Source: a virus. Taken from it: a stretch of DNA of 64,000 nt. Positions within the stretch are counted from its first letter, which is position 1, and each line of letters begins with the position of its first letter. The notes under the pieces were generated by a model. That model ran no database searches, was not told where the DNA came from, and saw only the letters and a list, made by a program, of their open reading frames with translations. Both the position numbers and the translations under genes were made by a program. Of the stretch, positions 1 to 64,000 are shown in pieces. The DNA lies in IMG/VR virus record IMGVR_UViG_3300030406_003049, positions 1 to 64,000 of that record. One strand, 5' to 3'.

Positions 1-2
1 CT

Positions 3-95
3 CAAGGACAGATGAGTTATGAACCTCCACAAAGCGGATTAGGTTTAGGTAGTGCTATACAGAAAGGTGCGGCTTGGGCTAAATGGTTAATGTGA
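3..95 (+). CDS. C-terminal end of an upstream protein (partial)
   Basis: Open frame entering from the left edge and ending in TGA, 30 residues, ending in KWLM. It is glycine-rich and small. It stops 10 bases before the next gene, in the same direction, so it is probably the last part of a virion gene upstream. Nothing more can be said about its function. Confidence 0.55.
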   Translation, partial: QGQMSYEPPQSGLGLGSAIQKGAAWAKWLM

Positions 96-105
96 AGGTG
101 GTTTT

Positions 106-1848
106 TTGGCTCTAACCATTAATGTAGATTTGGGCGGTAGAACACCCGAACCTATTACATGGTCTAAAGAATTGGCTAAAAAAAAATTAATTGAATATTT
201 ATTTGTTGATTATTTAGATGAGCAAAAATATGGAAAAGAATATAATTTAATTAAGAGATTTAGTAGAATATATAGCCCTAAAAAGGTGGCTAAAAATAGC
301 AGGGCTTTGAAAGGATTTACTAAAAGTGCATATAAAGATATATTTAAAGAAGCATTAACTTCTATTGAAGGAGAAAAAATAGAACAACTAATTGAGCCAT
401 TAGAACTAAAAAAAGAATTTGAAGAATTTACTAAAAGCGAGAAAGGTAAAGAAGTCATAAAAGAAGAGATTAATGATTTGTCCGATAAAGTTCTTGCTAG
501 AATATATGAAGATACAGAAAAAATGAAAAGTGCTGAACTTGAAAAAGATAGAGGGCTTTCCGAAGATGAAGCAGAAGCCTACTTTACAAAAATAATGGAA
601 GTTGAAGATAAAAGAATAAAAGAAGATTTAGTAAGAAAATATACTATAGACGGTATAGACGACTTTGGTAAAAACAAAGAAAATATTAAACTCAAAAAAC
701 TTAAACAATTAGGATTTAAGGATATAGGATTAATTAGTAAAAAGAAAAAAGAGTCTCTTCTCGGTGATGATGGAGGAAGACTTAGCCTTGAGGACACCAA
801 AGATATTTACGGAGATTCAGCATATAGATTTCAAAAAGTTCTTTTTGGTAAAGATGAAGCCTTTGGTGGAGAAAAAGATGCTACAGGCGAAGAATTAAAA
901 TCAGTAAGTGATGCACTTATGATTAAGTTTGGCTATGAATGGGAACAGAAAAATGAAGATAAGGTTAAACAATATCAAGAATTACAGAAACCGTTTTTAA
1001 AATTAAAAAAGATTATTGATAGATATAGAGATGTGTTAATGCGTGAAGTTGAACCTATGTTAGAAGGCGAAGATGAAGAAGCAAAATCACTACAAGAAAT
1101 ATACAACCTTTACTCTAGGGGCAATAAAAAACTAGACGCTGACTATACAATTACATTAGATGGTAAACTACAAGGAATACCGGAAGCACTAGGAGAATTA
1201 TTCTTGGCGGTATTTCCCGACGAACCCGCAGGTTCTAAAGTTTATGAAGAACACAAAAATGTTTTAAAATTAATAACAATGATAGGTAGAAAAAAGCGTA
1301 GTTTTGTTTCAAGAGATACAGATAAAAATGACTACAAGGTAGATATACTTAGAGTTGAAAAAGACGCAGATGGAAAAAATATTACAGTTTCTACTCTTAA
1401 AGAACAAATAAATAAGATTCAAAAAGAAAAAACCCAATATGCTAAAGCCGAAATTAAAGAATTAGAAGAGAAAACAATAGGGTATGAAGTTAAACCAAGT
1501 AGGGCATTACAAAAGAAAGCAAGTAAAATGTTTGACAGTAAAAAAGAAGTATTTGATTTTTTCAAAAGCCAACTAACAGATTTGAATGCAGTATATTTTA
1601 TACAACTTACAATAAAAAATAAACAGGAAAAAGGCAAGAGTAAGGGCTACAGTATTAGGTCTAATAAAGATGAAGGAAAATCGGAAATGATTAAAAAGAA
1701 AATTGTCTTTGAAAGAAGTTTTGCTAGTAGTGTTGCTAGAGTAAGTAGAGAAAATAAAACCGACTATAAAGAAATACAAAAAGCAAGTGGCTTAATTAAC
1801 AATCTTAAGAGAGGACTAAATTTATTAAGAAACACAGGAAGTGAATAA
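106..1848 (+). CDS. Large charged, helical virion-region protein of unknown function
   Basis: A 580-residue protein very rich in Lys and Glu, with long helical, coiled-coil-like stretches and no membrane segment or known motif. The start is a TTG with AAGGTGG upstream; no ATG is available near the 5' end. It ends in TAA two bases before the ATG of the connector-like gene. Position just before connector and tail genes suggests a head or head-tail role (scaffold, internal or decoration protein), but this is inference from order only. I do not recognise the family. Confidence 0.75.
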   Translation: MALTINVDLGGRTPEPITWSKELAKKKLIEYLFVDYLDEQKYGKEYNLIKRFSRIYSPKKVAKNSRALKGFTKSAYKDIFKEALTSIEGEKIEQLIEPLELKKEFEEFTKSEKGKEVIKEEINDLSDKVLARIYEDTEKMKSAELEKDRGLSEDEAEAYFTKIMEVEDKRIKEDLVRKYTIDGIDDFGKNKENIKLKKLKQLGFKDIGLISKKKKESLLGDDGGRLSLEDTKDIYGDSAYRFQKVLFGKDEAFGGEKDATGEELKSVSDALMIKFGYEWEQKNEDKVKQYQELQKPFLKLKKIIDRYRDVLMREVEPMLEGEDEEAKSLQEIYNLYSRGNKKLDADYTITLDGKLQGIPEALGELFLAVFPDEPAGSKVYEEHKNVLKLITMIGRKKRSFVSRDTDKNDYKVDILRVEKDADGKNITVSTLKEQINKIQKEKTQYAKAEIKELEEKTIGYEVKPSRALQKKASKMFDSKKEVFDFFKSQLTDLNAVYFIQLTIKNKQEKGKSKGYSIRSNKDEGKSEMIKKKIVFERSFASSVARVSRENKTDYKEIQKASGLINNLKRGLNLLRNTGSE

Positions 1849-1849
1849 T

Positions 1850-2968
1850 ATGGCGATAGCATCATCACCAAGCGACTATACCTCTATTGATGTAGATTAT
1901 TCAGTAGGTAAAGGATATTATACAGATAAAGATGCAGTATCGGACATGCTACAAGTCCCTGCGTTTACATCTTCAACATATCCTAGTCAAGCCCAAGTTG
2001 GTAAGATTATAAAAAATATAGAAGGCATAGTTGATGATAAAGTAAAGAGGTCATATAGGCCAATTATTCACAAAGATGAGTTTCATGATTTTGAATTTGT
2101 TAGACACCCAATGCAAGCATATTATGGTGGCTATGTTGGCTTCATACAATTAGCCACAATGAAACTAAAGAAAGTAATATCTTTGAAAGTCTGGCAGGGA
2201 AATAGTTATCAAGAATTGGCTTCGGCTCAAGCAAGCATAACATTACACCCCGACGACTTTCATAAACTTAGGAGTATAACTTTACAACTTCCTAATAATG
2301 GAGATACATTCACTTTGTTTCATCATGGAGAAGGTGCTATGTCAGCGCATAATACATTTGATAGTAGATTTGGAGCAAAAACAACGGCAAGGGATATTTG
2401 TCATTTAATTAATGAGGAGTTTCCTGCGAATACTGCTCAATTTACAGGGGCAAATAGAGAGAAAGAGAGGTCTTCTTCTCCTAACAATTTAAGTGTAAGT
2501 GATTTCTTTTATGCTTCTATTGACCCCGATAATGGATATAAAATTAACATTTCAAGTTTGTTAGCAGGAGAAGATGGTTCGGGTTGCACTATAACACTAG
2601 CAGATAAAGCAGGACAAAACTCTCAATCATCTTCGGAAGCATTTACAGACATGCAAGACATGAAAAGATTAGGTAGTTTTTGGAGCATTAAAGATGATGG
2701 GAGAATATTTTTCTTAAGGGACTATCCTTATCATACTCAAAACTCAATTATAATTACTTATGTTGCGGGTTCTTCAAGAGTTCCTTCGGCTATACATAAA
2801 GCAACCACAATGTTAGTTGCGGCTGAATTGTTGCGACATGACGACCAAACAATAATGATTGCTGAAACTGGCGGTAATATTTCAACTAAAGAAAAGTATG
2901 ACATTCTAACAAAAGAGGCTATGGACATACTGAAAGGAAAGGGTGATTTAGTTTATTTAATTGAGTGA
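1850..2968 (+). CDS. Head-tail connector (adaptor)-like protein
   Basis: 372 residues. The true start is the ATG at 1850 behind GGAAGTGAATAAT; the in-frame GTG nine bases upstream is part of that ribosome site. The N-terminal ~60 residues (TDKDAVSDML..., then a helix ending in VDDKVKRSYRP) and the C-terminal helix with AIHKATTMLVAAELL resemble the two ends of phage head-completion adaptors (gp6/gp15 type). Between them lies a long beta-rich insertion of roughly 200 residues, which makes it far longer than the usual ~110-residue adaptor. It sits directly before the tail-completion and tail-tube candidates, where an adaptor is expected. Family assignment is by pattern only. Confidence 0.5.
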   Translation: MAIASSPSDYTSIDVDYSVGKGYYTDKDAVSDMLQVPAFTSSTYPSQAQVGKIIKNIEGIVDDKVKRSYRPIIHKDEFHDFEFVRHPMQAYYGGYVGFIQLATMKLKKVISLKVWQGNSYQELASAQASITLHPDDFHKLRSITLQLPNNGDTFTLFHHGEGAMSAHNTFDSRFGAKTTARDICHLINEEFPANTAQFTGANREKERSSSPNNLSVSDFFYASIDPDNGYKINISSLLAGEDGSGCTITLADKAGQNSQSSSEAFTDMQDMKRLGSFWSIKDDGRIFFLRDYPYHTQNSIIITYVAGSSRVPSAIHKATTMLVAAELLRHDDQTIMIAETGGNISTKEKYDILTKEAMDILKGKGDLVYLIE

Positions 2969-2973
2969 TTTGT

Positions 2974-3171
2974 ATGCAAGAAATACAGATGTTCAAGAAA
3001 TTTTTAGAAATAGAAATGGAAAGACAAAAAGCCATGCAAGAACTTTCCGAAATATTAGGTATTGATATTAGTTTTAGTAAAGATGAAATGATTAAAAATG
3101 CACAAGAAAACTTTAGCAGGGCAATATCTCAAAAAATAAGTGATGATTTTAAAAAGGCATTGAGGCGATAA
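2974..3171 (+). CDS. Small helical protein
   Basis: 65 residues from ATG 2974, which follows GAGTGATTTGT; a GTG at 2965 overlapping the previous stop is an alternative start adding three residues. Predicted all-helical and highly charged, no motif. It lies between the connector-like gene and the tail-completion candidate, one base before the next ATG, so it is presumably co-translated with virion genes. Function unknown. Confidence 0.6.
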   Translation: MQEIQMFKKFLEIEMERQKAMQELSEILGIDISFSKDEMIKNAQENFSRAISQKISDDFKKALRR

Positions 3172-3172
3172 A

Positions 3173-3682
3173 ATGGACGAGGTTAGTTTACTCATTGATT
3201 TAGTTTCAAGTAAATGGAGTTCTTCTGTCACCACTTTAATTAGCGAAGGAAAGATAACTGCCGACCATGCAGGAACTCCTAACTTTGTTGATGTTAGAAC
3301 ATTGGATAAGAATAGAGGAGTTAGATATGATTTAACCGCCAAAGATGTAATTATATTTTTTGAGGATTCACAAAATTTAGAATATCCAACTATTCATTTT
3401 GATGTAAGGCATGAAACTTATTCATTTACTATGCACATAAGAACCATACATGACGAAAGAGCAGGAACAGATGCTAGTTTTGGTAAAGACAGGCTAAAGG
3501 CTTTATACTTGATAGCCCGTCATACGCTTGAGCGAGGTCGTAAGGGACATACTGCAAGTGATGGTTCTAAATTCAATCAAATATTTGTAGGTTCAAGAAG
3601 TGAAAGCAACGATAGAGCAAAGAGGTTATTCGGATATAAATTAACGGTAGAGGCAAAACGATTCGCATTAAGTATTCCCTAG
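3173..3682 (+). CDS. Tail-completion/terminator-like protein
   Basis: 169 residues. An N-terminal helix (LLIDLVSSKW) is followed by alternating strands, then a helix with FGKDRLKALYLIARHTLE and a last beta strand (FGYKLTVEAKRFAL). Size, alpha/beta layout and place between the connector and the tail tube fit the gpU/neck-terminator class that caps the tail tube. No sequence signature proves it; the call rests on synteny of siphovirus modules. Confidence 0.45.
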   Translation: MDEVSLLIDLVSSKWSSSVTTLISEGKITADHAGTPNFVDVRTLDKNRGVRYDLTAKDVIIFFEDSQNLEYPTIHFDVRHETYSFTMHIRTIHDERAGTDASFGKDRLKALYLIARHTLERGRKGHTASDGSKFNQIFVGSRSESNDRAKRLFGYKLTVEAKRFALSIP

Positions 3683-3712
3683 TAAGTTTGTAAGGAGAGG
3701 GGAGATGAAAGC

Positions 3713-5278
3713 ATGGTAGTAAATGAAGAAATATTTGTAGGAAGTGGAGCGACACTAAGTTTTGTTCCCGAAGTAGATTATTATATTAAAAAAACAGCAG
3801 TTAGCGGTGATGAATCAACAATTACTTTTCATGGCGACCAAGCACATTTCCGTTTAATAAAAGACTTATATGTTGGTTGCACCATTGATAGATTTGATAA
3901 TAATAATGTATTAAAATCAACACATACTATTACTGGTAATTCGGGTAGTTCTGCTTCTTCGGCTACAATAACTTTTACCCCTACTGCAAAATCAACCGCC
4001 ACTAATGACTACTATGTTATTAGAGGCTATGGCGCACCATGTCCTGCTCCTGCACAAAATAGTAAATCTACATTAAACGCTGATAATTTTATTGGTTTAG
4101 TAGAATCAGCAACATTCCCAAACTTAGAAGTAGAAATGAAACAATTGAATTTAAATTTAGGTGGAACAAGAAACTTTACTCATCAGTATAAAGGAATAGA
4201 AACTGCTAGTGGTGGAAATATTGCTTTGATTGCTAATCAGGGCCATTGGCTATATTATGCTCTTGGGAGATGCACCGCTACAACTATTCCTGCCGGAATT
4301 AGGTCAGCCGCTACCGCAGGTAGTTTTTCTGCTCCATATACTGTAAATAGTGCAGATGCTAATACTTTCTTACACGATGATACTTCACACATTGAAGATG
4401 GCCCTATATTTTATAGAACAATAGGAAATAGTATTACTCCTCCACTAATGCCGACAGACACAACAGTAGGACAATTAGTGGCTTTGGCTTCTTTGTCAGC
4501 AGGTAATTTTGCTACTAACTTTATCACTTATACGATTAATGAACAAGACACTTCAAAACTTCCTTCATTTGCTTTAGAACAATCTATTTCAAAAACTGAT
4601 ACAAACTTACTAACTGATATAGATTCAGCCGCAACAGAAAGTCATAACTTTGTCCGTATTGCTAGAGGAAATAGAGTCAATACTCTAACAATAACCGCTA
4701 ATGAAAATGAAGAAGTTAAAATGACTATGGACTTAAACAGTAGTGCGGTAAATGCTTTAGACATTGATGAAGAAATGTATGCTAGAAACAATGTTGCCGA
4801 TGTAGAAAATTTCAGCAATAGAAAGAATGCTCAAGCAGGACACCTAGAACCATTCTTTTTCAGTGATGGTATTTTTAGTGCCTTTGGACATACTTTCTTG
4901 AAAATAACTAACTTTACTTTAACTATCAACAATAACATACAAGATAAAAGATTTGTTGGAGTAGGCAGTAAATCGGTTAAACAAGGAATACCTGCACAAA
5001 GAACATACGAACTAACTTTTACTGCGTTAGTCACTGACGATAGATTGTTTAGAGAATTGTTAAATCAAGCAGAAGATACAACAAACGATATTACTTTGCA
5101 GTTTGATAAGAGCAACGGAGAACAAATAAAATTAGTTTTTGAGAATGCTTTTACTAGTGCGGCTAACTTTACTATACCCGACGATAAAGGGCCAATAACA
5201 GTAGAGGCCACTATAATGCCTAGAGGATTAAAGACTAATGGTTGCACAATTATTACTCATGCAGGTTTGATGGGGTGA
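3713..5278 (+). CDS. Major tail tube protein candidate
   Basis: 521 residues, start ATG after a GGAGAGGGGAGAT purine run. Rich in beta strands and in Thr/Ser/Asn, few Cys, no membrane segment. The C-terminal part (LTFTALVTDDRLFRELLNQA, then ITLQFDKSNG and a final EATIMPRGL) has the pattern of tail tube subunits, in which a long helix-loop separates strands of the sandwich. It is about twice the size of a minimal tube protein, so an extra surface domain is likely in the first half. It is followed by a tiny Lys-rich protein and the frameshifting tail chaperone, the usual order in siphoviruses. Confidence 0.6.
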   Translation: MVVNEEIFVGSGATLSFVPEVDYYIKKTAVSGDESTITFHGDQAHFRLIKDLYVGCTIDRFDNNNVLKSTHTITGNSGSSASSATITFTPTAKSTATNDYYVIRGYGAPCPAPAQNSKSTLNADNFIGLVESATFPNLEVEMKQLNLNLGGTRNFTHQYKGIETASGGNIALIANQGHWLYYALGRCTATTIPAGIRSAATAGSFSAPYTVNSADANTFLHDDTSHIEDGPIFYRTIGNSITPPLMPTDTTVGQLVALASLSAGNFATNFITYTINEQDTSKLPSFALEQSISKTDTNLLTDIDSAATESHNFVRIARGNRVNTLTITANENEEVKMTMDLNSSAVNALDIDEEMYARNNVADVENFSNRKNAQAGHLEPFFFSDGIFSAFGHTFLKITNFTLTINNNIQDKRFVGVGSKSVKQGIPAQRTYELTFTALVTDDRLFRELLNQAEDTTNDITLQFDKSNGEQIKLVFENAFTSAANFTIPDDKGPITVEATIMPRGLKTNGCTIITHAGLMG

Positions 5279-5282
5279 TTGA

Positions 5283-5399
5283 ATGGGTCAAGGATATTCA
5301 TATAGAGATTTACTTCAAGAAAAATCTAAGAAAAAGGCTAAACCAAAAGCCGCTAAGAAGGCTAAGGAGGAGAAAAAAGAAACTCCAAAAGCCGAGTAA
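5283..5399 (+). CDS. Lys/Ala-rich microprotein after the tail tube gene
   Basis: 38 residues, start ATG after GGGGTGATTGA. After a short N-terminal helix (YSYRDLLQEK) the protein is nearly all Lys, Ala and Glu. Such a basic low-complexity tail could bind DNA or coat an acidic surface, but no function is known. Spacing and ribosome site make it a credible gene. Confidence 0.55.
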   Translation: MGQGYSYRDLLQEKSKKKAKPKAAKKAKEEKKETPKAE

Positions 5400-5408
5400 T
5401 TATAAATT

Positions 5409-5448
5409 CCACCAACACCGTTTGTTTGTTTGTTGGTTTTGAAGGTGG
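5409..5448 (+). promoter_or_regulatory. Possible RNA hairpin overlapping the tail chaperone ribosome site
   Basis: ACCAACA (5411-5417) pairs with TGTTGGT (5431-5437) across a TTTG-repeat loop; alternatively CCACC (5409-5413) pairs with the ribosome site GGTGG (5444-5448) of the next gene. The two pairings exclude each other, so this could tune translation of the chaperone. Short stems, hence low confidence. Confidence 0.3.
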
Positions 5449-5453
5449 ATAAT

Positions 5454-5819
5454 ATGACTGAAAAGAAAGTGATTAAAGATAAGAATGTGCTATTTGCACT
5501 ACAAGAGCCTACGCTACATTATGTTAAAGTAGCACCCGACCAAGAAGAATATCTAAAAGTGTGGGTAAAAGAACCCACATGGTTAGAGGCTGAAAAGGCC
5601 ATGAATAGCATGATGAAATTAGATGCTAAAACCCAAGATGTAGATATTGATATTAACGCCATGTATCGTTATATGGTTGAAAATTTCATATCAAAAACAG
5701 AACCCTCCCTCTCCACTATTGACATGTTAAGGTTAAGTCCTTATGTCGGTAATCAATTAAAAGAAATACTACCTAATCCTATGACTGTTTTACAGGAGGA
5801 CAACGAAAAAAAGGAATAA
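5454..5819 (+). CDS. Tail assembly chaperone, short (G-type) product
   Basis: 121 residues from ATG 5454, with GAAGGTGGATAAT in front. Acidic, helical protein (MYRYMVENFISK; TIDMLRLSPYV) lying between the tail tube and the tape measure, the place of lambda gpG and its analogues, which hold the tape measure protein during tail assembly. The last codons contain an A AAA AAG slippery heptamer, and a long open -1 frame follows, giving a longer GT-type product. Order, size and frameshift together make the call strong although the sequence itself is not recognisable. Confidence 0.75.
   Translation: MTEKKVIKDKNVLFALQEPTLHYVKVAPDQEEYLKVWVKEPTWLEAEKAMNSMMKLDAKTQDVDIDINAMYRYMVENFISKTEPSLSTIDMLRLSPYVGNQLKEILPNPMTVLQEDNEKKE
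5807..5813 (+). promoter_or_regulatory. Programmed -1 ribosomal frameshift site (A AAA AAG)
   Basis: The zero frame reads GAA AAA AAG GAA TAA. Slipping back one base on AAA AAG re-pairs both tRNAs fully, the same heptamer as in bacterial dnaX, and the stop lies only two codons downstream. The -1 frame then stays open to 6026. Confidence 0.8.
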
Positions 5820-6028
5820 TTGAGAATACTATTAGGGGAAAGCCTAGCGACCCCAAAACAGTATTCTTAATTTTGACTTATACATTGGCTAGTGCTTTAT
5901 CTATAAGTCCTTTAGAAATATACAAAATGCCGACAAGTCTTGTTATGGACTTGTTAATGGTTCACGGAAGTATGGAAAAGATTAAACAGGAAGAATTAGA
6001 CAAGGTAAAACGACAAGCAGGGATTTAG
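5813..6028 (+). CDS. Frameshift extension (T-part) of the tail assembly chaperone
   Basis: After the slip, translation continues for 71 codons to TAG at 6026-6028, giving a fusion of about 191 residues from 5454. The extension is hydrophobic-helical (TVFLILTYTLASAL, LVMDLLMVHGSMEK) and ends in a charged helix, like T-domains that contact the tail tube. It has no good start of its own, and the tape measure ATG is at 6030, one base after its stop. Confidence 0.8.
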   Translation, partial: GIIENTIRGKPSDPKTVFLILTYTLASALSISPLEIYKMPTSLVMDLLMVHGSMEKIKQEELDKVKRQAGI

Positions 6029-6029
6029 T

Positions 6030-7838
6030 ATGGCCGATGATGAAGTTGTCAAACTTGTAGGCAATCTAAATGATTTAAATTCTGTTTCCTATAAAGCGGG
6101 ACTAGAGTTTAGGGGTCTTACTAAGCGTCTTATCGTAATGTCCGATAGTGTATCGGGCGCAGGTAAAAAATGGACTATTTTTGCTAGGCTTGTTTCCGGT
6201 AGTCCACTATGGAGATTACAAAATAAAGTTAGGGCGTTTGTTGATTCTTTAGCATTAATGGAGGAGGCTTCAAGAAAAAATACGGAAGCCCAAAAAGCGG
6301 CTGATGAACAAGTAATAAATTTAGTTAAGAGTCAGCGAATGCTAACTAAAGTAGAAGAAGAAGGGGCTAATGCAGGAAAAACACAAGTAAAAATTATACA
6401 GGAACAACTTAAATTACTAAAACACCATTTAGACTATCAAGAACAATATGGCGATTCTATATCTAATAATTTATTGATTGAGAAAAGAATAGAAGAACTA
6501 ATGAACGAGGCTAATACAGAACGAAGGGAAGCAATACAAAATACAGTTGCTTTCAATAAAGCCTTATTATTAGGAAAAAGCGACTTAGAAGCATATGCAG
6601 AAGGAATGGAAGAACTAATAGCAAAAGCAGACCAAATGCAAGAGACTTTTGAAGATGCACAAAAGGCCGCTAAACTCGCTGAAAATCTAAAGATAAGAGA
6701 TATGAGCGACCCGAAAGAAGCAAAGAAAAGAAAAGAAGGAGTAAAAGCGGCAAGAGAACAGTTCGGAAGTTTCTTTAGTAAGGAAAAAGGAACAGAACAA
6801 AAAGAATTTATAGAAATGTTAGCAGAAAGAAAGAAAGATGAAAAATCTTTTGGAGGAAAAGCACTATTCTTTCTACAAAAGAAAAGACAACAAATGTTTA
6901 ATTTTACTGTAAAATACCAAAAGTTCATGCTAGGCGTTGGAAAAATGGCTAGACCAGTTCTAAATTATGCCTTTAAGGTAATGATTATGATTATGTTAGG
7001 TATTGTCGCTTTCTTAGCCTTTGCTAAAATAGCCTACGAAGCCTTTGGATTTTTACAAGAATTTGGTGTCTTTGAAGACCTTAAGAGAATAGGAATGTTA
7101 GTTCTTGATACGGCTAAAAATATTATAGGATTAATAATGGCCGTTGTCAGTGGAGATGTATATAAGTTCATAGAACATGGAGAAAAGATAGTTAAAAATA
7201 TAATAGCCATAGGAATATTAGCAGTTGCGGCAATATTAAAAACACTATTCGCATTAGCAGTAGGGGCATTTTATAGCATAATAGATTTCATAGAGAAATT
7301 AAAAGATGATAAAGACTTACGAAATAAAGTGTTTGAAATTATCATGAAAGCCGGTGTTTTATTGCTTGCCGCATATTTTATTAAATATCTAGCAATAAAA
7401 CTTATGGAAATAGCCGCTATCTATGCACTTCCTGTATTAATAGGAGTTCTTCTTATAGCAGGAATAACTGCTCTCTTGTATAAAATCGTTAAGGACTTTA
7501 AAATAGGTAGAGTTTTTGAAGGTGCTAAAAAACTCGGAGGTAAAGTTAAAAGTTTTGTAAAAGACAAGATAATACCTAGAGCCACCGGAGGTATAGTAGG
7601 TAGTGGAGAAACAACTCTTGTTGGAGAAAGAGGGCCGGAATTAGTTAAATTACCCGCAGGTTCAAGAGTTCACACCAATGACGCAAGCAAGAAAATGGCG
7701 GGTCATACGATAAATAATACATTCAATATAACAGTTCATGGCGGTCTTTCTAATGTTCCTAAGTTGGCTGAACAATTAGGTAAAGAAATAGGCAATAAGA
7801 TAACGAGGCGAATATCCTCAAGCGGATTATTTAGGTGA
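6030..7838 (+). CDS. Tape measure protein
   Basis: 602 residues. The N-terminal 300 are long charged helices; roughly residues 300-490 hold several hydrophobic segments (VMIMIMLGIVAFLAFA, LLLAAYFIKYLA, VLIGVLLIAGITALLY). The C-terminus has the typical end of tape measures: TGGIVGSGETTLVGERGPEL, then PAGSRVHT. It sets tail length and passes into the host envelope during DNA delivery. At about 1.5 angstrom per helical residue it would suit a tail near 90 nm, a rough inference. It follows the frameshifting chaperone by one base. Confidence 0.85.
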   Translation: MADDEVVKLVGNLNDLNSVSYKAGLEFRGLTKRLIVMSDSVSGAGKKWTIFARLVSGSPLWRLQNKVRAFVDSLALMEEASRKNTEAQKAADEQVINLVKSQRMLTKVEEEGANAGKTQVKIIQEQLKLLKHHLDYQEQYGDSISNNLLIEKRIEELMNEANTERREAIQNTVAFNKALLLGKSDLEAYAEGMEELIAKADQMQETFEDAQKAAKLAENLKIRDMSDPKEAKKRKEGVKAAREQFGSFFSKEKGTEQKEFIEMLAERKKDEKSFGGKALFFLQKKRQQMFNFTVKYQKFMLGVGKMARPVLNYAFKVMIMIMLGIVAFLAFAKIAYEAFGFLQEFGVFEDLKRIGMLVLDTAKNIIGLIMAVVSGDVYKFIEHGEKIVKNIIAIGILAVAAILKTLFALAVGAFYSIIDFIEKLKDDKDLRNKVFEIIMKAGVLLLAAYFIKYLAIKLMEIAAIYALPVLIGVLLIAGITALLYKIVKDFKIGRVFEGAKKLGGKVKSFVKDKIIPRATGGIVGSGETTLVGERGPELVKLPAGSRVHTNDASKKMAGHTINNTFNITVHGGLSNVPKLAEQLGKEIGNKITRRISSSGLFR

Positions 7839-7844
7839 TGATAA

Positions 7845-8507
7845 ATGGGAAGCGTATATCTTAAACTGCAAAGACATTCTTCAAGTGATGGACTAAACAT
7901 AAATGTCATTGAGTTATTAACGACACAAGTTAGCATAAGTGTTAGTAAAACCATACCTGCTTTTGAAGTTCCTTTGTCCGGTGTTGCTACTGGTGAGTCA
8001 ATAACTGCGGCATTAGATTTAGGAATGGCTCAAAAAACAATATCACTTCAAGGAGTAATATTAGACCAAGTAGTTAAGAAAACTCATACTGATGGTGGAG
8101 AAATTAACACTAGTGTATTTACTGCACATGAGATTGCACAAATGATTGCTTCCGGTGTTGATTCAACAGGATTTGCTAAGAATCAAGCATTCAATGAATT
8201 AGTTGTTTTGATACCTTCTTTTGTTGATTCTAATTACAATCAAAGAATTGGTAAAAAAAGTTCATCTACTATTGTAGAGGGAGATGATAGGGACGAGGGA
8301 ACTTTAGTTCCGTTTAATTTTGCTTCAAGGGGAAGCAATAACGCTTTGGATAATTTAGGAGTTCCTGCTAAAATATCTTCTTTCCCCGATGCTGAAACAG
8401 ACACAGGATTAACAGGCTTCATTAGAAGTTTTAGTTGTGATATTAGCGCAGAAACCTTTGAATTAAGTTTCTCTTTAGAGTTCCAAACTGCTTTGATTGC
8501 TCCATAG
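7845..8507 (+). CDS. Distal tail/baseplate protein candidate
   Basis: 220 residues, beta-rich, beginning with strands (GSVYLKL; QVSISVSKTIPAF) and ending FELSFSLEFQTALIAP. The order after the tape measure is that of distal tail proteins (Dit-like), which form a hub ring at the tail tip. It starts six bases after the tape measure stop. No diagnostic motif, so the role is from order and fold impression. Confidence 0.5.
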   Translation: MGSVYLKLQRHSSSDGLNINVIELLTTQVSISVSKTIPAFEVPLSGVATGESITAALDLGMAQKTISLQGVILDQVVKKTHTDGGEINTSVFTAHEIAQMIASGVDSTGFAKNQAFNELVVLIPSFVDSNYNQRIGKKSSSTIVEGDDRDEGTLVPFNFASRGSNNALDNLGVPAKISSFPDAETDTGLTGFIRSFSCDISAETFELSFSLEFQTALIAP

Positions 8508-8515
8508 GTGATAGT

Positions 8516-9649
8516 ATGTATGACATTCTACTAGGAAAACAGAAAGGCTTAGTGTTTCCTGTTATGTGTAATGCTCATGTAAAAATAGACTATAGCGATA
8601 ATGTGCCGGATTTGAATTATGGTATATGGGAGCATACTGGTTCATTTACTTTTGAATCTATTATTACTCCTTATGACATAAACGGAGTAGGGCAGTTGTC
8701 GGCTCAATCAAGATATAATCCTAGACAAACAAAGAAAGTAATGCCTAGTGTTCTTTATTCACAAAATGCAGGAGCAGGAGGACAAAACCAAAGCGAACTA
8801 TACTTGCCTCTAGCAAAAGCAAACACCATAACTAGGTTTACACATGAAATGAGAATTTTCTCTAGCACTAATTATTACATTTCATTAGTTAATTCTACAA
8901 CTCACAATGAAAATCAACCTGCTGAATATAAAATAAAAGTTGGAGTTAAATTAGGAGGCGTTGATTATACTATGATAACTGACAATGCCGTTATAACTGC
9001 AACAGAAGGAGTAGGTTGGCGTAATGGTTCAACTTCTTTTCCCACATTAGAAGGCTTTGATGAAAACGGTAGAATAAAATATATACATGCCGGAACTACT
9101 GATGCTAATAGTAGTGGAACTACAATTAATGTTGATAGCACTACAAAGTTTCATCAATTTCAAGAGGTATTTACAAGAGATGGATTTAATTTTACTTCTT
9201 TAGGCACTATCGCATCTAATGGTATAAATACAGGCGTTAGTTTTGTTTTAGATAATGCACCATCAAGCACTTTATCTTCGGGAGTAAAGATATTTATTCC
9301 CGCATTCAAAGAACCTGCTTATATCAACAATCAATTTCATATCGCTTTTAGTTTTACACAAAGAAAAAATAGCGTAGGTAGAATATTCTTGAATGGTATA
9401 TTAATCAAAGAACAAGAGTTTTCTTCCGGTAGTGCGGTTTTCTCAATGGCTTCCGAAGATTTGTTTATCGGTGCTTCTAATAATCAAGGAACTGGTGCTG
9501 ATAGTGCGGGACTCAATAAACAGTTTATGGGTGAACTTCATGAAATTTGTATGACTTCCGATATTAGAAAGAAGTTTTTAACCAATACTTTAATGCCTAA
9601 TTCGGATAGCACTTTAATGTATTTTAAATTTGAGGAGGGGGATTTGTGA
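8516..9649 (+). CDS. Tail-tip protein with a LamG/concanavalin-like C-terminal domain
   Basis: 377 residues, ATG 8516 behind TAGGTGATAGT. The last ~130 residues show the LamG/concanavalin pattern: HIAFSFTQRK, VGRIFLNGILI, LFIGASNN, then FMGELHEICM, as in carbohydrate-binding jelly-roll domains. It could bind host surface glycans or hold the fibre. The middle contains a TTINVDSTTKF segment similar to repeats in the large downstream protein. Its TGA overlaps the GTG start of that gene. Confidence 0.6.
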   Translation: MYDILLGKQKGLVFPVMCNAHVKIDYSDNVPDLNYGIWEHTGSFTFESIITPYDINGVGQLSAQSRYNPRQTKKVMPSVLYSQNAGAGGQNQSELYLPLAKANTITRFTHEMRIFSSTNYYISLVNSTTHNENQPAEYKIKVGVKLGGVDYTMITDNAVITATEGVGWRNGSTSFPTLEGFDENGRIKYIHAGTTDANSSGTTINVDSTTKFHQFQEVFTRDGFNFTSLGTIASNGINTGVSFVLDNAPSSTLSSGVKIFIPAFKEPAYINNQFHIAFSFTQRKNSVGRIFLNGILIKEQEFSSGSAVFSMASEDLFIGASNNQGTGADSAGLNKQFMGELHEICMTSDIRKKFLTNTLMPNSDSTLMYFKFEEGDL

Positions 9650-12600
9650 GAGTAATAGCAAAGAAAAATTCTTCCTTTACATTACAATGCACTAGAGGAA
9701 GTTCTAATAGATTAGATGTTCCCCAAAGTGCTGATTCCGATAAAATTAGATTAGGTCAAATAGTAGAAGGAGATGTTATTCCGGCAGGAACTTATGTTAC
9801 TCACACTAGCCTTAATCCACCATCACAAATATTTTTAGAAACAAATGGCGCAACAACTACACTACCTAACAGTTTTAGTCCCGCTACTCAAACTATTACT
9901 TTCACAAGAACTGCAAGCCAAATGACAAATAATCCAATGTTATATGCTACAAATGTCTTATCACAAAATAAAAGAAACTTTGTTGCGATTACTCCCGATG
10001 ATGCAGGAACTTTAGTATTAACTCCGCTAGGAAGAAGCACTTTGGCTAATTGTTCAATTACAAATGATGATAGATTAATTACACTATCAAGTGGAAACAC
10101 TAGCAACTTATCCGTAGGAGAAGCCATATACAATGTCAATTTACCGGAAAATACAAGAATAGAAAGAATACTTAGCGATACTTCTTTTGTAGTGGACAAA
10201 GAACCAATATCAACTGCTAGTAGTCAAACGGTTATTTTGGGAATGGAATATGAAAATTTACAGACAACAGAAGGATTCAAAATAAAGTCTTATGAAGATT
10301 CTACAGAAACAGGCATTAGAATAAATACGGTCAATTTAGATACTCATTATTTATTCATTATGATACATTCCGATGATTTCAATTCACACCATTTTACTAG
10401 AGTAAAAGAAAAACTTACTGATGATGTTGAAGGGGATTCATTTGAGATTGAAAATCCTTTAGGCGAACAAATACTAGAAGGAACTAAATTTACTTTGTAT
10501 AGTTTACCTATACCAACTAGCAATCACCCTGTTTGCATTGGAGCAGGGATTAAAAACCCAACACATGATTTTCATTGTGCAAAGCCTTTATTTTATTTTT
10601 TTGAAGACCATTCTTCCGAAAAAGACGGCTTGGATTTTGGACAACTATATAGCATAAAAGCGGTAGAAGAAAATTTTACATCAAATGCTACTGCAACTTT
10701 GACTCATGTTAGTAAATTCACTACCATTCAAGACTTTGGTAGAGATATAATAGACAGTAGTAAATATTCACTTAAAGCAAAAATAGTAGATAAATTGGTT
10801 TCACTAGATAACGAAGTAGAACGGGTATATACATCTAATGACTACAACGAGGGTGCTTTTGTGTTTAGCAACTTCGGTGCTTCTACTGTTTTTAATAACC
10901 AACCTGTGCATACTTCTACTGTTTTAGAAGACTATGCCGTAAACTCAAGGAGAGATGCTGACGATAGCATGATAAGTTCATCGGTAGGAAGCGGAACAAA
11001 CAATGTTCTACTAACAGGGCCAACTAGATATGTTCATTATGCTGATTCAAAAGATAAATCAAACTTGACATATAATGTTCTTGATTGTAGATTATCGGAG
11101 TCTTTTGGTAAAAAGGGAACTATATCGGAAATAACAATAGCCGACCCATATAGAATACTTCCTCTTAAATTAAAAGAGGGTGATAAACTTAGAGTAAGAC
11201 ATGAAGTTTTCAAAGGAGATTTTAACGAATTTAAATCCTTTAACGCAAGCGTAGCCACAAGTGCTTCGGGACAAACCTATACAATTAATACAGAATTTGA
11301 CTTAGGTAGTTTCTTGAATGCAGGTGAAGAAGTTAGGGTTGGGAGTAGAATTTTTATTGTAAATAGTTTTGGAACTTTTAATAATTCTACAAAAACACAA
11401 ACGATTACCTTTTTGAATGAAAACAGATTAGAAACAGAATCAGTATTTGCTTCAAGTAGTTATGCTTTAGAAGCAGGAGCAATATTAGAAAGAAGGGCAT
11501 TTAGTAAAATAGATAAAACCCTCTTAACAGACTTTAAAACAATATCCGCAAGAGAAGGAGATATATTTGTTAAGATGTTTTCTTCCGACTTTTCTTACAG
11601 TTATGCAACCGCTACATCAGTAGATGCTGAAAAGAATTTAATTACTTTAGATTTATTTGATAGCGGCTATTATACTTCTACTCAACCTATGACTTTGTAT
11701 CATAATGGAGTGACTCAAATAGATTATATGGAAGGTCAATATGCTATTTGTTTAGAAAAGATTGATGGGGTAATAGAAAAAATTGAAGAGTTTAAAGAAA
11801 ACGGTTTAACTCAAACAAAAATAATAGGCAGAAGTAATGTTAGAAAACTTATTTCTCCATTAATAACAAAAGATGCTTTATTCTCGGAAGATATGATTTA
11901 TTCTTCTAACAGTCCATATAACAAACTTACAGGATTAGGTGTAAACATAAACTGTTATTTCAATACTAATACAATTACAACTTCGGGTTCTATTACTCTA
12001 GCCGCAGGTGATAGAATACATGTTAGATACAAAAGTGGTATGACTGCCTATGTTGGGGAAATCGCCACAGGAGCAACAGGAACTAGTTTTACATTAGTGG
12101 ATTTTTCAAGAGCGCATGTCGGACAAGGTTCTACGGCTTTAACAGGATTCAAGGAAGCAAACAAAAATTATGTATTTAACAAGGCTTTGGCTTCTAATAC
12201 CTATATTGATTCTTTAACGAGCCTTGACGGTGCTTCTAATAAGGGACTTGTTTTTAAATCGGGCAATCAAATTAGTTCTACGGGTGTGGAAGGAAGTAGT
12301 TTGATAGGAACTAGCCACAATACCAACAATAACGCTCTAGGATATAACATAGATAATGCTAAGAAAATGAAAAGCGATTCGCACTTTCAAACTACTTTAG
12401 AAAGCACCGATTTTGATGTTATCAATACCCTAATAGATTTTGAAATAGTTAGTGCTGAAAGCGACGGGTCAAGGGCAACTAATCTTGTTATTGCCCCTTA
12501 TGTTCCTCTATCTTTAGGTAGAGTAGATATTAATTATGCTAATACAAATGATACTACTTATTCCTCCGAAAACATAGGTGATATTTCTTATGATATGACA

Positions 12601-15600
12601 ATGCCTAGAAGACATATTGAAGTTTCTTCTCAAGCAGTATTTGATGGAACTAAAACACTTGGCGATGATGATTTCTTTGAGTCTAAAAGAATAATTAAGG
12701 CTTGTTCATCAGCAAGACATATTAGAGGAACTAGAAATTTACACGGTAAACCTATTTTTATCAATGGTAAATTTTTAGCCAATATCATTCAAGTTAATGG
12801 AGAACATGTCAAGCAGGGCGTATATCCCTTTAATGCAGGAACACCTACTTTAACAGGCTTAACAAAGACACAAACCGATGGCTTATCAACAGGAATGACC
12901 CTACAAGGAACTAATGTGGGAGTTAATAGAATTATCACATCAATTACTGAAGACTCTATTACCCTAAATCAAGCACCAACCGGAACTGTTAGTTTCGCTA
13001 GGTTTGAAAATTGGAGATACCAAAATGTGAATAACTTTGTGGTTCGCTCCACTAGAATATACTTGGATAGAGAAGTCGGTTTTGAAACTATAATGTCTAA
13101 GTCTGTTTCGGGAAGCGACACATTAATTGTAGAATCTACAGAAAAATTATATGTGGGTATGAAAATAAGCGGAACTTCAATAACTGCGGGAACAACTATT
13201 ACGAAGATAAACAGTATTAATTCTATAACAATGAGCGCAAACGCTACAGGGACTAATAGAAGCAATAGAAATTTCTTTTTGGCTCAAGGCATACAAATAG
13301 ACAAACTAGAAGGCCATGCTAAAGAAGATGTGAATGTTTTACCAAAAGCAACAAGGGCAACTAAAGAAAGTTCAAAACTAACACACGAATTAAATCTCAT
13401 AAATGGTTCTCACTTACATACTGCAAAAATGATAGGTTTACTTCACCCTTCTCTTGCTACACAAAACACCTACAATAAAACTCTTTTAATGAATTATCCT
13501 TTAACTGCTTTACAAGACCACGACCAGCATTGTGTTAGTAGTTTAGTTAAGAACTTTAATTTAGATGGAACTACTGATAATAAAGATTTAATTAATAAAA
13601 GTTCACAAGAAGTATTTGGAACTTCTTTATACAGATTATTAAACATAGAAAGAGGGAACTATAATAAAATAATACCAAAAATAGTAGATGTTGATAATGT
13701 TCAATTCTATACAGAAAAACTTAGTAGAATAAGATATTATACTAGTGCTTATAAATTTAATAGGGGTTATTATTTAGATGGAATATTAGAAAATAATATT
13801 ATTGGGACAGATATAACAGGTTTAAGTTATATCGGCACAAATCAAATAGAAACATTTAGTGGCTCGGAGTATATAGAAGCCGCTACGAGTCAAACTCTCA
13901 ATAGTGGAGATGGTTCAGTATCAACTACTGCTTCACCAAGAGTAGGTCAAATGATTATTGCTAATAATATACCGGATAATACTTTTGTAAAATATTCTAG
14001 TTCCGAGTTTCAAAGTCCCAATACAGAATTTATATTGACAAAATCAGGAACAGGAAATTCGGGTGGGTTAATAGCCGCTTCTTGTTTTGAGTTTGATTAT
14101 AAGAGAATGCCGGAAAGTAGGGGTTTTATTCCTGCTACCGGAGATAGATTTTTTGAAATGACTACGCTTGAAAAAAGAAACAATTTCATACTCGCACTAA
14201 CAGGAACAGGGACAACTGCGGCATTACCTTCAACATTAGACATGGGAGTTGGATATAATAACTACCATGACGGTTCTCCTCCTATGGTTTTATATCCTCC
14301 TAATCCAACAATTGAGGTAGAACAAATAGTAGATGATACAGGGACTACATTAGATGGAAAAATAACAAGTCCGTTTTTAATTAAAGATAGGTTTCAACAC
14401 ATAGACCCTAAAGTTGCTAGAATGTTTTTATTCTCAAATGCAGATACAATGCCTTACTCTTCTACAAGAAAGGATAGTCTGTTTTATCAAAATAGCGAAA
14501 GAAAACTTATCAATTACAATATTATGTTTTTGAAAGAAACTAAAGAATCTCCTCATTCGGAAATTAAAGATAGTGTTATCGGAAAAACAAAAACAGTTAA
14601 TAGATTAGACAAAGACTATCACACAAGTATTATTTCTTCTGTTGCTACTGACTCTCCCGATTTATCTTCAATAAGGAGATTTGGAATAATGAGATTAACA
14701 GAAGTAGTGTATGATTTTTGTTTTAATCAATTTGACCCCGAAAATCCACCTAGCGATGAAATATTGATTCCTAAAACAACATTCCCTCATTATCATATGT
14801 TTAGAATGCTAAATAATCAAAACCCTACTAGCGGAAACGCCATATTCCTTACTGATAATTTAAGTCAAGTTATGAGCGTGTTATCTCTAAACCGCAATCC
14901 TGCTTTCTTTGTAAATGCAGGAGATTTAGTATGTGATTCGGAAGGTAGGTATATTGGAACTATTCAATCTACTAGTGTTGGTTCTAATATAACAATAGCA
15001 GATATTAACAGAAGAGGCAATACTGATGAAAAATCCGGCTACAAGACTACTATTACATTAGATGAAAAGCAATTAAATTATCCAAGAGATGCAGTAAACA
15101 ATAGGGCAGGTAGTCTACCTGCAAATCAAAGAACCCACCCTATATTTTTCATAAAAGAAGAAGAAACACAAACTGCTGACGCAAGCCATCTTACAGGTAA
15201 TGCTCAAATAACGGGTATGGGTAAAGATAATGAATTTATAACTTTAGATTCTAGCATACACCTATTAAAAAGCGCAGTAATGAGAGGGTTAGCAGAAGTA
15301 GCAGGAACAACTAATCCTTATGTTCACCATGACGGTCAAGGAGGAGTTTTTGATGCAGGAGGGACAGAAGAACTGTATGGAGGATTTAGGGACAACCATT
15401 CAGCAGGTTATGGTGGAGATGATTCTAACCAAACAGATACGGCCTTTCATTCAGCACATGGTTTTATGACAGGACAAACAATATTGTTTAATGGATTTAA
15501 AGCGGGTAATGGGGCAACTCCAAGCCCAACAAACGATGGAATATTTAATTTTACTAGAGACATAAATGTATGGCTTCCTATTAACTTTGGTTATACCCCA

Positions 15601-18327
15601 AATATATTTCAAGTCGGTAGAAGTCCTAATCCTTCGGAGAGAAGCGTATATGCAACGGGCGCACCATTCCCATTATTTATGGATTATATGGCTACTCCAA
15701 CAATTGCTAGAGATTTCAATACTGGTGAAGATATTTCATTTTCAAATCATGCCGCAGTTAGGCGGTCTTCTAGTGGCGGTCTTCAAAGCCTACAAGATTC
15801 TCAAGGACAAATACTACAGAATTTTAAACCTGTATTTTTGAGCCGATTTAGCATAGCAGGAGGAAAGGGAGCAAAGGCTGATATTGGAATGACCGGAACA
15901 AGAATAAGCGGAACTTCTAAAATGACGAGAACAACTGTAAGTAATCCACAAACAAGAGTAGGTTTTGCTATGAATAAAACCACATCTTTAACCAACGGAA
16001 CAACTCTTAGGCATAGTGGTTTTGCGGCCATGAATAAAGAAGAAACAGGATTTTTTGCTAATGATTATGATAATGATGCTGACGGTATAACCTACGGATT
16101 AAAGCCAATTATTAAATTAGATGTAGGTTTTGAATTAGAAAATGTCACTTTTAGTTCTACTGGAACTGACCTCGCTAAAGCAACACTAGCCGCACCTTTT
16201 GTCATAGAAGCAGATGGATTAGAAAGCGCACAAGCGAATAATTTTAACAACGGTTCTCAAGACTTAATAGACCAAAAGTGCGAAGTTTTCATAGTTAGTG
16301 ATGAAACGAATGGCGGTATTTCTCAACTAACTAATAGTAAAACACCAATCGGAACGAGAATAAGGCAATATACTAACAAACAAACCTCAACTGCTGAATA
16401 CTCTATCAAGATAGATAAGAATGCAGATGCAAGCGGAACTAAAGATATTATTGTTAGCAGGAATATAATGGGAACTCAATGGGCTACTTGTGGAACTAAG
16501 GTTCATGTCTTGTGTTTGACCGATTCGGATTTGAAAGCATTTGGTGTAGGGCATAAAATGTATGGTTCTCTAAATCCTAGTTGGCTAACTAATGTAGATT
16601 TAACGGGTTGTTATTTAGTATCGGAAGAAGGTAGTTTGGTATGGAATGATACAGGAAGTGTGATGCAAAACTTTGCCCCTAACAACGGTAATAATAGTTT
16701 TAGGTCGGGAAGTCATGGGGTTTTTAGAGATAGATATTCTACAAGATTTAGCGTAGATGGTGTAAATCCTAATCATATACTCTATGTTCTATCACATGAA
16801 ATAGATACTACGAGTAAATCAAGACAACATATTATTACAGTTAGTGGAGATTTGCCTACTCCTATTCTTGCATCGGACGCTGCTTCTTGCGTTGCTAGAA
16901 TGAATCACATTCAAAGATTTAGATATTATAGAATTATGCAACCTAATCACACTTGCTTTACAAGTGGTAGTCCTAATAGAATATCAATAAATCAATTATC
17001 TTCAAGATATACTAGAAAACCAAATACTGACGAATACTATGATAAAATAGGACACTATAATATTAAAGATAGCGAAGGAACTCAAATACATGAAAGCAAT
17101 AATGAAGGCATTTTATCTATGTATGTCATAGTAGACCCCGATAATCAGTCTAATGATGGTAATTTAGTTGTTAGAAACTTAAGTAATATGTCCGATAATA
17201 TTCTAAAAGAAGGACAAACCAAAATGCTATTTAGCGATGGAGATAATAAAAACTTCACATCGGTAGGTTTTGAAAAGAAAAATGATGTAGAATATTATAT
17301 TAATATAGAAAATCAAGAAGAACTACTAGGTGTTGTTTCTTGTTCGGAAACCATTTCATTAACTATACCGGAGCAATTGCCTTTTAATCCTAAGAGAGCG
17401 ATAATAGGAACTTCTGTAGATATAGGATATGATACTGATGTTTTAATTAACGATTTAATGGAAAGTAATGGTGCTGAATTTACTTTATCTAGCACAGAAA
17501 CTTATCCACATATTGTTTCTCCTAATTTTACAGGAACAGAACTATTTACTGCAATTGAATTTTTGATGAATAAAAAGGGACAAAGATTGTTAGAAAATGG
17601 AGATTCTTTCTCAATTAAATCCGATGATAATATGACGGATTCTAAATTAGCCTTAACGACTAAATCCGAAGATAACAATATATTTTCTTACTCTAAGACA
17701 AAAAGCCAATTTGATTTGTTCAATGACATAACAGTTTTAGGTAGATTTCATAAAGCGTTTAGACAAGATGTTTCAAGCATAGATAAAGTAGGAAAGAAAT
17801 CTATGAGAGTGTTTGAAGATGAATTGACTAGTCAAGAAGAAGTGGATAAAAGAGCCAATGAATTATTAAGATTACATAACGGAAGAAATTTTAATTTACG
17901 ACTCTCGGTTAATCACAACGGTTTATCACAATTAAAAACCGGAGATGTGGTTACGGTTGAAATACCGGAAGAAAACATACCTAGACAAGATTTCATTGTT
18001 TTACAAATGCAACAATCTTTAACAGGAACTATTGATTTAGAACTAGGAAATTACATTAAAGGTCTTGAAGATAGATTTGCTGAATTAGCGATAGCAAATA
18101 GAAGCACCAACAATAGAGTTAATGAAAATATCATAGATGGTTCAGCAACGCAATTTAATTTTAGGAAATTTATCAAGATAAAACCTATTAGAATCTTGGT
18201 TAGAACCGTTGGACTGACAGGCGGTGTATTTACACTAAATACAAATACAACAACACTAAATACTAACGCCAATGCACTAGGTCTAGGTGCTACCGAGATT
18301 ACTGAAATTTTGGAGGAAGACTTTTGA
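9646..18327 (+). CDS. Giant baseplate hub/tail fibre protein (2,893 aa)
   Basis: GTG start preceded by GAGGAGGGGGATTT and overlapping the previous stop. The protein is Ser/Thr/Asn-rich and beta-dominated. Five copies of a repeat of the type G-x-x-[IV]-x-x-x-x-[IV]-P-x-x-T-x-[IV] appear near residues 30-80, 143-195, 1070-1120, 1155-1205 and 1420-1472. The region from about residue 2600 (FLMNKKGQRLLENGDSFS, then QLKTGDVVTVEIPEE and IDLELGNYIKGLEDRF) resembles tail-hub domains of Tal/gp27-like proteins. So hub and surface-exposed fibre functions seem to be fused in one chain. It is by far the largest gene of the window (13 % of it). Confidence 0.75.
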   Translation: MRVIAKKNSSFTLQCTRGSSNRLDVPQSADSDKIRLGQIVEGDVIPAGTYVTHTSLNPPSQIFLETNGATTTLPNSFSPATQTITFTRTASQMTNNPMLYATNVLSQNKRNFVAITPDDAGTLVLTPLGRSTLANCSITNDDRLITLSSGNTSNLSVGEAIYNVNLPENTRIERILSDTSFVVDKEPISTASSQTVILGMEYENLQTTEGFKIKSYEDSTETGIRINTVNLDTHYLFIMIHSDDFNSHHFTRVKEKLTDDVEGDSFEIENPLGEQILEGTKFTLYSLPIPTSNHPVCIGAGIKNPTHDFHCAKPLFYFFEDHSSEKDGLDFGQLYSIKAVEENFTSNATATLTHVSKFTTIQDFGRDIIDSSKYSLKAKIVDKLVSLDNEVERVYTSNDYNEGAFVFSNFGASTVFNNQPVHTSTVLEDYAVNSRRDADDSMISSSVGSGTNNVLLTGPTRYVHYADSKDKSNLTYNVLDCRLSESFGKKGTISEITIADPYRILPLKLKEGDKLRVRHEVFKGDFNEFKSFNASVATSASGQTYTINTEFDLGSFLNAGEEVRVGSRIFIVNSFGTFNNSTKTQTITFLNENRLETESVFASSSYALEAGAILERRAFSKIDKTLLTDFKTISAREGDIFVKMFSSDFSYSYATATSVDAEKNLITLDLFDSGYYTSTQPMTLYHNGVTQIDYMEGQYAICLEKIDGVIEKIEEFKENGLTQTKIIGRSNVRKLISPLITKDALFSEDMIYSSNSPYNKLTGLGVNINCYFNTNTITTSGSITLAAGDRIHVRYKSGMTAYVGEIATGATGTSFTLVDFSRAHVGQGSTALTGFKEANKNYVFNKALASNTYIDSLTSLDGASNKGLVFKSGNQISSTGVEGSSLIGTSHNTNNNALGYNIDNAKKMKSDSHFQTTLESTDFDVINTLIDFEIVSAESDGSRATNLVIAPYVPLSLGRVDINYANTNDTTYSSENIGDISYDMTMPRRHIEVSSQAVFDGTKTLGDDDFFESKRIIKACSSARHIRGTRNLHGKPIFINGKFLANIIQVNGEHVKQGVYPFNAGTPTLTGLTKTQTDGLSTGMTLQGTNVGVNRIITSITEDSITLNQAPTGTVSFARFENWRYQNVNNFVVRSTRIYLDREVGFETIMSKSVSGSDTLIVESTEKLYVGMKISGTSITAGTTITKINSINSITMSANATGTNRSNRNFFLAQGIQIDKLEGHAKEDVNVLPKATRATKESSKLTHELNLINGSHLHTAKMIGLLHPSLATQNTYNKTLLMNYPLTALQDHDQHCVSSLVKNFNLDGTTDNKDLINKSSQEVFGTSLYRLLNIERGNYNKIIPKIVDVDNVQFYTEKLSRIRYYTSAYKFNRGYYLDGILENNIIGTDITGLSYIGTNQIETFSGSEYIEAATSQTLNSGDGSVSTTASPRVGQMIIANNIPDNTFVKYSSSEFQSPNTEFILTKSGTGNSGGLIAASCFEFDYKRMPESRGFIPATGDRFFEMTTLEKRNNFILALTGTGTTAALPSTLDMGVGYNNYHDGSPPMVLYPPNPTIEVEQIVDDTGTTLDGKITSPFLIKDRFQHIDPKVARMFLFSNADTMPYSSTRKDSLFYQNSERKLINYNIMFLKETKESPHSEIKDSVIGKTKTVNRLDKDYHTSIISSVATDSPDLSSIRRFGIMRLTEVVYDFCFNQFDPENPPSDEILIPKTTFPHYHMFRMLNNQNPTSGNAIFLTDNLSQVMSVLSLNRNPAFFVNAGDLVCDSEGRYIGTIQSTSVGSNITIADINRRGNTDEKSGYKTTITLDEKQLNYPRDAVNNRAGSLPANQRTHPIFFIKEEETQTADASHLTGNAQITGMGKDNEFITLDSSIHLLKSAVMRGLAEVAGTTNPYVHHDGQGGVFDAGGTEELYGGFRDNHSAGYGGDDSNQTDTAFHSAHGFMTGQTILFNGFKAGNGATPSPTNDGIFNFTRDINVWLPINFGYTPNIFQVGRSPNPSERSVYATGAPFPLFMDYMATPTIARDFNTGEDISFSNHAAVRRSSSGGLQSLQDSQGQILQNFKPVFLSRFSIAGGKGAKADIGMTGTRISGTSKMTRTTVSNPQTRVGFAMNKTTSLTNGTTLRHSGFAAMNKEETGFFANDYDNDADGITYGLKPIIKLDVGFELENVTFSSTGTDLAKATLAAPFVIEADGLESAQANNFNNGSQDLIDQKCEVFIVSDETNGGISQLTNSKTPIGTRIRQYTNKQTSTAEYSIKIDKNADASGTKDIIVSRNIMGTQWATCGTKVHVLCLTDSDLKAFGVGHKMYGSLNPSWLTNVDLTGCYLVSEEGSLVWNDTGSVMQNFAPNNGNNSFRSGSHGVFRDRYSTRFSVDGVNPNHILYVLSHEIDTTSKSRQHIITVSGDLPTPILASDAASCVARMNHIQRFRYYRIMQPNHTCFTSGSPNRISINQLSSRYTRKPNTDEYYDKIGHYNIKDSEGTQIHESNNEGILSMYVIVDPDNQSNDGNLVVRNLSNMSDNILKEGQTKMLFSDGDNKNFTSVGFEKKNDVEYYINIENQEELLGVVSCSETISLTIPEQLPFNPKRAIIGTSVDIGYDTDVLINDLMESNGAEFTLSSTETYPHIVSPNFTGTELFTAIEFLMNKKGQRLLENGDSFSIKSDDNMTDSKLALTTKSEDNNIFSYSKTKSQFDLFNDITVLGRFHKAFRQDVSSIDKVGKKSMRVFEDELTSQEEVDKRANELLRLHNGRNFNLRLSVNHNGLSQLKTGDVVTVEIPEENIPRQDFIVLQMQQSLTGTIDLELGNYIKGLEDRFAELAIANRSTNNRVNENIIDGSATQFNFRKFIKIKPIRILVRTVGLTGGVFTLNTNTTTLNTNANALGLGATEITEILEEDF

Positions 18328-18674
18328 TAGCAAATAAAATGCAAGATTTATTGGCTACTCAAGTGGTTAGTTTAGTAAATAGTAGTGGAACTGCTAAAGT
18401 TGGGCTAGGTGGAAATAGCACTTTTCCTAGCCAAACAGATTTAGATATACCCATAAGCGGTGCTACAACTACAGTAGTTGCTACTAAATCCGATGAAAAT
18501 GTAGTTCAAGTAAAAATTACAGTAGCGGGTTCTTCTATATCGGGCAAAGTAATTAGAGAAGTTGGTGTTTTTGACTCTTCAAATAACATGCTACTAAGAC
18601 AAAACTTCACTGGAATTGGCCCGTTTTCTTCTACTACAACGGTAGAAATTTTTATATTTTTAGAGGTTGAATAA
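18324..18674 (+). CDS. Small baseplate/fibre-associated protein
   Basis: 116 residues from TTG 18324, which overlaps the previous TGA and follows GGAGGAAGAC. After an N-terminal helix (MQDLLATQVVSLV) it is all beta: VVQVKITVAGSS, KVIREVGVFDSSNNMLLRQ, TTVEIFIFLEVE. This pattern, in particular REVGVFD, occurs in phage proteins joining fibres to the baseplate. Role inferred from order and pattern. Confidence 0.55.
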   Translation: MIANKMQDLLATQVVSLVNSSGTAKVGLGGNSTFPSQTDLDIPISGATTTVVATKSDENVVQVKITVAGSSISGKVIREVGVFDSSNNMLLRQNFTGIGPFSSTTTVEIFIFLEVE

Positions 18675-18675
18675 T

Positions 18676-19956
18676 ATGGTGACAGAAACTAATCCGTTTT
18701 TTTATAGCAAGAATGATACAAACAATAACAGTTATACACAAATAGAAGATGCAGTAGATTTCCCACATACGGGTCTAATAAAAGCCCTAAGTGCAGGTAT
18801 TAGAGGAAACTATGCAATAAGGCATGCCTCCGGTAGTTTTAACATAACCCAAGCAAATAGTAATCCGATGGTTAGTGTTGCTACAGGTGGGGTGTTTTTA
18901 GATAATGAATATAAGACCACTTCTGCGGCTACCTTTGACGATACTGTTTTTAAATATGGAAGCGATAATCCGGTAGAAAATGCTAGATTTTTATTAGTTG
19001 TTCAATCTTCAAACCATACTCTACAAGTAAGGAAAAACAGCACAAATGTTGCTAATAAAATACCTCCAATGACATTAGGAGATGTGCCTATTGCCGTATT
19101 AACATTTACAAGCGGTGGATTTGGGAGTATGCAAGTTCAGTTTTTAACAACAAATAAAGCGGCTAATAGTCTTTCTATTGGATTTGCTAACTCCGATAAT
19201 TATTCACAAACTCTTAGTATTACTGGTAGTGGTTCTAATACCGGAGAGACTATAATAGAATCTCATGCAAACAGACTACATATAAGATTAGACGGTAATA
19301 CTTCTAGTCAATATTTTCAAATAGGCGACCAAAACGGAACAATGAGATTAAGAGTTGCAGGTGATGGAACTATAACTACTCTATTAACTGCTAATAGAGC
19401 ATTAATATCTAACGCAAGTAGTGAATTAGCCGTTTCTCCTGTGACTAATACCGAATTAGCATTATTAAGTGGTGCGGCTTTTGGTATTGGTAGTAATAAC
19501 ATATTAAGGGCTAATGCTAACTTAGCCGATAATGATTTCTTAAGAGTAGATGGAACACAAATAGAAGGTAGGACTGCGGCTGAAACATTAGCAGATATTG
19601 GGGCTTATCCGGCAAGTGGAGGAAATATTGGAGGAAGTGTAAACATATTACACGGAAACAGTTTTAGAGCCGCTAGATTATCTACTGTTTCTGTAAGTGG
19701 AGGAACTACTTTGACGGAAAATACTCATGCGGGCTTTGCTTTGATATGTGCGGGAAATGTCACCTTGCCCGCTACTTCTAGTATTGGAGAACAATATCTT
19801 ATTTTAAACACAACAAATGGTAATATTACAGTAAGTCCGAGCGTTTCTACTAATATTAACGGTGGTAGTAATGGTGCGGCTATAACAGTAGCAACTTATA
19901 ATGCGGTGACTTGTATTTCTATTGGTAGTAATAATTGGATTGCTTTAGGTGTGTGA
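18676..19956 (+). CDS. Tail fibre/receptor-binding protein candidate
   Basis: 426 residues, ATG 18676 after GAGGTTGAATAAT. It begins TETNPFFYSKND, has a beta N-terminal part, a central Asn/Ser/Gly-rich region, and the fibre-type stretch LRVDGTQIEGRTAAETLADI followed by a compact C-terminal domain. Similar stretches are common in phage trimeric fibres. It is likely the exposed adhesin or its shaft. Its stop overlaps the GTG of the next gene. Confidence 0.6.
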   Translation: MVTETNPFFYSKNDTNNNSYTQIEDAVDFPHTGLIKALSAGIRGNYAIRHASGSFNITQANSNPMVSVATGGVFLDNEYKTTSAATFDDTVFKYGSDNPVENARFLLVVQSSNHTLQVRKNSTNVANKIPPMTLGDVPIAVLTFTSGGFGSMQVQFLTTNKAANSLSIGFANSDNYSQTLSITGSGSNTGETIIESHANRLHIRLDGNTSSQYFQIGDQNGTMRLRVAGDGTITTLLTANRALISNASSELAVSPVTNTELALLSGAAFGIGSNNILRANANLADNDFLRVDGTQIEGRTAAETLADIGAYPASGGNIGGSVNILHGNSFRAARLSTVSVSGGTTLTENTHAGFALICAGNVTLPATSSIGEQYLILNTTNGNITVSPSVSTNINGGSNGAAITVATYNAVTCISIGSNNWIALGV

Positions 19957-20792
19957 TTACTATTTATGTAGCAATAGCCGGTTGTTGTGCCGAAGATGAG
20001 GCTAATGCAGGTGGTGGTAGTTCTCCCCCTTCGGGATTAACCCCACCTAATTCAATATATCTTGCTCTTTCTAATGGTGGGAATGTTGGTGTCACTACGG
20101 AGGTTTTTGGTTCTAATATGATGGAGTTCTTTATGAACGGTCTTGGGCCACAAAACCTAACGCCTTTTAGTGGTAAAGCGGGTGCGCCATCAACTATGAC
20201 TATTGTTGATATAACAAACCCTTCTCTAAATGGCGGATTTCATACTATACAATTAACAAATACAATGACTGCTATTGCTTTTAATAGTATTTTTAATAGT
20301 GGTTATAACGGTGCTTTGGGTGCAACACACTTAGACTTTGCACAGTTTTTAATCGGTTGGTATTTAGAATCCCCTAATGGCTCTTTTACTATTAGTAGTT
20401 ATGATATAATATCCTGCAATACTACTATGACTGGTTTTGGCGCATTTTGGAGTGGCGACCCTAATTCGTTTTTCCCAACATCTTTTACTGGCGACCTATT
20501 CCCCCTTCAAGACTCAACGAGTTTTAACAATGCCGCAAATGTGATTGTTCCTTTGGCTCCTACTACTGTAGCAGGTAGTATTGGTGCTAACGGAACTAAA
20601 ACATCTAGTGGAAATATTGGGACTAATACGGGGACTATGAGCGTTATACAATTGAGAAACTTTGCTCCTAGAAGTGGTGGTGTAGCGAGCGCACAAGCCG
20701 GAGAATATTTTTCAACGGTGTATAGAGTTATTTGTAGTGTTGGCGGAAACCAAGAAAGAACATTTGTAGAGCATAGAATTTTACTAACTTAG
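19953..20792 (+). CDS. Secreted-looking adhesin/fibre protein of unknown family
   Basis: 279 residues from GTG 19953 (TTTAGGT upstream; overlaps the previous TGA). The N-terminus MITIYVAIAGCC is short and hydrophobic and ends in a lipobox-like AGC, then a Gly/Ser/Pro linker and a beta-rich Thr/Asn/Gly body. As a virion protein the N-terminus may instead be an anchoring strand. It lies at the end of the fibre genes and could be a tail-tip adhesin. Confidence 0.5.
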   Translation: MITIYVAIAGCCAEDEANAGGGSSPPSGLTPPNSIYLALSNGGNVGVTTEVFGSNMMEFFMNGLGPQNLTPFSGKAGAPSTMTIVDITNPSLNGGFHTIQLTNTMTAIAFNSIFNSGYNGALGATHLDFAQFLIGWYLESPNGSFTISSYDIISCNTTMTGFGAFWSGDPNSFFPTSFTGDLFPLQDSTSFNNAANVIVPLAPTTVAGSIGANGTKTSSGNIGTNTGTMSVIQLRNFAPRSGGVASAQAGEYFSTVYRVICSVGGNQERTFVEHRILLT

Positions 20793-20800
20793 GTGATTAA

Positions 20801-21283
20801 ATGCTAGGGATAAATATACCGGAAGGTGAAACAACTAATTGGAAATTAGAAATGGATAATGGAGAACTTTCGCTAATTAAGAAAAGTGTAGGTTCTATTA
20901 TGAAAGATTCAGCAACAGAATATCATACTCATAAATGGCTTTGGGATAACGCTACAGGAGATATACTTGTGGCGGGTTTAGGAATAGGTTTTCTAAATAA
21001 AGAATTAATTGATAATCACACTTTTAATTCTATTACTATTATAGAAAACTCACAAGAAGTAATAGATATGGTTTGGCCTTATTGTGCAAAAGATAGTAGA
21101 TTTACTTTAATTAAAGAAGATATAGAAACTTGGAATATACCTGCTAACTCTCATTGGGATATAGGTTGGTTTGATTCTTGGTTAGTAGATAACCCATTAT
21201 CATACGACGGCTATAAAACGGCTATGAGATATAAATATGAAAGTTATTGCGATAAGATAGGGTTTTGGTTTGATATTGATTGA
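20801..21283 (+). CDS. Spermidine synthase-like / class I methyltransferase-fold protein
   Basis: 160 residues. The motif DILVAGLGIGFLNKEL is a Rossmann nucleotide loop, followed by ITIIENSQEVIDMV (strand 2 with an acidic end) and FTLIKEDIETW, then HWDIGWFDSW. This matches the core of spermidine synthase/SAM methyltransferases, at about half the usual length: N-terminal beta domain reduced and C-terminal part missing. Lying straight after the fibre genes, it may modify a virion or host surface molecule. Substrate unknown. Confidence 0.6.
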   Translation: MLGINIPEGETTNWKLEMDNGELSLIKKSVGSIMKDSATEYHTHKWLWDNATGDILVAGLGIGFLNKELIDNHTFNSITIIENSQEVIDMVWPYCAKDSRFTLIKEDIETWNIPANSHWDIGWFDSWLVDNPLSYDGYKTAMRYKYESYCDKIGFWFDID

Positions 21284-21395
21284 GTTGCTTTTATATTTAT
21301 TTTTTGGATTTATATTTGGATTTTCAACTATTTGGTTCTTATATGATAAAGATAAACCATTGGGTTTTATTATTTTAAATTCAAAGGAGGAATAA
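21276..21395 (+). CDS. Possible small membrane protein
   Basis: 39 residues from TTG 21276, overlapping the end of the previous gene. One hydrophobic segment (LLLYLFFGFIFGFSTIWFLY) and a charged C-terminus. As last gene of the virion operon, just before a terminator, a lysis or host-membrane role is possible but unproven. The start is weak. Confidence 0.4.
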   Translation: MIELLLYLFFGFIFGFSTIWFLYDKDKPLGFIILNSKEE

Positions 21396-21401
21396 CTTTC
21401 G

Positions 21402-21428
21402 CCTACTTCAGAAATTTCGTAGGTTTTT
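21402..21428 (+). terminator. Terminator of the rightward virion operon
   Basis: CCTAC (21402-21406) pairs with GTAGG (21419-21423) and is followed by a T6 run. It lies seven bases after the last rightward stop and faces the leftward operon. Confidence 0.55.
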
Positions 21429-21483
21429 TAGAAAATTTTTTGCCGTTAAAAAATCGGAAAAAAAAATCCAAAAAAAAATAGAA

Positions 21484-21507
21484 GGAGAGTAGCCTAAACT
21501 ACTCTCC
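21484..21507 (-). terminator. Terminator of the leftward replication operon
   Basis: Perfect 9-bp stem GGAGAGTAG / CTACTCTCC with a 6-base loop. On the minus strand it is followed within a few bases by a T9 run and a second T-rich stretch. It closes the long leftward gene series, three bases after its last stop. Confidence 0.75.
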
Positions 21508-21509
21508 CT

Positions 21510-21656
21510 CTAAATTTTAGTGTCTTGCGACCATATACCCTTACAAGACCGACATTCCCAAAGTTTTACTTGCTCGCTAGAGCCAACATAGAATCCTAAG
21601 ATTCTCTTTGCTAATGTCTTATCTCCACAATAAGCACACTTCTGTTTTAAACTCAT
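21510..21656 (-). CDS. Zinc-ribbon microprotein
   Basis: 48 residues with CAYC (N-terminal) and CRSC (C-terminal) knuckles about 25 residues apart, a four-Cys zinc ribbon. Start ATG overlaps the end of the upstream gene's stop. Such proteins often bind nucleic acid or RNA polymerase; the specific role is unknown. Confidence 0.65.
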   Translation of the reverse strand: MSLKQKCAYCGDKTLAKRILGFYVGSSEQVKLWECRSCKGIWSQDTKI

Positions 21657-21802
21657 TTCTTTTCTTCCGTTTGACCCATTAATCTTTTGATATAATCATC
21701 AACGCTTTGTTCTGTAATGTTTGTTCCACCAAAGGCGGCAAAAAACAATAGCGTCAAGATAATCATAAAGATGAATAAGCCAATCCATTCTGCCGTAGAC
21801 AT
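21653..21802 (-). CDS. Small single-span membrane protein
   Basis: 49 residues. One hydrophobic segment (WIGLFIFMIILTLLFFAAF) followed by a charged helix ending in EEKK. Start and stop overlap both neighbours by a few bases (TAATG and ATGA), so it is translationally coupled. No known family. Confidence 0.6.
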   Translation of the reverse strand: MSTAEWIGLFIFMIILTLLFFAAFGGTNITEQSVDDYIKRLMGQTEEKK

Positions 21803-22395
21803 TACCAATCAACCTCCAAATTTACAAATTCCTCTTTCTCTATTGAGAATGCTTTAACAATCCCATGTTCCTGTCCATATTTCCATAAGTCATAAACTAA
21901 TTGTGTGTCTTTCATACAATATTCAACTACCTCATCATATTGGCCCATCTTCCATAACTTAGGTGCATCGGCACTATCCATAAGTTTAGCATCATTCATC
22001 GTGCATTTTACAAGGTTCTTTAGTTGAAACCTCTCTCCATGCTCTTTCAATAATATCTTGCTAGTGTCAATATACTGTTCACCACTTAGGTATTTATGAA
22101 TACAATATATATCCATAGAATCTCTAAGTATCGGTAAATCAAATACTGCAATATTATGTCCTAGAATCTTTCCTCCCTTTGATAAATGTTCATCTAAGTC
22201 GTATTTCAGTTCTCCTAAGTTTTTAACTATGTGGCCGGACTTAGCGAATGATTCTACGGGTTCATCAACATAAACTGTTCCTGTTTCTCCATTCCATGTT
22301 GCTACAGTAGATACTTGAAACATATGGGTATTACCAAAACCGCCTATTTCGTGCGACATATTTTTTGTTTCAATGTCTAATGCTAGAACTGACAT
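21802..22395 (-). CDS. DEDDy-type 3'-5' exonuclease
   Basis: 197 residues with the three exonuclease motifs of the DnaQ/RNase D superfamily: LALDIETK (Asp7, Glu9), GHNIAVFDLP (Exo II, Asp at about 90) and YCMKDTQLV (Exo III, Tyr-x3-Asp near 160). It would remove nucleotides from 3' ends in repair, recombination or degradation of host DNA. The viral polymerase has its own exonuclease domain, so this one is likely a separate activity. Confidence 0.8.
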   Translation of the reverse strand: MSVLALDIETKNMSHEIGGFGNTHMFQVSTVATWNGETGTVYVDEPVESFAKSGHIVKNLGELKYDLDEHLSKGGKILGHNIAVFDLPILRDSMDIYCIHKYLSGEQYIDTSKILLKEHGERFQLKNLVKCTMNDAKLMDSADAPKLWKMGQYDEVVEYCMKDTQLVYDLWKYGQEHGIVKAFSIEKEEFVNLEVDW

Positions 22396-22397
22396 GC

Positions 22398-22619
22398 TTA
22401 ATCACTAGCCCAAAGTTTACTTAACTTCTCGCTTTCTTCATCTACTGTTGGTTCATCTGCGCCAATTCTTCTTTTCAAGAAAGCGACAATGTTAGTTCCT
22501 GCTATACTTAGCATAGAACAACATTCCCAACCTTCATCACCGTAAGTATCTAATGTTTCAATTATTACTTTTGGCCCTTTAGTCACATCAAACACAACAT
22601 ATGTATTTTCGTATTTCAT
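22398..22619 (-). CDS. Small DUF4177-like protein
   Basis: 73 residues. The pattern YVVFDV, then LDTYGDEGWECCSML and IVAFLKRR is that of DUF4177-like alpha/beta proteins (EGW, then a strand ending in basic residues). Function of the family is unknown. It overlaps the upstream ATPase gene by an ATGA. Confidence 0.5.
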   Translation of the reverse strand: MKYENTYVVFDVTKGPKVIIETLDTYGDEGWECCSMLSIAGTNIVAFLKRRIGADEPTVDEESEKLSKLWASD

Positions 22620-24136
22620 CTCTTTTCCTCCTTCAATTTCAAATAATAGGAACGCCCTACTTTATCTATTTCAAACAAACCCTCGTCTTCGTATTTCTTA
22701 AATAACCTTTCCGCAGTTCTTACATTCATTGATTTTGATAATGTTTCCTTCGCTACTGCCTTACTAAAAAATCCATGCTCGTTTACCTTTGCTTGTCTTA
22801 GTGTCTCCAAAAATAGTTGTTCATTTGGTGATTGAGTTCTTCCACCGACCCTGCGTTGAACCTTTAGGCTTCGCTCTAACCATAATACCAATGTGTTATA
22901 ACATTGTCGCACTATGTTTCCTGCTTGCACAACATTTCTACCACTTACATGAAATCGCTTTGATTTGTCTTTAATGTCCTTTGCTTCTGCAATAGAACAA
23001 AGAACTGACATCTTAATTAGAATTTTCAAAAGCCTAGTTGTAAAGTTAGATGCAATTTTTCTAACTACTGGGTCGCTTGAACTGATGAAGTTCTGCATAG
23101 TTTCATATTCTACTAGTAAATTCTCGGTAAAGGTTTCTCCGAATGTCATTGTTCTCAATGGGTCTTTCCCAACTTCCTCAAACCTTTCTCTTACTAATTG
23201 ATAAATTTCAAAGAACTCTTGTGCAAACTCATCAATAGGTTCATTGATTTCTTCTATTTTTCCCGCTTTGCTAATTTGCATTCTTCTCATAGCGTCTAAT
23301 ACTCTTTCGGGAACTTCCCAAATAAAAAGAATCATTCTTTGAAGAACACCTTTGTTAGCAATAACCTTCGCTAATTTCTCCGGTGGGTAAGTCATGGCTA
23401 AAATAGAACGCTCGCAATAACATTCCATCATTTCTCCACGCTTTAGTTTCTTACTAATAATCCAAGATTCACCCGCTAATGTATTCATTAGAGTATTTAG
23501 ATATACAATGGCTTGTTCTTTATTTTGACTTTGTTTGAAGATACCGCTATATTCAAACTCGTCCCAATGGGCTAATCCGCTACCTTCTAATAGTCCTGCT
23601 TCCCTAACCCAATCAAGAACTTTCTTTGTGTTTCCATCTTCATCTTCTTTTTCTACCGTCATTTCTTCATAACCGCCAATTAAAGCGGCATCTGTATATT
23701 CAGTAGTAGACATTAAATCAAATTTCTTTGCGGAACAGAACCCATCTTCATCGGGAACATAACCATTTAACGGGTGCTTGCCTTCTTCATTTATTAGAGA
23801 AAACAGTTTCTTAGAAACTGGCCCAACAAAATTCCATAGGGTAGATTTACCCGAACCGGAAGTCTGTATTTGACAAAAATGCACCCTGCTATCTTCTATA
23901 CTTCTACCATTAGGTATTAGCACAAAGTCTTTACAAATCTGTCCTAGTAATACAAAACAACTTAATGCCGCAGGTATGTCATTCTTGAATGCTACCTTTA
24001 CTGCATCTTGTTGAAATCTTCTAATAAAACTAGGTAGATTAGTGTTGAAAACTTTTGTGTTTTCATCAACTCCATACAAGTATTTTTCTTCTTCTTCGCT
24101 CAATTCAAATTCTTCGTAATTTATATCTTCATTCAT
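22616..24136 (-). CDS. P-loop ATPase with C-terminal winged helix; replicative helicase candidate
   Basis: 506 residues. Walker A TSGSGKST (92-99), Walker B-like HWDEFEY (190-196), and a C-terminal winged-helix-like domain (FFSKAVAKETL, RTAERLFKKYEDEGLFEI). The general layout is that of phage/plasmid DUF3987-type or MCM-related ATPases. No other MCM-like helicase is visible in the window, and this gene stands next to the ERCC4 nuclease and primase genes, so it may be the replicative helicase. A packaging or repair role cannot be excluded. Confidence 0.6.
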   Translation of the reverse strand: MNEDINYEEFELSEEEEKYLYGVDENTKVFNTNLPSFIRRFQQDAVKVAFKNDIPAALSCFVLLGQICKDFVLIPNGRSIEDSRVHFCQIQTSGSGKSTLWNFVGPVSKKLFSLINEEGKHPLNGYVPDEDGFCSAKKFDLMSTTEYTDAALIGGYEEMTVEKEDEDGNTKKVLDWVREAGLLEGSGLAHWDEFEYSGIFKQSQNKEQAIVYLNTLMNTLAGESWIISKKLKRGEMMECYCERSILAMTYPPEKLAKVIANKGVLQRMILFIWEVPERVLDAMRRMQISKAGKIEEINEPIDEFAQEFFEIYQLVRERFEEVGKDPLRTMTFGETFTENLLVEYETMQNFISSSDPVVRKIASNFTTRLLKILIKMSVLCSIAEAKDIKDKSKRFHVSGRNVVQAGNIVRQCYNTLVLWLERSLKVQRRVGGRTQSPNEQLFLETLRQAKVNEHGFFSKAVAKETLSKSMNVRTAERLFKKYEDEGLFEIDKVGRSYYLKLKEEKR

Positions 24137-24843
24137 ATTTTCACCTTTTCTTCTGTGTTTAGGACATTCAAGATTCTTCGGGCTAAGGTTCTACCTATAC
24201 CGTCTATATCTTGAAGTTCTTTTTCTGTTTGTTCGCCTATTTCCATAATTGAACCAAAACGCTTAATCAGCGCATTAGCCTTGTCTAAGGACAAGCCTTT
24301 AATTGTTGTGAGTAAATCTACTCTCAAATCATCTGTTGATATTCTTTTGAATATCTCCGGCCTTATTACCTTCCTTTCTATTGGTTTCATTTTACATATA
24401 GAAGCAATAATCAAGGCCGCTTCTTGTTCATTAGATACCCAAAATGCCTTTGCATCTGTATCTAATGTTATTCTACCAATACCCCCAAGAAACTTATTCT
24501 TAAGTTTGATAGACCAATTGGCGTGTTGTCTATCAGAAATCTTTTGTTTTGTTTTGATGTATTTTTTATATTCAGTTATGCCTTCATCAATACTACCATA
24601 AATAATTACTATGTTAGTTTCGTAATGTCTATCCATGTTATCTAATTGAGTCCACATTCTTTTACTCATTACTGAATTAATGAAATCATGTGCTGACTTA
24701 GCCTCAAAACATACATCATCATAAACATAATCTCCTATCTCTAGCCACTTCTTTTCATAGGGTATCTTCATCTTTAGTGCTTCGCTCTCTACTAGTTCTA
24801 CAAGTTTAGAACCTTTCTTTTCTCTACTATCTATCACTAACAT
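24133..24843 (-). CDS. ERCC4/XPF-type structure-specific nuclease with HhH domain
   Basis: 236 residues from ATG 24843, which follows GGAGGAAGCATA. The nuclease core shows Asp5 (VIDSREKKG), GDYV (37-40) and FEAKSAHDF with Glu47, Lys49 and Asp53, as in the ERKxxxD motif of XPF/Mus81/Hef. The C-terminal 50 residues carry two helix-hairpin-helix units (GLSLDKANALIKRFGS, DIDGIGRTLARRIL). It would cut branched DNA at replication forks or flaps. It overlaps the primase stop by TAATG. Confidence 0.85.
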   Translation of the reverse strand: MLVIDSREKKGSKLVELVESEALKMKIPYEKKWLEIGDYVYDDVCFEAKSAHDFINSVMSKRMWTQLDNMDRHYETNIVIIYGSIDEGITEYKKYIKTKQKISDRQHANWSIKLKNKFLGGIGRITLDTDAKAFWVSNEQEAALIIASICKMKPIERKVIRPEIFKRISTDDLRVDLLTTIKGLSLDKANALIKRFGSIMEIGEQTEKELQDIDGIGRTLARRILNVLNTEEKVKI

Positions 24844-25895
24844 TATGCTTCCTCCGCATGTTCGGGGTATCTCCAACATTTACCAACACAATATCCATTA
24901 GGTATCAATACAGTCTTACAATGAGGGCTACTATAATTACCAAAGACAGTAAACTTAGCATGTTTTCTTGTTTCCCTCTCGTCCCAATCTAGCCATATTT
25001 CTTCATTACTTTCTACCAAGTGTCGTATTTCATCTACTATGGTGTCTAGTATTTTGTTCTTATCTTCTGTGCTTTCTACTCTATTACAACCGGATAGTAA
25101 ATCTCTATACCATGATACTAGATATGCTCTAGCCATGTGGGAAGGATTCTCGGTCATAATAGCATTGTATAAACAAGGCAAGATAGGCAAAGACCCTGTT
25201 GTTTTAGGGACTGCTATTTCACCACTTACCTCATCTAAAGGAGGGGCTTCGGGAAATATCGCCTTAACAGAACCACTTATTCTAAACGGTATTTTTCTAG
25301 GCTTCTTTGCTAACTCAAGTATTTCATGAACCTCTTTTTCTAAATCAGTTCTAAGTAATGGTATGCAAAAATAGGGATTACCGTTCTCATCTTTAGAACT
25401 CATGTTTACTGTATTAGGTATTCTTCTAAGTCTAGTTGCTTGGCCAACCCTATCATCAAGGGTATTATTATCACCAACTTTAGATATTAAATATTCTTTA
25501 ATTCCTCTAAAGAAGACTTGTATGTTTCTAATAGTGTCTGCGATTTCACCAAAGATAAACAAGTGAAAACCTCTACCCGAAAAGAAAAGAGTATGTTGAT
25601 AATCATTCTCAATAACATGAGTCATAACAACTTTAACATCTCGCCATGCTTTCTCAATACTTTCACCATGAGCATCAAAATCAAGAAAGATTCTATCAAG
25701 TATAACCGATGAATCTATCTTGGCTTTTTCTGCAAATTCGGCAAAATCATAAACGCTAGTGTAAACATTAGTTCTATTATTTTGAGCCTTTACATAACTC
25801 AAGTATTCTTCTTTACTTCTTACTATTCTTCTTGGTAGTGGAGGAGCGTTCTTCATTTGACTCCCCGACCAAACTTCTCTCGGAAACTTCATCAT
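24843..25895 (-). CDS. Archaeo-eukaryotic (AEP) DNA primase
   Basis: 350 residues from ATG 25895, preceded by GGAGGTAATAAAA. Catalytic motif LDFDAHG (Asp72, Asp74), second motif SGRGFHLF (106-113) and RLRRIPNTVN further on are the AEP signature. The C-terminal region is Cys-rich (HCKTVLIPNGYCVGKCW), as in zinc- or iron-binding C-terminal primase modules. It synthesises primers for the viral PolB. The first ~80 bases overlap the preceding gene. Confidence 0.85.
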   Translation of the reverse strand: MMKFPREVWSGSQMKNAPPLPRRIVRSKEEYLSYVKAQNNRTNVYTSVYDFAEFAEKAKIDSSVILDRIFLDFDAHGESIEKAWRDVKVVMTHVIENDYQHTLFFSGRGFHLFIFGEIADTIRNIQVFFRGIKEYLISKVGDNNTLDDRVGQATRLRRIPNTVNMSSKDENGNPYFCIPLLRTDLEKEVHEILELAKKPRKIPFRISGSVKAIFPEAPPLDEVSGEIAVPKTTGSLPILPCLYNAIMTENPSHMARAYLVSWYRDLLSGCNRVESTEDKNKILDTIVDEIRHLVESNEEIWLDWDERETRKHAKFTVFGNYSSPHCKTVLIPNGYCVGKCWRYPEHAEEA

Positions 25896-26181
25896 TTTTA
25901 TTACCTCCAAAATTAACTGTTGCGTTATTTAACATGTTCCTTATGGTATCTGCTACTTCCGCTTTAAGAGAAAGCATTACTGCTACTCTCATTACATCTT
26001 CAAAACATTCACCAATATATTCTTCCTTGATTCTAATTTCTCTAACTAAATCAAATCTTTCTATTAGTTTCATTTCCCCATATATATCATTAGCAAGACT
26101 TTCTATCGTTTCTTTTAAGTTAGATATTTCAAAGAAAGTCCAACTCTTTGCTAATACTTTTTGTTTTATTATGTCATTCAC
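25813..26181 (-). CDS. Helical protein of unknown function overlapping primase
   Basis: 122 residues, helical and charged (LKETIESLANDIYGEMKLIE). The C-terminal 25 residues are Ser/Glu/Lys-rich and overlap the primase start by 83 bases in another frame. The overlap is long for this otherwise tightly packed genome. No family recognised; possibly a primase partner from its position. Confidence 0.55.
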   Translation of the reverse strand: MNDIIKQKVLAKSWTFFEISNLKETIESLANDIYGEMKLIERFDLVREIRIKEEYIGECFEDVMRVAVMLSLKAEVADTIRNMLNNATVNFGGNKNDEVSERSLVGESNEERSSTTKKNSKK

Positions 26182-26450
26182 TTTTTCAACTCCTTTAACT
26201 GTTCATAGGCTTTCAGTCTGCTTCTTTTTAGAGAACTAGCCATTTGCATAACTGATGCTATTATAGAACAAACTCCCTCATGGGCTTCATGGTCTAATCC
26301 TCTAAGTAATATTCTACTTGCACTGACATAATCATTACAGTCTCTACATACTCTATCTTCAAAATTCTCAAGAAGAGGTTGAGGATTATTGCCCTCAAAC
26401 TCTTTCATCTCTACTTCACATAATTTACATTTTATTATTTTATCATTCAT
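26178..26450 (-). CDS. Zinc-finger protein
   Basis: 90 residues. N-terminal four-Cys site (CKLCEVEM ... CRDCNDY) then a helical domain (VCSIIASVMQMASSLKRSRLKAYEQL). Overlaps both neighbours by ATGA. Likely a nucleic-acid or protein-binding accessory factor of the replication operon; no exact family. Confidence 0.6.
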   Translation of the reverse strand: MNDKIIKCKLCEVEMKEFEGNNPQPLLENFEDRVCRDCNDYVSASRILLRGLDHEAHEGVCSIIASVMQMASSLKRSRLKAYEQLKELKK

Positions 26451-26671
26451 TTCGTTTCCTCCATTTTAGGGAATACTACAACATAAGGTGAGTCGCTTGT
26501 TTTTAACAAAATAGTAGTTTCACAATTTATTTCATCAGCCCACTTTCTTACTTCGTCAAATAAAGCCCTAGCGTCATTATATTCTTTAAAATACATTCTT
26601 GCTATCTTAGTTCCATTGGGAGCAGTATCTTTTACTGATTCAACAACACCGTTATTAAATTCATAATACAT
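26447..26671 (-). CDS. Small alpha/beta protein, unknown
   Basis: 74 residues from ATG 26671, which follows GGGTGTGATAAT; longer upstream reading would run into the nuclease gene. Strands MYYEFNNGVVESV and TTILLKTSDSPYVVVFP flank a helix (NDARALFDEVRKWADE). Fold may be ACT- or ferredoxin-like. Function unknown. Confidence 0.6.
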   Translation of the reverse strand: MYYEFNNGVVESVKDTAPNGTKIARMYFKEYNDARALFDEVRKWADEINCETTILLKTSDSPYVVVFPKMEETK

Positions 26672-26675
26672 ATTA

Positions 26676-27596
26676 TCACACCCATGAATCTTCTTCTGCC
26701 GCATCGCACATACTAAAATAACTACAATGAGAACATGTCTTAAGGAAAAACTTTGTAGGGAATACTTCATTTTCATAAGCATGTATCAACTTAGCAATAT
26801 TATTCAATACTGCTTCTCTAGCCCTTAGTTTACCATTCTTGTATCTATTAGATTCAGCGAATACATAATTAGCCGCAGGATAATACCAACCCCAATGAGT
26901 TACAGGAACATTAGGTTCTAATCCATTTTTAATTAGAACTTCCTCCGGTGCATTCTCAATAAGCAATTGATAGAAAGCCATTTCTTTTCTCATTGAAGTT
27001 TTCTTTCCATCATTCCACCCACCAGTCTTATATTCAAATGGGACATAGCCACCATTCTCCATAAAGATTCTATCTATAATACCTTGAATATGTATTTTAT
27101 AATCTCTACGCAAGGGAAACTTAGGGTTTGTATCAGCCGGTATTGTTATTTCAGCATCAAATAATCCTTCATTACATACAGGCAAATACTCATGCACTTT
27201 ATCTTCTGCTTTAGCGTCCATGAATCGTTGAGCCTCAAAAGCGGCAACTGTCATAGATATGTCAAAATACTCATCAATTGGTGTAAGACTAGCGCAATAA
27301 TCATGCAATTCATCAGCAGTCATATTCTCCGCCTTCTTAACATCAAAATCATCAAAAAAGTTTTCTCTATGAAGATGTAATATAGTTCCTTTACGCATGG
27401 CTTCTGTTTGGTCTTGTGGTAATTTTTGAATATAACTAAAGTTATATTTCTTAGCGCACCAATCAAATGCACCTAAAGAAGATTTACTAATCTTCAATAT
27501 AGGTTCTGTTGGGTCGTCATAGTTCTCCGGCTTCCAGTCATAAGTATATTCGCTCATTGAATTAATTATTGTTTCATATTTTTCATCGTTATTCAT
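26676..27596 (-). CDS. Cas4/RecB-family PD-(D/E)XK nuclease with Fe-S cysteine pattern
   Basis: 306 residues. Nuclease motifs GIIDRI (Asp175) and FEYKTG (Glu188, Lys190). Cysteines at 47, 288, 291 and 297 match the one-plus-three arrangement that binds a 4Fe-4S cluster in Cas4 and AddB. It would degrade or resect DNA ends in recombination-dependent replication or repair. No CRISPR array is near. The neighbours are replication genes. Confidence 0.8.
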   Translation of the reverse strand: MNNDEKYETIINSMSEYTYDWKPENYDDPTEPILKISKSSLGAFDWCAKKYNFSYIQKLPQDQTEAMRKGTILHLHRENFFDDFDVKKAENMTADELHDYCASLTPIDEYFDISMTVAAFEAQRFMDAKAEDKVHEYLPVCNEGLFDAEITIPADTNPKFPLRRDYKIHIQGIIDRIFMENGGYVPFEYKTGGWNDGKKTSMRKEMAFYQLLIENAPEEVLIKNGLEPNVPVTHWGWYYPAANYVFAESNRYKNGKLRAREAVLNNIAKLIHAYENEVFPTKFFLKTCSHCSYFSMCDAAEEDSWV

Positions 27597-27790
27597 TGAT
27601 AATGCCCCCTTCTTTTCATTTCATCAACAAATGCCGCATACTCGCCATCTAACATATCTACATACCAAAGAAGAAAATCCTCAAAGGACATATCTTCTTT
27701 AACAGTTAATTGAAACTTACCAAATTCATAAGTCCATTTTTCTCTTATCTTATCTAAATTTTGTTTTCTTTTTCTTTCTTTCAAAACCAT
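27593..27790 (-). CDS. Small basic/acidic helical protein, unknown
   Basis: 65 residues: very basic N-terminus (LKERKRKQNLDKIREK), then an acidic helical part (FEDFLLWYVDMLDGEYAAFV). It lies between the nuclease and the C-terminal polymerase gene, overlapping both. A polymerase-associated role is possible from position only. Confidence 0.55.
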   Translation of the reverse strand: MVLKERKRKQNLDKIREKWTYEFGKFQLTVKEDMSFEDFLLWYVDMLDGEYAAFVDEMKRRGHYQ

Positions 27791-28686
27791 TCCTCCAAAT
27801 TTGTTTGTATTTTACCCGATTTGATATTAGACAAATCCCAATTCATAGCCTTATAAATTGGTTCAGCCTTCTTTATTACTTGCTCGGCATAGTGTTGATA
27901 ATCGGGTTTATACTTATCAAAATCAATATACCGAGAACCTGCTACATATTCAACAGGCTTCACTTCTTTAGTTAATGGGTGTATAAATGCTTCACCGGAC
28001 TTTGATACTTTTAGGTATAAGTAAGAGTCGTCAAAAGTAATGTCGTTTTGTTTAGCATGTAATACACCCGCTATACCCGAACCTATTGTTGGTTTCTTAC
28101 CATCTAAGGTTTTGAAGTTCTTTACATCTTCACCGCACTTTTCACACCATCTTAGAGGTAAACATTCGTGTAATGTATATCTCTTATTACAACCCCACTT
28201 CTGTTCTGTAGCCTTACCGCACTTAACTTTTAACCTATTTTCTTTAAGTCTACTTCTCTTAATAATGTCCTGTAGTTCAACTTCTCCATTTAGAACTGAC
28301 ATGTATTTATTGTGTAAATACTTGTTAATTTCTAACATTGGCTTTTCATTTACCCACATAGTCAATACATCAGTTTGAACTTGTTTAGCAAGTTTAGTTT
28401 CACTAACTCTTTTAGCGGTAAAACCCGTCATAATAAACTCCGGCTCATCTAACCATTCTCCATCTTTCCAAGTTATCATACCTGCATTTCTATTCTTAGT
28501 TGTTCCAACACCTAATGCTGAATAGTATTTCTCAAACTCTAGCACTACGGGGTGTTGTTCTAATCCCATAACATTAGGGAAGTGTTCTCTAACACTAGAC
28601 TCTATTTCTTTAATAGCGTCTTGTGCTTTCTCTACAGAATCAATTTGAACATAAATTGAATCTGTATGCCCGTAAACTACCTTCAT
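27781..28686 (-). CDS. Family B DNA polymerase, C-terminal part (motif C, thumb)
   Basis: 301 residues beginning VVYGHTDSIYV, that is polymerase motif C (usually YGDTDS) at residues 5-10; the first Asp is His here. It goes on with the palm end and thumb (SALGVGTTKNRNAGMITW, MTGFTAKR) and a Cys cluster (KCGKATEQKWGC ... CEKCGED) that looks zinc-binding. The exonuclease, motif A and motif B are in a separate gene at 30010-31632 whose end matches the residues just before this start. ATG has AGGAAGTGATAAC in front. Both parts must associate to form an active enzyme. Confidence 0.85.
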   Translation of the reverse strand: MKVVYGHTDSIYVQIDSVEKAQDAIKEIESSVREHFPNVMGLEQHPVVLEFEKYYSALGVGTTKNRNAGMITWKDGEWLDEPEFIMTGFTAKRVSETKLAKQVQTDVLTMWVNEKPMLEINKYLHNKYMSVLNGEVELQDIIKRSRLKENRLKVKCGKATEQKWGCNKRYTLHECLPLRWCEKCGEDVKNFKTLDGKKPTIGSGIAGVLHAKQNDITFDDSYLYLKVSKSGEAFIHPLTKEVKPVEYVAGSRYIDFDKYKPDYQHYAEQVIKKAEPIYKAMNWDLSNIKSGKIQTNLEEWF

Positions 28687-28690
28687 GTTA

Positions 28691-29002
28691 TCACTTCCTA
28701 GAGTAAGTTAGTGTAGGGAAGTAGTGTGCATCAAAACCATTTTGTTTTCTTTGTAGGTATTCTTCAATTTCTAAGATTGCCTTTCTAAGCGGCATGGTTT
28801 GTTCTACCATCTTACACATTTCATCTAATTCAATCTCCATGCCTTCAATTCTTTGCTCTAAAACTTCTACCTTGTGTTTTAATAGTTTTATTTGCTTTTG
28901 TTTCTTTTCTTCTGATTTCATTACATCGTTCACTATTGTTTCTTCTAATGCAATCATATCATTCACTATTCTTCCTTCTAATTTATCTATTTCATCATTC
29001 AT
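28691..29002 (-). CDS. Coiled-coil protein inside the split polymerase locus
   Basis: 103 residues, almost one continuous coiled coil (KQKQIKLLKHKVEVLEQRIE, MEIELDEMCKMVEQ), with a basic C-terminus. It ends seven bases before the C-terminal polymerase start. Could be an oligomerisation or tethering factor; unknown family. Confidence 0.6.
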   Translation of the reverse strand: MNDEIDKLEGRIVNDMIALEETIVNDVMKSEEKKQKQIKLLKHKVEVLEQRIEGMEIELDEMCKMVEQTMPLRKAILEIEEYLQRKQNGFDAHYFPTLTYSRK

Positions 29003-29133
29003 ATTATCACCGTTATTATCGTTATGATGGTCGCTATGTTTACAATATTTACCATCATTAATATTTTATTGCTCTTAGCAATCATAGCGAGTAATTCTTC
29101 AAGGAGTTCATTGGTCTTGTCCATCATTGACAT
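28999..29133 (-). CDS. Small membrane-anchored protein
   Basis: 44 residues. Short acidic helix (KTNELLEELLAMIAK) then a hydrophobic C-terminus (ILMMVNIVNIATIITIITVI). The ATG lies inside the previous gene's last codons and the stop overlaps the next ATG. Too short for family recognition. Confidence 0.45.
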   Translation of the reverse strand: MSMMDKTNELLEELLAMIAKSNKILMMVNIVNIATIITIITVII

Positions 29134-29287
29134 TGTTATTCGCTCCTTGTTTTATTTCAACAATAGTCGCTCTACGCTTTAAATTCGTTAGCATTTCTAT
29201 TATATCATTAATGTCTTTTTCAGTCTCCTTCCAAGTTTCTTCTGTATCGTATTCTATCTTAGCCACTACAAACTTAACATATTTCAT
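29108..29287 (-). CDS. Small unknown protein
   Basis: 59 residues: strand KYVKFVVAKIEYD, helix TEKDINDIIEMLTNLKRR, strand ATIVEIKQ, then an Asn/Asp-rich tail. ATGA overlap with the upstream gene supports coupled translation. Function unknown. Confidence 0.5.
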   Translation of the reverse strand: MKYVKFVVAKIEYDTEETWKETEKDINDIIEMLTNLKRRATIVEIKQGANNNVNDGQDQ

Positions 29288-29490
29288 ACTATCACTTTCC
29301 TATACTTTGCTTCGTCTATCCTTTCTACATTAGGTATTCGGTTTAGTTCATGCGATATTGAATTAACACTACCGATATACATACTAGTTCCCTTCATCTC
29401 AACTACTTTTTCTAGCACTTGATGAACTGTAAAAATACCATCTAATTCATCTACTGCTTGTCTAATCCATCTCTTGAAGTGTGTATTCAT
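29284..29490 (-). CDS. Winged-helix-like small protein
   Basis: 68 residues: helix FKRWIRQAVDELD, then FTVHQVLEKVVEM, a recognition-helix-like NSISHELNRIPNVERI and a final strand YRKVIV. This order is that of a winged helix; it resembles in layout the pair at 36573-37044. Probably DNA-binding; target unknown. Confidence 0.5.
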   Translation of the reverse strand: MNTHFKRWIRQAVDELDGIFTVHQVLEKVVEMKGTSMYIGSVNSISHELNRIPNVERIDEAKYRKVIV

Positions 29491-29987
29491 CTTTTCAACC
29501 CCTCTTGGGCTATCCGAACAAGGATTGCATCAAACAATTGTTGTTGTTGTTCCCTAAATTCTTTCATATCATTCTTCAATCTTGTGTTTCCAGTTCGCAT
29601 ACCTCTAATTTCCTTTTTTAGTTCGGCAACTTCATCTTTAGTTTTTTGCGCTTTTGTCATTGAAGATATGATAATATCTTTCAAAGAATTAACCTTTTCA
29701 TCAACTATTCTTTCTACGATAGAGTCCATTCCTTTCATAATTTGACTTTCAATCTCAATAACCATAGTATCATGTAATATGCTAATTGAAGTTTTCATAT
29801 CTTCAATTTGCTTTTCCATGTTTTCTACGGTTGCTATTGCATCAACTGTTTTATTAGCCATGACCTTGTATCGGTTTTTTCCTTTATCGCCTCTACAGTC
29901 ATCACATATACTTTCTGTTGATTTCAAAGACCTTTTTCTAAAGACCTCTCCACATGCTCTACAATTTCTTGTTATACTCATTTTCAT
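29487..29987 (-). CDS. Zinc-ribbon plus coiled-coil protein
   Basis: 166 residues. N-terminal zinc ribbon (CRACGEVF ... CDDCRG), basic linker, then about 120 residues of coiled coil (TVENMEKQIEDMKTSISIL, AELKKEIRGM). Directly follows the N-terminal polymerase gene and could be a DNA-binding scaffold for the replisome. No known family. Confidence 0.6.
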   Translation of the reverse strand: MKMSITRNCRACGEVFRKRSLKSTESICDDCRGDKGKNRYKVMANKTVDAIATVENMEKQIEDMKTSISILHDTMVIEIESQIMKGMDSIVERIVDEKVNSLKDIIISSMTKAQKTKDEVAELKKEIRGMRTGNTRLKNDMKEFREQQQQLFDAILVRIAQEGLKR

Positions 29988-30009
29988 TCCTCATTTTTAT
30001 TTTTTCTAT

Positions 30010-31632
30010 TCAAACTTCCAACTCCTTCGCCTTGAATGCGGCTAATCTAATGGCCTCTCTAGCACTAGCAGTAATACTAGCGGCTAAATCTACATCAGCC
30101 CAACCAAATCCTTGAAACGCAAGAACACCATAGAAAGAACTCATTAGTCGCTTAACCGCCATTTGATTATTATACCACTTTTGATATTCTTCTTTGTTGT
30201 TTGCACCCTTCATTCTTTTCTTGTAATCGTTTCTTAACTCCCTTAGTTCAATTACTGCTCTAGGTAATACTCCTAATTCATCTGTGTTGTAGTATAGCAT
30301 TTGTGTTTGTTTGACTTCGCTAAAATCTCTAGGAGTTAGAATATTAACTCCAAAATCTGTGGGTTCTTTTGACTTAGTTTCCCAAGATATATTTCTAGCC
30401 ATCATCATACTAGGATATAGTTGAGCAAAGTCAAATGCCGCTACATTAAGATGTAAACCATTAGTATTCTCACTAAGCGGGTCATAAATCATAGCCCCTT
30501 GATATTCTTTTCTATCGGCACTTTTGATACCTGTTGGTGCTTTCCACCAAGCATTTCTCATAAAGTAAATAGAACCCATATGTGAAGCATAGAAGCAAGC
30601 CTTGAAAGGTGCTTTTAGTAATCTTTGTAATGATAATATTGCTTCACTACAATAGTTTGATTCATCTATTCTAACTAAGAGTTCTACATCTACTAAGGCA
30701 TAATGTAAGTATGCTTTTGTATCTTCTAGCCATGCTCTACGATAAAATTCGTTAGGGTCTTCAAACTTAGTCTCCATCACCTTTCCTTCATTAAATAATA
30801 TCTTAGAAACATAGTCAAGACTTAGCGAGGGTAGCGTTCCTCTTTGCGAATCATTCCATTGTCTTTCAAATGCTAAGTCTAAGTTAAGAGTTAGTCTTCC
30901 ACCAATAGGTTGTTCAATAGGTGAATAACCATCTTGTCTCTTAAAACTACAACCTTTCTTAAGTTGCTTAACTCCATCTATCTTATGATAAGGCGACATA
31001 ACTAAAGGATTCAAGCCTAAAGCACATGCCCTATCTAATAACTTAGGTAAGTCAAACTTAAGACCAAACCATGCAATCAACATATCGGGGTCTTTAGCAA
31101 TCATAGTTCCCATAAAGTGTTCTATCATTTCTTTTTCATTATCAAAACGATAATTGTCATTTCCTTCATAATCAGGAAACCATGCCCACTGATAATACAG
31201 TTCATCGTAATTATCATACACTACAATAGTAGTAATACAACCGTCATGTTCTCCGCCTTGCGCCCATTCCATATCCCAATACCACTTACGCATATTATAT
31301 TCGGGCATTTCATTAACTTCATCAACTGCATATCTAAATGTATAAGGCACATCAGCCTCATAAGTTTTAGTAAAGACTTGCCTAGCACCATTTATGTCAT
31401 ATGACTTTTCAACATATACTCTTTTTAGTGATTCGCCTTCTAAGTTTTTCCAATCCCCTTCTTCGTATTCAAATTTACCCTTAGTATATTTATTCAAAGA
31501 ATAAGTTGGTATTTCTTTTTCATCTGCTAAAACATAGAAGTATGGTCTAAACTCTACTTCTTCGCTTTTCTTTACTCCGTTTTCTCTCCAAGATTTGTAT
31601 ATTGTATTTCCATTTTTATTACTAATTATCAT
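30010..31632 (-). CDS. Family B DNA polymerase, N-terminal part (exonuclease, motifs A and B)
   Basis: 540 residues. Exo I WYWDMEW (117-123), Exo II FGLKFDLP (189-196; the usual Asn is not at its place), Exo III YALVD (311-315), motif A DFAQLYPSMM (401-410), motif B KRLMSSFYG (494-502; Ser for the usual Asn). It ends ...AAFKAKELEV, exactly where motif C should begin; motif C is the start of the gene at 27781-28686. Five other genes lie between. So the enzyme is a two-subunit PolB with proofreading. It stands next to PCNA. Confidence 0.9.
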   Translation of the reverse strand: MIISNKNGNTIYKSWRENGVKKSEEVEFRPYFYVLADEKEIPTYSLNKYTKGKFEYEEGDWKNLEGESLKRVYVEKSYDINGARQVFTKTYEADVPYTFRYAVDEVNEMPEYNMRKWYWDMEWAQGGEHDGCITTIVVYDNYDELYYQWAWFPDYEGNDNYRFDNEKEMIEHFMGTMIAKDPDMLIAWFGLKFDLPKLLDRACALGLNPLVMSPYHKIDGVKQLKKGCSFKRQDGYSPIEQPIGGRLTLNLDLAFERQWNDSQRGTLPSLSLDYVSKILFNEGKVMETKFEDPNEFYRRAWLEDTKAYLHYALVDVELLVRIDESNYCSEAILSLQRLLKAPFKACFYASHMGSIYFMRNAWWKAPTGIKSADRKEYQGAMIYDPLSENTNGLHLNVAAFDFAQLYPSMMMARNISWETKSKEPTDFGVNILTPRDFSEVKQTQMLYYNTDELGVLPRAVIELRELRNDYKKRMKGANNKEEYQKWYNNQMAVKRLMSSFYGVLAFQGFGWADVDLAASITASAREAIRLAAFKAKELEV

Positions 31633-31641
31633 TTACATTCC

Positions 31642-32415
31642 TCAATTTGCTAAGTGCGGTGCTTTAATCAAGAGTTTATTCTCCGATATAATTAACATCG
31701 GGAAATCATCTTTGACATAAAAGTTCAACATTTCATTGTCAAACAATACATGTAATGGGCTAGAAAAATCTAGCGTTGCTGATTCTCCGATACTATTTTC
31801 TAAGTCAATAGAAGTTTCAAACTTATTTGAGTTAGTAGTAGCACTAGACATTGATAATTTATTCTTATCATGTTCATAGTTTAAGTGATAAATACCACTA
31901 CCAATTAACTCACAAAGTTTCATAGTCTCACTAAATGTATTTGAGTCTAATTGAAATGCGCCCTCAAACTTTGATTTGTTAAATTCAAACAAAGTTTCTA
32001 TGTTTTCTTCGTAATGAACATCAATAACATATTGACCCATACGATTCAATGTGTCCATGTTAGGGTGATTCGCAATAGTAGGTTGTGAAAGTTTACTATT
32101 ATTGTTTGTCATAGTAATAACATCATCACACTTTACTACTACATCACCACTAAACTTCTTTAGATATTTTAGCAACTCTCCGGTTTCACCTACAACTGTT
32201 CCGTCTTCTTCGCCTTCAACTGTCAAATCAACTTTAACTATTAATGAATTAATAGTGTCGCAATTCCACAAACTTAGTGTATTATTGTGCAATCTACCAT
32301 AAAAGTTCTCTATTAGACTACTACTAGTTAGACTTGCACCGTTGAAGTATTTTCCTTTCAATTGTATATCTGTTAGTGCTTTAACTAAGTCTTTTGCATC
32401 TACTGTAAATTTCAT
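31642..32415 (-). CDS. Sliding clamp (PCNA)
   Basis: 257 residues, the PCNA length. N-terminal MKFTVDAKDLVKAL, middle VVGETGELLKYLKKFSGDVV and C-terminal FYVKDDFPMLIISENKLLIKAP (shown only by these parts) give the duplicated two-domain pattern with the clamp's final strand. It would be a processivity factor for the viral PolB and tether of ligase and other proteins. Lies 9 bases after the polymerase N-part in the same direction. Confidence 0.8.
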   Translation of the reverse strand: MKFTVDAKDLVKALTDIQLKGKYFNGASLTSSSLIENFYGRLHNNTLSLWNCDTINSLIVKVDLTVEGEEDGTVVGETGELLKYLKKFSGDVVVKCDDVITMTNNNSKLSQPTIANHPNMDTLNRMGQYVIDVHYEENIETLFEFNKSKFEGAFQLDSNTFSETMKLCELIGSGIYHLNYEHDKNKLSMSSATTNSNKFETSIDLENSIGESATLDFSSPLHVLFDNEMLNFYVKDDFPMLIISENKLLIKAPHLAN

Positions 32416-33173
32416 ATTGTTCCCTCTCTTAATTCTTTAATTCCATTCCATGTAATATTAGGTGGCGTTCCTTGTCTTACTGTCCACTTAGAACCAACAA
32501 GTTTACCATTTGTTCTACTACCCATAAGTTCAGCAAAGAAATGCGTTTCGCCCTTTACTTTCTTTTTTGAACAATAGATTTCTTGTTCAAGTTTACCGCC
32601 CCATTCTTTCCACATAGGAATCATACCAACGGCTACATTGTCCAAATATCTTTCAGTTTCGTGGGTAATAAAAATACAATCGCAATTTAGATTGTAAATT
32701 GTTTCTAATAAATAGTAGAACAATTTATTTCTATTACCATATTGAAACGGCATAATTTTTGTTACGACTCTAGGATTAGGATTGACTTTTAGCATACAAG
32801 CGTCTAGCCAAGTATCTACTCCATCAATAACAAATATTGGGTTTTCACCATTCTTTATTGATTCTTTAGCATGGTTTATGAATTGTAAAGAACGGTCTTC
32901 ACTTTCATTAATGTCAATAATATTATCTTTAGTCATAACAATAGGACAGAATACTTCTATTCTTTCCGTTGCGTTATGGTGTTGATACCAAGTAGACTCA
33001 ACTCCTCTATCCCAATCTAAAACAAATATCTTCCTATCGGGGAAGTCTAACGCTAAACCAGTTTTACCTGTTTTTGGTTCACCCCAAATACCTAATACCA
33101 TTCTTGATTTCATGCTCTCTCTCATTTTCTTTAGTAATTCACTAAAGTTTATTTTTTCTTTTCTAAAACTCAT
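32412..33173 (-). CDS. RecA/RadA-like single-domain ATPase (Sak4-like)
   Basis: 253 residues from ATG 33173, after AGGTGAAAATT. Walker A GEPKTGKT (31-38), then FVLDWDRGVEST and FVIDGVDTWLD (Walker B), CIFITHETER. Such short RecA-core proteins in phages act as single-strand annealing or recombination ATPases. No extra N-terminal HhH domain as in cellular RadA. The gene lies between PCNA and the small gene 33163-33432. Confidence 0.75.
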   Translation of the reverse strand: MSFRKEKINFSELLKKMRESMKSRMVLGIWGEPKTGKTGLALDFPDRKIFVLDWDRGVESTWYQHHNATERIEVFCPIVMTKDNIIDINESEDRSLQFINHAKESIKNGENPIFVIDGVDTWLDACMLKVNPNPRVVTKIMPFQYGNRNKLFYYLLETIYNLNCDCIFITHETERYLDNVAVGMIPMWKEWGGKLEQEIYCSKKKVKGETHFFAELMGSRTNGKLVGSKWTVRQGTPPNITWNGIKELREGTI

Positions 33174-33432
33174 AATTTTCACCTATCTCATTTCTTTCTA
33201 ATAATAATTCTGTTTCTTTCAATAATCCCCATGTGTTCAATATATGACACAACTCATCTTTGCCTTCACAAATATATCTTGTTTCCTTAGTTCCCACATG
33301 AAGTTTAATCCAATAACTATCTTTTTTGTTTTCATTTTCCTTCCAAGTAATGAAGTCCACTTTTTCTAAATCAATAATATAACTTTCATTCTTAAGAAGG
33401 AATCTATCTTCTATAATTCCTTTTCTATACAT
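33163..33432 (-). CDS. Small beta-rich protein, unknown
   Basis: 89 residues; strands YIIDLEKVDFITWKE, YWIKLHVGTKETRYIC, then a helix (KDELCHILNTWGLLKETE), a PH- or Tudor-like size. Its ATG follows a hairpin terminator and AAGAGGATTTAAA. It overlaps the ATPase start by 11 bases. Confidence 0.55.
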   Translation of the reverse strand: MYRKGIIEDRFLLKNESYIIDLEKVDFITWKENENKKDSYWIKLHVGTKETRYICEGKDELCHILNTWGLLKETELLLERNEIGENYEF

Positions 33433-33445
33433 TTTAAATCCTCTT

Positions 33446-33467
33446 AAAAAATAGGCATCGCACCTAT
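33446..33467 (-). terminator. Hairpin terminator at the end of the candidate RNA
   Basis: ATAGG / CCTAT stem (33451-33455 with 33463-33467), 7-base loop, followed on the minus strand by T6. It lies 14 bases before the ATG of the next gene, so it could also act as an attenuator. Confidence 0.5.
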
Positions 33468-33603
33468 CCGAGTGTCAATTGTCCGAACACAAGTTCACAC
33501 TTACACTTGCTATCTTATTACTCCCCACATGAAATCTGTAATGTCGCCAACACATCATACCCCAACTAAAACCCTTTACGACATTTCTAGGGGGGGAATA
33601 ATA
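33446..33603 (-). ncRNA. Candidate structured non-coding RNA or long structured leader
   Basis: The 175 bases between two leftward genes contain no good ORF but strong pairing. An outer stem joins 33593-33603 with 33516-33526 (11 pairs, one G-U); an inner stem joins 33579-33585 with 33540-33546 (7 pairs, CGACATT/AATGTCG). Downstream is a smaller GAAC/GTTC hairpin and then a terminator hairpin (33451-33467) with a T6 run. This looks like a complete RNA of about 160 nt with its own 3' end. No known class recognised; not a tRNA. Confidence 0.5.
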
Positions 33604-33608
33604 GGAAT

Positions 33609-33929
33609 TTACTGCTCCGAAAGCCAATATTCTTTTGTAATGAATGACTTATCTACTCTAACTAATACATCACCAACAACTCTAGGTGCTAGTGATTCTA
33701 GTTGCATATTAGCCAAGTAGTTATCTTTTAGACCATGTAAAAGTCCTTCTTCATTTACAATCATATCTTTTATTTCGGGAGTTAAATATACATTAGGCAT
33801 GTATTCAATACGGCCTCCTACTGCCTTTTGCATTTGCTCTAGTGTTGGTTTGTCTTCAAACACTTCACCCTTCAAACGCCAAAGGCAATTATCCTCAACT
33901 TTAATTTCTACCCATATATCATTACTCAA
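33609..33929 (-). CDS. DUF3846-like protein
   Basis: 106 residues. The order TLEQMQKAVGGRIEYMPN, then MIVNEEGLLHGLKDNYLAN and VGDVLV follows the DUF3846 pattern (VGG-x-I-E, then VNEEG, then GDVL). The family occurs in phages and mobile elements; its function is unknown. The gene lies just after the ssDNA-binding protein gene in the leftward operon. Confidence 0.6.
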   Translation of the reverse strand: MSNDIWVEIKVEDNCLWRLKGEVFEDKPTLEQMQKAVGGRIEYMPNVYLTPEIKDMIVNEEGLLHGLKDNYLANMQLESLAPRVVGDVLVRVDKSFITKEYWLSEQ

Positions 33930-33941
33930 ATAACCATCTCC

Positions 33942-35177
33942 TCAAAACCAAATATCTTCATCTTCAAAGACTGCATCGGTTTCTTCCGCTATTGGATTAC
34001 CAAAGGCTTCTTGAACTAACAAACCACTAGTGTTAATAGTAATTGGTTCAGCCTCTCCATCAATAATTCTTTGAGAAGTTCTACCGACAACAATGACGGT
34101 TGAACCGATACCAAAGTTGATATTGATATGTTCGGGAATCCAACATGTAGTTGCTAAGTTGTCTTCATCGGATTCTGTCAATTCCATATCGCTCGCTTTA
34201 TCAGTAATAGATAAGATTCTATTACCATTAGCAGTCGGTGTCATTCTTTGATTAACAACTGTTCCTTCAACGATAGCGAACCTGTCTTTGGTTGCTTCCA
34301 TCTGTAAGTTAGTATGTAGTCTATCCAAATCAACAAGCGGTGTTGCATTCTTAATGTAGTTTTCAAACAAACAAGATGAAAAGTCAAAAGAACTCATATC
34401 CCTATAATCACTATTATCGGGGTTTACATCTTCGTTTCTAATCAAACTATCTTTGGTAGCCATAGTCATACCATACAAGTTTGCCCCATCATCACTAGGA
34501 ATAGCCTTGAAATGAACCCAATCAAAAGTATCGGGTGCAAAATCAATTCCTCCTTGATTCTTATAAGAGAAGTAGTAAGACTTCATTTCTCCGCCATCAA
34601 CGCTTCCAAAGAAAATTCCATTTCTTCTAAACTCATTCTTAGGCAAAGGCTTACCATATCTCTTATTTTCAGTTCCGCTTGCATAGTTAGGCATATTATC
34701 CAACGGGATAATTATTGTCCCATCTTCAAGTTCTTCTGCTCCATCAACAAGAGTCTTAGCAACCTTTTCTTGGTAGTCGCCTTTGTAGTATCTAGCAATT
34801 GTAAAGGTTCCATCATCGTTTTCGGTAGCGGTTGCTACTATTCCTTCTTCCAAAGCCTTATCATTATCTCGCAAGAACTCCTCTTTTGCCTTGTTTCTGC
34901 TCCAACTCATCATATCTCTTGGTGCTTCCAAACTTACAAAGAAACCAAATGCGCTCTTAACTAAACTGTTAGAACCGCTATTGTTGTTTGTTGTCTTTGC
35001 TTTCATGTTTCCACGCACATAGTTTCTAAGAAGTGATACCGCTATATCGCTATCAACTTCTACTCCGTTCTCTTCGCAAAAAGAACGGTATATTACTACC
35101 ATTTCGTCGGTAGTGATATTTAGGTGCTTTGCTCCAATCTCTATTTCTTTCATTATTTTTTCTGGTATATCTTTCAT
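33942..35177 (-). CDS. Single-stranded DNA-binding (RPA-like) protein candidate
   Basis: 411 residues; N-terminal helical region, then beta-rich parts and a C-terminal acidic tail (ETDAVFEDEDIWF) as in SSB/RPA proteins. The region around RFAIVEGTVVNQRMTPTANG and GSTVIVVGRTSQR looks like an OB fold. An SSB is otherwise missing from this replication set, and it stands beside RFC. Sequence evidence alone is modest. Confidence 0.55.
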   Translation of the reverse strand: MKDIPEKIMKEIEIGAKHLNITTDEMVVIYRSFCEENGVEVDSDIAVSLLRNYVRGNMKAKTTNNNSGSNSLVKSAFGFFVSLEAPRDMMSWSRNKAKEEFLRDNDKALEEGIVATATENDDGTFTIARYYKGDYQEKVAKTLVDGAEELEDGTIIIPLDNMPNYASGTENKRYGKPLPKNEFRRNGIFFGSVDGGEMKSYYFSYKNQGGIDFAPDTFDWVHFKAIPSDDGANLYGMTMATKDSLIRNEDVNPDNSDYRDMSSFDFSSCLFENYIKNATPLVDLDRLHTNLQMEATKDRFAIVEGTVVNQRMTPTANGNRILSITDKASDMELTESDEDNLATTCWIPEHININFGIGSTVIVVGRTSQRIIDGEAEPITINTSGLLVQEAFGNPIAEETDAVFEDEDIWF

Positions 35178-35190
35178 ATTTTTTTCCTCC

Positions 35191-36105
35191 TTAGATTAAT
35201 TGTCCAACTATCCATGAAATTATTATTTTAGGGGTCATGGCGGTTGAACGATATTCTCCTTCCCCTATTACCCTAAGAAGTTGAAACTTCTTAGCGGAAT
35301 CTAAACCATCGGCAGTTAAAACCGAATTATGAAGTCCTAAACAAATCTCTTTCACGCTTCTTCCTCCATACAAAATGTCATGTAATTTGTCTAATGTTTC
35401 ATTCGGTTTTTTATCAATTATTAATTTTAATATTTCATCAAACTCTTTCAATGAATCCTGCATCTGTTTTTTCAGCGTAAAGTTTGAGGCTCTTGCCGCT
35501 TGAATCTCGGTAATCGCCCTGCGTAAATCACCATCTAATTGATATATAAAGCGAGCCAAGTCTTCATCAGCGAATCCTTCAACTCCTTCTTTCTCAAGAA
35601 TATCCTTGATAACTTCAAGGACAACTTCATTCTTCAATGGATTAAACCTATAATTAGCACATCTACTTTGAAGCGGAAATATAATCTTAGACTTATCATT
35701 ACAAGTAATGATGAATCTAATATTACTAGCATATCTTTCCATAATTCTTTTCATGGCGTTTTGTGCGTCATTAGTCATTCCATCTAACTCATCTAATAGC
35801 ATAATTCTAAATGGTGCATCACCAATAGTTCCGCTTTGTGCTACTTGTTTGATTGTAGTTCTTACAGTTTCTAGTCTTCTATCATCACTAGCATTTACTT
35901 CAAAGAAGTTATCTTTGAATAAATCTCCTAACATAGACTTAGCAAGTGCAATTGCCGCACCTGTCTTACCTGTTCCTTGCATTCCATAAGCAAGAACATT
36001 AGGCATATTATTTTCTAATACCCATTGTTCTGCATCTAATACAAAATGCTCTTGTCCTACAATATCACTTAATTTACTTGGTCTGTATTTTTCTGTCCAT
36101 AACAT
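35191..36105 (-). CDS. Clamp loader small subunit (RFC-S)
   Basis: 304 residues. LWTEKYRPSKLSDIVGQ at the N-terminus, Walker A GMQGTGKT (41-48), Walker B LLDELDGM (103-110), SRC arginine finger at 147-149, and the RFC lid and collar domains. Typical archaeal RFC-S length is about 320. No large subunit is evident, so it may work as a homo-oligomer or with host RFC-L (or with the P-loop protein at 37261). It loads the viral PCNA. Confidence 0.9.
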   Translation of the reverse strand: MLWTEKYRPSKLSDIVGQEHFVLDAEQWVLENNMPNVLAYGMQGTGKTGAAIALAKSMLGDLFKDNFFEVNASDDRRLETVRTTIKQVAQSGTIGDAPFRIMLLDELDGMTNDAQNAMKRIMERYASNIRFIITCNDKSKIIFPLQSRCANYRFNPLKNEVVLEVIKDILEKEGVEGFADEDLARFIYQLDGDLRRAITEIQAARASNFTLKKQMQDSLKEFDEILKLIIDKKPNETLDKLHDILYGGRSVKEICLGLHNSVLTADGLDSAKKFQLLRVIGEGEYRSTAMTPKIIISWIVGQLI

Positions 36106-36329
36106 TACAAAGCCTCCAATTTAGATTCTATTTCTTTAACTAATTTATACATAATTTCACTTAGCCAACCATAAGGTTCTTGAATATTAACCTCTCCTAT
36201 ATTATCTAAAATATCAGTAATATAGCCTTCTGCTCTACTAGCCCATTCGTGCAGTTCTTCAAGTTGTTCGGCTTCATATGCTTTTGATTTTAGTTCTTCG
36301 CTTTTTCTTTCTAATTCTTCACTTTTCAT
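36105..36329 (-). CDS. Small coiled-coil protein
   Basis: 74 residues, begins with a heptad-like charged segment (SEELERKSEELKSKAYEAEQ) then EWASRAEGYITDILDNIG. Overlaps the RFC start by one base. Unknown role. Confidence 0.6.
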   Translation of the reverse strand: MKSEELERKSEELKSKAYEAEQLEELHEWASRAEGYITDILDNIGEVNIQEPYGWLSEIMYKLVKEIESKLEAL

Positions 36330-36451
36330 TTCTCTCCCTCCAATTCATCAATTAAATCAACTAACTGATTAAATGCGTGTTCATATTCTTTCTTTACTTC
36401 GTAAAGGTAGGCTATACGAGTAAGTCTCTTTATTATCTCTTTTTTCTTCAT
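36326..36451 (-). CDS. Helical microprotein
   Basis: 41 residues, charged helix (KKKEIIKRLTRIAYLYEV, HAFNQLVDLIDELEGEK). Coupled to the next gene by ATGA. GGAATAAAA precedes the ATG. Unknown function. Confidence 0.5.
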   Translation of the reverse strand: MKKKEIIKRLTRIAYLYEVKKEYEHAFNQLVDLIDELEGEK

Positions 36452-36453
36452 TT

Positions 36454-36573
36454 TTATTCCTCCTCAAATTTAATCAGTTCTTGTTCTATTGAATTATGCT
36501 CCGGCATTAATAGTCCTCCTAACCAATAAAGAAAACCTGCAAAAAATAATAATACTACTATTTCAAATCCCAT
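36454..36573 (-). CDS. Small membrane protein
   Basis: 39 residues: hydrophobic segment FEIVVLLFFAGFLYWLGGLL, then an acidic tail ending FEEE. Its ATG overlaps the stop of the winged-helix-like gene. Function unknown. Confidence 0.5.
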   Translation of the reverse strand: MGFEIVVLLFFAGFLYWLGGLLMPEHNSIEQELIKFEEE

Positions 36574-36803
36574 TATTTATTCCTCCTATTGCTCCATGTA
36601 GCCTGTTTGGTGGCTTTACTAAATCCTGTCTTCTTGAAGTGGCGACCTAACATACTACCTAATTCAATAGTAGTCAATTCATATTTTACTCTATTAAAAG
36701 ACAAATCTTCTAAATCCACATATCCATGAACAATCTCAAATATTTCTCTTGTTGTCAAATTCTCTTTTTTATTTAATGTCTTCTCTATTCTTTTTCTAAT
36801 CAT
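36573..36803 (-). CDS. Winged-helix-like protein, copy 2 of a tandem pair
   Basis: 76 residues from ATG 36803 (GGTGA upstream; an ATG at 36815 is possible). The core LTTREIFEIVHGYV ... LTTIELGSMLGRHFKKTGF, then TKQATWSN aligns with the adjacent upstream gene (MTTGEIYEAIHNAT ... LTKNELQMVLRHTCNKVGF, then TKQTIWGK). Probably DNA-binding; a local gene duplication. Confidence 0.6.
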   Translation of the reverse strand: MIRKRIEKTLNKKENLTTREIFEIVHGYVDLEDLSFNRVKYELTTIELGSMLGRHFKKTGFSKATKQATWSNRRNK

Positions 36804-37044
36804 TTGCTTCACCATATTTTTTCCCCCATATAGTCTGTTTGGTTTGATTACAGAAACCAACTTTATTACAAGTGTGTCTCAATACCATTTGTAATTCATT
36901 CTTAGTCAATACATCTTTCTTTACCCTTCTACCTTCTTTTTTGGTAGTTGCATTATGTATTGCTTCGTATATTTCACCAGTAGTCATATTTCTATTTTCT
37001 ACCATCTCGCTTATTCTCATTTTTACTCTCTTTCTTTTTCTCAT
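36796..37044 (-). CDS. Winged-helix-like protein, copy 1 of a tandem pair
   Basis: 82 residues from ATG 37044, preceded by AAGGTGAAAATA; an internal ATG at 37020 would drop a basic leader (RKRKRVK). Paralogue of the next gene with the same TKQ-x-x-W end. It overlaps the upstream zinc protein gene by about 50 bases in another frame. Confidence 0.6.
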   Translation of the reverse strand: MRKRKRVKMRISEMVENRNMTTGEIYEAIHNATTKKEGRRVKKDVLTKNELQMVLRHTCNKVGFCNQTKQTIWGKKYGEAND

Positions 37045-37264
37045 TATTTTCACCTTGTTTTTTATGATGATTACAATAGCCATCTACTACTATTGCTCTA
37101 CATCTTTTACCTGTGCCTTTAGATATGCCTTTACAGAAAAAATGTTCCGGTAAATTATCTCTATCACTAAGACACGATAAACAAATTTTAACTTTAGACT
37201 TAGACCTACAACCTAAGCCCTTCCCACATATTACACAACTATGGGCGTGTATTGTGTGTTTCAT
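36992..37264 (-). CDS. Zinc-binding protein with two Cys/His sites
   Basis: 90 residues. First site CVICGKG ... CLSC, second site CKGISKGTGKRCRAIVVDGY followed by CNHH, the pattern of small DUF5763-like zinc modules (C-x-G-x-T-x-x-G-x-x-C-x-x-x-V-x-x-G-x-C-x-x-H). C-terminus very basic. Likely nucleic acid-binding. Confidence 0.6.
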   Translation of the reverse strand: MKHTIHAHSCVICGKGLGCRSKSKVKICLSCLSDRDNLPEHFFCKGISKGTGKRCRAIVVDGYCNHHKKQGENNEKKKESKNENKRDGRK

Positions 37265-38109
37265 AGAAAGTCCTCCAAAGATGAACCCTTCTTTTTTACA
37301 GTTGGTTTCTTCTTACGGACTTTCTTTTCACCTAAACCTAAATCTCTACATTGTGTATTGTTCAGTTTAGTTTTTGCATACTTAACAAAATCTTCATCAT
37401 TTGTTAATTGCTTGAATACTCTCTTGCTACCGTTCTTTATTCCTAATTTCTTAATTAAATATGAAGTCTTAGTGTATGGTCTATACTTAGGAAGATTGAA
37501 TCTACCGTAATGCTTACCATTATGAACATAGGCTAACATTTCATAGAAATAATCTTGACTCCATTTTCTTTTTACTTTAGCATCAATAAACAATAACTTG
37601 TTTGGGTGTAGATTTTCTCCCAACACATTCATTATTTGATAGTCTTTAGGTTTGTTTACCTTTAGAAGTTTAGCCATCATATCTCTATCACTTTCTCTTA
37701 GGTAATTATTAGCCAAAGTAAAAGTGTCCATGTGCATAGAATATGGTTCTTCACTTCTAGGAGCAAGTTCTTTTATTGAATCAAAAAGATGTTTGACTGT
37801 TCCTGCTCTTTTCATTTTACAAAGAGCCTTCACTTCCTTTGGAATATCCTTTTCGTTTATTGATGTGAAAATCAAACTACCTCTATATCTTCTAATTATA
37901 CGCAATAAAGATTCTTTTTGTGTATTATAATGTATATCTTCAATAATAAGTCCATTTTCAACATTAACAGAACTTGCGTCTATTTCTAATTCATCGCCAT
38001 ATAGAACCAAAGCATCTGGGAGCATTCCTTTAGCCATTGTTGTTTTTCCTGTTCCTGTTTTCCCTGTTATTATTATTGGTCTATTTCTATTCATATTTGT
38101 TAATCCCAT
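37261..38109 (-). CDS. P-loop NTPase with PCNA-binding-like C-terminus
   Basis: 282 residues. Walker A GKTGTGKT (16-23), VENGLIIEDIHYN as Walker B-like strand, SLIFTSINEKDIP as sensor strand. The body (MMAKLLKVNKPKDYQIMNVL) is helical. The last residues after a Lys-rich linker, GSSLEDFL, resemble an archaeal PIP box (Q-x-x-L-x-x-F-[FL], with Gly/Ser instead of Gln). A clamp-associated ATPase, perhaps a clamp-loader helper, is a reasonable guess. Confidence 0.6.
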   Translation of the reverse strand: MGLTNMNRNRPIIITGKTGTGKTTMAKGMLPDALVLYGDELEIDASSVNVENGLIIEDIHYNTQKESLLRIIRRYRGSLIFTSINEKDIPKEVKALCKMKRAGTVKHLFDSIKELAPRSEEPYSMHMDTFTLANNYLRESDRDMMAKLLKVNKPKDYQIMNVLGENLHPNKLLFIDAKVKRKWSQDYFYEMLAYVHNGKHYGRFNLPKYRPYTKTSYLIKKLGIKNGSKRVFKQLTNDEDFVKYAKTKLNNTQCRDLGLGEKKVRKKKPTVKKKGSSLEDFL

Positions 38110-38507
38110 TACATAACCCCTTTTAATTTAAATAATTCTTCTAAGCCTTCTAATTGAAGATGCCTCGCTTCGGCAACTATTCTCACTGCCTTTTTAAAAT
38201 CAGCGAAGTTATTGTTAGCATCGGGCAACTTCACCAAGAAGTTATGAACCACTAATGCAATATTTTTAATTCCTGTAATTATCAAAATTGGTGTTGGCCG
38301 ACTTTTGTTTTGTTGCGCTTTGTATTTTGATTCTATCCCATACTGAATTAAACTTCTTTGTATGGCGTGTAAGAAATCAGCACTACCTCTAATATTAATA
38401 CTAAGTTTAGTTCTATATCCTATTAATATCTCATCGTTTTTTGTTATGCTGATGTGTCCGTTAGCCTTAGCAAGAAATATACCTGTTAGCATATCTTTAC
38501 TATACAT
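38109..38507 (-). CDS. Degenerate LAGLIDADG-like domain protein
   Basis: 132 residues from ATG 38507, after GGTTGAGTCCA. LTGIFLAKANGHISI, then LSINIRGSADFLHAIQRSL, YGIESKYK and PILIITGIKNIALVVHNFL follow the LAGLIDADG endonuclease fold, but the catalytic acid position (xDxDG) reads LAKANG. The cleavage activity is therefore probably lost; it may be a DNA-binding or transcription factor derived from a homing enzyme. A C-terminal helical extension follows. It overlaps its upstream neighbour by 8 bases. Confidence 0.55.
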   Translation of the reverse strand: MYSKDMLTGIFLAKANGHISITKNDEILIGYRTKLSINIRGSADFLHAIQRSLIQYGIESKYKAQQNKSRPTPILIITGIKNIALVVHNFLVKLPDANNNFADFKKAVRIVAEARHLQLEGLEELFKLKGVM

Positions 38508-38877
38508 TGGACTCAACCTCAAAGAATCCGATAAACTCATTTTCCACTTGCATGTAATCCATACCTTCTTTTAATAAATCACTAATGTATTGGCTATCGT
38601 CTTGAAAAGAACCTGCTAAAGCAATATTTAGATTAGTGTTGGCTACTCTACCAAATAGAGAAGCCATCTCGGAATCTTCTTTAGTTTCAATTACTGTTAT
38701 GTGTTTTTCAAAATCGTCTACCAAAACAACATTACTATTTATCTTAATTGCTACATATAAGCCCTTAGTTAAAATAAATAAATCCTCATCGGACATATCA
38801 CTATACACCGCAAAAGAAAAGATAGATACCTTACCAAATTTATTTATCATCAATTCTATTTCCGGTGGATTATTCAT
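38500..38877 (-). CDS. Acidic alpha/beta protein, unknown
   Basis: 125 residues; strands VSIFSFAVY, LYVAIKINSNVVLVDD, ITVIET and a helical end (SDLLKEGMDYMQVENEF). Overlaps both neighbours by a few bases and so is coupled to the ligase gene. No family recognised. Confidence 0.6.
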   Translation of the reverse strand: MNNPPEIELMINKFGKVSIFSFAVYSDMSDEDLFILTKGLYVAIKINSNVVLVDDFEKHITVIETKEDSEMASLFGRVANTNLNIALAGSFQDDSQYISDLLKEGMDYMQVENEFIGFFEVESNV

Positions 38878-40406
38878 ACAAGTGCCTCCACATCTTCTAT
38901 CGTATTTATATCCGCCACAAACTTATCATGTCTTATTCTTTTACATCGTGGGAATCTTAGCCCATAATTGCCTTTAGCATCTTGGCTAACTAAGTCTGCT
39001 GATACTTCTAAAACAACTCTAGGCAATAAGTTATATGTGCCGTTATCATAAGTTTCAACATTCTTTCTAAGTTCATTTGTTAGCCAAACTAAATCAGCAT
39101 CACTAAAACCTGTTCCAATAGAACCGATTGATTTGAAGCCACTATCGCTCTTTACAGAAATACCAAAAGTTCCGAATACATTTGCTCTTGAGCCTTCGCC
39201 ATATTTAGCAGTAGTAATGGCCACATCTAATTCAATGCGAGGAGGCTTGTATTTAGCCCACCCTGCGCTTCTTTTACCTGCCTCATAGGGTAAACTAGTA
39301 TCTTTGACAATAATGCCCTCAAAACCATCGTTAATTGCTCTATTATAGAATGCTAGAACATCACCGCCCTCTTCCATTCTATGTGCTTGGTCGGGCAGTT
39401 GTGAAAATTTAGCCAATCTTTCAGCGTAAGGTAAGTCCATTATAGTTTCATCACCAAACTTAAGACAATCAAATATAACCCACTTGACTTTAACTTTCTG
39501 TAGTGCTTCTTCATGGTCTTTAGAATGAACTCTTGTTCCCATTAGTTTATGTTCAGCAGGTGAACCATCATCTTTAATTGGGTATATTTCACCATCAAGA
39601 ATACAATCTACTTCATATTGTCTAACTGTTTCTACAACATCTTGAAATTGAGGAGTAGCGATATTACCTTTACGATTAAAGATAATTACACTATCTCCTT
39701 GTTTGTGTATTTGGTATCTATTGCCGTCATATTTGTAATCAACAATTTTATCTTTAGGCCATTTATTCATAGGAACTTCTTTTGCTAACATTGGTTTTAC
39801 AAAAGAGCCATGAGATAATTTCATAGGCGGTTCTTCTTTCATTTCATAATATACACAAAGATTACCTAAACTGTTGAAGTTAGCATGTTTCTTTACTTCA
39901 CTAATTTTCTTGTCGTAGTGTTTTGCTAATATCTTTTTAACGACTCCGCTATCAATGCCGTTTGTTGGTGAACCTAACCAGTATCTAACAAACCATTTTC
40001 TTTCTAAGGCTGACATTTTTAATAAAACATCTTGCACTAAAAGGAAAGAGGCATCGTTTACAGAACCACAAGCGTTCTCTAAAACTCTTAGAACAGAAAC
40101 GATACCTATGTTTCTTTGAGTTTCTGCCCCTGTATCTAGTAAATATATTGCTTCTCCTAATTCTCCATCTATTGCATACAAGGTTTCTATTTCATCGTCA
40201 AAGCAATTAAAAATCTTAGTTAGCCAAGACTTAGCCTTTGCTAAACCAATATTATTACTAGGGTATTCTCTAGCCAAAATCTGTATTGCTACGCTTTTAC
40301 TAGAAGTAAACTTATCTAGTTCTGTTGCTATTAATTTTACTTGTTCCGTTGGTGTCTTTCCTTTCGTGGATTCTAACAATCGGCTCATCATTTTCCAATC
40401 TATCAT
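38874..40406 (-). CDS. ATP-dependent DNA ligase
   Basis: 510 residues. N-terminal DNA-binding domain; adenylation motif I DYKYDGNR with Lys225 as the nucleotidyl acceptor; motif III LDGEIYPI near 270; motif IV FEGIIVKD near 355; motif V WAKYKPP near 375; C-terminal OB fold. Archaeal/eukaryal ligase I layout at slightly reduced size (archaeal ~560). Start ATG has GGAGATGATTATAG upstream and lies inside the preceding gene. Seals Okazaki nicks in viral replication. Confidence 0.92.
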   Translation of the reverse strand: MIDWKMMSRLLESTKGKTPTEQVKLIATELDKFTSSKSVAIQILAREYPSNNIGLAKAKSWLTKIFNCFDDEIETLYAIDGELGEAIYLLDTGAETQRNIGIVSVLRVLENACGSVNDASFLLVQDVLLKMSALERKWFVRYWLGSPTNGIDSGVVKKILAKHYDKKISEVKKHANFNSLGNLCVYYEMKEEPPMKLSHGSFVKPMLAKEVPMNKWPKDKIVDYKYDGNRYQIHKQGDSVIIFNRKGNIATPQFQDVVETVRQYEVDCILDGEIYPIKDDGSPAEHKLMGTRVHSKDHEEALQKVKVKWVIFDCLKFGDETIMDLPYAERLAKFSQLPDQAHRMEEGGDVLAFYNRAINDGFEGIIVKDTSLPYEAGKRSAGWAKYKPPRIELDVAITTAKYGEGSRANVFGTFGISVKSDSGFKSIGSIGTGFSDADLVWLTNELRKNVETYDNGTYNLLPRVVLEVSADLVSQDAKGNYGLRFPRCKRIRHDKFVADINTIEDVEALV

Positions 40407-40536
40407 CTATAATCATCTCCATATTTGTATTTATTTTGTAAACTAATTCTTTTAGAAGGTCGCTTATTTTACCTTCATGCTTTTCGGCATATGTCCACAT
40501 AGCATTTGCTAAGTATATCCATTCATTCTTCTTCAT
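40312..40536 (-). CDS. Small helical protein overlapping the ligase start
   Basis: 74 residues from ATG 40536 (GGTGA in front; 40539 also possible). Helix EWIYLANAMWTYAEKHEGKI, then EMIIDDRLENDEPIV. The last ~95 bases overlap the ligase gene in another frame, a longer overlap than most here. Unknown function. Confidence 0.5.
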   Translation of the reverse strand: MKKNEWIYLANAMWTYAEKHEGKISDLLKELVYKINTNMEMIIDDRLENDEPIVRIHERKDTNGTSKINSNRTR

Positions 40537-40879
40537 CATCTTCACCACTATTGATAACTCCCATTATTCTAGTAAAGTTAATCATAATGGCGTTCATTAC
40601 TTGAACTTCATCTAACTTATCTAACTCAACTAACTTATTAGTCATAGAAACTAGAGTTCCTTGAACAATAGGTGGGGCTAAAGTGGCTAGTTTAGTGTCT
40701 GTTTGTATCTCCCAATACATAACAAAAGACGCTCTTGTAAATTCATTAGCCTTTTTTATTTGAGAAAAGTCTGCTTCAAAGTGTTCTAACAATCTTTCGT
40801 TAGGTAGTTTCTTTCTAATGGCTTTACCCCATTCATCTAACTTTTTATTATTCCGCCAAATTCTAACATACTTGAGCAT
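40523..40879 (-). CDS. Helical protein of unknown function
   Basis: 118 residues, all-helical pattern (LDEWGKAIRKKLPNERLLEH, RASFVMYWEIQTD) with an acidic end DDEEE. Shares its first base with the stop of the histone-fold gene. Its position between ligase and histone-fold genes gives no clear hint. Confidence 0.55.
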   Translation of the reverse strand: MLKYVRIWRNNKKLDEWGKAIRKKLPNERLLEHFEADFSQIKKANEFTRASFVMYWEIQTDTKLATLAPPIVQGTLVSMTNKLVELDKLDEVQVMNAIMINFTRIMGVINSGEDDEEE

Positions 40880-41145
40880 TATTCTTCCTCTCCTATGAAG
40901 TGTCTTAATACTGGTTGTTTCTGTAAAACAACTGCATTAGCGAATACATTGAAAGCATCAATAATATCTTGCGGCTGAACTCTTTTAGTCCCAACCGCAT
41001 TATTTTCAATTTCAAGCAATAAGTAATTCATCATATTATTAAGAGAAACTCTAAGTTGTTCTAAACAACCATTAGACCATTCTCTTTTAGGATTAAATCT
41101 TTTCATTAAGGCTTTAATTTTTACATCTGTTATTATTTTACTCAT
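40879..41145 (-). CDS. Histone-fold protein candidate
   Basis: 88 residues. From Asp7 on, the sequence follows archaeal histones in helix lengths: a short alpha1 (VKIKALMKRF), a long alpha2 (LEQLRVSLNNMMNYLLLEIE), then the loop-alpha3 signature GTKRVQPQDIIDAFNVF, compared with GRKTIKAEDIELAVRRF in HMfB. The core is 62 residues compared with 64. Charge is less basic than in HMf, so it may bind DNA weakly or act as a paired subunit like NC2. Followed by a short acidic/hydrophobic tail. If confirmed, it would compact or regulate viral DNA. Confidence 0.55.
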   Translation of the reverse strand: MSKIITDVKIKALMKRFNPKREWSNGCLEQLRVSLNNMMNYLLLEIENNAVGTKRVQPQDIIDAFNVFANAVVLQKQPVLRHFIGEEE

Positions 41146-41246
41146 TGATTAATCAACTCCAATATTACTTCTAGTGTTCCATCTCTATATTCTATGCAAA
41201 GGAAAGGTAGTGCCTCTCCGTGTCTTGTTTGTATAATTTCATTCAT
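41142..41246 (-). CDS. Microprotein between histone-fold and PC4-like genes
   Basis: 34 residues (MNEIIQTRHGEALPFLCIEY...). ATGA overlaps on both sides argue for a real coupled gene. Probably a small two- or three-stranded beta unit; unknown. Confidence 0.5.
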   Translation of the reverse strand: MNEIIQTRHGEALPFLCIEYRDGTLEVILELINQ

Positions 41247-41440
41247 TCTAATTCCCTCTCTAGTATTTTTAATAATAATTTAGCCTCCTCAACATTCAAG
41301 CGAATGCCTTTTCTTGATGGTTTGTCATTGACATACCACCGAACATCAAAGACTTCAATGTTCCAATAATTTCCACGCTTAACTAATATTTCTTCTGTTG
41401 CGTTTCGGGCTATTGTTCCCTTTGTTTCTAAATCGCTCAA
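41243..41440 (-). CDS. PC4/Sub1-like transcription coactivator (ssDNA-binding)
   Basis: 65 residues. The segment YWNIEVFDVRWYV, then KPSRKGIRLNVEEAKLLLKI matches the PC4 domain (I-D-[IV]-R-x-[FWY], then G-R-K-G-I-x-L, then an amphipathic helix). PC4 proteins bind melted DNA and stimulate transcription or replication. With TFB (47174) and the histone-fold protein it forms a viral transcription set. Confidence 0.7.
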   Translation of the reverse strand: MSDLETKGTIARNATEEILVKRGNYWNIEVFDVRWYVNDKPSRKGIRLNVEEAKLLLKILERELE

Positions 41441-41835
41441 CTAATCCACCCCTCTTTGAATTTCTTTATTTCTTTTAGACTACTGAAATATCTAGGAGTT
41501 TCTAGTTCATCTAATCTATTTACTACCCAACAAGCACCACCTAAAGATGATATTTGCACTATCTCATATTGACCCTCATTGACTTCAACTACTTCTTTAG
41601 TTCCTATCTCCGGCACTAAACCATACATTCTAGTTAGTTCTTGGGAAACATCTTGCATGTTCTCCATAACATATTTGATAATGTGCGCTCTTTGTATTGG
41701 TATCTTTGGTGCAACATCTATCTTTAGATTACCAGTCATATTACAGACTACACATTTATTTCCTTTACAAATAGGACACTGAATCTGTGCTTTATGCGGT
41801 GCGGGTAAATTAACTGTTATTGCTCTTTTCTTCAT
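41437..41835 (-). CDS. Zinc-knuckle protein, unknown
   Basis: 132 residues from ATG 41835 behind AAGGTGGGGAGAA. A cysteine cluster CPICKGNKCVVCNMTG sits at residues 17-32 (DnaJ-like spacing). C-terminal half has strands QYEIVQISSLGGACWVVNR. Unknown role. Confidence 0.6.
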   Translation of the reverse strand: MKKRAITVNLPAPHKAQIQCPICKGNKCVVCNMTGNLKIDVAPKIPIQRAHIIKYVMENMQDVSQELTRMYGLVPEIGTKEVVEVNEGQYEIVQISSLGGACWVVNRLDELETPRYFSSLKEIKKFKEGWIS

Positions 41836-41927
41836 TTCTCCCCACCTTCCAAACATACCTTACACATACCGAACCTTCTAGCATAATACTTAGTCATATC
41901 TCTCCAACAATTAGGACATTTAATCAT
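41832..41927 (-). CDS. Zinc-ribbon microprotein
   Basis: 31 residues with CPNC and CKVC knuckles (four Cys). Overlaps both neighbours by ATGA. One of a set of about a dozen minimal zinc proteins in this virus. Confidence 0.55.
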   Translation of the reverse strand: MIKCPNCWRDMTKYYARRFGMCKVCLEGGEK

Positions 41928-42580
41928 TTATCATCACCCTTTACATATTTATACCCTAACTTATCCATCAGTTCGGGCGACAAAAAATGTTCGGGCATGG
42001 CTCTTTGTTTTCCATGAGTAGGGTCGTTTACTATTCTTTCAGTAAGAGCAATAACATAGTTTTTTTCTTCCGGTGTTTTAGCCTCATCTAAACTTTTAGC
42101 AAGAAAATTTCGTGTATCTTCATGTGCTATTTCTGTATTAGGCACTATATGTTGGTGTTTGTAGCCAAAGTCTAATTCATAATCTTCGGGATAAACCCAT
42201 AAATGAAATTGATTGCATGTATCTACTAGTTTACTCATAGGAGGAAAAACCTCTACTGCCGTTCTTTCTTCACCGCATATTTCATTTTTCATCATTTGCA
42301 TATCCCTCCAATCGTGGGCAGTATGGGTATTTCTAACATTTCTAAAACATAACCATGTAAACTTGTTATTTGGGAATTGATGAGCAGGATTATTCGGATA
42401 ATATACCTTAACGATATATTCATCATTACGCCAATACTCATCATATTCTAAACTGCTTACATCAACATCGGGGAAATATTCGCTTGTTAGTTCAAATCTA
42501 ACCAAAGGAGTCCAAGCATTCTTTTTAGATTTCTTAGGTTTTTTAGATTTCCTTTGTTTCTTGAAACTATTATATTTCAT
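41924..42580 (-). CDS. Conserved phage protein with HDWRDMQ/NQFHLWV core (DUF7694-like)
   Basis: 218 residues; basic N-terminus (KKQRKSKKPKKSKK), then a domain with FTWLCFRNVRN, HDWRDMQMMKNEICGEERTA, VDTCNQFHLWVYP, known from many tailed phages as a small uncharacterised domain. C-terminal helical part ends in KYVKGDDK. Function unknown; the basic leader may bind DNA or RNA. Confidence 0.6.
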   Translation of the reverse strand: MKYNSFKKQRKSKKPKKSKKNAWTPLVRFELTSEYFPDVDVSSLEYDEYWRNDEYIVKVYYPNNPAHQFPNNKFTWLCFRNVRNTHTAHDWRDMQMMKNEICGEERTAVEVFPPMSKLVDTCNQFHLWVYPEDYELDFGYKHQHIVPNTEIAHEDTRNFLAKSLDEAKTPEEKNYVIALTERIVNDPTHGKQRAMPEHFLSPELMDKLGYKYVKGDDK

Positions 42581-42809
42581 AATGGTTGTCCTCCACCAAA
42601 TGATAGTAGTGTCTTGCTAACTTTGCTTTGAAGGTTTTGTTGTTTCCTGCCTTTATTATATGATATACTTGTCTTTCATTAAGTCTAACTATTGGGTCTA
42701 TTTCCATTTCTCCGATTTTTAAGAGCAGTTCTAAATTACATTTTTTAAACCAATATTTAATTTTAAAATCCACTATATCTTTTTTCTTAAATGTTATTTC
42801 CTTTTCCAT
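42570..42809 (-). CDS. Small alpha/beta protein, unknown
   Basis: 79 residues: KEITFKKKDIVDFKIKYWF, LELLLKIGEM and a helix ending in LARHYYHLVEDN. It lies immediately after the GroEL gene (leftward), overlapping the next one. No family recognised. Confidence 0.55.
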   Translation of the reverse strand: MEKEITFKKKDIVDFKIKYWFKKCNLELLLKIGEMEIDPIVRLNERQVYHIIKAGNNKTFKAKLARHYYHLVEDNHYEI

Positions 42810-42811
42810 AT

Positions 42812-44329
42812 TTATTCCTCCGGTAATAATACTGCTACATCAGTAGAATAGAACAATTGTGCGATAGACATAGCCGCCAAGAAACTATTTTTGGCTACTT
42901 TAACAGGGTCAAAAACTCCTGCCGTTCTTAGGTTTTGGGTGCTACCAGTTAGAGCATTAAAGCCCATGTCTTTCTTACCAAAAGAAACAGAAGGGTTATC
43001 TATTCCACTGTTTCTTTGTAAGACTTTCATTGGTTCTTGCATGGCTAACTCAAACCACTTAGAACGCTTTTTGTCCATGTCCTTTATTGCTAACTTAGCG
43101 GCCTTTGCTAGAGTCAATCCACCACCAACAATAATACCTTCTTCTAATGCGGCCTTTGTAGCATTAAGAGCGTCGTCTAATCTTTCTTTCTTTTCTCTCA
43201 TTTCAATAGATGAAGAAGCACCAACCTTAATTGTAGCAACGCCACCACTAAGTCTTGCTATTCTTCTCTTGAGTCTAAGTTTATCATACTCGTCTTGGGA
43301 ATCTTCAAGTGTTCCTTTTAGTGTAGTTATTCTATTTTCTGTTAGTGGTCTATTACCTCCAACAAAGATTGTTTTATCTTTAGTAATAGTAATGCTATCA
43401 CAAGTCCCAAAGGTATGTGCGTGTAGTTGCTTAGGGTCGTCTTTGCTTTCATCTGTATAGACTGTTCCGCCAACAACTCCTGCAATATCAGCCAACTCAT
43501 CTAATTGAGCATCACCAAAGTTAGGTGCGGTAATTACTGCAACTTCTATTGTCTTTTGTAAAAGATTCATAACTACATTGTTCATAGCATTACCTTCCAT
43601 TCCTTTACAGAATATAACTAACGGTTGTTTATTATTAGCCGCATGTTCCATCATAGGTAATATTTCACTAAAGTTTCTTATCGCTAAGTTAGATAAGAAA
43701 ATCAGTGGACTATCAAATGTGCATTTACCATCTTCACTATTAGCCATTAAATGACTCATATAACCTTCATCAATCTCTAATCCTTTTCTTACCACAATTT
43801 CAGTGTTATGTGTTTTAGATTCTTCAACAGTAATAATACCATCACGCCCAACTTTATCAATTGCTTCTGCAATTAAAGAACCCAAATGAGAATCATTATT
43901 GGCCGCTATTGTGGCGATATTTTCAATATCAGTATCTTTAACTTTTTGCGATGCTTGGTCTAAATGAAAAATAGTGGCCATTTTTAATCTATCAATCAAA
44001 TTATTAAATTGATGAGCATTCATTTCCGGTGCATCTAACATATTATGACATAATGCTTGAGCAAGAATACAAGCAGTAGTAGTTCCATCACCGCTACCTT
44101 CTTGTGCCTTACTTGCTAAGTTTTGAACTAATTGTATTCCCATTTGAACATAGGGGTCTTCATCACTAATATATTTTGTAATTGTGACTCCATCATTAAT
44201 TACAACAGGTGGATTACCTTGTAATATAACTGTCTTGGCTTGTGGGCCAAGTGTGGGTTTTACTGTATTAGCAACAATGTCTATTCCTTTCAATAGTTTT
44301 TCCTTTACTTCTTTTCCGTGTATAATCAT
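42812..44329 (-). CDS. groEL: Group I chaperonin (GroEL-like)
   Basis: 505 residues (bacterial GroEL ~548). KPTLGPQAKTVIL, GDGTTT (80-85), IDKVGRDGIITVEESK, EIDEGYMSHLM, and the hinge/late motif EEGIIVGGG are those of GroEL, not of the archaeal thermosome. The usual C-terminal GGM tail is missing. A short GroES-like gene lies two genes upstream. It probably folds viral capsid, tail or replication proteins. Most archaea use only group II chaperonins, so a virus carrying its own group I pair is notable, although chaperonins are known in magroviruses. Confidence 0.92.
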   Translation of the reverse strand: MIIHGKEVKEKLLKGIDIVANTVKPTLGPQAKTVILQGNPPVVINDGVTITKYISDEDPYVQMGIQLVQNLASKAQEGSGDGTTTACILAQALCHNMLDAPEMNAHQFNNLIDRLKMATIFHLDQASQKVKDTDIENIATIAANNDSHLGSLIAEAIDKVGRDGIITVEESKTHNTEIVVRKGLEIDEGYMSHLMANSEDGKCTFDSPLIFLSNLAIRNFSEILPMMEHAANNKQPLVIFCKGMEGNAMNNVVMNLLQKTIEVAVITAPNFGDAQLDELADIAGVVGGTVYTDESKDDPKQLHAHTFGTCDSITITKDKTIFVGGNRPLTENRITTLKGTLEDSQDEYDKLRLKRRIARLSGGVATIKVGASSSIEMREKKERLDDALNATKAALEEGIIVGGGLTLAKAAKLAIKDMDKKRSKWFELAMQEPMKVLQRNSGIDNPSVSFGKKDMGFNALTGSTQNLRTAGVFDPVKVAKNSFLAAMSIAQLFYSTDVAVLLPEE

Positions 44330-44331
44330 TT

Positions 44332-44514
44332 TTATTCCTCCGATTCGCTATCAAATCTGTGTAGAGTCTCCATAGCCTCCATTATATGTATGTGAGCATG
44401 TATGAGGTCAGCAAGGTCTTCAGCCTCACTATCGCTTAGTTTATTTTCATCAACACCACTAACTCTATTCCAAAGTTCTATTTCAATCGGCCTTAGTATT
44501 TTTGTAAAATTCAC
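44332..44514 (-). CDS. Small acidic helical protein between GroES and GroEL
   Basis: 60 residues (KILRPIEIELWNRVSGVDEN, DLADLIHAHIHIMEAME, acidic end DSESEE). Overlaps the GroES stop and lies two bases before GroEL. Could act with the chaperonin; unproven. Confidence 0.55.
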   Translation of the reverse strand: MNFTKILRPIEIELWNRVSGVDENKLSDSEAEDLADLIHAHIHIMEAMETLHRFDSESEE

Positions 44515-44723
44515 ACTTCCACCGCCATTATATCATCATAGTGGACTACAATAAAATCCTCCACCTTAACATAATCTTTTCTTCCATTAAAGTGAACTAT
44601 TTTATCTTTCAATTCCTTAAAGCGACTACTATGGACTCTACCTTTACTGTTATTCTTAGATACAATATGGCCGTGTTTCTCGTCCATTAATTCAACCAAT
44701 ACCCAATCTCCTACTGCTTTCAT
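44511..44723 (-). CDS. groES: Short GroES-like co-chaperonin
   Basis: 70 residues, compared with ~97 in bacteria. MKAVGDWVLVEL is the first barrel strand, HGHIVSKNNSKGRV a shortened mobile loop, KVEDFIVVHYDDIMAVEV the last strands (GroES: VGD-x-V..., then ESDILAIVE). The roof hairpin seems to be missing, as in some phage co-chaperonins. Lies one gene before GroEL; both together would form the viral folding chamber. Confidence 0.7.
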   Translation of the reverse strand: MKAVGDWVLVELMDEKHGHIVSKNNSKGRVHSSRFKELKDKIVHFNGRKDYVKVEDFIVVHYDDIMAVEV

Positions 44724-44857
44724 TATTCTTCACCATACCATTCTTTTTTATTTACTTCTTTTACTCCGTCATATTCATTACAAGTAGAACAAGACCAATA
44801 ACCTAAATCATCGTCTGCTTCTCCTTCACAATAAACACAAATCATAATTGTTGTCAT
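44723..44857 (-). CDS. Zinc-ribbon microprotein
   Basis: 44 residues, CVYC and CSTC knuckles, otherwise acidic. Its TAA overlaps the GroES ATG (TAATG) and its ATG overlaps the JAMM peptidase stop. Coupled expression between deconjugase and co-chaperonin genes. Confidence 0.6.
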   Translation of the reverse strand: MTTIMICVYCEGEADDDLGYWSCSTCNEYDGVKEVNKKEWYGEE

Positions 44858-45375
44858 TCTTCCTCGCCTCTATATTGTCTTTGCTCCATAGTAGAAACTA
44901 CTCCGTTTTCATCTACATATCTAATTGTTAATAAATTAGGCTCGGTATTATTCCAATAACCATAATGTTCTACACCGCCTAATACATAGGCTTCGTGCAT
45001 TAATCCATTCCATGTATTAACTGTCTTCCAATCAACACCACTAAAGTAAGCACTGCCGAATGGGTGTGTATGAATCCAACACTTGATAGGTAATTTCATG
45101 CCGATAGGGGGCTTCATACCAAACTCAACATAGCCCGAAGAACCTGTAGTGGTATGACAATTATTATCACCATCAATAACTACTTGCACTTCTAAAGCGG
45201 GTAGTATTACAGTTGAAGCATACCAAATAGCCTCAAAAAAACCTAATGCTTCAACATCTTGTTCACAATCCCATGCTTCTTTTATGTGTAGTTCTGCACT
45301 TTTTCTAGCATCTTCAATGCTTGACTCATATTCAACCATGTTTTCAAAATCTCTTATTGATTTACCATCGCCCAT
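44854..45375 (-). CDS. JAMM/MPN+ metalloprotease (deubiquitinase-like)
   Basis: 173 residues from ATG 45375. Complete JAMM signature: Glu84 (YVEFG) and HTHPFGSAYFSGVD with His102, His104, Ser112 and Asp115 (H-x-H-x7-S-x2-D), so it should bind zinc and be active. Such enzymes cut isopeptide bonds of ubiquitin-like proteins (archaeal HvJAMM cleaves SAMPs) or process precursors. An E1-like gene is 400 bases upstream, and a Ubl ending in GG is at 49751. Phage tail JAB proteins are an alternative class, but the context here is non-virion. Confidence 0.85.
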   Translation of the reverse strand: MGDGKSIRDFENMVEYESSIEDARKSAELHIKEAWDCEQDVEALGFFEAIWYASTVILPALEVQVVIDGDNNCHTTTGSSGYVEFGMKPPIGMKLPIKCWIHTHPFGSAYFSGVDWKTVNTWNGLMHEAYVLGGVEHYGYWNNTEPNLLTIRYVDENGVVSTMEQRQYRGEEE

Positions 45376-45595
45376 TATCAACCATCTCCACATAATCATA
45401 GTAAGCCTTCATAAATTTGTTAAATTCTTGCTTAGATACTTCTTGAATAATAACTCCACCGGAAGTATATACTTTCAGTTCAATTATATCATATGTGCTA
45501 TTATTCCAACTAATGTGCTGAATATTCTTATATCTAACACATGCTCTTCTCGTTTGTAAAACTCTTCTTAATACTGTTATATTTTCTCTTTCCAT
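45362..45595 (-). CDS. Small protein between JAMM and E1 genes
   Basis: 77 residues: basic helix ENITVLRRVLQTRRACVRYK, strands YDIIELKVYTSGGVIIQE, helix EFNKFMKAYYDYVEM. It overlaps the JAMM start by 14 bases and so may be part of the conjugation module, but no E2 or Ubl signature is visible: no C-terminal Gly, a single Cys (19). Confidence 0.55.
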   Translation of the reverse strand: MERENITVLRRVLQTRRACVRYKNIQHISWNNSTYDIIELKVYTSGGVIIQEVSKQEFNKFMKAYYDYVEMVDNGRW

Positions 45596-45597
45596 TT

Positions 45598-45747
45598 TTA
45601 TTCCTCCACTCTAATTTGTTCCATCACAAGGTCTGCATTTTCAACAATAAATTGTAAAATTACACTATGCAAATCCCTGTGCATTAAATCGTCTACATCT
45701 AGTTCCATGTTTATTTCTCCGTCTAACATTAATTTTATTTCTATCAT
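45598..45747 (-). CDS. Acidic microprotein
   Basis: 49 residues (MIEIKLMLDGEINMELDVDD..., helix VILQFIVENADLVME). GGATAAAAATG-type start region. It sits between E1 and JAMM genes; role unknown. Confidence 0.45.
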   Translation of the reverse strand: MIEIKLMLDGEINMELDVDDLMHRDLHSVILQFIVENADLVMEQIRVEE

Positions 45748-45756
45748 TTTTATCCC

Positions 45757-46314
45757 TCATACATTTATAATAGCGAATGAATTTACTCCATCACCGCTAA
45801 ACCATCTTTGAATCCATTGTGCGCCCATAGCCGCAATAGCCATGTGCATGAAATGTATTCCTTCTTGTGAACCGTCCCAAGATTCTCCTTGACAACTATA
45901 TGACCCATCTTTACCCGCTAGTAAACTATCATACATTGATGGGTCGGCCTCATAAGAAACATAGGCCGCATTTCTACCTTGAGAACGCAAGTCTAACCAC
46001 TTTATATTTGAGTTGTAAAGCATTCTTCTAGTGCTTAAGTTATCAACACAACAAACTACTAGGTCAAAGCCTTCAAGTTGTTGTGGTGTTAAGATAGGAT
46101 ATGGGCTAGAAATGCTTACACACTTATGTTTACCCATAGCCACAGACTTATTTTTTCCAACTTCTTCTTCACTAAAGTTTTGATATGTTAGATTCTTTGT
46201 TTCTACTTTATCATCATCATTCACTTGTATTTCATACAAGTCTAAATTATCTAAGAATGAAATAAGATAACTTCCTATTCCACCTGCTCCAATTACTAAT
46301 ATTTTTCTTTTCAT
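45757..46314 (-). CDS. E1-like (ThiF/MoeB/UbaA) adenylyltransferase
   Basis: 185 residues. GAGGIG nucleotide loop (9-14), VNDDDKVETKNLTYQNF (acidic strand end and N-L-x-x-Q, the usual Arg is Tyr44), GKNKSVAMGK and CCVDNLSTRR (Asp91, Mg2+ site) are the E1 signature. Late region YSCQGESWDGSQEGIHFMH corresponds to the final conserved segment with Cys141 as a possible thiol. Shorter than MoeB (~250), without the zinc CxxC pairs. It would adenylate the C-terminal Gly of a ubiquitin-like protein; a fitting partner is at 49751. Confidence 0.85.
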   Translation of the reverse strand: MKRKILVIGAGGIGSYLISFLDNLDLYEIQVNDDDKVETKNLTYQNFSEEEVGKNKSVAMGKHKCVSISSPYPILTPQQLEGFDLVVCCVDNLSTRRMLYNSNIKWLDLRSQGRNAAYVSYEADPSMYDSLLAGKDGSYSCQGESWDGSQEGIHFMHMAIAAMGAQWIQRWFSGDGVNSFAIINV

Positions 46315-46520
46315 ATTTGTTCACTTCTCCATTCTAAAATTTCTTTGCATGACATTGTTGCTTCCGCAACTTGTCGTGCAAAAATCTTGTCCATTACTCT
46401 TTTACAAGCACTAACTTTCCTATTCAACTTTACAGAAATTTCTTCATATGTCATATCTGTATTTACAACCATGTCATATAGTTCATCAAATTCTTCACTA
46501 CTCCATCTTCCTCTTTTCAT
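46311..46520 (-). CDS. Myb/SANT-like DNA-binding protein
   Basis: 69 residues. RGRWSSEEFDELYDMVVNTD, then MTYEEISVKLNRKVSACKRVMDKI: the Trp-acidic first helix and the third recognition helix of a Myb/SANT repeat. Overlaps the E1 start. Probably a transcription regulator of viral genes. Confidence 0.6.
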   Translation of the reverse strand: MKRGRWSSEEFDELYDMVVNTDMTYEEISVKLNRKVSACKRVMDKIFARQVAEATMSCKEILEWRSEQI

Positions 46521-46531
46521 TTTTATTCCTC

Positions 46532-46648
46532 CTAATATTTTCTACTTTGTTCATTATAGCCACAATCTTTACATTGGACTCCTTCATAATTTTCTGTTTC
46601 CCATTCAAACATTGTTCCATTACATCTAGGACACATATATTGTCTCAT
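46532..46648 (-). CDS. Zinc-ribbon microprotein
   Basis: 38 residues with CPRC and CKDC knuckles 20 residues apart, the TFIIS/RPB9-like ribbon spacing. Independent start ATG; next gene follows at 11 bases. Might touch RNA polymerase; unproven. Confidence 0.6.
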   Translation of the reverse strand: MRQYMCPRCNGTMFEWETENYEGVQCKDCGYNEQSRKY

Positions 46649-46650
46649 AT

Positions 46651-46860
46651 TCACACTTCCTCAAAAGTCATGTTAAAACCTTCATGGCCTAAAATTGCTT
46701 TTACATCAAAATTATCTATTAATTTAATGTCATTCATACTTACATTATCTTGTAAGAACTGAATTATTTTTTCAACCATCGTTCCCTTTTTCATTTCATC
46801 TAAGACATAGAGTTCACCGTCTACATCAAAGGTTATATTCCATATTGTTATATTCTTCAT
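46651..46860 (-). CDS. Small unknown protein
   Basis: 69 residues: beta hairpin ITIWNITFDVDGELYVL, helix TMVEKIIQFLQDNVSMND, final strand. Start behind GGAATGAAAA. No family recognised; lies between TFB and E1 modules. Confidence 0.55.
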   Translation of the reverse strand: MKNITIWNITFDVDGELYVLDEMKKGTMVEKIIQFLQDNVSMNDIKLIDNFDVKAILGHEGFNMTFEEV

Positions 46861-46863
46861 TTT

Positions 46864-47172
46864 TCATTCCTCCTCTCTTTTTTCTTTTTCTACTTTCTTT
46901 AAATCTTTACCGTGATATTTACTCCACGCCCTCACAAATGAAGACATGATTATCGCTTCTGCTTTACCTTCGGCAAATAACTTAGGGTGTTCAAGACCCC
47001 TTCTTTTTGTTTCATCTATTACATTAAACATTAGATACATTGATTTATTCAACCAACTTCTTATTTTGAAAGTTAGTCTATGAAGTTCCCTATCACTAAT
47101 CCTAGTGATGGGTGTTTGTATTCCATCTTTATCTGTTATCACATACGCATAAGTTAATATATTATCTTCCAT
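46864..47172 (-). CDS. Unknown protein next to TFB
   Basis: 102 residues. Starts with strand NILTYAYVITDKDG, then two helices (HRLTFKIRSWLNKSMYLMFN, AIIMSSFVRAWSKYHGKDL) and a charged tail. It follows TFB by two bases, so is co-transcribed. No function known. Confidence 0.6.
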   Translation of the reverse strand: MEDNILTYAYVITDKDGIQTPITRISDRELHRLTFKIRSWLNKSMYLMFNVIDETKRRGLEHPKLFAEGKAEAIIMSSFVRAWSKYHGKDLKKVEKEKREEE

Positions 47173-47173
47173 T

Positions 47174-48025
47174 TTAATTTCTCCTTATTTCATTTATCTG
47201 TTTACCTCTCAATTGAGAGCATTGTTCATAACCAATCAAAGCCAACAGTTTCTTTGTGGTTAGTTTTATGTTAGAAGTGGCTACATTCGCCCTTTCTGCA
47301 ATCTCTTTCTGTTTTATTGGGTGCAAAAACATATTTGCGGCAATCCAACAAATGCTAGAATAGTAGACTGTTCCTTTAACACAATCAGTTTCTTGGGTTA
47401 AAGTTTCAAACACTTCTAAAACATCTTGACACTTTGAAGCATAATTCAAATCATCTGTAATCTTAGAAGTTATTTGTTTCAACATATAATTAGGGTCTGT
47501 CTTAACTTTGGTGTTGGTATTGTAGTATTTGTTTATTCTTTTAATTGCCCTGTTCAATGTCCTAGTATTACAAGAAAATTCCTGCCTTAATTGCTTTAAA
47601 GGAATAGGTGTCCTATTTTCTTTTAGAACATAATAAACTACCGCAGTTGCTTTTTCTTCAATTCCTAAAGTAGTTAGAACATTTTTTCTATACAAATCAG
47701 TATAGCATTCTTCAACTCTACTAGATAATGGGTGTCTAGGCATAAGTGTTGATAACAACATATTACACATTCTAAGCCCATTATCTAAATGAGTAGTGTT
47801 GCTTGCTATCCACTTGACACTTTTCTTATTTGAATCAACATGACTTCCTAATTTTTTCTTACCGCCATAATCCGGTGTGTGAACAAACTCTCCGCTTTTA
47901 TCAACGGCTCTAACTGTTTGTTCAAACAATTCTGTTATTGCTATCAGCCCACAATCTACACAAGATAGTTCGCCTAAATTATCATTCATTTCAAAATTAT
48001 TTCCTTCGCATTCAAGACACTTCAT
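47174..48025 (-). CDS. tfb: Transcription factor B (TFIIB homologue)
   Basis: 283 residues. N-terminal zinc ribbon CLEC ... CVDCG (Cys 3, 6, 22, 25), a B-finger/linker region with VDKSGEFVHTPDYGGKKKLG, then two cyclin-like repeats of about 90 residues (EEKATAVVYYVLKE; ICWIAANMFLHPIKQKEIAE, then NVATSNIKLTTKKLLALI). Archaeal TFB length is ~300. A viral TFB could redirect host RNA polymerase to viral TATA promoters, such as the units at 58-61 kb. Confidence 0.85.
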   Translation of the reverse strand: MKCLECEGNNFEMNDNLGELSCVDCGLIAITELFEQTVRAVDKSGEFVHTPDYGGKKKLGSHVDSNKKSVKWIASNTTHLDNGLRMCNMLLSTLMPRHPLSSRVEECYTDLYRKNVLTTLGIEEKATAVVYYVLKENRTPIPLKQLRQEFSCNTRTLNRAIKRINKYYNTNTKVKTDPNYMLKQITSKITDDLNYASKCQDVLEVFETLTQETDCVKGTVYYSSICWIAANMFLHPIKQKEIAERANVATSNIKLTTKKLLALIGYEQCSQLRGKQINEIRRN

Positions 48026-49172
48026 TTAACTCAATCCTTTCATTTTCATTTGGTTTTTCTTTAAGATGGCTTTTGAGCGTATTAACTCTCGCCACCGTCA
48101 TATTATCATTCATAACTGCTAATGCTCTAGTGCAAAATTGGTCGCCTAGAGAAGAACCTCTAGCCATATTATCTATACAAATCGGCCCACTCCAATACCA
48201 ATTTTTAGTATTGGTTTCTTTATCAAATGTAAATTGTCTAACAAAGGTGGACACCATTTGAATATCCGACTTATATTTGTTATTAGTTAGTTTCCAATCA
48301 TAGTCATTACCTTTGATATACATTCTATCCGGTATTCCGGCTTCATCATAGAAGACTTTGATTCTATTCGGGAAATTACTTACCATTTCAGCAACCAACT
48401 CTCTAGCCTTACTTTCTACAATTTCATCGGTTCTGTTTTGCATTAGAAACGCTTTCATCATTTTAACATCGGACTCTCTAGGTTCTTTGTCCATCAACAT
48501 GCTATAAAGTCTCTTTAATCCGACTCTTCTAAATTTACTATTCTTTCTACCATGAATATAATATCCACAAAAAGACTGTAAATCTTTCATTGAGATATTA
48601 CCCCATACTCCATCACCAATCTCAATAGCAAACATCTTATCATCTATTTGAGCAACATTAAGTCTAACTTCCTGTCTATCAAAATCCTCATAGAAATGGT
48701 AAGGTATTCTATTTTCTAAAGCATACTTTACATCTTCCGGCAAACTTAATGAAGAAAACAAAGTCTTCATTAAAACCGTATTATCGTCAGTAAAGCATGA
48801 TTTGAACAATACCCTAGATAGCGCACTAGCAATAGTTTGCACACTTTCAGTTTGTCCGTTTAATCGGTATTTACCATTCTTTCTTGAAAGAGCAAATGGA
48901 CAGTCCTTAATCCAAATAACACCATCTAAATCTCCATCTCTAAATGTGCTACCACTAGCATTACTATATCCCCATCTAGTTACTCTAGGCTTTTGTAATA
49001 TAGTCTTGAACCATTTTTTCATAGCCGATTGAAGGGGGTCTTTGTATGACCTATCACTATATATTGTTTCTTGGCCTACTCCACCATGCCTACAAAGATT
49101 ACTTCTAACCAATGTTTTGTATGATTTTTGTTGGTCGTCGGGCGACATTATTCTTATATTTATTTCTCTCAT
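48012..49172 (-). CDS. 386-residue protein of unknown function upstream of TFB
   Basis: Soluble alpha/beta protein without recognised motif; contains many conserved-looking aromatic patches (YSNASGSTFRDGDLDGVIWI, NWYWSGPICIDNMARGSSLG) and a helical C-terminus (MTVARVNTLKSHLKEKP). Overlaps the TFB start by 14 bases. Could be an enzyme; nothing in it allows a safe call. Confidence 0.65.
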   Translation of the reverse strand: MREINIRIMSPDDQQKSYKTLVRSNLCRHGGVGQETIYSDRSYKDPLQSAMKKWFKTILQKPRVTRWGYSNASGSTFRDGDLDGVIWIKDCPFALSRKNGKYRLNGQTESVQTIASALSRVLFKSCFTDDNTVLMKTLFSSLSLPEDVKYALENRIPYHFYEDFDRQEVRLNVAQIDDKMFAIEIGDGVWGNISMKDLQSFCGYYIHGRKNSKFRRVGLKRLYSMLMDKEPRESDVKMMKAFLMQNRTDEIVESKARELVAEMVSNFPNRIKVFYDEAGIPDRMYIKGNDYDWKLTNNKYKSDIQMVSTFVRQFTFDKETNTKNWYWSGPICIDNMARGSSLGDQFCTRALAVMNDNMTVARVNTLKSHLKEKPNENERIELNEVS

Positions 49173-49176
49173 TTTA

Positions 49177-49344
49177 TCACATCATATATATTTTTGAATC
49201 TGATTTAGGCACACATTTTTTGTGCCTTTCTAATTTAATTTCTTCGGGCAATAATAGTTGCCCTCCGCATACACGGCATCTAGTAGCGATTCTTTTCTTA
49301 TACGCTCTATGGCTACTAACATAGTTCGGGTCTTTTTCTTTCAT
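49177..49344 (-). CDS. Zinc-binding microprotein
   Basis: 55 residues from ATG 49344 behind GGAGTAATTTAT. CRVC and HKKC form a Cys3His site; the N-terminus is basic (SSHRAYKKRIATR). Likely nucleic-acid binding. Confidence 0.6.
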   Translation of the reverse strand: MKEKDPNYVSSHRAYKKRIATRCRVCGGQLLLPEEIKLERHKKCVPKSDSKIYMM

Positions 49345-49696
49345 ATAAATTACTCCAATTTTTATTAAATTCACATATTTTACATTCTTTTTCACAATTA
49401 ACATCGTGAAACTTGAAAGCCTCAAGTCTTATTGGGAAGTTTCTTTTTTTCCAACGAGTAAAGCCTTCATCAATAGCGGGTTCGTGATTCCACAATTCAT
49501 CATTAAGTATTTGGTTCAATAAGTATTTCTTGTTCATTCTTTCAGTATTCAACACATGAAAGAATTTTTTAATGTTATCGTCTTTTTCAAAGTTATCCTT
49601 AATATCATGGATAATAAATGAATATGCACACTTAGCATAGTCGTCAATATCAAGGTCAAGCACTATCTCACCAAATGGGGAGAGGGTATATTTCAA
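49316..49696 (-). CDS. Unknown protein with a hairpin over its start
   Basis: 126 residues if started at TTG 49696 (behind GGGGGAGAGGG); a GTG at 49663 with GGTGAG in front is an equally good start. Begins KYTLSPFGEIVLDLDIDDYA, middle helical, C-terminal CEKECKICEFNKNW is a Cys cluster. A perfect 11-bp hairpin (49677-49706) covers the first ribosome site, so expression may be controlled. Confidence 0.5.
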   Translation of the reverse strand: MKYTLSPFGEIVLDLDIDDYAKCAYSFIIHDIKDNFEKDDNIKKFFHVLNTERMNKKYLLNQILNDELWNHEPAIDEGFTRWKKRNFPIRLEAFKFHDVNCEKECKICEFNKNWSNLYERKRPELC

Positions 49697-49706
49697 CCCT
49701 CTCCCC
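49677..49706 (-). promoter_or_regulatory. Perfect 11-bp hairpin after the Ubl gene
   Basis: GGGGAGAGGGT and ACCCTCTCCCC with an 8-base loop. It lies 45 bases after the Ubl stop and hides the GGGGGAGAGGG ribosome site of the next gene. No T-run follows, so a translational switch or RNA-stability element is more likely than a terminator. Confidence 0.6.
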
Positions 49707-49750
49707 CAAACACAATTCACAAGAAGATGAATTATCAACTTATTCCTTGT

Positions 49751-49951
49751 TTAGCCACCAACGATAGCAGGGGTCAAATCAACCATTTCTACCGTGTCCC
49801 AATTGATTTCGTTGATAGTTTCACGGCTAACCATTACACCATCAACAAAAACCCAATGTGTCGGGTGTGTGTCTATCTGTTCAATTACTTCACTTGCCTC
49901 AAGTTGCGAAGTGTAGTGTCCCATTTCGTTCTGTATTCTCAATTTTATCAT
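49751..49951 (-). CDS. Ubiquitin-like (ThiS/MoaD/SAMP-type) protein ending in Gly-Gly
   Basis: 66 residues: strand MIKLRIQNEMG, strand HYTSQLEAS, short helix, strand HWVFVDGVMVSRETIN, then WDTVEMVDLTPAIVGG at the very C-terminus. The VFVDG...VSRE... D-x-V-x-x-x-x-x-P-A-I-x-G-G arrangement is that of ThiS/MoaD/SAMP beta-grasp proteins, whose exposed GG tail is activated by an E1. The E1-like gene (45757) and JAMM peptidase (44854) are in the same leftward gene series. AGGAG precedes the ATG, and a TATA box (49987) and a downstream hairpin (49677) suggest its own transcript. Role: protein tagging or sulfur carrier. Confidence 0.75.
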   Translation of the reverse strand: MIKLRIQNEMGHYTSQLEASEVIEQIDTHPTHWVFVDGVMVSRETINEINWDTVEMVDLTPAIVGG

Positions 49952-49986
49952 ATCTATTTCTCCTGTTTTCTCTTCTTTTTAATCAC

Positions 49987-49994
49987 TATTTAAA
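49987..49994 (-). promoter_or_regulatory. TATA box of the Ubl gene
   Basis: TTTAAATA on the minus strand, 36 bases before the Ubl ATG, in a stretch between genes that also holds an imperfect AGCC/GGCT hairpin (50000-50020). Spacing allows a leader of about 10 bases with the AGGAG site. Confidence 0.5.
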
Positions 49995-50048
49995 GCGAGC
50001 CTGATTTTAGGCAGGGCTTTGATTAATGAAATTAAATTAATAATCAAT

Positions 50049-50315
50049 TTAATCTTCACCCCTACCGTTTATTTGTCTTTGCGTGTCATTATCATCAATT
50101 TCAAATATTCTTTGTTCCCTCAAATATCCATCTAAAATCATATCAATTTTTTCCGGCAGGGCTTCAAAGATACCTAAGATTAATCGTCTATTTAAAGACA
50201 ACCATATTTTATGTTGAGTATTCAACACAACCTTTGGTTCATCGTCTTCATTCATTGAAATTACCATTGGAGGTAATTCTATATCTTGCACTATTTTAAA
50301 TTCTACTTTTCTCAT
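50049..50315 (-). CDS. Unknown protein upstream of Ubl
   Basis: 88 residues: strands VEFKIVQDIELPPMVISM, PKVVLNTQHKIWLSLNRR, helix LGIFEALPEKIDMILDGYL, acidic tail. Separated from the Ubl gene by about 100 bases with a promoter. Family not recognised. Confidence 0.6.
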   Translation of the reverse strand: MRKVEFKIVQDIELPPMVISMNEDDEPKVVLNTQHKIWLSLNRRLILGIFEALPEKIDMILDGYLREQRIFEIDDNDTQRQINGRGED

Positions 50316-50327
50316 TTCTATTTCTCC

Positions 50328-50645
50328 TTATACACAATTGAAATACATCAGTAATCCTCTAATATCTTTAGATTCTACCATGCTTTCAAGTTCTCTAAAA
50401 TCACCATAGTATTCTTGTTTGTAGCCTCTTTGCTCATGTAGAATCATCATTTTGTTAGTTAATGATTGAATGAGTTTTTGTTTACTAACATTACTAAGCA
50501 ATTTGTTTATTTTAATCATCAATTCTCTTTCCTCGTATTCTTTCGCCATACAATCGGTGCATTGTTCTTTCTGCATAACATCATGTCCTATTGAAAAAAC
50601 ATCTACCCAACCGACTCCATCGCATGTTTCACATTTATATTTCAT
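50328..50645 (-). CDS. DnaJ-type zinc-finger protein
   Basis: 105 residues; CETCDGVGW and CTDC form a DnaJ-like C-x-x-C-x-G-x-G zinc unit at the N-terminus, followed by helices (ELMIKINKLLSNVSKQKL). Likely a small adaptor; function unknown. Confidence 0.6.
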   Translation of the reverse strand: MKYKCETCDGVGWVDVFSIGHDVMQKEQCTDCMAKEYEERELMIKINKLLSNVSKQKLIQSLTNKMMILHEQRGYKQEYYGDFRELESMVESKDIRGLLMYFNCV

Positions 50646-50782
50646 TTGTTATTCCTCTCCTCTCTTAATTCTTCTATTACTTCTAACATCGTATCTAAAT
50701 CAACATCTATTCCATTCTTTAGTTCTTGCACTTGAGAATGCAACCATTCTAATTTGAAGTTAATTACAAAATCATTACTCAT
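50642..50782 (-). CDS. Helical microprotein
   Basis: 46 residues, two charged helices (VINFKLEWLHSQVQELKNG, LDTMLEVIEELREER). ATGA overlaps both neighbours. Unknown. Confidence 0.5.
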   Translation of the reverse strand: MSNDFVINFKLEWLHSQVQELKNGIDVDLDTMLEVIEELREERNNK

Positions 50783-51417
50783 TGTTCCACCTTCAATAAT
50801 TTCAAGTCAGCACCAAATTGTTCATTGAATGCTTTTATTTCTTCATTGTATTTGATTGCATAATGACTCTTAGGCCACCATTCCGGTGTTCTATCTTGCC
50901 TCCATTCAGCAAACTTCCACTTACCTTCAAGGTAATAATGCCTATAAGAATCAATTACATATTCCCAACAATGTTCACCATACTCGTTATCTATCCTATA
51001 CTCATCAGCCATAGCAATATCAACGGGTGTTGCTAGTTTAGAATCACCATCATACTCTATTGGAGTAGATAATATTCTACTATAAGTCCCATGAGTCTTA
51101 CCATATCTATATGTGTATTCAGCACACAAAGCAATAGAATGTTCAAATAACCACATAGTATTGTGGATATTTTTTCTAGCCCAAATAGTGCTAGGGTGAT
51201 TAAGCATAGCGGGTTTCATTAGAGTTGATTCTATTTCTTCATGGTATTCTTTGAGTCTTCTTAGACTTGGTTCATATCCGTATCTATCAGCAAACTCATT
51301 AAACAAAGCATTAGTATGTAGCATTTGACAACTTTCAGTCGGCATCTTAACTATGTGCTTATCTAACATTTGTTTTGCTGATTCAATCGGGTCTTTTGAT
51401 AGTGCAAATATATTCAT
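50779..51417 (-). CDS. Pyrimidine-dimer DNA glycosylase-like protein (phage-type)
   Basis: 212 residues. MNIFALSKDPIESAKQMLDK, HIVKMPTESCQML, HPSTIWARKNIHNTMWLFEH, and the C-terminal TPEWW match a family common in marine phages and usually annotated as pyrimidine dimer glycosylase-like, distantly related to T4 endonuclease V. It would repair UV damage in surface water, but the catalytic assignment in this family is by distant similarity. Confidence 0.6.
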   Translation of the reverse strand: MNIFALSKDPIESAKQMLDKHIVKMPTESCQMLHTNALFNEFADRYGYEPSLRRLKEYHEEIESTLMKPAMLNHPSTIWARKNIHNTMWLFEHSIALCAEYTYRYGKTHGTYSRILSTPIEYDGDSKLATPVDIAMADEYRIDNEYGEHCWEYVIDSYRHYYLEGKWKFAEWRQDRTPEWWPKSHYAIKYNEEIKAFNEQFGADLKLLKVEQ

Positions 51418-51512
51418 TCTTCTTCACCCCTATCATCTTCTAATATTCCCCATGATACCATAAGTTCAATTAAGTCTTCTTTACTCTTATATTCGCAATC
51501 GCTAACCTTCAT
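51414..51512 (-). CDS. Acidic microprotein
   Basis: 32 residues (MKVSDCEYKSKEDLIELMVS...). Coupled by ATGA to both sides. Nothing known. Confidence 0.45.
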   Translation of the reverse strand: MKVSDCEYKSKEDLIELMVSWGILEDDRGEEE

Positions 51513-51727
51513 TGTTCAATCCTCTCCTGTTGGCTTTCTAAGGTAATTATGGTGTTAATTAGTTGCTCTCTAGCATTGTCATAATTGCCTTCATCTAGGT
51601 GCATTAATGCGGCATATACCATACCGATAGTTCCTTTGACTATATCATCAATATAGCCTTTCAATCTTTGACATTGTTCATTCAAAGTTTTTTGGACTTC
51701 TTCTAATATTTTTTCTTTATCATTCAT
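51509..51727 (-). CDS. Helical small protein
   Basis: 72 residues, all-helical (EKILEEVQKTLNEQCQRLKG, NAREQLINTIITLESQQE). TPR-like helix lengths. Function unknown; coupled to neighbours. Confidence 0.55.
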   Translation of the reverse strand: MNDKEKILEEVQKTLNEQCQRLKGYIDDIVKGTIGMVYAALMHLDEGNYDNAREQLINTIITLESQQERIEQ

Positions 51728-51963
51728 TTTTTCTCACCTTGTAATTCTTTCATGTGTTCAACTATACTTTCTCTTGAAGTATCATACCCACATGATGTGC
51801 ATTGAATAGATGGTGGTTCGCCATCGTTAGTCCATTCCCTTAGAACATGACCGTCAAACTCTAAGTCGCCATCATCATTCATATACACAGAATAGTGTTG
51901 AAATACGCATTCAACAGATACCATGTTTTCTTTACCGCACATAGGGCATACTAATTCTTTCAT
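51724..51963 (-). CDS. Zinc-ribbon protein
   Basis: 79 residues: CPMCGKEN near the start and CTSCGYDTS about 50 residues later, separated by a beta segment. Double-knuckle zinc ribbon similar to transcription-factor ribbons. Coupled by ATGA. Confidence 0.6.
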   Translation of the reverse strand: MKELVCPMCGKENMVSVECVFQHYSVYMNDDGDLEFDGHVLREWTNDGEPPSIQCTSCGYDTSRESIVEHMKELQGEKK

Positions 51964-52181
51964 TCAATCACCTTCTTTTGTGTCCAGTATTGGTAAGATA
52001 ACAAAGCCAAAAGCATTCCATTGTAATTAATAGGGCTACAATTCTCTTTGAAATGATTTAATCCCATATCTAATGCTTCCGTTGCTCTCTTTAGATACTC
52101 GGTCTTTGTTTCTTTATCGGTTGCATCAAATACATTACCAAAACCATCTTCTAGTATTTTCCATATTTCTTCTTCATTCAT
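51960..52181 (-). CDS. Small helical protein
   Basis: 73 residues (EEIWKILEDGFGNVFDATDK, YLKRATEALDMGLNHF). GGGAAAATAAAAATG start. No family recognised. Confidence 0.55.
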   Translation of the reverse strand: MNEEEIWKILEDGFGNVFDATDKETKTEYLKRATEALDMGLNHFKENCSPINYNGMLLALLSYQYWTQKKVIE

Positions 52182-52183
52182 TT

Positions 52184-52411
52184 TTATTTTCCCTCCTCAT
52201 TCCAAACAACATTGTTCCAATCTTCGTCTGTCCAATGGTCTGTTAATTGTTCATATCTAGCATATATACGATTAAGTTCTTTACGCAAGCGTTGGACTTG
52301 TGCAAGTGCTTTTTGATATTCTGCAAATATGAATGCTTGAAAAGAACCCATTGGTTCTTCCATCAACACCCATTCTTCATAGGCTTGTTCGTGTTTGTCT
52401 ATGTCAGTCAT
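52184..52411 (-). CDS. Small helical protein
   Basis: 75 residues, coiled-coil part AEYQKALAQVQRLRKELNRI, then acidic/Trp-rich end (WTDEDWNNVVWNEEGK). Unknown function. Confidence 0.55.
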   Translation of the reverse strand: MTDIDKHEQAYEEWVLMEEPMGSFQAFIFAEYQKALAQVQRLRKELNRIYARYEQLTDHWTDEDWNNVVWNEEGK

Positions 52412-52581
52412 TTAATCATCTCCTGTTTAGATAACTCATAGGCTTTGTATGGGGATATTCCCGAAGCCGTAAGTATTCTACATATTCCTATTCTTTTTTC
52501 TTCCATAGAAACAAGCCTGTTTAGATATTCGGGCTTATATAATCTATGATTTATTGTTGGTATTACATCTTTCATTTTCAT
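52408..52581 (-). CDS. Small HTH-like protein
   Basis: 57 residues: VIPTINHRLYKPEYLNRLVS, then EEKRIGICRILTASGISPYK with a short helix-turn-helix look. ATG preceded by GGAATAAAA. Too short for a firm family. Confidence 0.5.
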   Translation of the reverse strand: MKMKDVIPTINHRLYKPEYLNRLVSMEEKRIGICRILTASGISPYKAYELSKQEMIK

Positions 52582-52583
52582 TT

Positions 52584-52751
52584 TTATTCCTCTCTTTTAA
52601 GTAATTCTTGAGTTATCGCTTGCATCAGTGAAAACTCGTATTTACAATCAAATCTAAGTTGATTGTAAAGACTCAACAAAGTTTCACTTTCCATAGTGAG
52701 TATCTCAAATTTATTCGGTAGCGTTGAATACATATCTCTTACAAATTTCAT
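52584..52751 (-). CDS. Small unknown protein
   Basis: 55 residues (MKFVRDMYSTLPNKFEILTM..., SLYNQLRFDCKYEFSLMQAI). GGAGGAATAAAA ribosome site. Unknown. Confidence 0.5.
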   Translation of the reverse strand: MKFVRDMYSTLPNKFEILTMESETLLSLYNQLRFDCKYEFSLMQAITQELLKREE

Positions 52752-52753
52752 TT

Positions 52754-52981
52754 TTATTCCTCCTTTACTGCGGGTGGTATGTAGTCTTTGTCATATATCT
52801 CAAATAGTTCTATATGACAATGACTACATAGTTGGACTAGAATATTGTTTTCTGTTTCTTCTAGTTCTATAGTTTTGATTTCCATAAATACCATATGTGA
52901 AGCCATTAGACCGCACTTATAGCATTTAGGAACTTTCTCTTTTTGTTCTTTTACAAAGAACTTCTTTATCCAGTCAAACAA
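52754..52981 (-). CDS. Zinc-knuckle protein
   Basis: 75 residues. CYKCGLMASHM and LCSHCHIELFEIY form a Cys4/His zinc site (HNH-like spacing C-x2-C ... C-x2-C-H). Start uncertain: TTG 52981 has GGTGATTGAG in front; TTG 52993 and GTG 52990 are alternatives. No HNH catalytic His-Asn-His is evident. Confidence 0.5.
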   Translation of the reverse strand: MFDWIKKFFVKEQKEKVPKCYKCGLMASHMVFMEIKTIELEETENNILVQLCSHCHIELFEIYDKDYIPPAVKEE

Positions 52982-52996
52982 CTCAATCACCAAGAA

Positions 52997-53185
52997 TCAT
53001 ATTTGACCCTTGAAGAATTTTTTGTAGGCTTCAATAAACTTTCTTGCTCTTAGATGTTTATTATCATCAAGAAACTTATCAAATTCTTTTATTAGCCCAA
53101 CAAGATATTCCCCATCTTTATTCAAATCTTCTTTCGGCTTAGAGCGTGTCTGTCTCTTATTGTTAGTTTTCTTCTTTTGTGTCAT
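52997..53185 (-). CDS. Basic helical protein
   Basis: 62 residues: very basic N-terminus (TQKKKTNNKRQTRSKPKED) then helices (LVGLIKEFDKFLDDNKHL, RKFIEAYKKFFKG). Likely binds nucleic acid. ATGA overlap upstream. Confidence 0.55.
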   Translation of the reverse strand: MTQKKKTNNKRQTRSKPKEDLNKDGEYLVGLIKEFDKFLDDNKHLRARKFIEAYKKFFKGQI

Positions 53186-54522
53186 TGTTTCTCACCATCA
53201 AAAGTCCCATAATTATTCTTATTAGAAATTAGAATACTTGCTTGCCTCTTTGCTATCGTAGTCAAATCGCCCTTATAGCCTAAAGACTTCAAATATTCTA
53301 CTTGCTTATGAGTAGCAGGTTCATTAGTGCAAATACTCTTAAGTCGTTGTAGTTGATTTGGTGTTAAGTCAGTTCCTCTAGCAAGTTTATTTCTAAGGTC
53401 TATTAAGAAACCGGATTCCCATACAGAAATGGGGTAGTTTCCATCAAATACCGGAAGTCCGTAGTAATCACACATGTTCTTAAATTCACTAATCTCATTG
53501 TTGTTAAACATGGACAAATCATTCAAAGTTTTCCTGTCCTGTAGAAGTTTATCAGCATTGTCAATTTTAGCCTGTGCCTTTTGCTCGGCTTCTCTAATCT
53601 TGCGTTCTTCTTCTCTTTTCGCTCTTTCTTCTCTAGCAATTCTTTGTCTTTCAGCAAATCTTTGTTGGGCTTCTTCCCTTCTTTTTCGTTCTGCTTCTTC
53701 CCTTTGCTTTTTCTTGACTGTCATTTCAGCAAGTCTAGCATCTTCGGCTTCTAATACACGCTTATGTTTTATATCATACATAGCATGAAAATAATTTAAG
53801 TCAGCCCATAGTTTATCATTAGGATAGCCTCTAGTTATTTGTTGATTCTTAGGATTGTTAGGGTGATTCCATCTCCATGTTATTGAAGACATTTGGTAAT
53901 TAGCATCACCCATTTTACCACTACCTCTCTTTAAGATTTGAAGTCTGTATTTATATCTGCTATCAGTATAACACCAATACATATCTTTACGCTTACTATT
54001 AATTCTCAAGTCAGCCTCTTTGATTTTATCAAACATTTGAGTAAAGTGTTCGCCATGTTTATCCCACCAAGCGGTAGCAATCATAGATTGAGTTCTTTCA
54101 TCAATCCACTTTTGAATCATCTCGTCGGTAATGTATTCCTCACTTAGTCCCGTTCTTTCCTTAATTTCTCTAAGGATAAGATAAGAACCGATGTGTTCAC
54201 TACCTACGCATTCTTCATTACCATTCTCGGTGTTTCTAATTTTAAAATGATAGACAACTCTATGTCCACAAAGACATTTACCCTCATGCTCATTTACCCA
54301 TGATGGGACTTCTTCATCTAAAGTGTCCGGTCTTCTAAACCACACTTCTCCGGTAGCAATCCATTCTTCTTTTGCTTCTTCGTAGTTGTCTGCGTTAGAT
54401 AATGCTACCATGTTAGCCATTAGTTTTCTATCCCAATGTCCATCACCTAGACTTCTTTTGAACTTGATAGTTCCATCGCTATTCATATAACTCTCGCTAC
54501 TTAATTCTTCTTCTCTTTCCAT
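53182..54522 (-). CDS. Zinc-site and long charged coiled-coil protein
   Basis: 446 residues from ATG 54522, after GGAGGAATAAAA. The N-terminal third has CLCGHRVVYHFKIRNTENG and ECVGSEHIGSYL, a small zinc module seen in phage proteins. Residues about 265-345 are a highly charged coiled coil (RKRREEAQQRFAERQRIARE). C-terminal repeats resemble each other: LTPNQLQRLKSICTNEPATH, KQVEYLKSLGYKGD. Possibly DNA-binding and oligomeric; function unknown. Confidence 0.6.
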   Translation of the reverse strand: MEREEELSSESYMNSDGTIKFKRSLGDGHWDRKLMANMVALSNADNYEEAKEEWIATGEVWFRRPDTLDEEVPSWVNEHEGKCLCGHRVVYHFKIRNTENGNEECVGSEHIGSYLILREIKERTGLSEEYITDEMIQKWIDERTQSMIATAWWDKHGEHFTQMFDKIKEADLRINSKRKDMYWCYTDSRYKYRLQILKRGSGKMGDANYQMSSITWRWNHPNNPKNQQITRGYPNDKLWADLNYFHAMYDIKHKRVLEAEDARLAEMTVKKKQREEAERKRREEAQQRFAERQRIAREERAKREEERKIREAEQKAQAKIDNADKLLQDRKTLNDLSMFNNNEISEFKNMCDYYGLPVFDGNYPISVWESGFLIDLRNKLARGTDLTPNQLQRLKSICTNEPATHKQVEYLKSLGYKGDLTTIAKRQASILISNKNNYGTFDGEKQ

Positions 54523-54538
54523 TTTTATTCCTCCAAAT

Positions 54539-55972
54539 TCAGTTTTTTGGGCGTGGCCCACAATAATATAGATTTCTCTTTGCTCTTGTTATAGCAACAT
54601 AACAAATGTTTCTTTCCTCTTGCATATTAGATGCTTTAGGGTGAGGCATTCTTTCAGTTGCTAGAATAAACACATTATCTGCTTCAAGACCTTTAGCCTT
54701 GTGAACAGTTGATAGTTGAATATCTCCTTTTGATTTACTGTTAAACAGTCTTTCAATTTCTGTGATTATTCCACCAACAAATTCAGCCTTTGATGCAAAT
54801 ATCTTAACACATTCATATTTGTCAGTTAGTGTGTTTGCTTGATTTTGCTTTTCAGCCTTAACCAACTTGTTGTATTCAGCAGTATAGTTAGTGTTAAGCA
54901 ATTCAAGGAAATCACTTGAGGTCATTCCTTTGTTCTTGGTAATTTTATTTACATAGTTTACCAAACCTTTGTGCATATCTCTACCTAGAATGTAGGCTGA
55001 TTTACCTTGAGTAATTAAATCATAAAATGCACTAACTAGTGGTGCATTATATCTACACAAAACCATATCTCCCTTTTGTGGGTTTAGATATGCGTTTACA
55101 TGAACATTACCAGTTTCAGCAGTTTCTAAACAATTGAAATCTTTGACATATCTGTTTGCTTCTGCAACTACTAACTTAGGACATCTCCATGTTAGAGTTA
55201 ATCCAAACTCTACAACAGTTTTACCCTTCGCTTCTAGTTGATTCTTGAAGATAGCAATACTTCCGCTATCTGCTCCTCTAAAGCCATAAATAGCCTGATT
55301 CTTGTCTCCAACAATAATACATCTACCGTTTTTCGTGCAAGCCAAAACTAGTTGTCTTTGCATTTCATTGAAGTCTTGTGCTTCATCAACAAATAGAATA
55401 TCAAATTGAGGTAGAGGCATGTCCATTACCAATGGTAGCCAAATCATATCATCAAAGTCTATCTCGTTTGTTATGAGTTTACATTCGTCAAGTATTTGAC
55501 ATACTGCACCAACTCCCATTACTTCTTCACGGTCATTAGCGAACTCAATATTGTATTCGTCAATCAACTTATAGATTTCTTTTTCATCGGTGCAATCAAT
55601 CATTGAACCCTTGACTAAACTAATTAGTTTGACAAGTGGTTGTGCTTGATAATCACGGCCAAAGATACCATCAATGATATTCTTTACTTTCCAGTTGTTT
55701 ACTCTAGTGTTGCCTACTGCATCTCTAACTGCTTTCATACCTAGTGCATGAAATGTCTTTGCTTCTACATGTTCGGGTAGTCTTTCAGCAAGTTCAGTTG
55801 CGATAGATTTGTTAAATGCTAAGAATCCCATTCTTGGGGCATTTGCTCTATTAGCACCTTCTACGATTGTGAAAGTCTTACCTGTTCCTGCACCGGCATT
55901 GACTATTACATCATTATCAGTATTCACTATTTCATTCCATATTTTTTCTTGTTCTTCTGTTCCTTTTATCAT
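54539..55972 (-). CDS. UvrD/Rep-type SF1 DNA helicase
   Basis: 477 residues. Walker A GAGTGKT (27-33), Walker B DILFVDEAQD near residue 200, RCIIVGDKNQAIYGFRGAD (motif III), TLTWRCPK (motif IV), HKAKGLEADNVFI (motif V) and CYVAITRAKR (motif VI). All SF1A motifs are present at a compact length (UvrD ~720). Probably aids viral replication or recombination. Located at the start of the leftward gene series, behind a structured upstream region. Confidence 0.9.
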   Translation of the reverse strand: MIKGTEEQEKIWNEIVNTDNDVIVNAGAGTGKTFTIVEGANRANAPRMGFLAFNKSIATELAERLPEHVEAKTFHALGMKAVRDAVGNTRVNNWKVKNIIDGIFGRDYQAQPLVKLISLVKGSMIDCTDEKEIYKLIDEYNIEFANDREEVMGVGAVCQILDECKLITNEIDFDDMIWLPLVMDMPLPQFDILFVDEAQDFNEMQRQLVLACTKNGRCIIVGDKNQAIYGFRGADSGSIAIFKNQLEAKGKTVVEFGLTLTWRCPKLVVAEANRYVKDFNCLETAETGNVHVNAYLNPQKGDMVLCRYNAPLVSAFYDLITQGKSAYILGRDMHKGLVNYVNKITKNKGMTSSDFLELLNTNYTAEYNKLVKAEKQNQANTLTDKYECVKIFASKAEFVGGIITEIERLFNSKSKGDIQLSTVHKAKGLEADNVFILATERMPHPKASNMQEERNICYVAITRAKRNLYYCGPRPKN

Positions 55973-56286
55973 TTTTATTCACCATTTTTATTTCGGGTGG
56001 AGTGCGAGGTGGCCGACTAAATATAAGCATCACATGTTCCCCCCGAAACATGGTAAATTATTAGAGAGCGAGGTGATATAAAATTCTCTCTCACAATAAA
56101 CTTCATTGTTGCGCCTTGCTTTATTATCTAGCCGACCATTTGAAACACTTAACAGTAGATAGTCAAACTATCACCGTTAAATGTGAGGGGCGAAGTCGGA
56201 TTCCGACCTCATCAAAGAGGGGGTGGATAGTATATAAAGGGGGGGCGAAACCTCCCGACCCTTGATTTTTAACGGAGATAGTAAAA
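55973..56286 (-). promoter_or_regulatory. 314-base gene-free region with TATA boxes and three 14-bp repeats
   Basis: Minus-strand TATA-like boxes: TTTATATAC (56232-56240), TTTTATATC (56075-56084), CTTATATTT (56019-56029). A hairpin CATGTT/AACATG with C-rich loop is near 56036-56055. Three copies of a TTAACGG-type repeat lie at 56149-56163, 56167-56180 (inverted) and 56269-56282. A regulated promoter region for the helicase gene is the simplest reading. Confidence 0.5.
56149..56282. repeat. Three copies of a TTAACGGnGATAGT repeat
   Basis: TTAACAGTAGATAGT (56149-56163), inverted ACTATCACCGTTAA (56167-56180), and TTAACGGAGATAGT (56269-56282). The first two form an imperfect palindrome. They flank the TATA at 56232. 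Most likely operator sites of a viral regulator. Confidence 0.55.
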
Positions 56287-56757
56287 TTACTCGTCTTCAA
56301 CGGGCGTTAGCCCTGCTACCGTTCCGTCCCACTTCCCATCTCGGAACTCTTTTTTGAGCCTCGTCATTAGTCGCTTTTTGTTCGCATTGGCGAACTCTTT
56401 GTTTGTCTTATAGAAGCCACCGCCTGATTTCTTATGTCTTGGCGTGATGAATCTAATCACAGGGTCATGCTCCATGTAGTCAAGCGAAGCCGAAAACATC
56501 TTCTTGCCTAATTGCTCTACCACTACCCTTACTTTAGCGGGAAGGTCGCTCTTGTTTCCTTTGTGAAAGGGTGTCCCTTCCTTGTCTTTCAGCAAAGCCT
56601 TCATTGACTTTACAACACCATCTCTTGCCTTTTCATCATTTTGCCCTACTTCAAGGTTCAACTTCAAGACTTGAATTAGTCCACTTGAAATGTCAGCCCC
56701 CGAATCTAGGTATTCTTCCACATCTAACTTAATGTGAGTCCATGTATTGTCGTCCAT
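56287..56757 (-). CDS. Paralogous family protein A (W-[DN]-G end)
   Basis: 156 residues. C-terminal half (TNKEFANANKKRLMTRLKKE, then GKWDGTVAGLTPVEDE) and the LPAKVRVVVEQL segment correspond to the genes at 58649 and 60121. Function unknown. A TTTATATG box ends about 25 bases before the ATG, and no clear ribosome site is present, suggesting a nearly leaderless mRNA. Probably an early monocistronic gene. Confidence 0.65.
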   Translation of the reverse strand: MDDNTWTHIKLDVEEYLDSGADISSGLIQVLKLNLEVGQNDEKARDGVVKSMKALLKDKEGTPFHKGNKSDLPAKVRVVVEQLGKKMFSASLDYMEHDPVIRFITPRHKKSGGGFYKTNKEFANANKKRLMTRLKKEFRDGKWDGTVAGLTPVEDE

Positions 56758-56951
56758 TAATTCATCTACAGGTCATTGACATATAAAACAGGCTTTAATC
56801 ATTAAAATGAAAAAATAGGGGTGAGTATTGTTATCAAACTTTACATTACATTTTAAAATAAATCAATTAACACTATTCTCCTTAATTTAAGCACTAATGA
56901 AGTTTATGTGACTACAAACCTGCACCACAAAGTAAAGTGTGTTTGTATAGA

Positions 56952-57357
56952 CGACAAATTTTCCGACACGATAACGACACCCCTAAACGGGCAACTGCGC
57001 CTTAAACGACATTTGCGACATTTGCGACACCCCCCTAGAATATATTGGGGAGAATAACTATGAAGATTCTTAATAATAAATTAGAGGGGGAGAGGGGTTA
57101 AGATAGAAGGGGTGTCGTTATTGTCGTATTGTCGGTAATAATATATTATTATTAATAATATTAATAATAAATTAATTACTATCAAGAATCTTACTAGTAA
57201 ATATGCGACACTTTTACCGACACCCCCTGCCTCTATCCTGTCGCCTATCCGATTCTTCTATATTATATACTATACAATATGAATATTTCAATAAATATAG
57301 GTAATACATTATACATTCAATTGAAAGTGATACTATCAAAGTGTCGTATATCTGTCG
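56952..57357. repeat. Iteron array and AT-rich segment: candidate replication origin
   Basis: CGACA[CTA] occurs at 56952, 56964, 56975, 57007, 57016, 57025, 57206 and 57218, and its complement TGTCG-type at 57112, 57121, 57129, 57238, 57341 and 57352: 14 copies in about 400 bases, several spaced 8-12 bases. In the centre (57135-57182) is an almost pure AT stretch that could unwind. AAGATTCTT (57063-57071) and AAGAATCTT (57184-57192) form an inverted repeat around it. No initiator gene is recognisable next to it. Confidence 0.5.
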
Positions 57358-57451
57358 CTAACATGTCATACACAATTGAGAGCCTATGGATATAAATAGA
57401 CTTGGTTTACTTTGGAAACCCACAGACAAAATAAAATTTTTGAAAATGAGA

Positions 57452-57481
57452 GGCGGATTTGAGTTTTATTTCAAATCCGCC
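57452..57481 (-). terminator. Terminator of the 57516-58387 transcript
   Basis: Perfect 10-bp stem GGCGGATTTG / CAAATCCGCC with a T-rich loop, followed on the minus strand by ATTTTCAAAAATTTTATTTTG. It separates the transcript from the iteron region. Confidence 0.7.
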
Positions 57482-57515
57482 CCTCTAGCAATATTCAACA
57501 GAACTATTGTTGAAT

Positions 57516-57641
57516 TTAATCGTGCTTATCGTAGGTGTTCTTGTAGAAGTCGTCTGTTGTTCTACAGTGATAACATTCACTTACCTTATCACTTATTCGC
57601 TTACTACAAGTGTTGCATCTATTTTGCTTCCTAAACTTCAT
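57516..57641 (-). CDS. Zinc-ribbon microprotein
   Basis: 41 residues with CNTC and CYHC knuckles 14 residues apart and a basic N-terminus (KFRKQNR). ATGA overlap with the stop of the upstream gene. Next comes the terminator. Confidence 0.6.
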   Translation of the reverse strand: MKFRKQNRCNTCSKRISDKVSECYHCRTTDDFYKNTYDKHD

Positions 57642-58387
57642 TGGTTTCTAGCCTCCCTTGTCATTTTTACAATGTCGGGTGTGCATTTGCTTTCATTGAG
57701 AGTAATTGCTTTGAAATTACAATCAATTTCAACATTATCAACATCATATCCGAATTGTTTTGTCTTCAAGACCCTTTCAACTACGCTTTGGACTTTACCA
57801 AGTATTTCAAGTGGGAAAGCCACCATGTATTCTTCAATTGTTTCCTTTCTTTGGACTGTTTCACAACTCCAAAATGTTTTGAAAATCAACTCCATACCAC
57901 CATAGTTATTTTCAAGTTCTATTCTAATTTTAACCCCATTATCCAAAACAATTCTATTATCTCTTTCAATTTCCTTAAAGTTAAATAGACTATTTTCTGT
58001 CGGTGGATAAGTATAGTATTGTGTTTCATCAAAAGCAGGAACTAAATAATCACCTTTTGGTTGAACCCAATCTTTCTTAGTGGTTTCACTTACTATTCTA
58101 TCAGTGCTTACATTTTCAAATTTATTTGACAAACCTTCAACTATTTCATTTGCAGTTGAAATGTATTGAACAGTAAAGATTAGTTCATCATCAATGTATA
58201 TACCATGTCTTGTTGATTTCTTAGTTATGGTATTATAACCGTATTCGGGAACTTCGCCCCAATAGGTTGTCATCATTGTCAAACCTTTCTTTTGTAGTTG
58301 ATGAGCCAACTTTGCTTCTTCTTTTTGATTGAGTCTTTCATCATGCTCATATCGTATTTTCATAGTTCTATTATATTCTATCGCCAT
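57638..58387 (-). CDS. 249-residue protein of unknown function (early unit 1)
   Basis: Start ATG with GGAGGTTATTAACT. Helical N-terminus with DERLNQKEEAKLAHQLQKKG, then a beta-rich body (HGIYIDDELIFTVQYI, VKIRIELENNYGGMELIF) and a C-terminal alpha/beta part. No family recognised. It is read from the well-formed promoter unit 1 and may act early in infection. Confidence 0.65.
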   Translation of the reverse strand: MAIEYNRTMKIRYEHDERLNQKEEAKLAHQLQKKGLTMMTTYWGEVPEYGYNTITKKSTRHGIYIDDELIFTVQYISTANEIVEGLSNKFENVSTDRIVSETTKKDWVQPKGDYLVPAFDETQYYTYPPTENSLFNFKEIERDNRIVLDNGVKIRIELENNYGGMELIFKTFWSCETVQRKETIEEYMVAFPLEILGKVQSVVERVLKTKQFGYDVDNVEIDCNFKAITLNESKCTPDIVKMTREARNQ

Positions 58388-58422
58388 AGTTAATAACCTC
58401 CAATGATAATATGTTAGGTTAG

Positions 58423-58501
58423 TATATATCGTGGGTTCTCAAAGTAAACCATATGGTTGTTTCACTATTACTTTTGTTGTCGTAGACTAGTAGAAACAAC
58501 C
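58423..58501 (-). promoter_or_regulatory. Promoter unit 1 with ACCATATGGT and paired arms
   Basis: On the minus strand: arm GGTTGTTTC (58493-58501), 29-base spacer, arm GAAACAACC (58455-58463), palindrome ACCATATGGT (58448-58457), then AACCC (BRE-like) and GATATATACT (TATA at ~58424-58429). Same layout as units 2-4, with other arm sequences. Confidence 0.7.
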
Positions 58502-58502
58502 T

Positions 58503-58599
58503 TAAAAAAAGGGCGAAGACACCCGCTAAGATTGTGTTTTTTCCTATCTCATAAGAAGTGCTTTTCCCTGCACTATATGAGTTTCCGTCTTAGCGGGTG
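58503..58599 (-). terminator. Structured 3' end: 12-bp stem with an inner hairpin
   Basis: Outer perfect stem CACCCGCTAAGA/TCTTAGCGGGTG (58588-58599 with 58520-58531); inner stems TATGAG/CTCATA (58576-58581 with 58548-58553) and GCACT/AGTGC (58570-58574 with 58557-58561). On the minus strand it ends in CGCCC and T7. An elaborate terminator of the 58649 gene, or a small RNA made from its 3' UTR. Confidence 0.65.
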
Positions 58600-58648
58600 C
58601 TTGCGTGAGTTTGGCGCAACAATGGGTTGTTTTGTGGCTCTAACGGGT

Positions 58649-59107
58649 TTATTCGGTAGCCTCCGTTATGGCTACGGGAAGTGAACCGTCCCAAGTTTTA
58701 TTGTTGTAGTGTTGTCGTAGTTTTCCGGCAGTCATGTTAGCCATCATTGTCGCATATTCGTCAGCGTCAGCGAATAGACCGCCACCGGACTTACCATGCT
58801 TGAAGATAACCGAACTAACCGAGCCGTGATTGTAAAAGTTAGTTGATGCTTCTACAATTTCTGCTTTGATAGCGTTGATTGATGCTTGCACATTCTCCGG
58901 TAGAGTAGAGCGTGAAGGTAGTAAGTCGTCAAGGCTCATAGCCTTAACCAATGCTCTAATACTAGCCCAAAATTGGTCTGCTGATTTTTCATCAGTAGCC
59001 TCAAGTCCGGCCTTGATTGTGTTCTCAAGTGCCGCATTCTTGATTTTCTGTGCTTTCATGTTTGCTTGTAATCCTGTCATTCTGCTTAATGTTCTTTCTA
59101 AATCCAT
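58649..59107 (-). CDS. Paralogous family protein B (FWASIR, W-[DN]-G)
   Basis: 152 residues. QFWASIRALVKAM, LPENVQASINAIK, SGGGLFADADEYATMMANMT and NNKTWDGSLPVAITE align with the genes at 60121 and, more weakly, 56287. Start ATG behind GGAGATGAAAAAAT. Soluble, mostly helical, unknown role. Read from promoter unit 2; the 3' end has a complex terminator. Confidence 0.65.
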   Translation of the reverse strand: MDLERTLSRMTGLQANMKAQKIKNAALENTIKAGLEATDEKSADQFWASIRALVKAMSLDDLLPSRSTLPENVQASINAIKAEIVEASTNFYNHGSVSSVIFKHGKSGGGLFADADEYATMMANMTAGKLRQHYNNKTWDGSLPVAITEATE

Positions 59108-59173
59108 ATTTTTTCATCTCCTGTGTTTTACCACTACTCCAACCCATTGAAGCAATAATAAGTGGGTTCATAG

Positions 59174-59259
59174 TATATATTGGGGTTCAACAAAAGCAAC
59201 ACCATATGGTTGCATCAATAGTTCTTTTTGAATTAAGCATAGCGTTATTAGATGCAACC
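59174..59259 (-). promoter_or_regulatory. Promoter unit 2 with ACCATATGGT and paired arms
   Basis: Minus strand order: GGTTGCATC (59251-59259), spacer of 34, GATGCAACC (59208-59216), ACCATATGGT (59201-59210), AACCCC, ATATATACTA (TATA 59174-59180). A leader of about 60 bases leads to the ribosome site of the 59107 ATG. Confidence 0.7.
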
Positions 59260-59271
59260 TTAAAAAAAGGG

Positions 59272-59303
59272 AAAAACTCCCCAAATCCTAAGAAATGGGG
59301 AGT
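59272..59303 (-). terminator. Terminator of the 59325 gene
   Basis: ACTCCCC / GGGGAGT stem (59297-59303 with 59276-59282), T5 and then T7 on the minus strand. A motif ATCACACTCGGT lies between the stop and this hairpin, as at 60817. Confidence 0.7.
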
Positions 59304-59324
59304 TTTTTTGACCGAGTGTGATGG

Positions 59325-59696
59325 TTAGAAGTAGTCCATGTATGAGGCAATATACTTTGGCTTTCCGTCCCACGCTTCACCGTTTACATACCATTGAAAA
59401 TCCTTTTGATGGATATTAACTCCATTAAATCCGTTCAATCTTTCTTTTGTGGTGTTAGTTGGCCAACCTGCCGAAGTAATCCACAATTTCTTGAAATAAT
59501 ATCTATCACCAAAAGAACTAGGAACTGTATGTTTTGGATATACACATTCGTTGTATGCTATAACATTCCCATGTAATAACAATTCAATTTTTTCTGGTTT
59601 TTCAGTTGGCCCACATACTCTAACTTGAGTATTACCTTTTTTGAATTTCTTTCCCTTTTCAAATGCTCTTAATGCTTCATAAGTTATCTTTCGCAT
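59325..59696 (-). CDS. Early unit 3 protein, unknown
   Basis: 123 residues. Beta-rich: TQVRVCGPTEKPEKIELLLH, YYFKKLWITSAGWPTNTTKE, FQWYVNGEAWDGKP; conserved-looking, with a W-[DN]-G near the end as in the paralogous family, but otherwise different. TATA (59717) lies 26 bases before the ATG, so the mRNA is probably leaderless. Confidence 0.65.
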   Translation of the reverse strand: MRKITYEALRAFEKGKKFKKGNTQVRVCGPTEKPEKIELLLHGNVIAYNECVYPKHTVPSSFGDRYYFKKLWITSAGWPTNTTKERLNGFNGVNIHQKDFQWYVNGEAWDGKPKYIASYMDYF

Positions 59697-59716
59697 ATTA
59701 CTATAATGTTAATTAG

Positions 59717-59797
59717 TATATAGTCGGGTTTCTCAAAAAGATACACCATATGGTTGCTTAACTAATCTTTGGTGGCTTTAGCCTAGTAAAAGCAACC
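59717..59797 (-). promoter_or_regulatory. Promoter unit 3 with ACCATATGGT and paired arms
   Basis: Minus strand: GGTTGCTT (59790-59797), spacer 30, AAGCAACC (59752-59759), ACCATATGGT (59745-59754), AACCCG, CTATATACTA (TATA 59717-59722), then the ATG 26 bases after the TATA start. Confidence 0.7.
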
Positions 59798-59809
59798 TTA
59801 AAAAAATGA

Positions 59810-60120
59810 GAAACTCCGGCTACTCGTTCAAATCCAGTGAATGCGTGATGCTTACAGAAAATAGACGAGGGAATACGAGTATAACTAGTATTCTCGCAGT
59901 ATCAATCTATATGTATCTCCGACCGACTTACATTTACAACTTGACTTTCGCCTTCGTTTCTCAATGGTGTTATGGCCACTAATAACCATAGGAATAGGAC
60001 TAGGGAGCATAACGATTTTAACTCTTAGTTTTCTATTTTTATTTCAATTTCAAAAATGAGTATCGCTATGCTCCCGTTGAATGGGACTGGCGCAACATGG
60101 GGATATTGCATTAGTTAGGC
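59810..60120 (-). other. 311-base gene-free region with inverted repeats
   Basis: No credible coding frame. GGGAGCATA...CGAT (60003-60016) pairs with ATCG...TATGCTCCC (60062-60075), a hairpin after the 60121 gene. A GAATAC/GTATTC hairpin lies near 59871-59893. It probably contains the 3' UTR of the 60121 gene; a small RNA is possible. A GTTCAAATCC string resembles a tRNA T-loop, but no tRNA can be folded. Confidence 0.4.
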
Positions 60121-60615
60121 TTATTCGCTATCCTCCTTAACAGGTAGCGTAAGACCAGTGATGTTATCATCGGTCAATTCACCGTTCCAAAGTTTATTCT
60201 TGTATGAGTCAGTTAGAAGTCTTCTAACTCTCTTACCAAAGTAGTCTGCTAGTTCTTGAATATCAGCGAACTTTTGACCCGATGTATTACGCATAGGCAT
60301 AATAGTATCAATCATCAATTCCGGCTCACCAATACCCACAAAAACATTTACTACCCGATTCACTACAGAATCCACAACGGCTTGAACTTGTGTAGGTAAT
60401 GATGGTTGAGTGCCTTTGCGGATAGGGGAGTTTGGGAGTGTTTGACACAAAGACCTAATACTCGCCCAAAATTGCTCATATTGTTTTTCAGTTTGACCTT
60501 CAACTTGTGCTGATGTTATCATGCCTCTTAGAACTATGTCCAAAGAACCAGCATCGTTCACATCTAGCCAAGTTATAATGCTATTTGTTTTTTCTACTAA
60601 TTTACTATATTCCAT
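60121..60615 (-). CDS. Paralogous family protein C (FWASIR, W-[DN]-G)
   Basis: 164 residues from ATG 60615, behind GGAGATGAAAAAT. EQFWASIRSLCQTLPNS, LPTQVQAVVDSVVNRVVNVF, SGQKFADIQELADYFGKRVR, NKLWNGELTDDNITGL align with the gene at 58649. Helical, soluble, no known fold. Read from promoter unit 4. Three diverged copies in 4 kb suggest repeated duplication of an early gene. Confidence 0.65.
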   Translation of the reverse strand: MEYSKLVEKTNSIITWLDVNDAGSLDIVLRGMITSAQVEGQTEKQYEQFWASIRSLCQTLPNSPIRKGTQPSLPTQVQAVVDSVVNRVVNVFVGIGEPELMIDTIMPMRNTSGQKFADIQELADYFGKRVRRLLTDSYKNKLWNGELTDDNITGLTLPVKEDSE

Positions 60616-60683
60616 ATTTTTCATCTCCTTGATTGTATGCTAACCATACAATATCCCCATGAAGCAATAATAAGTGGGTCTAT

Positions 60684-60765
60684 TCTATATGAAACGGGTA
60701 TTTCAAAGTAAACCATATGGTTGTGTCAGTCATTCTTTTTGATTGCTTCGCTACTAGACACAACC
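60684..60765 (-). promoter_or_regulatory. Promoter unit 4 with ACCATATGGT and paired arms
   Basis: Minus strand: GGTTGTGTC (60757-60765), spacer 29, GACACAACC (60719-60727), ACCATATGGT (60712-60721), ACCCG, then a weaker TATA (CATATAGA). A leader of about 60 bases follows. Confidence 0.65.
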
Positions 60766-60776
60766 CTAAAAAAAGG

Positions 60777-60808
60777 GAAAAAACCGACTACCCCTAAAGA
60801 TAGCCGGT
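60777..60808 (-). terminator. Terminator of the 60832 gene
   Basis: ACCGGCTA / TAGTCGGT stem (60801-60808 with 60783-60790, one mismatch), followed on the minus strand by T6. Preceded by the same ATCACACTCGGT motif as the 59325 gene. Confidence 0.65.
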
Positions 60809-60831
60809 TTTTTTTAACCGAGTGTGATTAT

Positions 60832-61014
60832 TTATCCTAAACATTCATAATCATTCATAATACACGCCCTAAGTTTTTCCCCCTCAAGGTGTGTTAGTCG
60901 CTTTTGGTGTAAATATTGCTCAAACTTTTCAAGAGCATATCTTTCTAATTGTTCACGGCTCATTGATTTGATTAATCTTATTGTATATGGGCTTACATAG
61001 TGTAGTTTCAACAT
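60832..61014 (-). CDS. Small basic helical protein
   Basis: 60 residues from ATG 61014, behind GAGGAATGAAT. MLKLHYVSPYTIRLIKSMS, EQLERYALEKFEQYLHQK: helical, basic. Co-transcribed with the gene at 61017 and ends in a terminator. Unknown. Confidence 0.55.
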   Translation of the reverse strand: MLKLHYVSPYTIRLIKSMSREQLERYALEKFEQYLHQKRLTHLEGEKLRACIMNDYECLG

Positions 61015-61016
61015 AT

Positions 61017-61286
61017 TCATTCCTCCTCATCTGCTTCATTCCAAGCCTCATAAAATCGTCCTAAAAACGCCTCAAAAATATGACCCTGCATTATTTCTCC
61101 AACTTGAAGACCTGTATGTTGGGGTTCAATTTGAATGTTTAACGGTGTTCCTATTACATCGTGATATGTTGTATATATTTCACCGAAATATACAGGGAGT
61201 AAACTCTCTACATATTCATGTATTCCGTCTTCATCATCATATTGCTTTTTGTATTCTTTTACTTCTTCTGCCCAATCTATTGACAT
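61017..61286 (-). CDS. First leftward gene, acidic protein of unknown function
   Basis: 89 residues from ATG 61286. Very acidic (KQYDDEDGIHEYVESLLPVY, end EADEEE). The TATA at ~61309 is 26 bases before the ATG, so the mRNA should be nearly leaderless. DNA mimicry is conceivable from the charge, but not supported further. Confidence 0.6.
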   Translation of the reverse strand: MSIDWAEEVKEYKKQYDDEDGIHEYVESLLPVYFGEIYTTYHDVIGTPLNIQIEPQHTGLQVGEIMQGHIFEAFLGRFYEAWNEADEEE

Positions 61287-61308
61287 ATTATTATAATATG
61301 AATTGGTA

Positions 61309-61374
61309 TATAATCGGGTTATACAAAGCAACACCATATGGTAATACAATCTAGTCTGTTATACAACCATATGG
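61309..61374 (-). promoter_or_regulatory. Promoter unit 5 (two CCATATGG sites)
   Basis: Minus strand: AGCCATATGGTTGTAT (61366-61375 contains CCATATGG), then ACCATATGGT (61333-61342), AACCCG, TTATATACC (TATA). No arm pairing as in units 1-4; a second palindrome takes its place. This is the rightmost leftward promoter, next to the divergence point. Confidence 0.65.
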
Positions 61375-61521
61375 CTTTGTTCCAAAATTTTTTTCTTTGT
61401 TAATTTAGCCTAATTAACCATTAATCGTTAAATTAGGCTCATTAACTACTGATATTAACAAGTTAGGACATAAAACTACAACATTTATTACCTCTATAAT
61501 ATTACGATATGTCAAGGAGGT
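61375..61521. promoter_or_regulatory. Divergence point between leftward and rightward genes
   Basis: AT-rich, no gene. Contains TTAATTTAGCCTAATTAACC and TTAAATTAGGCTCATTAAC, partly inverted copies (AATTTAGCCTAATTAA / TTAAATTAGGC), at 61400-61446. Rightward promoter elements are expected here; ACATTTATTACCTCTATAAT has a weak TATA-like part. Confidence 0.35.
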
Positions 61522-61758
61522 TTGTTCATTAGTGCTGAATTACGAAATAGATTAGATTCCGTAGTTCAAACAATAAGGCAAGTATTACAATATACAAAAG
61601 AGCAAAAAGCGTTTACTGATAAACAAAATAAGGAATTACGCTATGCTCAAGTAGAGTTAAGAAAACTGATTAAGTATATACAGGATATTAAATCAACCAC
61701 TGATAAAGATGAGAGATTTAAGGACTATGGTAATACTAAGCAAACTAAACTATTGTAA
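61522..61758 (+). CDS. First rightward gene: small coiled-coil protein
   Basis: 78 residues if TTG 61522 is the start; AAGGAGG is close upstream (ATT 61528 would give better spacing). Coiled coil LRNRLDSVVQTIRQVLQYTK, ELRYAQVELRKLIKYIQDIK, basic end. It could be a small regulator or terminase small-subunit-like protein, unproven. Confidence 0.5.
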   Translation: MFISAELRNRLDSVVQTIRQVLQYTKEQKAFTDKQNKELRYAQVELRKLIKYIQDIKSTTDKDERFKDYGNTKQTKLL

Positions 61759-61870
61759 GTTAAAGTTTTATTGTGGAAATACATAATATAAGAAAAAAAA
61801 ATTTTCGCTAGTGCTACAAAAATTCCGCCACATTTTTTGAAAAAGTCGTTTAAAATAAAAGGTGAATAAT

Positions 61871-63100
61871 ATGACATGGGAAAATATACTCAAAGACAAA
61901 CCACTACTAGATATGAGAAGAATAAATAATCTATATTCCCCATATATTGCATATCATGTAGCAGGGTTGATAGAATCCGAACTTTATGGAAAACTTAGAA
62001 CTATTCCGTATAATGAAAAAATAAGCGACGCTTTAGAATATTGCATTAGTTTTGATTATAACGAATTTGCAGAAGAGATATTTAGTGGAAGCAAGGGCGA
62101 CTATGGTATAGCAGATAAAGAAGCCGAAGGGTTGTATAATGATGGTAAAAAATTTGGTGGTAAATTTACTCTTAAAGTAAGATGGGAAAAACCCATGTAT
62201 CAGTTTGAAGGAGTAGAAGAAGTTGGTAAAAAATTAGACGGTGTTGAATTAGATATAGAATATGAAGGTTCATGGGCTAAAAATTATCAAGGTGTAAAAC
62301 TAGGAAAGGGGCAGAATGTTAAAAATTTCAAAATCAATGCTTCTTCAATTAAAAAACAACTAGACGAGGCACTAGAAGGTGCAACCATTAAACACGACGG
62401 AGAAGAATATGGAGTAATGTTAAGATTTTTAGACAAGCCTGACTTTAAAATTAAGGCTCTTCAAGACTTAATTGGGCGAGCATATATGGACTATGGCGGC
62501 ACTATTGGTGACGACCCTGCAAGAAGTTATCCAAATTATAATAAAAGACCAACTAGTAAAACTAAGAAAGAGTCTTGGCGTAGCGTTTTGCGAACTAGTG
62601 CTAACTTTGGCGGTAAGGGTAGAAGGAGCGACAAGAAAGTAGATGCTTATATGAAGGCTCTTGATATTGACAATGACCCCGAATCCATAGCAGATATGCA
62701 ATCCGGTAAAAAACTCATACAAAATGATGTAGAAATTGCCGAAGGAATAAGTGTAGATGATTTCTACAAAATAATGGATAAAGCGAATGTAAGTCAAGAA
62801 AAGTTAGAAGAAGAAGAAGAAGAGGCAGATGCGGAAGGTAGAGATGAACTGATTTTTTACTTGCAGGGTGAAATGTCATCACTTGGTAAATTGGATTTAA
62901 ATATAACTGTTCCTAATCTTGAGGAGCGAAACACAAAGCGTAGCAGATATGGTTATATTGATGGAACTTATACCCCACTTACTTTTAACGAATATATGGA
63001 ATTAGAAAACATAAAGGCTAAACAACATATATTTGAGATTGAAAAAGTAAAAGAAGGTTTTATGAAAATTTTTGAAGAAGTAAAAACATTAGGTGAATAA
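61871..63100 (+). CDS. MTW-family protein 1, 409 aa, unknown
   Basis: ATG 61871 behind AAAAGGTGAATAAT; the first codons are MTWENILK. Helical N-terminus, mixed alpha/beta middle (GGKFTLKVRWEKPMYQFEG, LDGVELDIEYEGSWAK), acidic stretch EEEEEEADAEG, C-terminal helix. No family recognised. First of four consecutive genes that share the ribosome site and the start of the protein, so probably one virion or assembly module. Confidence 0.65.
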   Translation: MTWENILKDKPLLDMRRINNLYSPYIAYHVAGLIESELYGKLRTIPYNEKISDALEYCISFDYNEFAEEIFSGSKGDYGIADKEAEGLYNDGKKFGGKFTLKVRWEKPMYQFEGVEEVGKKLDGVELDIEYEGSWAKNYQGVKLGKGQNVKNFKINASSIKKQLDEALEGATIKHDGEEYGVMLRFLDKPDFKIKALQDLIGRAYMDYGGTIGDDPARSYPNYNKRPTSKTKKESWRSVLRTSANFGGKGRRSDKKVDAYMKALDIDNDPESIADMQSGKKLIQNDVEIAEGISVDDFYKIMDKANVSQEKLEEEEEEADAEGRDELIFYLQGEMSSLGKLDLNITVPNLEERNTKRSRYGYIDGTYTPLTFNEYMELENIKAKQHIFEIEKVKEGFMKIFEEVKTLGE

Positions 63101-63101
63101 T

Positions 63102-63377
63102 ATGACATGGAAAGATATGTTGAAGAAAGATGATGGAAGAAAGGAATTGAGACGAGAGATACTTCATCATAGAAGGAAGAAAGAAAGCAAGAAGCGTCAA
63201 ATGGATAGGAAGAACCAAGATAGTAAAAAACCAAAAAGAAAAGTGAATTATGCTAATCCAACAAGACTTGAGGATTTTCCTGAACATATAAAGGGAATTA
63301 GCCTACCTAGTAGTTTTGACCCCGATAAAGATAGTGTAGAAGATTATCTTAAAGACCCTAAAAGATTTGAAAGGTGA
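63102..63377 (+). CDS. MTW-family protein 2, basic
   Basis: 91 residues, ATG 63102 behind TTAGGTGAATAAT. MTWKDMLK start, strongly basic N-terminal half (REILHHRRKKESKKRQMDRK), then YANPTRLEDFPEHIKGISLP and an acidic end. Could bind DNA or an acidic partner. Unknown. Confidence 0.65.
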   Translation: MTWKDMLKKDDGRKELRREILHHRRKKESKKRQMDRKNQDSKKPKRKVNYANPTRLEDFPEHIKGISLPSSFDPDKDSVEDYLKDPKRFER

Positions 63378-63382
63378 ATAAT

Positions 63383-63634
63383 ATGACATGGAAAGATGAG
63401 ATAAAGAAAAGAGCATATCGTTATGATGGTGTTTTTTTAGTTAAGTTAAGAGAGGCAATAGATGATTTGGCTTCCGATTTAGAAGATATTGTTAGTGAAA
63501 AAGATATTAAGGAAATGGCTGAAAAATACAAGCAAAATTTTAGCCGTTATGAAATAGTCATTATGGCTTTAGAAGATGAAGCAAGAAAAATACAAGACCA
63601 ATTAACCGAAGATGCTGAAACGGCAAAATACTAA
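63383..63634 (+). CDS. MTW-family protein 3
   Basis: 83 residues, ATG 63383 behind AAAGGTGAATAAT. MTWKDEIKKR, then helices (LREAIDDLASDLEDIV, DIKEMAEKYKQNFSRY, MALEDEARKIQDQL). Acidic coiled-coil type. Unknown role. Confidence 0.65.
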   Translation: MTWKDEIKKRAYRYDGVFLVKLREAIDDLASDLEDIVSEKDIKEMAEKYKQNFSRYEIVIMALEDEARKIQDQLTEDAETAKY

Positions 63635-63644
63635 GGTGAATAAT

Positions 63645-64000
63645 ATGACATGGAAAAACGCTATTCGCAAGGCAAGAGTATATGATTTTACATATACTAC
63701 TGAACTTGAGAGGCGTAAGCATGGTAGATTGCATTCTATTACTGGTGGAAAGGGTGTCTATGAAACTGATTATGAAAAAGTCATAATTGAATGGAGTTTG
63801 ACTTTTGAGAATAGCGAAGATTCAGTATATATCCAAGAGCCGAATATTGACAAAATTACTGTAGTGGGTGTTGATGCTTCTTTTGATGAGGGCTTTGATG
63901 CGGCTAATATGGAATGGGATATAGAAAATAAAGATGTTGTAGTAGATGATGTTCAAGCAGATATATATTTAAGCACTAAGGAATTACCTATGACTTTGAT
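63645..64000 (+). CDS. MTW-family protein 4 (runs off the window)
   Basis: At least 118 residues, ATG 63645 behind CTAAGGTGAATAAT. MTWKNAIRKARVYDFTYT, then beta-rich (YEKVIIEWSLTFENS, IDKITVVGVDASF). Continues beyond 64000. Same first residues as the three genes before it. Confidence 0.65.
   Translation, partial: MTWKNAIRKARVYDFTYTTELERRKHGRLHSITGGKGVYETDYEKVIIEWSLTFENSEDSVYIQEPNIDKITVVGVDASFDEGFDAANMEWDIENKDVVVDDVQADIYLSTKELPMTL

Follow-up and report, generated by a model that had tools for sequence, protein, structure and literature searches.

The stretch of DNA analysed here (the window) covers positions 1 to 64,000 of the virus record IMGVR_UViG_3300030406_003049 of IMG/VR, which is 94,947 bases long. 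A short open reading frame, G, runs from the ATG at 5454 to the TAA at 5817-5819, and its zero-frame 3' end reads GAC AAC GAA AAA AAG GAA TAA. In the -1 frame there is no stop from 5813 to 6025; a TAG at 6026-6028 follows, then a single base, 6029, and the ATG of the tape measure gene at 6030. The sequence agrees in all these points with a preliminary description of the locus, which had pointed to the heptamer, the G stop two codons on, the 71-codon -1 frame and the one-base gap to the tape measure gene. The features are as follows.

3713-5278, plus strand: tail protein gene 5' of G (PHROG minor tail protein, 1.1e-11)
5454-5819, plus strand: G, short form of the tail assembly chaperone, 121 aa (PHROG, fold, relatives)
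5794-5799, plus strand: AGGAGG, candidate Shine-Dalgarno-like stimulator 7 nt 5' of the heptamer (16S complementarity, third-position G conservation)
5807-5813, plus strand: slippery heptamer A_AAA_AAG, in phase with G
5813-6028, plus strand: T, -1 frame extension, 71 codons and TAG (conserved protein, PHROG, synonymous pattern)
5817-5819, plus strand: zero-frame stop TAA, the second codon past the heptamer (sequence)
5818-5872, plus strand: predicted stem-loop, outer stem 5818-5830/5860-5872 and inner hairpin 5835-5838/5851-5854 (folding, synonymous-codon control, covariation)
6030-7838, plus strand: tape measure protein gene directly 3' of T (PHROG tape measure, 2.7e-5)

G matched a PHROG tail assembly chaperone family (1.5e-5), the same family was matched by the G of all 29 aligned relatives, and the T parts of 17 of these 29 matched PHROG tail assembly chaperone. 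The AlphaFold model of G (pLDDT 82.9) matched the chaperones of the halovirus HHTV-2 (TM 0.69, E 5.8e-7) and of Bacillus phage Gemini (E 9.6e-4) and, weakly, Mu FS-gp41 (E 0.032) in the BFVD search; the PDB fold search gave nothing below 0.001, with the HK97 chaperone 2ob9 at E 1.7. As modelled, G folds like known tail assembly chaperones. Together with the position of G and T, flanked by a tail protein gene and the tape measure gene, these matches bear out the earlier proposal of a G/GT tail chaperone pair. The tail module additionally contains an ORF of 2893 aa at 9646-18327.

The virus had been described as archaeal, and it does encode archaeal-type replication genes, with a B-family polymerase in two parts, RFC small subunit, TFB (TFIIB-like), ATP-dependent ligase, XPF-type nuclease and cpn60. 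Compared with the published Aoguangviridae and magroviruses, whose gene set is close to this archaeal-type replication set, the virus has the genes expected of a magrovirus (order Magrovirales) (PMC10768690). The Family B DNA polymerase is split over two ORFs on the minus strand (27781-28686 and 30010-31632), the same arrangement as in an Aoguangviridae genome (PMC10768690). From the kinship with magroviruses we infer that the host probably belongs to Poseidoniales.

Relatives were collected by IMG/VR scans with G and T and by one signature scan, with the best 80 matches taken per scan. The first scan used six peptide patterns, one of them spanning the heptamer region, while the later protein scans were made without that region. 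At least 192 distinct G sequences with the downstream region were obtained, 191 of them with both G and T, forming 118 clusters at 90% nucleotide identity. Among the matches listed, G and T lie in different frames in 191 of 191 distinct pairs, and every pair has an in-phase X_XXY_YYZ heptamer within the G/T overlap, consistent with the programmed -1 frameshift that had been claimed for the locus and with the expectation that relatives keep the heptamer and the open -1 frame. T as a separate gene, the finding named beforehand as the one that would speak against the proposal, did not occur among the 191 distinct pairs listed. The exception to the pairs is L533, with an intact heptamer and a T truncated after about 16 codons, through either a deletion or an assembly fault.

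The heptamers in the 191 pairs are A_AAA_AAC (81), G_GGA_AAC (51), A_AAA_AAG (26), G_GGA_AAA (15), G_GGA_AAT (8), A_AAA_AAA (6) and G_GGA_AAG (4), and we refer to the relatives as A-type or G-type accordingly. In G bodies these seven types are rare, with 9 in-phase occurrences over 11,327 codons, yet one is present in every overlap, which argues against chance. The heptamer is retained despite changes in the amino acid of its first codon (GAA, CAA, GGA, GTA, GCA), and in 42 A-type clusters its codons have zero synonymous diversity versus a mean of 0.41 over 104 columns.

T itself behaves as a coding sequence, since in the 42 A-type clusters its amino acids are kept while synonymous diversity is high; judged by this codon pattern, T is under purifying selection. 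A homopolymer run in metagenomic data could come from a sequencing or assembly error, or the locus could be a decaying gene. The 191 distinct relatives from many metagenomes, the selection on T and the compensatory changes in the downstream stem (see below) rule out such an error, and we give this explanation practically no weight.

T could instead be translated alone, through coupling or reinitiation where G ends and without any frameshift, and in some relatives an ATG does overlap the stop codon of G (GAATGATT), with a Shine-Dalgarno (SD)-like sequence upstream of the potential T start. The start codon is not conserved: the window has ATA at this position, the relatives ATA, GTG, CTA or TTA, and 49 of 108 clusters contain no ATG, GTG or TTG within the first ten T codons. 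Where the ATG is present, it lies 16 nt from the SD core, against 7-9 nt at the virus's own starts, and an independent start leaves the conserved, G-phased heptamer unexplained. We rejected independent initiation of T on the lack of a conserved start codon and consider it very unlikely. A second overlap with A_AAA_AAG in the window, at 37263-37312 (37297) on the minus strand, was set aside as a candidate recoding site; a normally spaced GGAGG there serves an ordinary ATGA start.

The SD-like element was detected in both types of relatives as a GGRGG core that occupies -12 to -8 relative to the heptamer and leaves a spacer of 7 nt, and the amino acids encoded at the core differ, QE or EE in A-type and MG in G-type relatives. 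The 3' end of the Poseidoniales 16S rRNA is GGATCACCTCCT, to which AGGAGG is fully complementary. Pairing with this host anti-SD reaches -5.5 kcal/mol or better in 118 of 118 clusters, and 114 of them have a clear purine core at the position of the element. In A-type relatives the pairing is better than in synonymous recodings (typical p 0.02-0.05 each), and third-position G is held against the codon bias: GAG (17% of the codons for its amino acid) is used in all 41 of 41 cases and CAG (19%) in 35 of 36. The energy in G-type relatives is mostly not better than in synonymous recodings because their glycine codons already supply GG; the third position is nevertheless G in 95%, and GGG makes up 9% of glycine codons.

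The virus uses SD sequences at its own starts (61% versus 8% of random sites), in most of them at a distance of 7 or 9 nt between core and start codon; no start codon lies at either distance from the recoding SD. The spacing of 7 nt is shorter than the 9-14 nt of bacterial -1 sites (PMC5009743), which counts against membership in the dnaX-like class. SD-like sequences also precede the published halovirus sites in HVTV-1 (L531, near 26965) and HCTV-1 (L530, near 28351), with spacings of 10 nt and 8 nt, respectively, and the element of HCTV-2 is weak.

Downstream of the heptamer, a 13-bp stem that encloses an inner hairpin (about -20 kcal/mol) is predicted in the window from 4-5 nt past the heptamer, and most A-type relatives, the window virus included, share a covarying 12-bp stem-loop beginning 5 nt past it; the hairpin that had been suggested as a check is therefore present. 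Stability was controlled over the first 57 nt by redrawing synonymous codons with the T protein fixed. The A-type -1 clusters had a mean of -18.5 kcal/mol versus -9.0 kcal/mol after recoding (z -3.2), and 44 of 60 were at p 0.02 or less. Little or no excess stability was found in windows 60 and 120 nt further downstream.

RNAalifold gave zero energy on mixed alignments and only a weak consensus on A5, so the named structure was tested with slide and shuffle controls. When 53 A-type sequences were aligned without gaps, 81.1% of cells were paired versus 42-51% with the partner slid, the covariation score was 0.404 versus 0.13-0.19 in the controls, and double-changed cells numbered 106 versus 20-44 in the slid controls. 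The stem-loop is not universal, since a significant one is lacking in 16 of the 60 A-type -1 clusters and in 31 of the 40 G-type ones, and the same synonymous redraw gave no excess stability for the G-type (z -0.64). The G_GGA_AAC relatives (L072-L080, L369-L396) keep the heptamer and a GGGG element with the stem-loop mostly missing, which suggests that they likely have another stimulator or a different efficiency.

Polymerase slippage on the A run, with mixed mRNA supplying the T frame, would be a transcriptional route to the same product. Most A-type sites do have a run of seven A, and the dnaX gene of Thermus works by polymerase slippage (PMC5009743). Twelve A-type clusters, though, have six A only, and about 40% of the clusters use G_GGA_AAN, without a long run; moreover, the SD-like element and the stem-loop are both signals to ribosomes, and a polymerase passing the slip site has not yet transcribed a stem-loop that lies downstream. 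We rejected transcriptional slippage on the A6 and G_GGA_AAN sites and regard it as highly improbable.

Overlapping G and T frames, heptamer conservation, constant spacing of the SD-like element, covariation in the stem-loop and purifying selection on T all point to a programmed -1 ribosomal frameshift cassette, by which two tail chaperones, G and a longer G-T fusion, would be made from one message. On this sequence-level support we put its probability at about 0.93. With both slippery codons in the P and A sites, the host 16S rRNA would pair with AGGAGG while the stem-loop resists unwinding; translocation would stall under tension, and both tRNAs could slip one base back to AAA AAA, so that a minority of ribosomes would continue into T. 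The roles would be those known from lambda, with G binding to the tape measure protein and T bringing in the tail-tube subunits.

In at least 13 distinct relatives (8 clusters), T is in the +1 frame, which is equal to -2. This subgroup (including loci L026, L035, L037, L040, L045, L062, L078, L152 and L269) reads GAA AAA AAG GAT GAT followed by TAA, TAG or TGA, with GAC AAT TAA in L269, and in 7 of 8 clusters its -1 frame is closed after a single codon. Its stem-loop also has excess stability under the synonymous redraw (z -3.6). Compared with the -1 relatives, a base is missing ahead of the stem, which shortens the spacer to the heptamer by 1 nt and leaves the position of the stem relative to T unchanged. 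All members have seven A before G, and after a -2 slip both tRNA-Lys can therefore re-pair on AAA AAA. Reporter work found -2 shifting optimal with a spacer 1-2 nt shorter than for -1 (PMC7618472).

A +1 shift arrives in the same frame, the A7 run permits AAA-to-AAA re-pairing in that direction as well, and HSTV-2 is said to use +1 (PMC5009743). The SD of the subgroup, however, lies at 7 nt, as opposed to the 3 nt of SD-stimulated +1 sites in bacteria (PMC5009743), and the 1-nt reduction of the spacer relative to the -1 relatives favours -2 (PMC7618472). All 13 members keep A7 and AAG, and a -2 slip would give a fusion of the same length as in the -1 relatives. On these sequence features the subgroup most likely uses a -2 shift, favoured about three to one over +1, which we consider the less likely of the two. 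The one-base difference between heptamer and stem would put T in the -2 frame, with the A7 run supporting the slip. Three changes of frame state are needed on the tree and the starred branches force two, while a single clade for the -2 state was not rejected (p-AU 0.074).

The preliminary description had called A_AAA_AAG the most slippery heptamer known and predicted efficient -1 slippage. The first statement holds for E. coli, where it is tied to the presence of just one tRNA-Lys (PMC5009743). Both tRNA-Lys(UUU) and tRNA-Lys(CUU) were found in two Poseidoniales genomes (and tRNA-Asn(GUU) in another), and the relatives favour A_AAA_AAC (81 of 191) over A_AAA_AAG at -1 (13, the other 13 of the 26 being in the -2 group), which leaves the window virus in the minority; the slipperiness is therefore not transferable from E. 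coli. The heptamer ends in C in most relatives, which would fit a host with a separate tRNA for AAG. As to efficiency, the heptamer gives no estimate, only an indication that the shift is used.

The arrangement had also been called exactly that of lambda G/GT. The overlapping G and T between the tail protein and tape measure genes and the -1 slip on a heptamer are indeed shared with lambda, which differs in its bacterial ribosomes and in its heptamer, G_GGA_AAG. The SD-like element and the stem-loop were missed by this comparison, and the signal is thus more elaborate than had been described; we know of neither in the signal described for lambda.

The dnaX gene of E. coli shares the SD-like element, A_AAA_AAG and the downstream stem-loop (PMC3711429, PMC5009743). 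It differs as a cellular gene of a host with a single tRNA-Lys, with the SD at 10 nt rather than 7 and a product ratio near 1:1. The upstream SD of the marine viruses is complementary to the host 16S rRNA, and the covarying stem-loop at +5 nt is within the 5-9 nt of the dnaX-like type but missing in most G-type relatives; since the 7-nt spacing is outside 9-14 nt, the site would be dnaX-like in its working but is not classed as that type. Phage Mu FS-gp41 is a tail chaperone made via a -2 shift (PMC5009743), a possible likeness that concerns just the 13 members of the -2 subgroup, where the probable -2 state occurs among close -1 relatives.

The frameshift is not a first for archaeal viruses. 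Frameshifting by -1 in tail chaperones has been reported for the haloarchaeal viruses HVTV-1, HCTV-1, HCTV-2 and HCTV-5 (PMC5009743, PMC8211752), and the marine viruses are related to Druskaviridae (PMC8651126). The haloviruses use the same heptamer types as the marine relatives (PMC5009743), and HVTV-1 and HCTV-1 share the upstream SD-like sequence. They differ in the SD spacing of HVTV-1 (10 nt) and in the stem-loop, which was absent close behind the site in the three tested. A tblastn search with G in the phage collection gave no match even at E 1, haloviruses included. The sole experimentally shown archaeal -1 frameshift, besides a few predicted in haloviruses, is that of Saccharolobus solfataricus fucA1, with A_AAA_AAT and a putative stem-loop (PMC8211752); fucA1 is a cellular enzyme gene of a different host, with no SD-like element noted. 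No report of frameshifting in magroviruses or Poseidoniales viruses was found in the open-access literature, and against that literature both the complete signal and the switching between -1 and -2 seem to be new.

Annotators may note that the T coding region is easily overlooked in these viruses. Taken together, the marine archaeal viruses provide a large, naturally replicated data set, in which three separable parts of the signal are each backed by a different kind of evidence, and testable cassettes for frame loss by archaeal ribosomes. The SD-like element suggests that archaeal ribosomes recognise internal SD sequences during elongation. We lean towards the view that archaeal ribosomes are shifted by 16S pairing with an internal SD together with a stem-loop, and that a single-base change of the spacer switched between -1 and -2 within one virus group. 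If this is true, the paired -1 and -2 forms, about one base apart, would be a natural series for the mRNA-tension model.

Follow-up and report, generated by a model that had tools for sequence, protein, structure and literature searches.

Sampylation in Haloferax volcanii (SAMP, UbaA, HvJAMM1 and JAMM2) combines a small beta-grasp modifier ending in Gly-Gly, a single E1-like enzyme and a JAMM isopeptidase with no recognised E2, a composition shared by the viral gene set described here. A known target of sampylation in this archaeon is TBP2 (PMC4895103). In Caldiarchaeum subterraneum, whose system comprises CsUb, E1, E2, RING and CsRpn11, the ubiquitin precursor is cut by the JAMM enzyme exactly after Gly-Gly, an activity described for archaeal JAMM enzymes (PMC6043591). 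Sets of ubiquitin-like protein (Ubl), E1 and JAB genes have also been found in sulfur-assimilation clusters (Iyer et al. 2006, PMC1779556).

The stretch of DNA analysed here (the window) covers 64,000 nucleotides of a 94,947-bp virus record, and its marker genes GroEL, GroES, TFB and PolB identify it as a magrovirus, a member of a large ocean virus family with archaeal hosts. The original prediction had placed a Ubl, an E1-like enzyme and a JAMM peptidase on the minus strand of the window, and the three ORFs were found there at the same coordinates, within the leftward replication/transcription cluster; the virion cluster is rightward. The features of the locus are as follows.

44854 to 45399, minus strand: JAMM/MPN+ metallopeptidase with E70, H110, H112, S120 and D123, start probably at 45375 (profile, fold and invariant residues)
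45757 to 46314, minus strand: E1-like enzyme, a minimal ThiF-fold adenylyltransferase of 185 aa (Pfam ThiF, PDB profile matches and invariant residues)
47174 to 48025, minus strand: TFB-like transcription factor, between the Ubl and E1 genes (Pfam TFIIB zinc ribbon, 2.4e-5)
48012 to 49172, minus strand: conserved 386-aa protein, between the Ubl and TFB genes (in 101 of 111 sources of the first set)
49677 to 49706, minus strand: strong hairpin past the 3′ end of the Ubl gene, with a perfect stem of 11 bp (-34.4 kcal/mol, z -3.95)
49751 to 49951, minus strand: Ubl, a 66-aa beta-grasp protein with the C-terminus ...TPAIVGG and nothing after GG in this virus (AF2 fold, PDB fold matches and invariant GG)
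49960 to 49963, minus strand: Shine-Dalgarno-like GGAG, 5′ of the Ubl start (sequence)
49987 to 49995, minus strand: archaeal TATA-like box CTTTAAATA of the Ubl gene (read in the sequence; conserved at a fixed distance)

The three proteins and their conserved residues

The AF2 model of the Ubl (pLDDT 90.9) has a beta-beta-alpha-beta-(beta)-alpha-beta topology followed by a flexible tail, and nearly all of the 50 top-ranking PDB fold matches are ubiquitin, SUMO, NEDD8 or ISG15; the beta-grasp fold with a flexible GG tail anticipated for 49751 to 49951 was thus obtained. The window contains 119 ATG-started ORFs of 45-150 aa, and none of the others ends in GG. The Gly-Gly is invariant in the 55 aligned members and in all 81 distinct tails, 15 of which stop at GG while 66 continue for 1-3 variable residues, as ubiquitin precursors likewise do. 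These two states have changed into one another at least three to four times on the E1 tree. The nearest weak sequence relative of the Ubl is ThiS: 4 of the 55 members match the Pfam model at 8e-4 and the best NCBIfam value is 0.0065, both below cut-off, and the end-to-end alignment with E. coli ThiS is in register and scores above all 200 shuffles. The SAMP1 model (NCBIfam) is matched by 2 of the 55 members, with a best value of 0.03, also below cut-off.

The E1-like protein matches Pfam ThiF at 6.2e-17, above the curated cut-off, and has PDB profile matches to ThiF-type proteins, UBA1, UBA5, MccB, Cap2 and MoeB. Together with the alignment to E. coli ThiF, these matches establish a UbaA/MoeB/ThiF fold and uphold the assignment of 45757 to 46314 to the E1-like adenylyltransferase family. 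The protein carries GAGGIG, D33/D35, N41, Q45, K56, D91 and an invariant C141; the nucleotide loop GxGGxG, the DxD motif, the Lys and the Mg-binding Asp are invariant among 70 relatives. NLTYQ replaces the NLxRQ motif, whose arginine is a Tyr in 67 of the 70, and the alignment to E. coli ThiF contains no N-terminal arginine arm, which in MoeB and ThiF is the source of a second arginine. Zinc CxxC pairs are absent, S138-x2-C141 being present instead. R110 and R114 are invariant; with both canonical arginines missing, adenylation may depend on other residues such as these or may be non-canonical.

In the JAMM peptidase, the complete catalytic and metal set (Glu70, His110, His112, Ser120 and Asp123; motif E ... 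HxHP(x)7SxxD) is invariant in 72 relatives. The window protein itself scores 0.029 against Pfam Prok-JAB, which is sub-threshold; 60 of 67 relatives match this model, the best at 9e-5, and a PDB search with the JAMM profile gives AMSH-type JAMM deubiquitinases at 1.2e-5. The best PDB fold matches of the AF2 model (pLDDT 86.5) are CsRpn11, which ranks first, Rpn11, RadC and AMSH, at E 0.009 and weaker. The proposed identity, with its full set of metal and catalytic residues, is therefore sustained, as is the start at 45375, which corresponds to Met9 of the longer ORF and is kept in 68 of 72 relatives. We rejected a C-terminal 'EEE', present in nearly all relatives, as a protein feature, since in the window it is a Shine-Dalgarno-like coding sequence that overlaps the next start codon. 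Of the families to which the three proteins had been expected to belong, the profile searches thus recovered ThiF and JAMM, while the Ubl stayed short of the SAMP and ThiS cut-offs.

Co-inheritance and flanking signals of the three genes

Considering the magroviral loci with enough flanking DNA, the Ubl gene lies upstream of the E1 gene in 85/85 and the JAMM gene downstream of it in 118/118, and each of the 33 long records holds exactly one Ubl copy. No relative with E1 and JAMM but without a Ubl was encountered in the loci where flanking DNA permits the test, so the expectation that all three genes would occur in related viral genomes holds. The distance from Ubl to E1 ranges from 2.3 to 7 kb. 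Small flanking genes turn over between relatives and Ubl, E1 and JAMM stay, with dN/dS far below 1 for all three in nearly all pairs compared. The link among the three genes is strong; co-inheritance by itself could reflect core-genome membership, and TFB, the 386-aa gene and GroEL, which belong to the same block, are also widely kept. The 386-aa protein, considered as a possible E2, E3 or substrate, has no Pfam or PDB match and only a weak PtuA match in PADLOC; it is a candidate accessory factor. In a genome-contig profile search, the matches were magroviral contigs binned into bacterial MAGs and ThiF proteins of planctomycetes that are accompanied by neither Ubl nor JAMM; this search, which did not extend to Poseidoniales genomes, yielded no host copy of the system.

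The Ubl gene was proposed to have its own TATA box and a strong downstream hairpin, and both are real. A TATA box is located at about -40 to -50 in 61 of 99 Ubl upstream regions, compared with 3 expected from shuffles, while its frequency before E1 (7/116) and before JAMM (4/114) is at chance level. The hairpin position is also strongly structured in 88% of the 50 relatives sampled. A TATA box restricted to the Ubl gene is consistent with a modifier required in a larger amount than its enzymes.

Probable protein conjugation and alternative readings

We consider it rather probable that magroviruses encode a self-contained, E2-less ubiquitin-like pathway that conjugates the modifier to proteins and is reversed by JAMM. 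By analogy, the triad may work in the manner of sampylation or of an E1-Ubl-JAMM module. The Ubl would be expressed from its own viral promoter, and the 1-3 residues past Gly-Gly, where encoded, would be cut off by JAMM. The E1-like enzyme would then activate the Gly-Gly carboxylate with ATP and perhaps hand the activated Ubl to the invariant Cys141 as a thioester, from which it would be joined to lysines on viral or host proteins with no dedicated E2; JAMM would undo the Ubl-protein bond. No E2 or E3 was recognised and no E2 is among the Pfam families listed; a search of the virus's own genome with Pfam UQ_con (E2) gave no match, and neither did its control. More tentatively, and with somewhat less than even confidence, we propose an autonomous conjugation system that dispenses with an E2, relies on a minimal E1 whose active site has been re-wired, and may, to the putative benefit of the virus, tag viral or host proteins during infection of Poseidoniales. 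Transcription or defence factors are given as example host targets because the TFB gene sits between Ubl and E1.

During infection, the magroviral machinery probably serves to attach the Ubl to proteins or else to carry sulfur. The latter function, in which E1 turns the Ubl into a thiocarboxylate that gives sulfur to tRNA, a nucleotide or a metabolite and JAMM trims post-GG residues as QbsD does on QbsE, seems rather unlikely. It agrees with the weak ThiS similarity of the Ubl, with the Ubl, E1 and JAB sets of sulfur-assimilation clusters (PMC1779556) and with the magroviral tails GGCY, GGC and GGSC, which resemble the cysteine-containing tails of sulfur carriers; partners for the transfer could be host-supplied. 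However, no rhodanese, PAPS-reductase or ATP_bind_3 (thiolase) protein is present in 34 magroviral records, nor do the first 25 families listed from proteome scans include one for thiazole, MoaE or cysteine synthase; this absence of sulfur genes from the virus makes sulfur transfer less likely. Additionally, the E1 lacks the CxxC zinc pairs typical of sulfur-carrier E1s, and JAMM is retained even in viruses whose Ubl has no tail, being intact in 23/23 loci with a bare-GG Ubl, which indicates that trimming is not its sole job. Protein conjugation is therefore favoured over sulfur transfer.

It is improbable that the three proteins mainly disrupt host sampylation, by competing with SAMP or stripping it off viral proteins, with no productive viral cascade. 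The non-canonical E1 residues could signal a weakened enzyme, and Borg elements offer a parallel, with numerous predicted deSAMPylases and a SAMP among their gene products (PMC12660748). Nevertheless, the nucleotide and Mg residues of the E1 are invariant apart from the arginines, dN/dS is low, a passive decoy would not need an invariant GG, and Ubl, E1 and JAMM never separate. Even less credible is a role in assembly comparable to that of the lambda tail proteins I (beta-grasp) and K (JAB), with the Ubl as a morphogenesis factor cleaved by JAMM: the Ubl-JAB pair has a precedent in tailed phages (PMC1779556), but the triad lies outside the virion cluster, includes an E1 that is absent from lambda, and has a JAMM without an NlpC/P60 domain. 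Three unrelated core genes sharing one conserved block, as the widely kept TFB, 386-aa and GroEL genes and the Ubl-E1 gap might suggest, can practically be dismissed, given that all three known partner families were recognised independently, that GG is invariant with variable tails and an intact JAMM, and that the triad persists while its small neighbours turn over.

When viruses exploit ubiquitin-like modification, they usually take over the system of the host; this marine archaeal virus group, which is very abundant, seems instead to supply modifier, activating enzyme and peptidase itself and to hold them in its core gene set. In the literature examined, we found no earlier report of a virus-borne triad, although magroviral E1 or JAMM may have been mentioned before. 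Since the three proteins are small and soluble, E2-less conjugation by an E1, a long-standing question, and the roles of viral Ubls in archaea can be addressed with them in vitro.

Comparison with known systems

The original prediction equated the viral set with the three parts of archaeal sampylation. This stands for the co-inherited beta-grasp GG protein, E1-fold enzyme and JAMM, and does not stand in detail: the viral Ubl is virus-encoded, 66 aa long, below the SAMP and ThiS cut-offs and usually followed by 1-3 post-GG residues in its precursor, and the 185-aa E1 departs from UbaA, MoeB and ThiF in its missing zinc CxxC pairs and in the Tyr at the NLxRQ arginine. Compared with Caldiarchaeum, the set is viral, has no recognised E2 or RING, and its genes are spread rather than gathered in a single compact operon.

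Among mobile elements, the Borgs of Methanoperedens carry a SAMP and many JAMM deSAMPylase-like proteins; they are not tailed viruses, and the available part of their description (PMC12660748) stresses multicopy JAMM and SAMP and presents no strictly co-inherited Ubl-E1-JAMM triad. The replication module of crAss001 has a ThiF gene (8e-16) and a Prok-JAB gene (5e-4) side by side (gp76/gp77), comparable to magroviral E1 and JAMM, with no GG-ending small protein found within 5 kb; the crAss-like proteins are larger and multi-domain. The lambda-type tail proteins I and K likewise pair a Ubl with a JAB in a tailed phage, but as virion assembly genes with no E1 (PMC1779556).

Finally, bacterial Ubl-E1-(E2)-JAB defence operons (Bil, CBASS type II and the Iyer/Aravind classes) link Ubl, E1 and JAB as magroviruses do, and the viral E1 aligns with PADLOC E1-E2 models (4e-9) and with Cap2. 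In contrast to these operons, the magroviral set includes no recognised E2 domain and no effector or cGAS gene, and is carried by a virus as core genes.

Genome context and joint inheritance of Ubl, E1 and JAMM

The window is part of a 94,947-bp virus record, and its Pfam scan detected a GroEL gene (2.8e-45) as well as GroES-like and TFB-like genes. The leftward strand carries the PolB, clamp loader, ligase and helicase genes, while the rightward strand carries the capsid, portal, tail and terminase genes. This layout matches that described for Magrovirales, an order of tailed viruses that infect Poseidoniales archaea and encode GroEL and GroES (PMC10768690; PMC5332604). The genes considered here are the following:

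49751-49951 (-), 66-aa GG-ending protein (Ubl)
48012-49172 (-), 386-aa protein
47174-48025 (-), TFB-like protein
45757-46314 (-), 185-aa ThiF-fold protein (E1)
44854-45399 (-), JAMM metallopeptidase

The 386-aa protein is kept in almost all magroviral loci; family and PDB searches with it returned no relative. At least 11 rightward, virion-side ORFs, and none on the other strand, open with the motif M-x-W-x-x-I-[LV]-K (e.g., MTWENILK, MSWKNILK and MSWEDILK), possibly a capsid-targeting or processing signal.

ORFs starting with M-x-W-x-x-I-[LV]-K (all rightward)
Window: 61871-63097, 63645-63998
L248 (a further DNA stretch): 479-844, 2643-3212, 3212-3406, 8770-9417, 12359-12562, 12836-13276, 13276-13626, 13634-14032, 14032-14337

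Ubl, E1 and JAMM are inherited jointly, beyond chance. Each of the three proteins was used as a search query in its own right, followed by alignments, and about 240 viral loci were collected in this way; the sequence collection as a whole contains at least 322 E1 and at least 207 Ubl relatives. Co-occurrence was counted across 130 distinct E1 sequences, requiring >7.5 kb of upstream DNA for Ubl and 3.5 kb of downstream DNA for JAMM. In related viral genomes, a check suggested by the original prediction, Ubl was found upstream of magroviral E1 at 85/85 testable loci and JAMM downstream at 118/118, the sole exceptions to this linkage being planctomycete ThiF proteins found by another scan. Among 33 near-genome-length virus records, Ubl occurs once in each and ThiF in 32; the remaining record starts within the JAMM gene and stops soon after Ubl, and is thus cut where E1 is expected. 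For all three genes, dN/dS was well under 1 in nearly all pairs compared. Contigs L111, L112 and L113, which carry magroviral E1 and JAMM (L111 also Ubl), have been binned into bacterial MAGs (Altibacter, Maricaulis), of which they are probably contamination.

Features of the three proteins

The beta-grasp fold with a free GG tail proposed for the 66-aa protein was borne out by its predicted structure (pLDDT 90.9), in which strands and helices follow the beta-grasp order and the C-terminus is flexible. Nearly all of its best 50 PDB matches were to ubiquitin, SUMO, NEDD8 or ISG15 (E-values 3e-3 to 3e-2, probabilities 0.75-0.99). The GG end, formed by the last residues of the window Ubl, is unique among 119 ATG-started ORFs of similar size in the window, and Gly65-Gly66 is invariant in 55/55 aligned Ubl sequences and 81/81 distinct tails. 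In 66 of these tails, 1-3 extra variable residues (SL, NC, NY, Q, QE and others) follow the glycines, and at least three to four switches between bare and extended tails were mapped on the E1 tree. The tails follow a ubiquitin-precursor pattern, with variation free only past the glycines. CsRpn11, a JAMM enzyme of archaea, cleaves precisely behind the Gly-Gly of a Ub precursor (PMC6043591).

The expression signals ascribed to Ubl were also recovered. Its start is preceded, at 36-44 bases, by a CTTTAAATA-type TATA box, and one at matching distance precedes 61/99 Ubl relatives versus 3 in shuffles; no such conserved box was found upstream of E1 (7/116) or JAMM (4/114). Downstream of Ubl there is a strong hairpin (z -3.95), with strong RNA structure at the equivalent place in most relatives sampled. 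The modifier is thus the separately promoted part of the set, as the original prediction put forward.

The JAMM protein alone gave a weak Prok-JAB match in Pfam (0.029), a family matched by 60/67 of its relatives, and the JAMM family profile retrieved AMSH-type JAMM deubiquitinases (1.2e-5) via WIHTHPFGsAYFSGtD. At modest E-values, the AlphaFold2 model of the JAMM protein (pLDDT 86.5) best matched CsRpn11, Rpn8-Rpn11, RadC and AMSH-like enzymes in the PDB. Glu70, His110, His112, Ser120 and Asp123 do not change across 72 relatives. Since the gene is intact at 23/23 loci with a bare-GG Ubl, JAMM probably acts on conjugates too. Its C-terminal EEE codons (44854-44866), also present in nearly all relatives, share bases with both the Shine-Dalgarno-like sequence and the start codon of the gene that follows.

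E1 matched Pfam ThiF (6.2e-17), and its profile retrieved ThiF-type proteins, UBA1, UBA5, MccB, Cap2 and MoeB from the PDB (1e-10 to 1e-8). The nucleotide loop GAGGIG, Asp33, Asp35, Asn41, Gln45, Lys56 and Asp91 are invariant in its relatives. In MoeB and ThiF, an N-terminal arm bears an arginine; E1 begins right at the first strand, in a frame open just two codons upstream, so this arm is missing. The NLxRQ motif is NLxYQ in E1 (Tyr in 67/70). Where E. coli ThiF has its zinc CxxC, the aligned E1 keeps only S138-x2-C141, and it has no counterpart of the second CxxC. Cys141, Arg110 and Arg114 are invariant (70/70); Cys141 is a candidate acyl acceptor, and the arginines may have been relocated.

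Proposed protein tagging and the rival of sulfur transfer

A viral Ubl pathway without an E2 is the most likely interpretation. JAMM would trim the Ubl tail where needed, E1 would activate the terminal glycine, Ubl would be attached to lysines, and JAMM would release it from targets. The main rival is sulfur transfer via Ubl and E1. ThiS and SAMP1 are weak sequence relatives of Ubl in profile searches, and an end-to-end Ubl-E. coli ThiS alignment exceeded 200/200 shuffles, yet was weak (E 0.009). Rhodanese, PAPS-reductase and ATP_bind_3 were not detected in 34 magroviral records, with positive controls; this only lowers the sulfur alternative, because the host might supply the partner enzymes. 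For the tagging pathway, a target in transcription can be speculated by analogy with Haloferax, where TBP2 is turned over through sampylation involving UbaA and a JAMM enzyme (PMC4895103); such a target is attractive because the viral TFB gene sits between Ubl and E1.

Comparison with known systems

Lambda I and K, described in 2006, are phage beta-grasp/JAB pairs without an E1 (PMC1779556). ThiF adjoins Prok-JAB in crAss-like phages, and no GG-ending protein was found near these genes.

Loci with an E1-like gene beside a Prok-JAB gene in compared records
L252 (crAss001): 3256-5654
L251: 3601-5657
L253 (Vibrio phage D69): 3890-5948

The Prok-JAB-paired loci of crAss-like and Vibrio phages, annotated merely as metalloprotease or hypothetical, show no obvious Ubl. 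In Xanthomonas phage PhiXhv-12 (L254, 1751-2173), a 140-aa protein that ends in ...AKASGG, with a ThiF gene ~2.8 kb downstream, may be a jumbo-phage Ubl that has gone unrecognised. Borg elements encode SAMP along with numerous deSAMPylase-like proteins (PMC12660748). The magrovirus literature searched, which covers the subject in part only, does not mention ubiquitin, ThiF or JAB.

The original prediction equated Ubl, E1 and JAMM with the three parts of archaeal sampylation. The similarity in working stands as a proposal, but the equivalence of parts does not, as the viral Ubl fails the SAMP sequence family and the viral E1 lacks some E1 hallmarks (the N-terminal arm, the NLxRQ arginine and the zinc CxxC pairs). 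The magroviral set is sampylation-like in its proposed working and, by these two features, lies outside sampylation.
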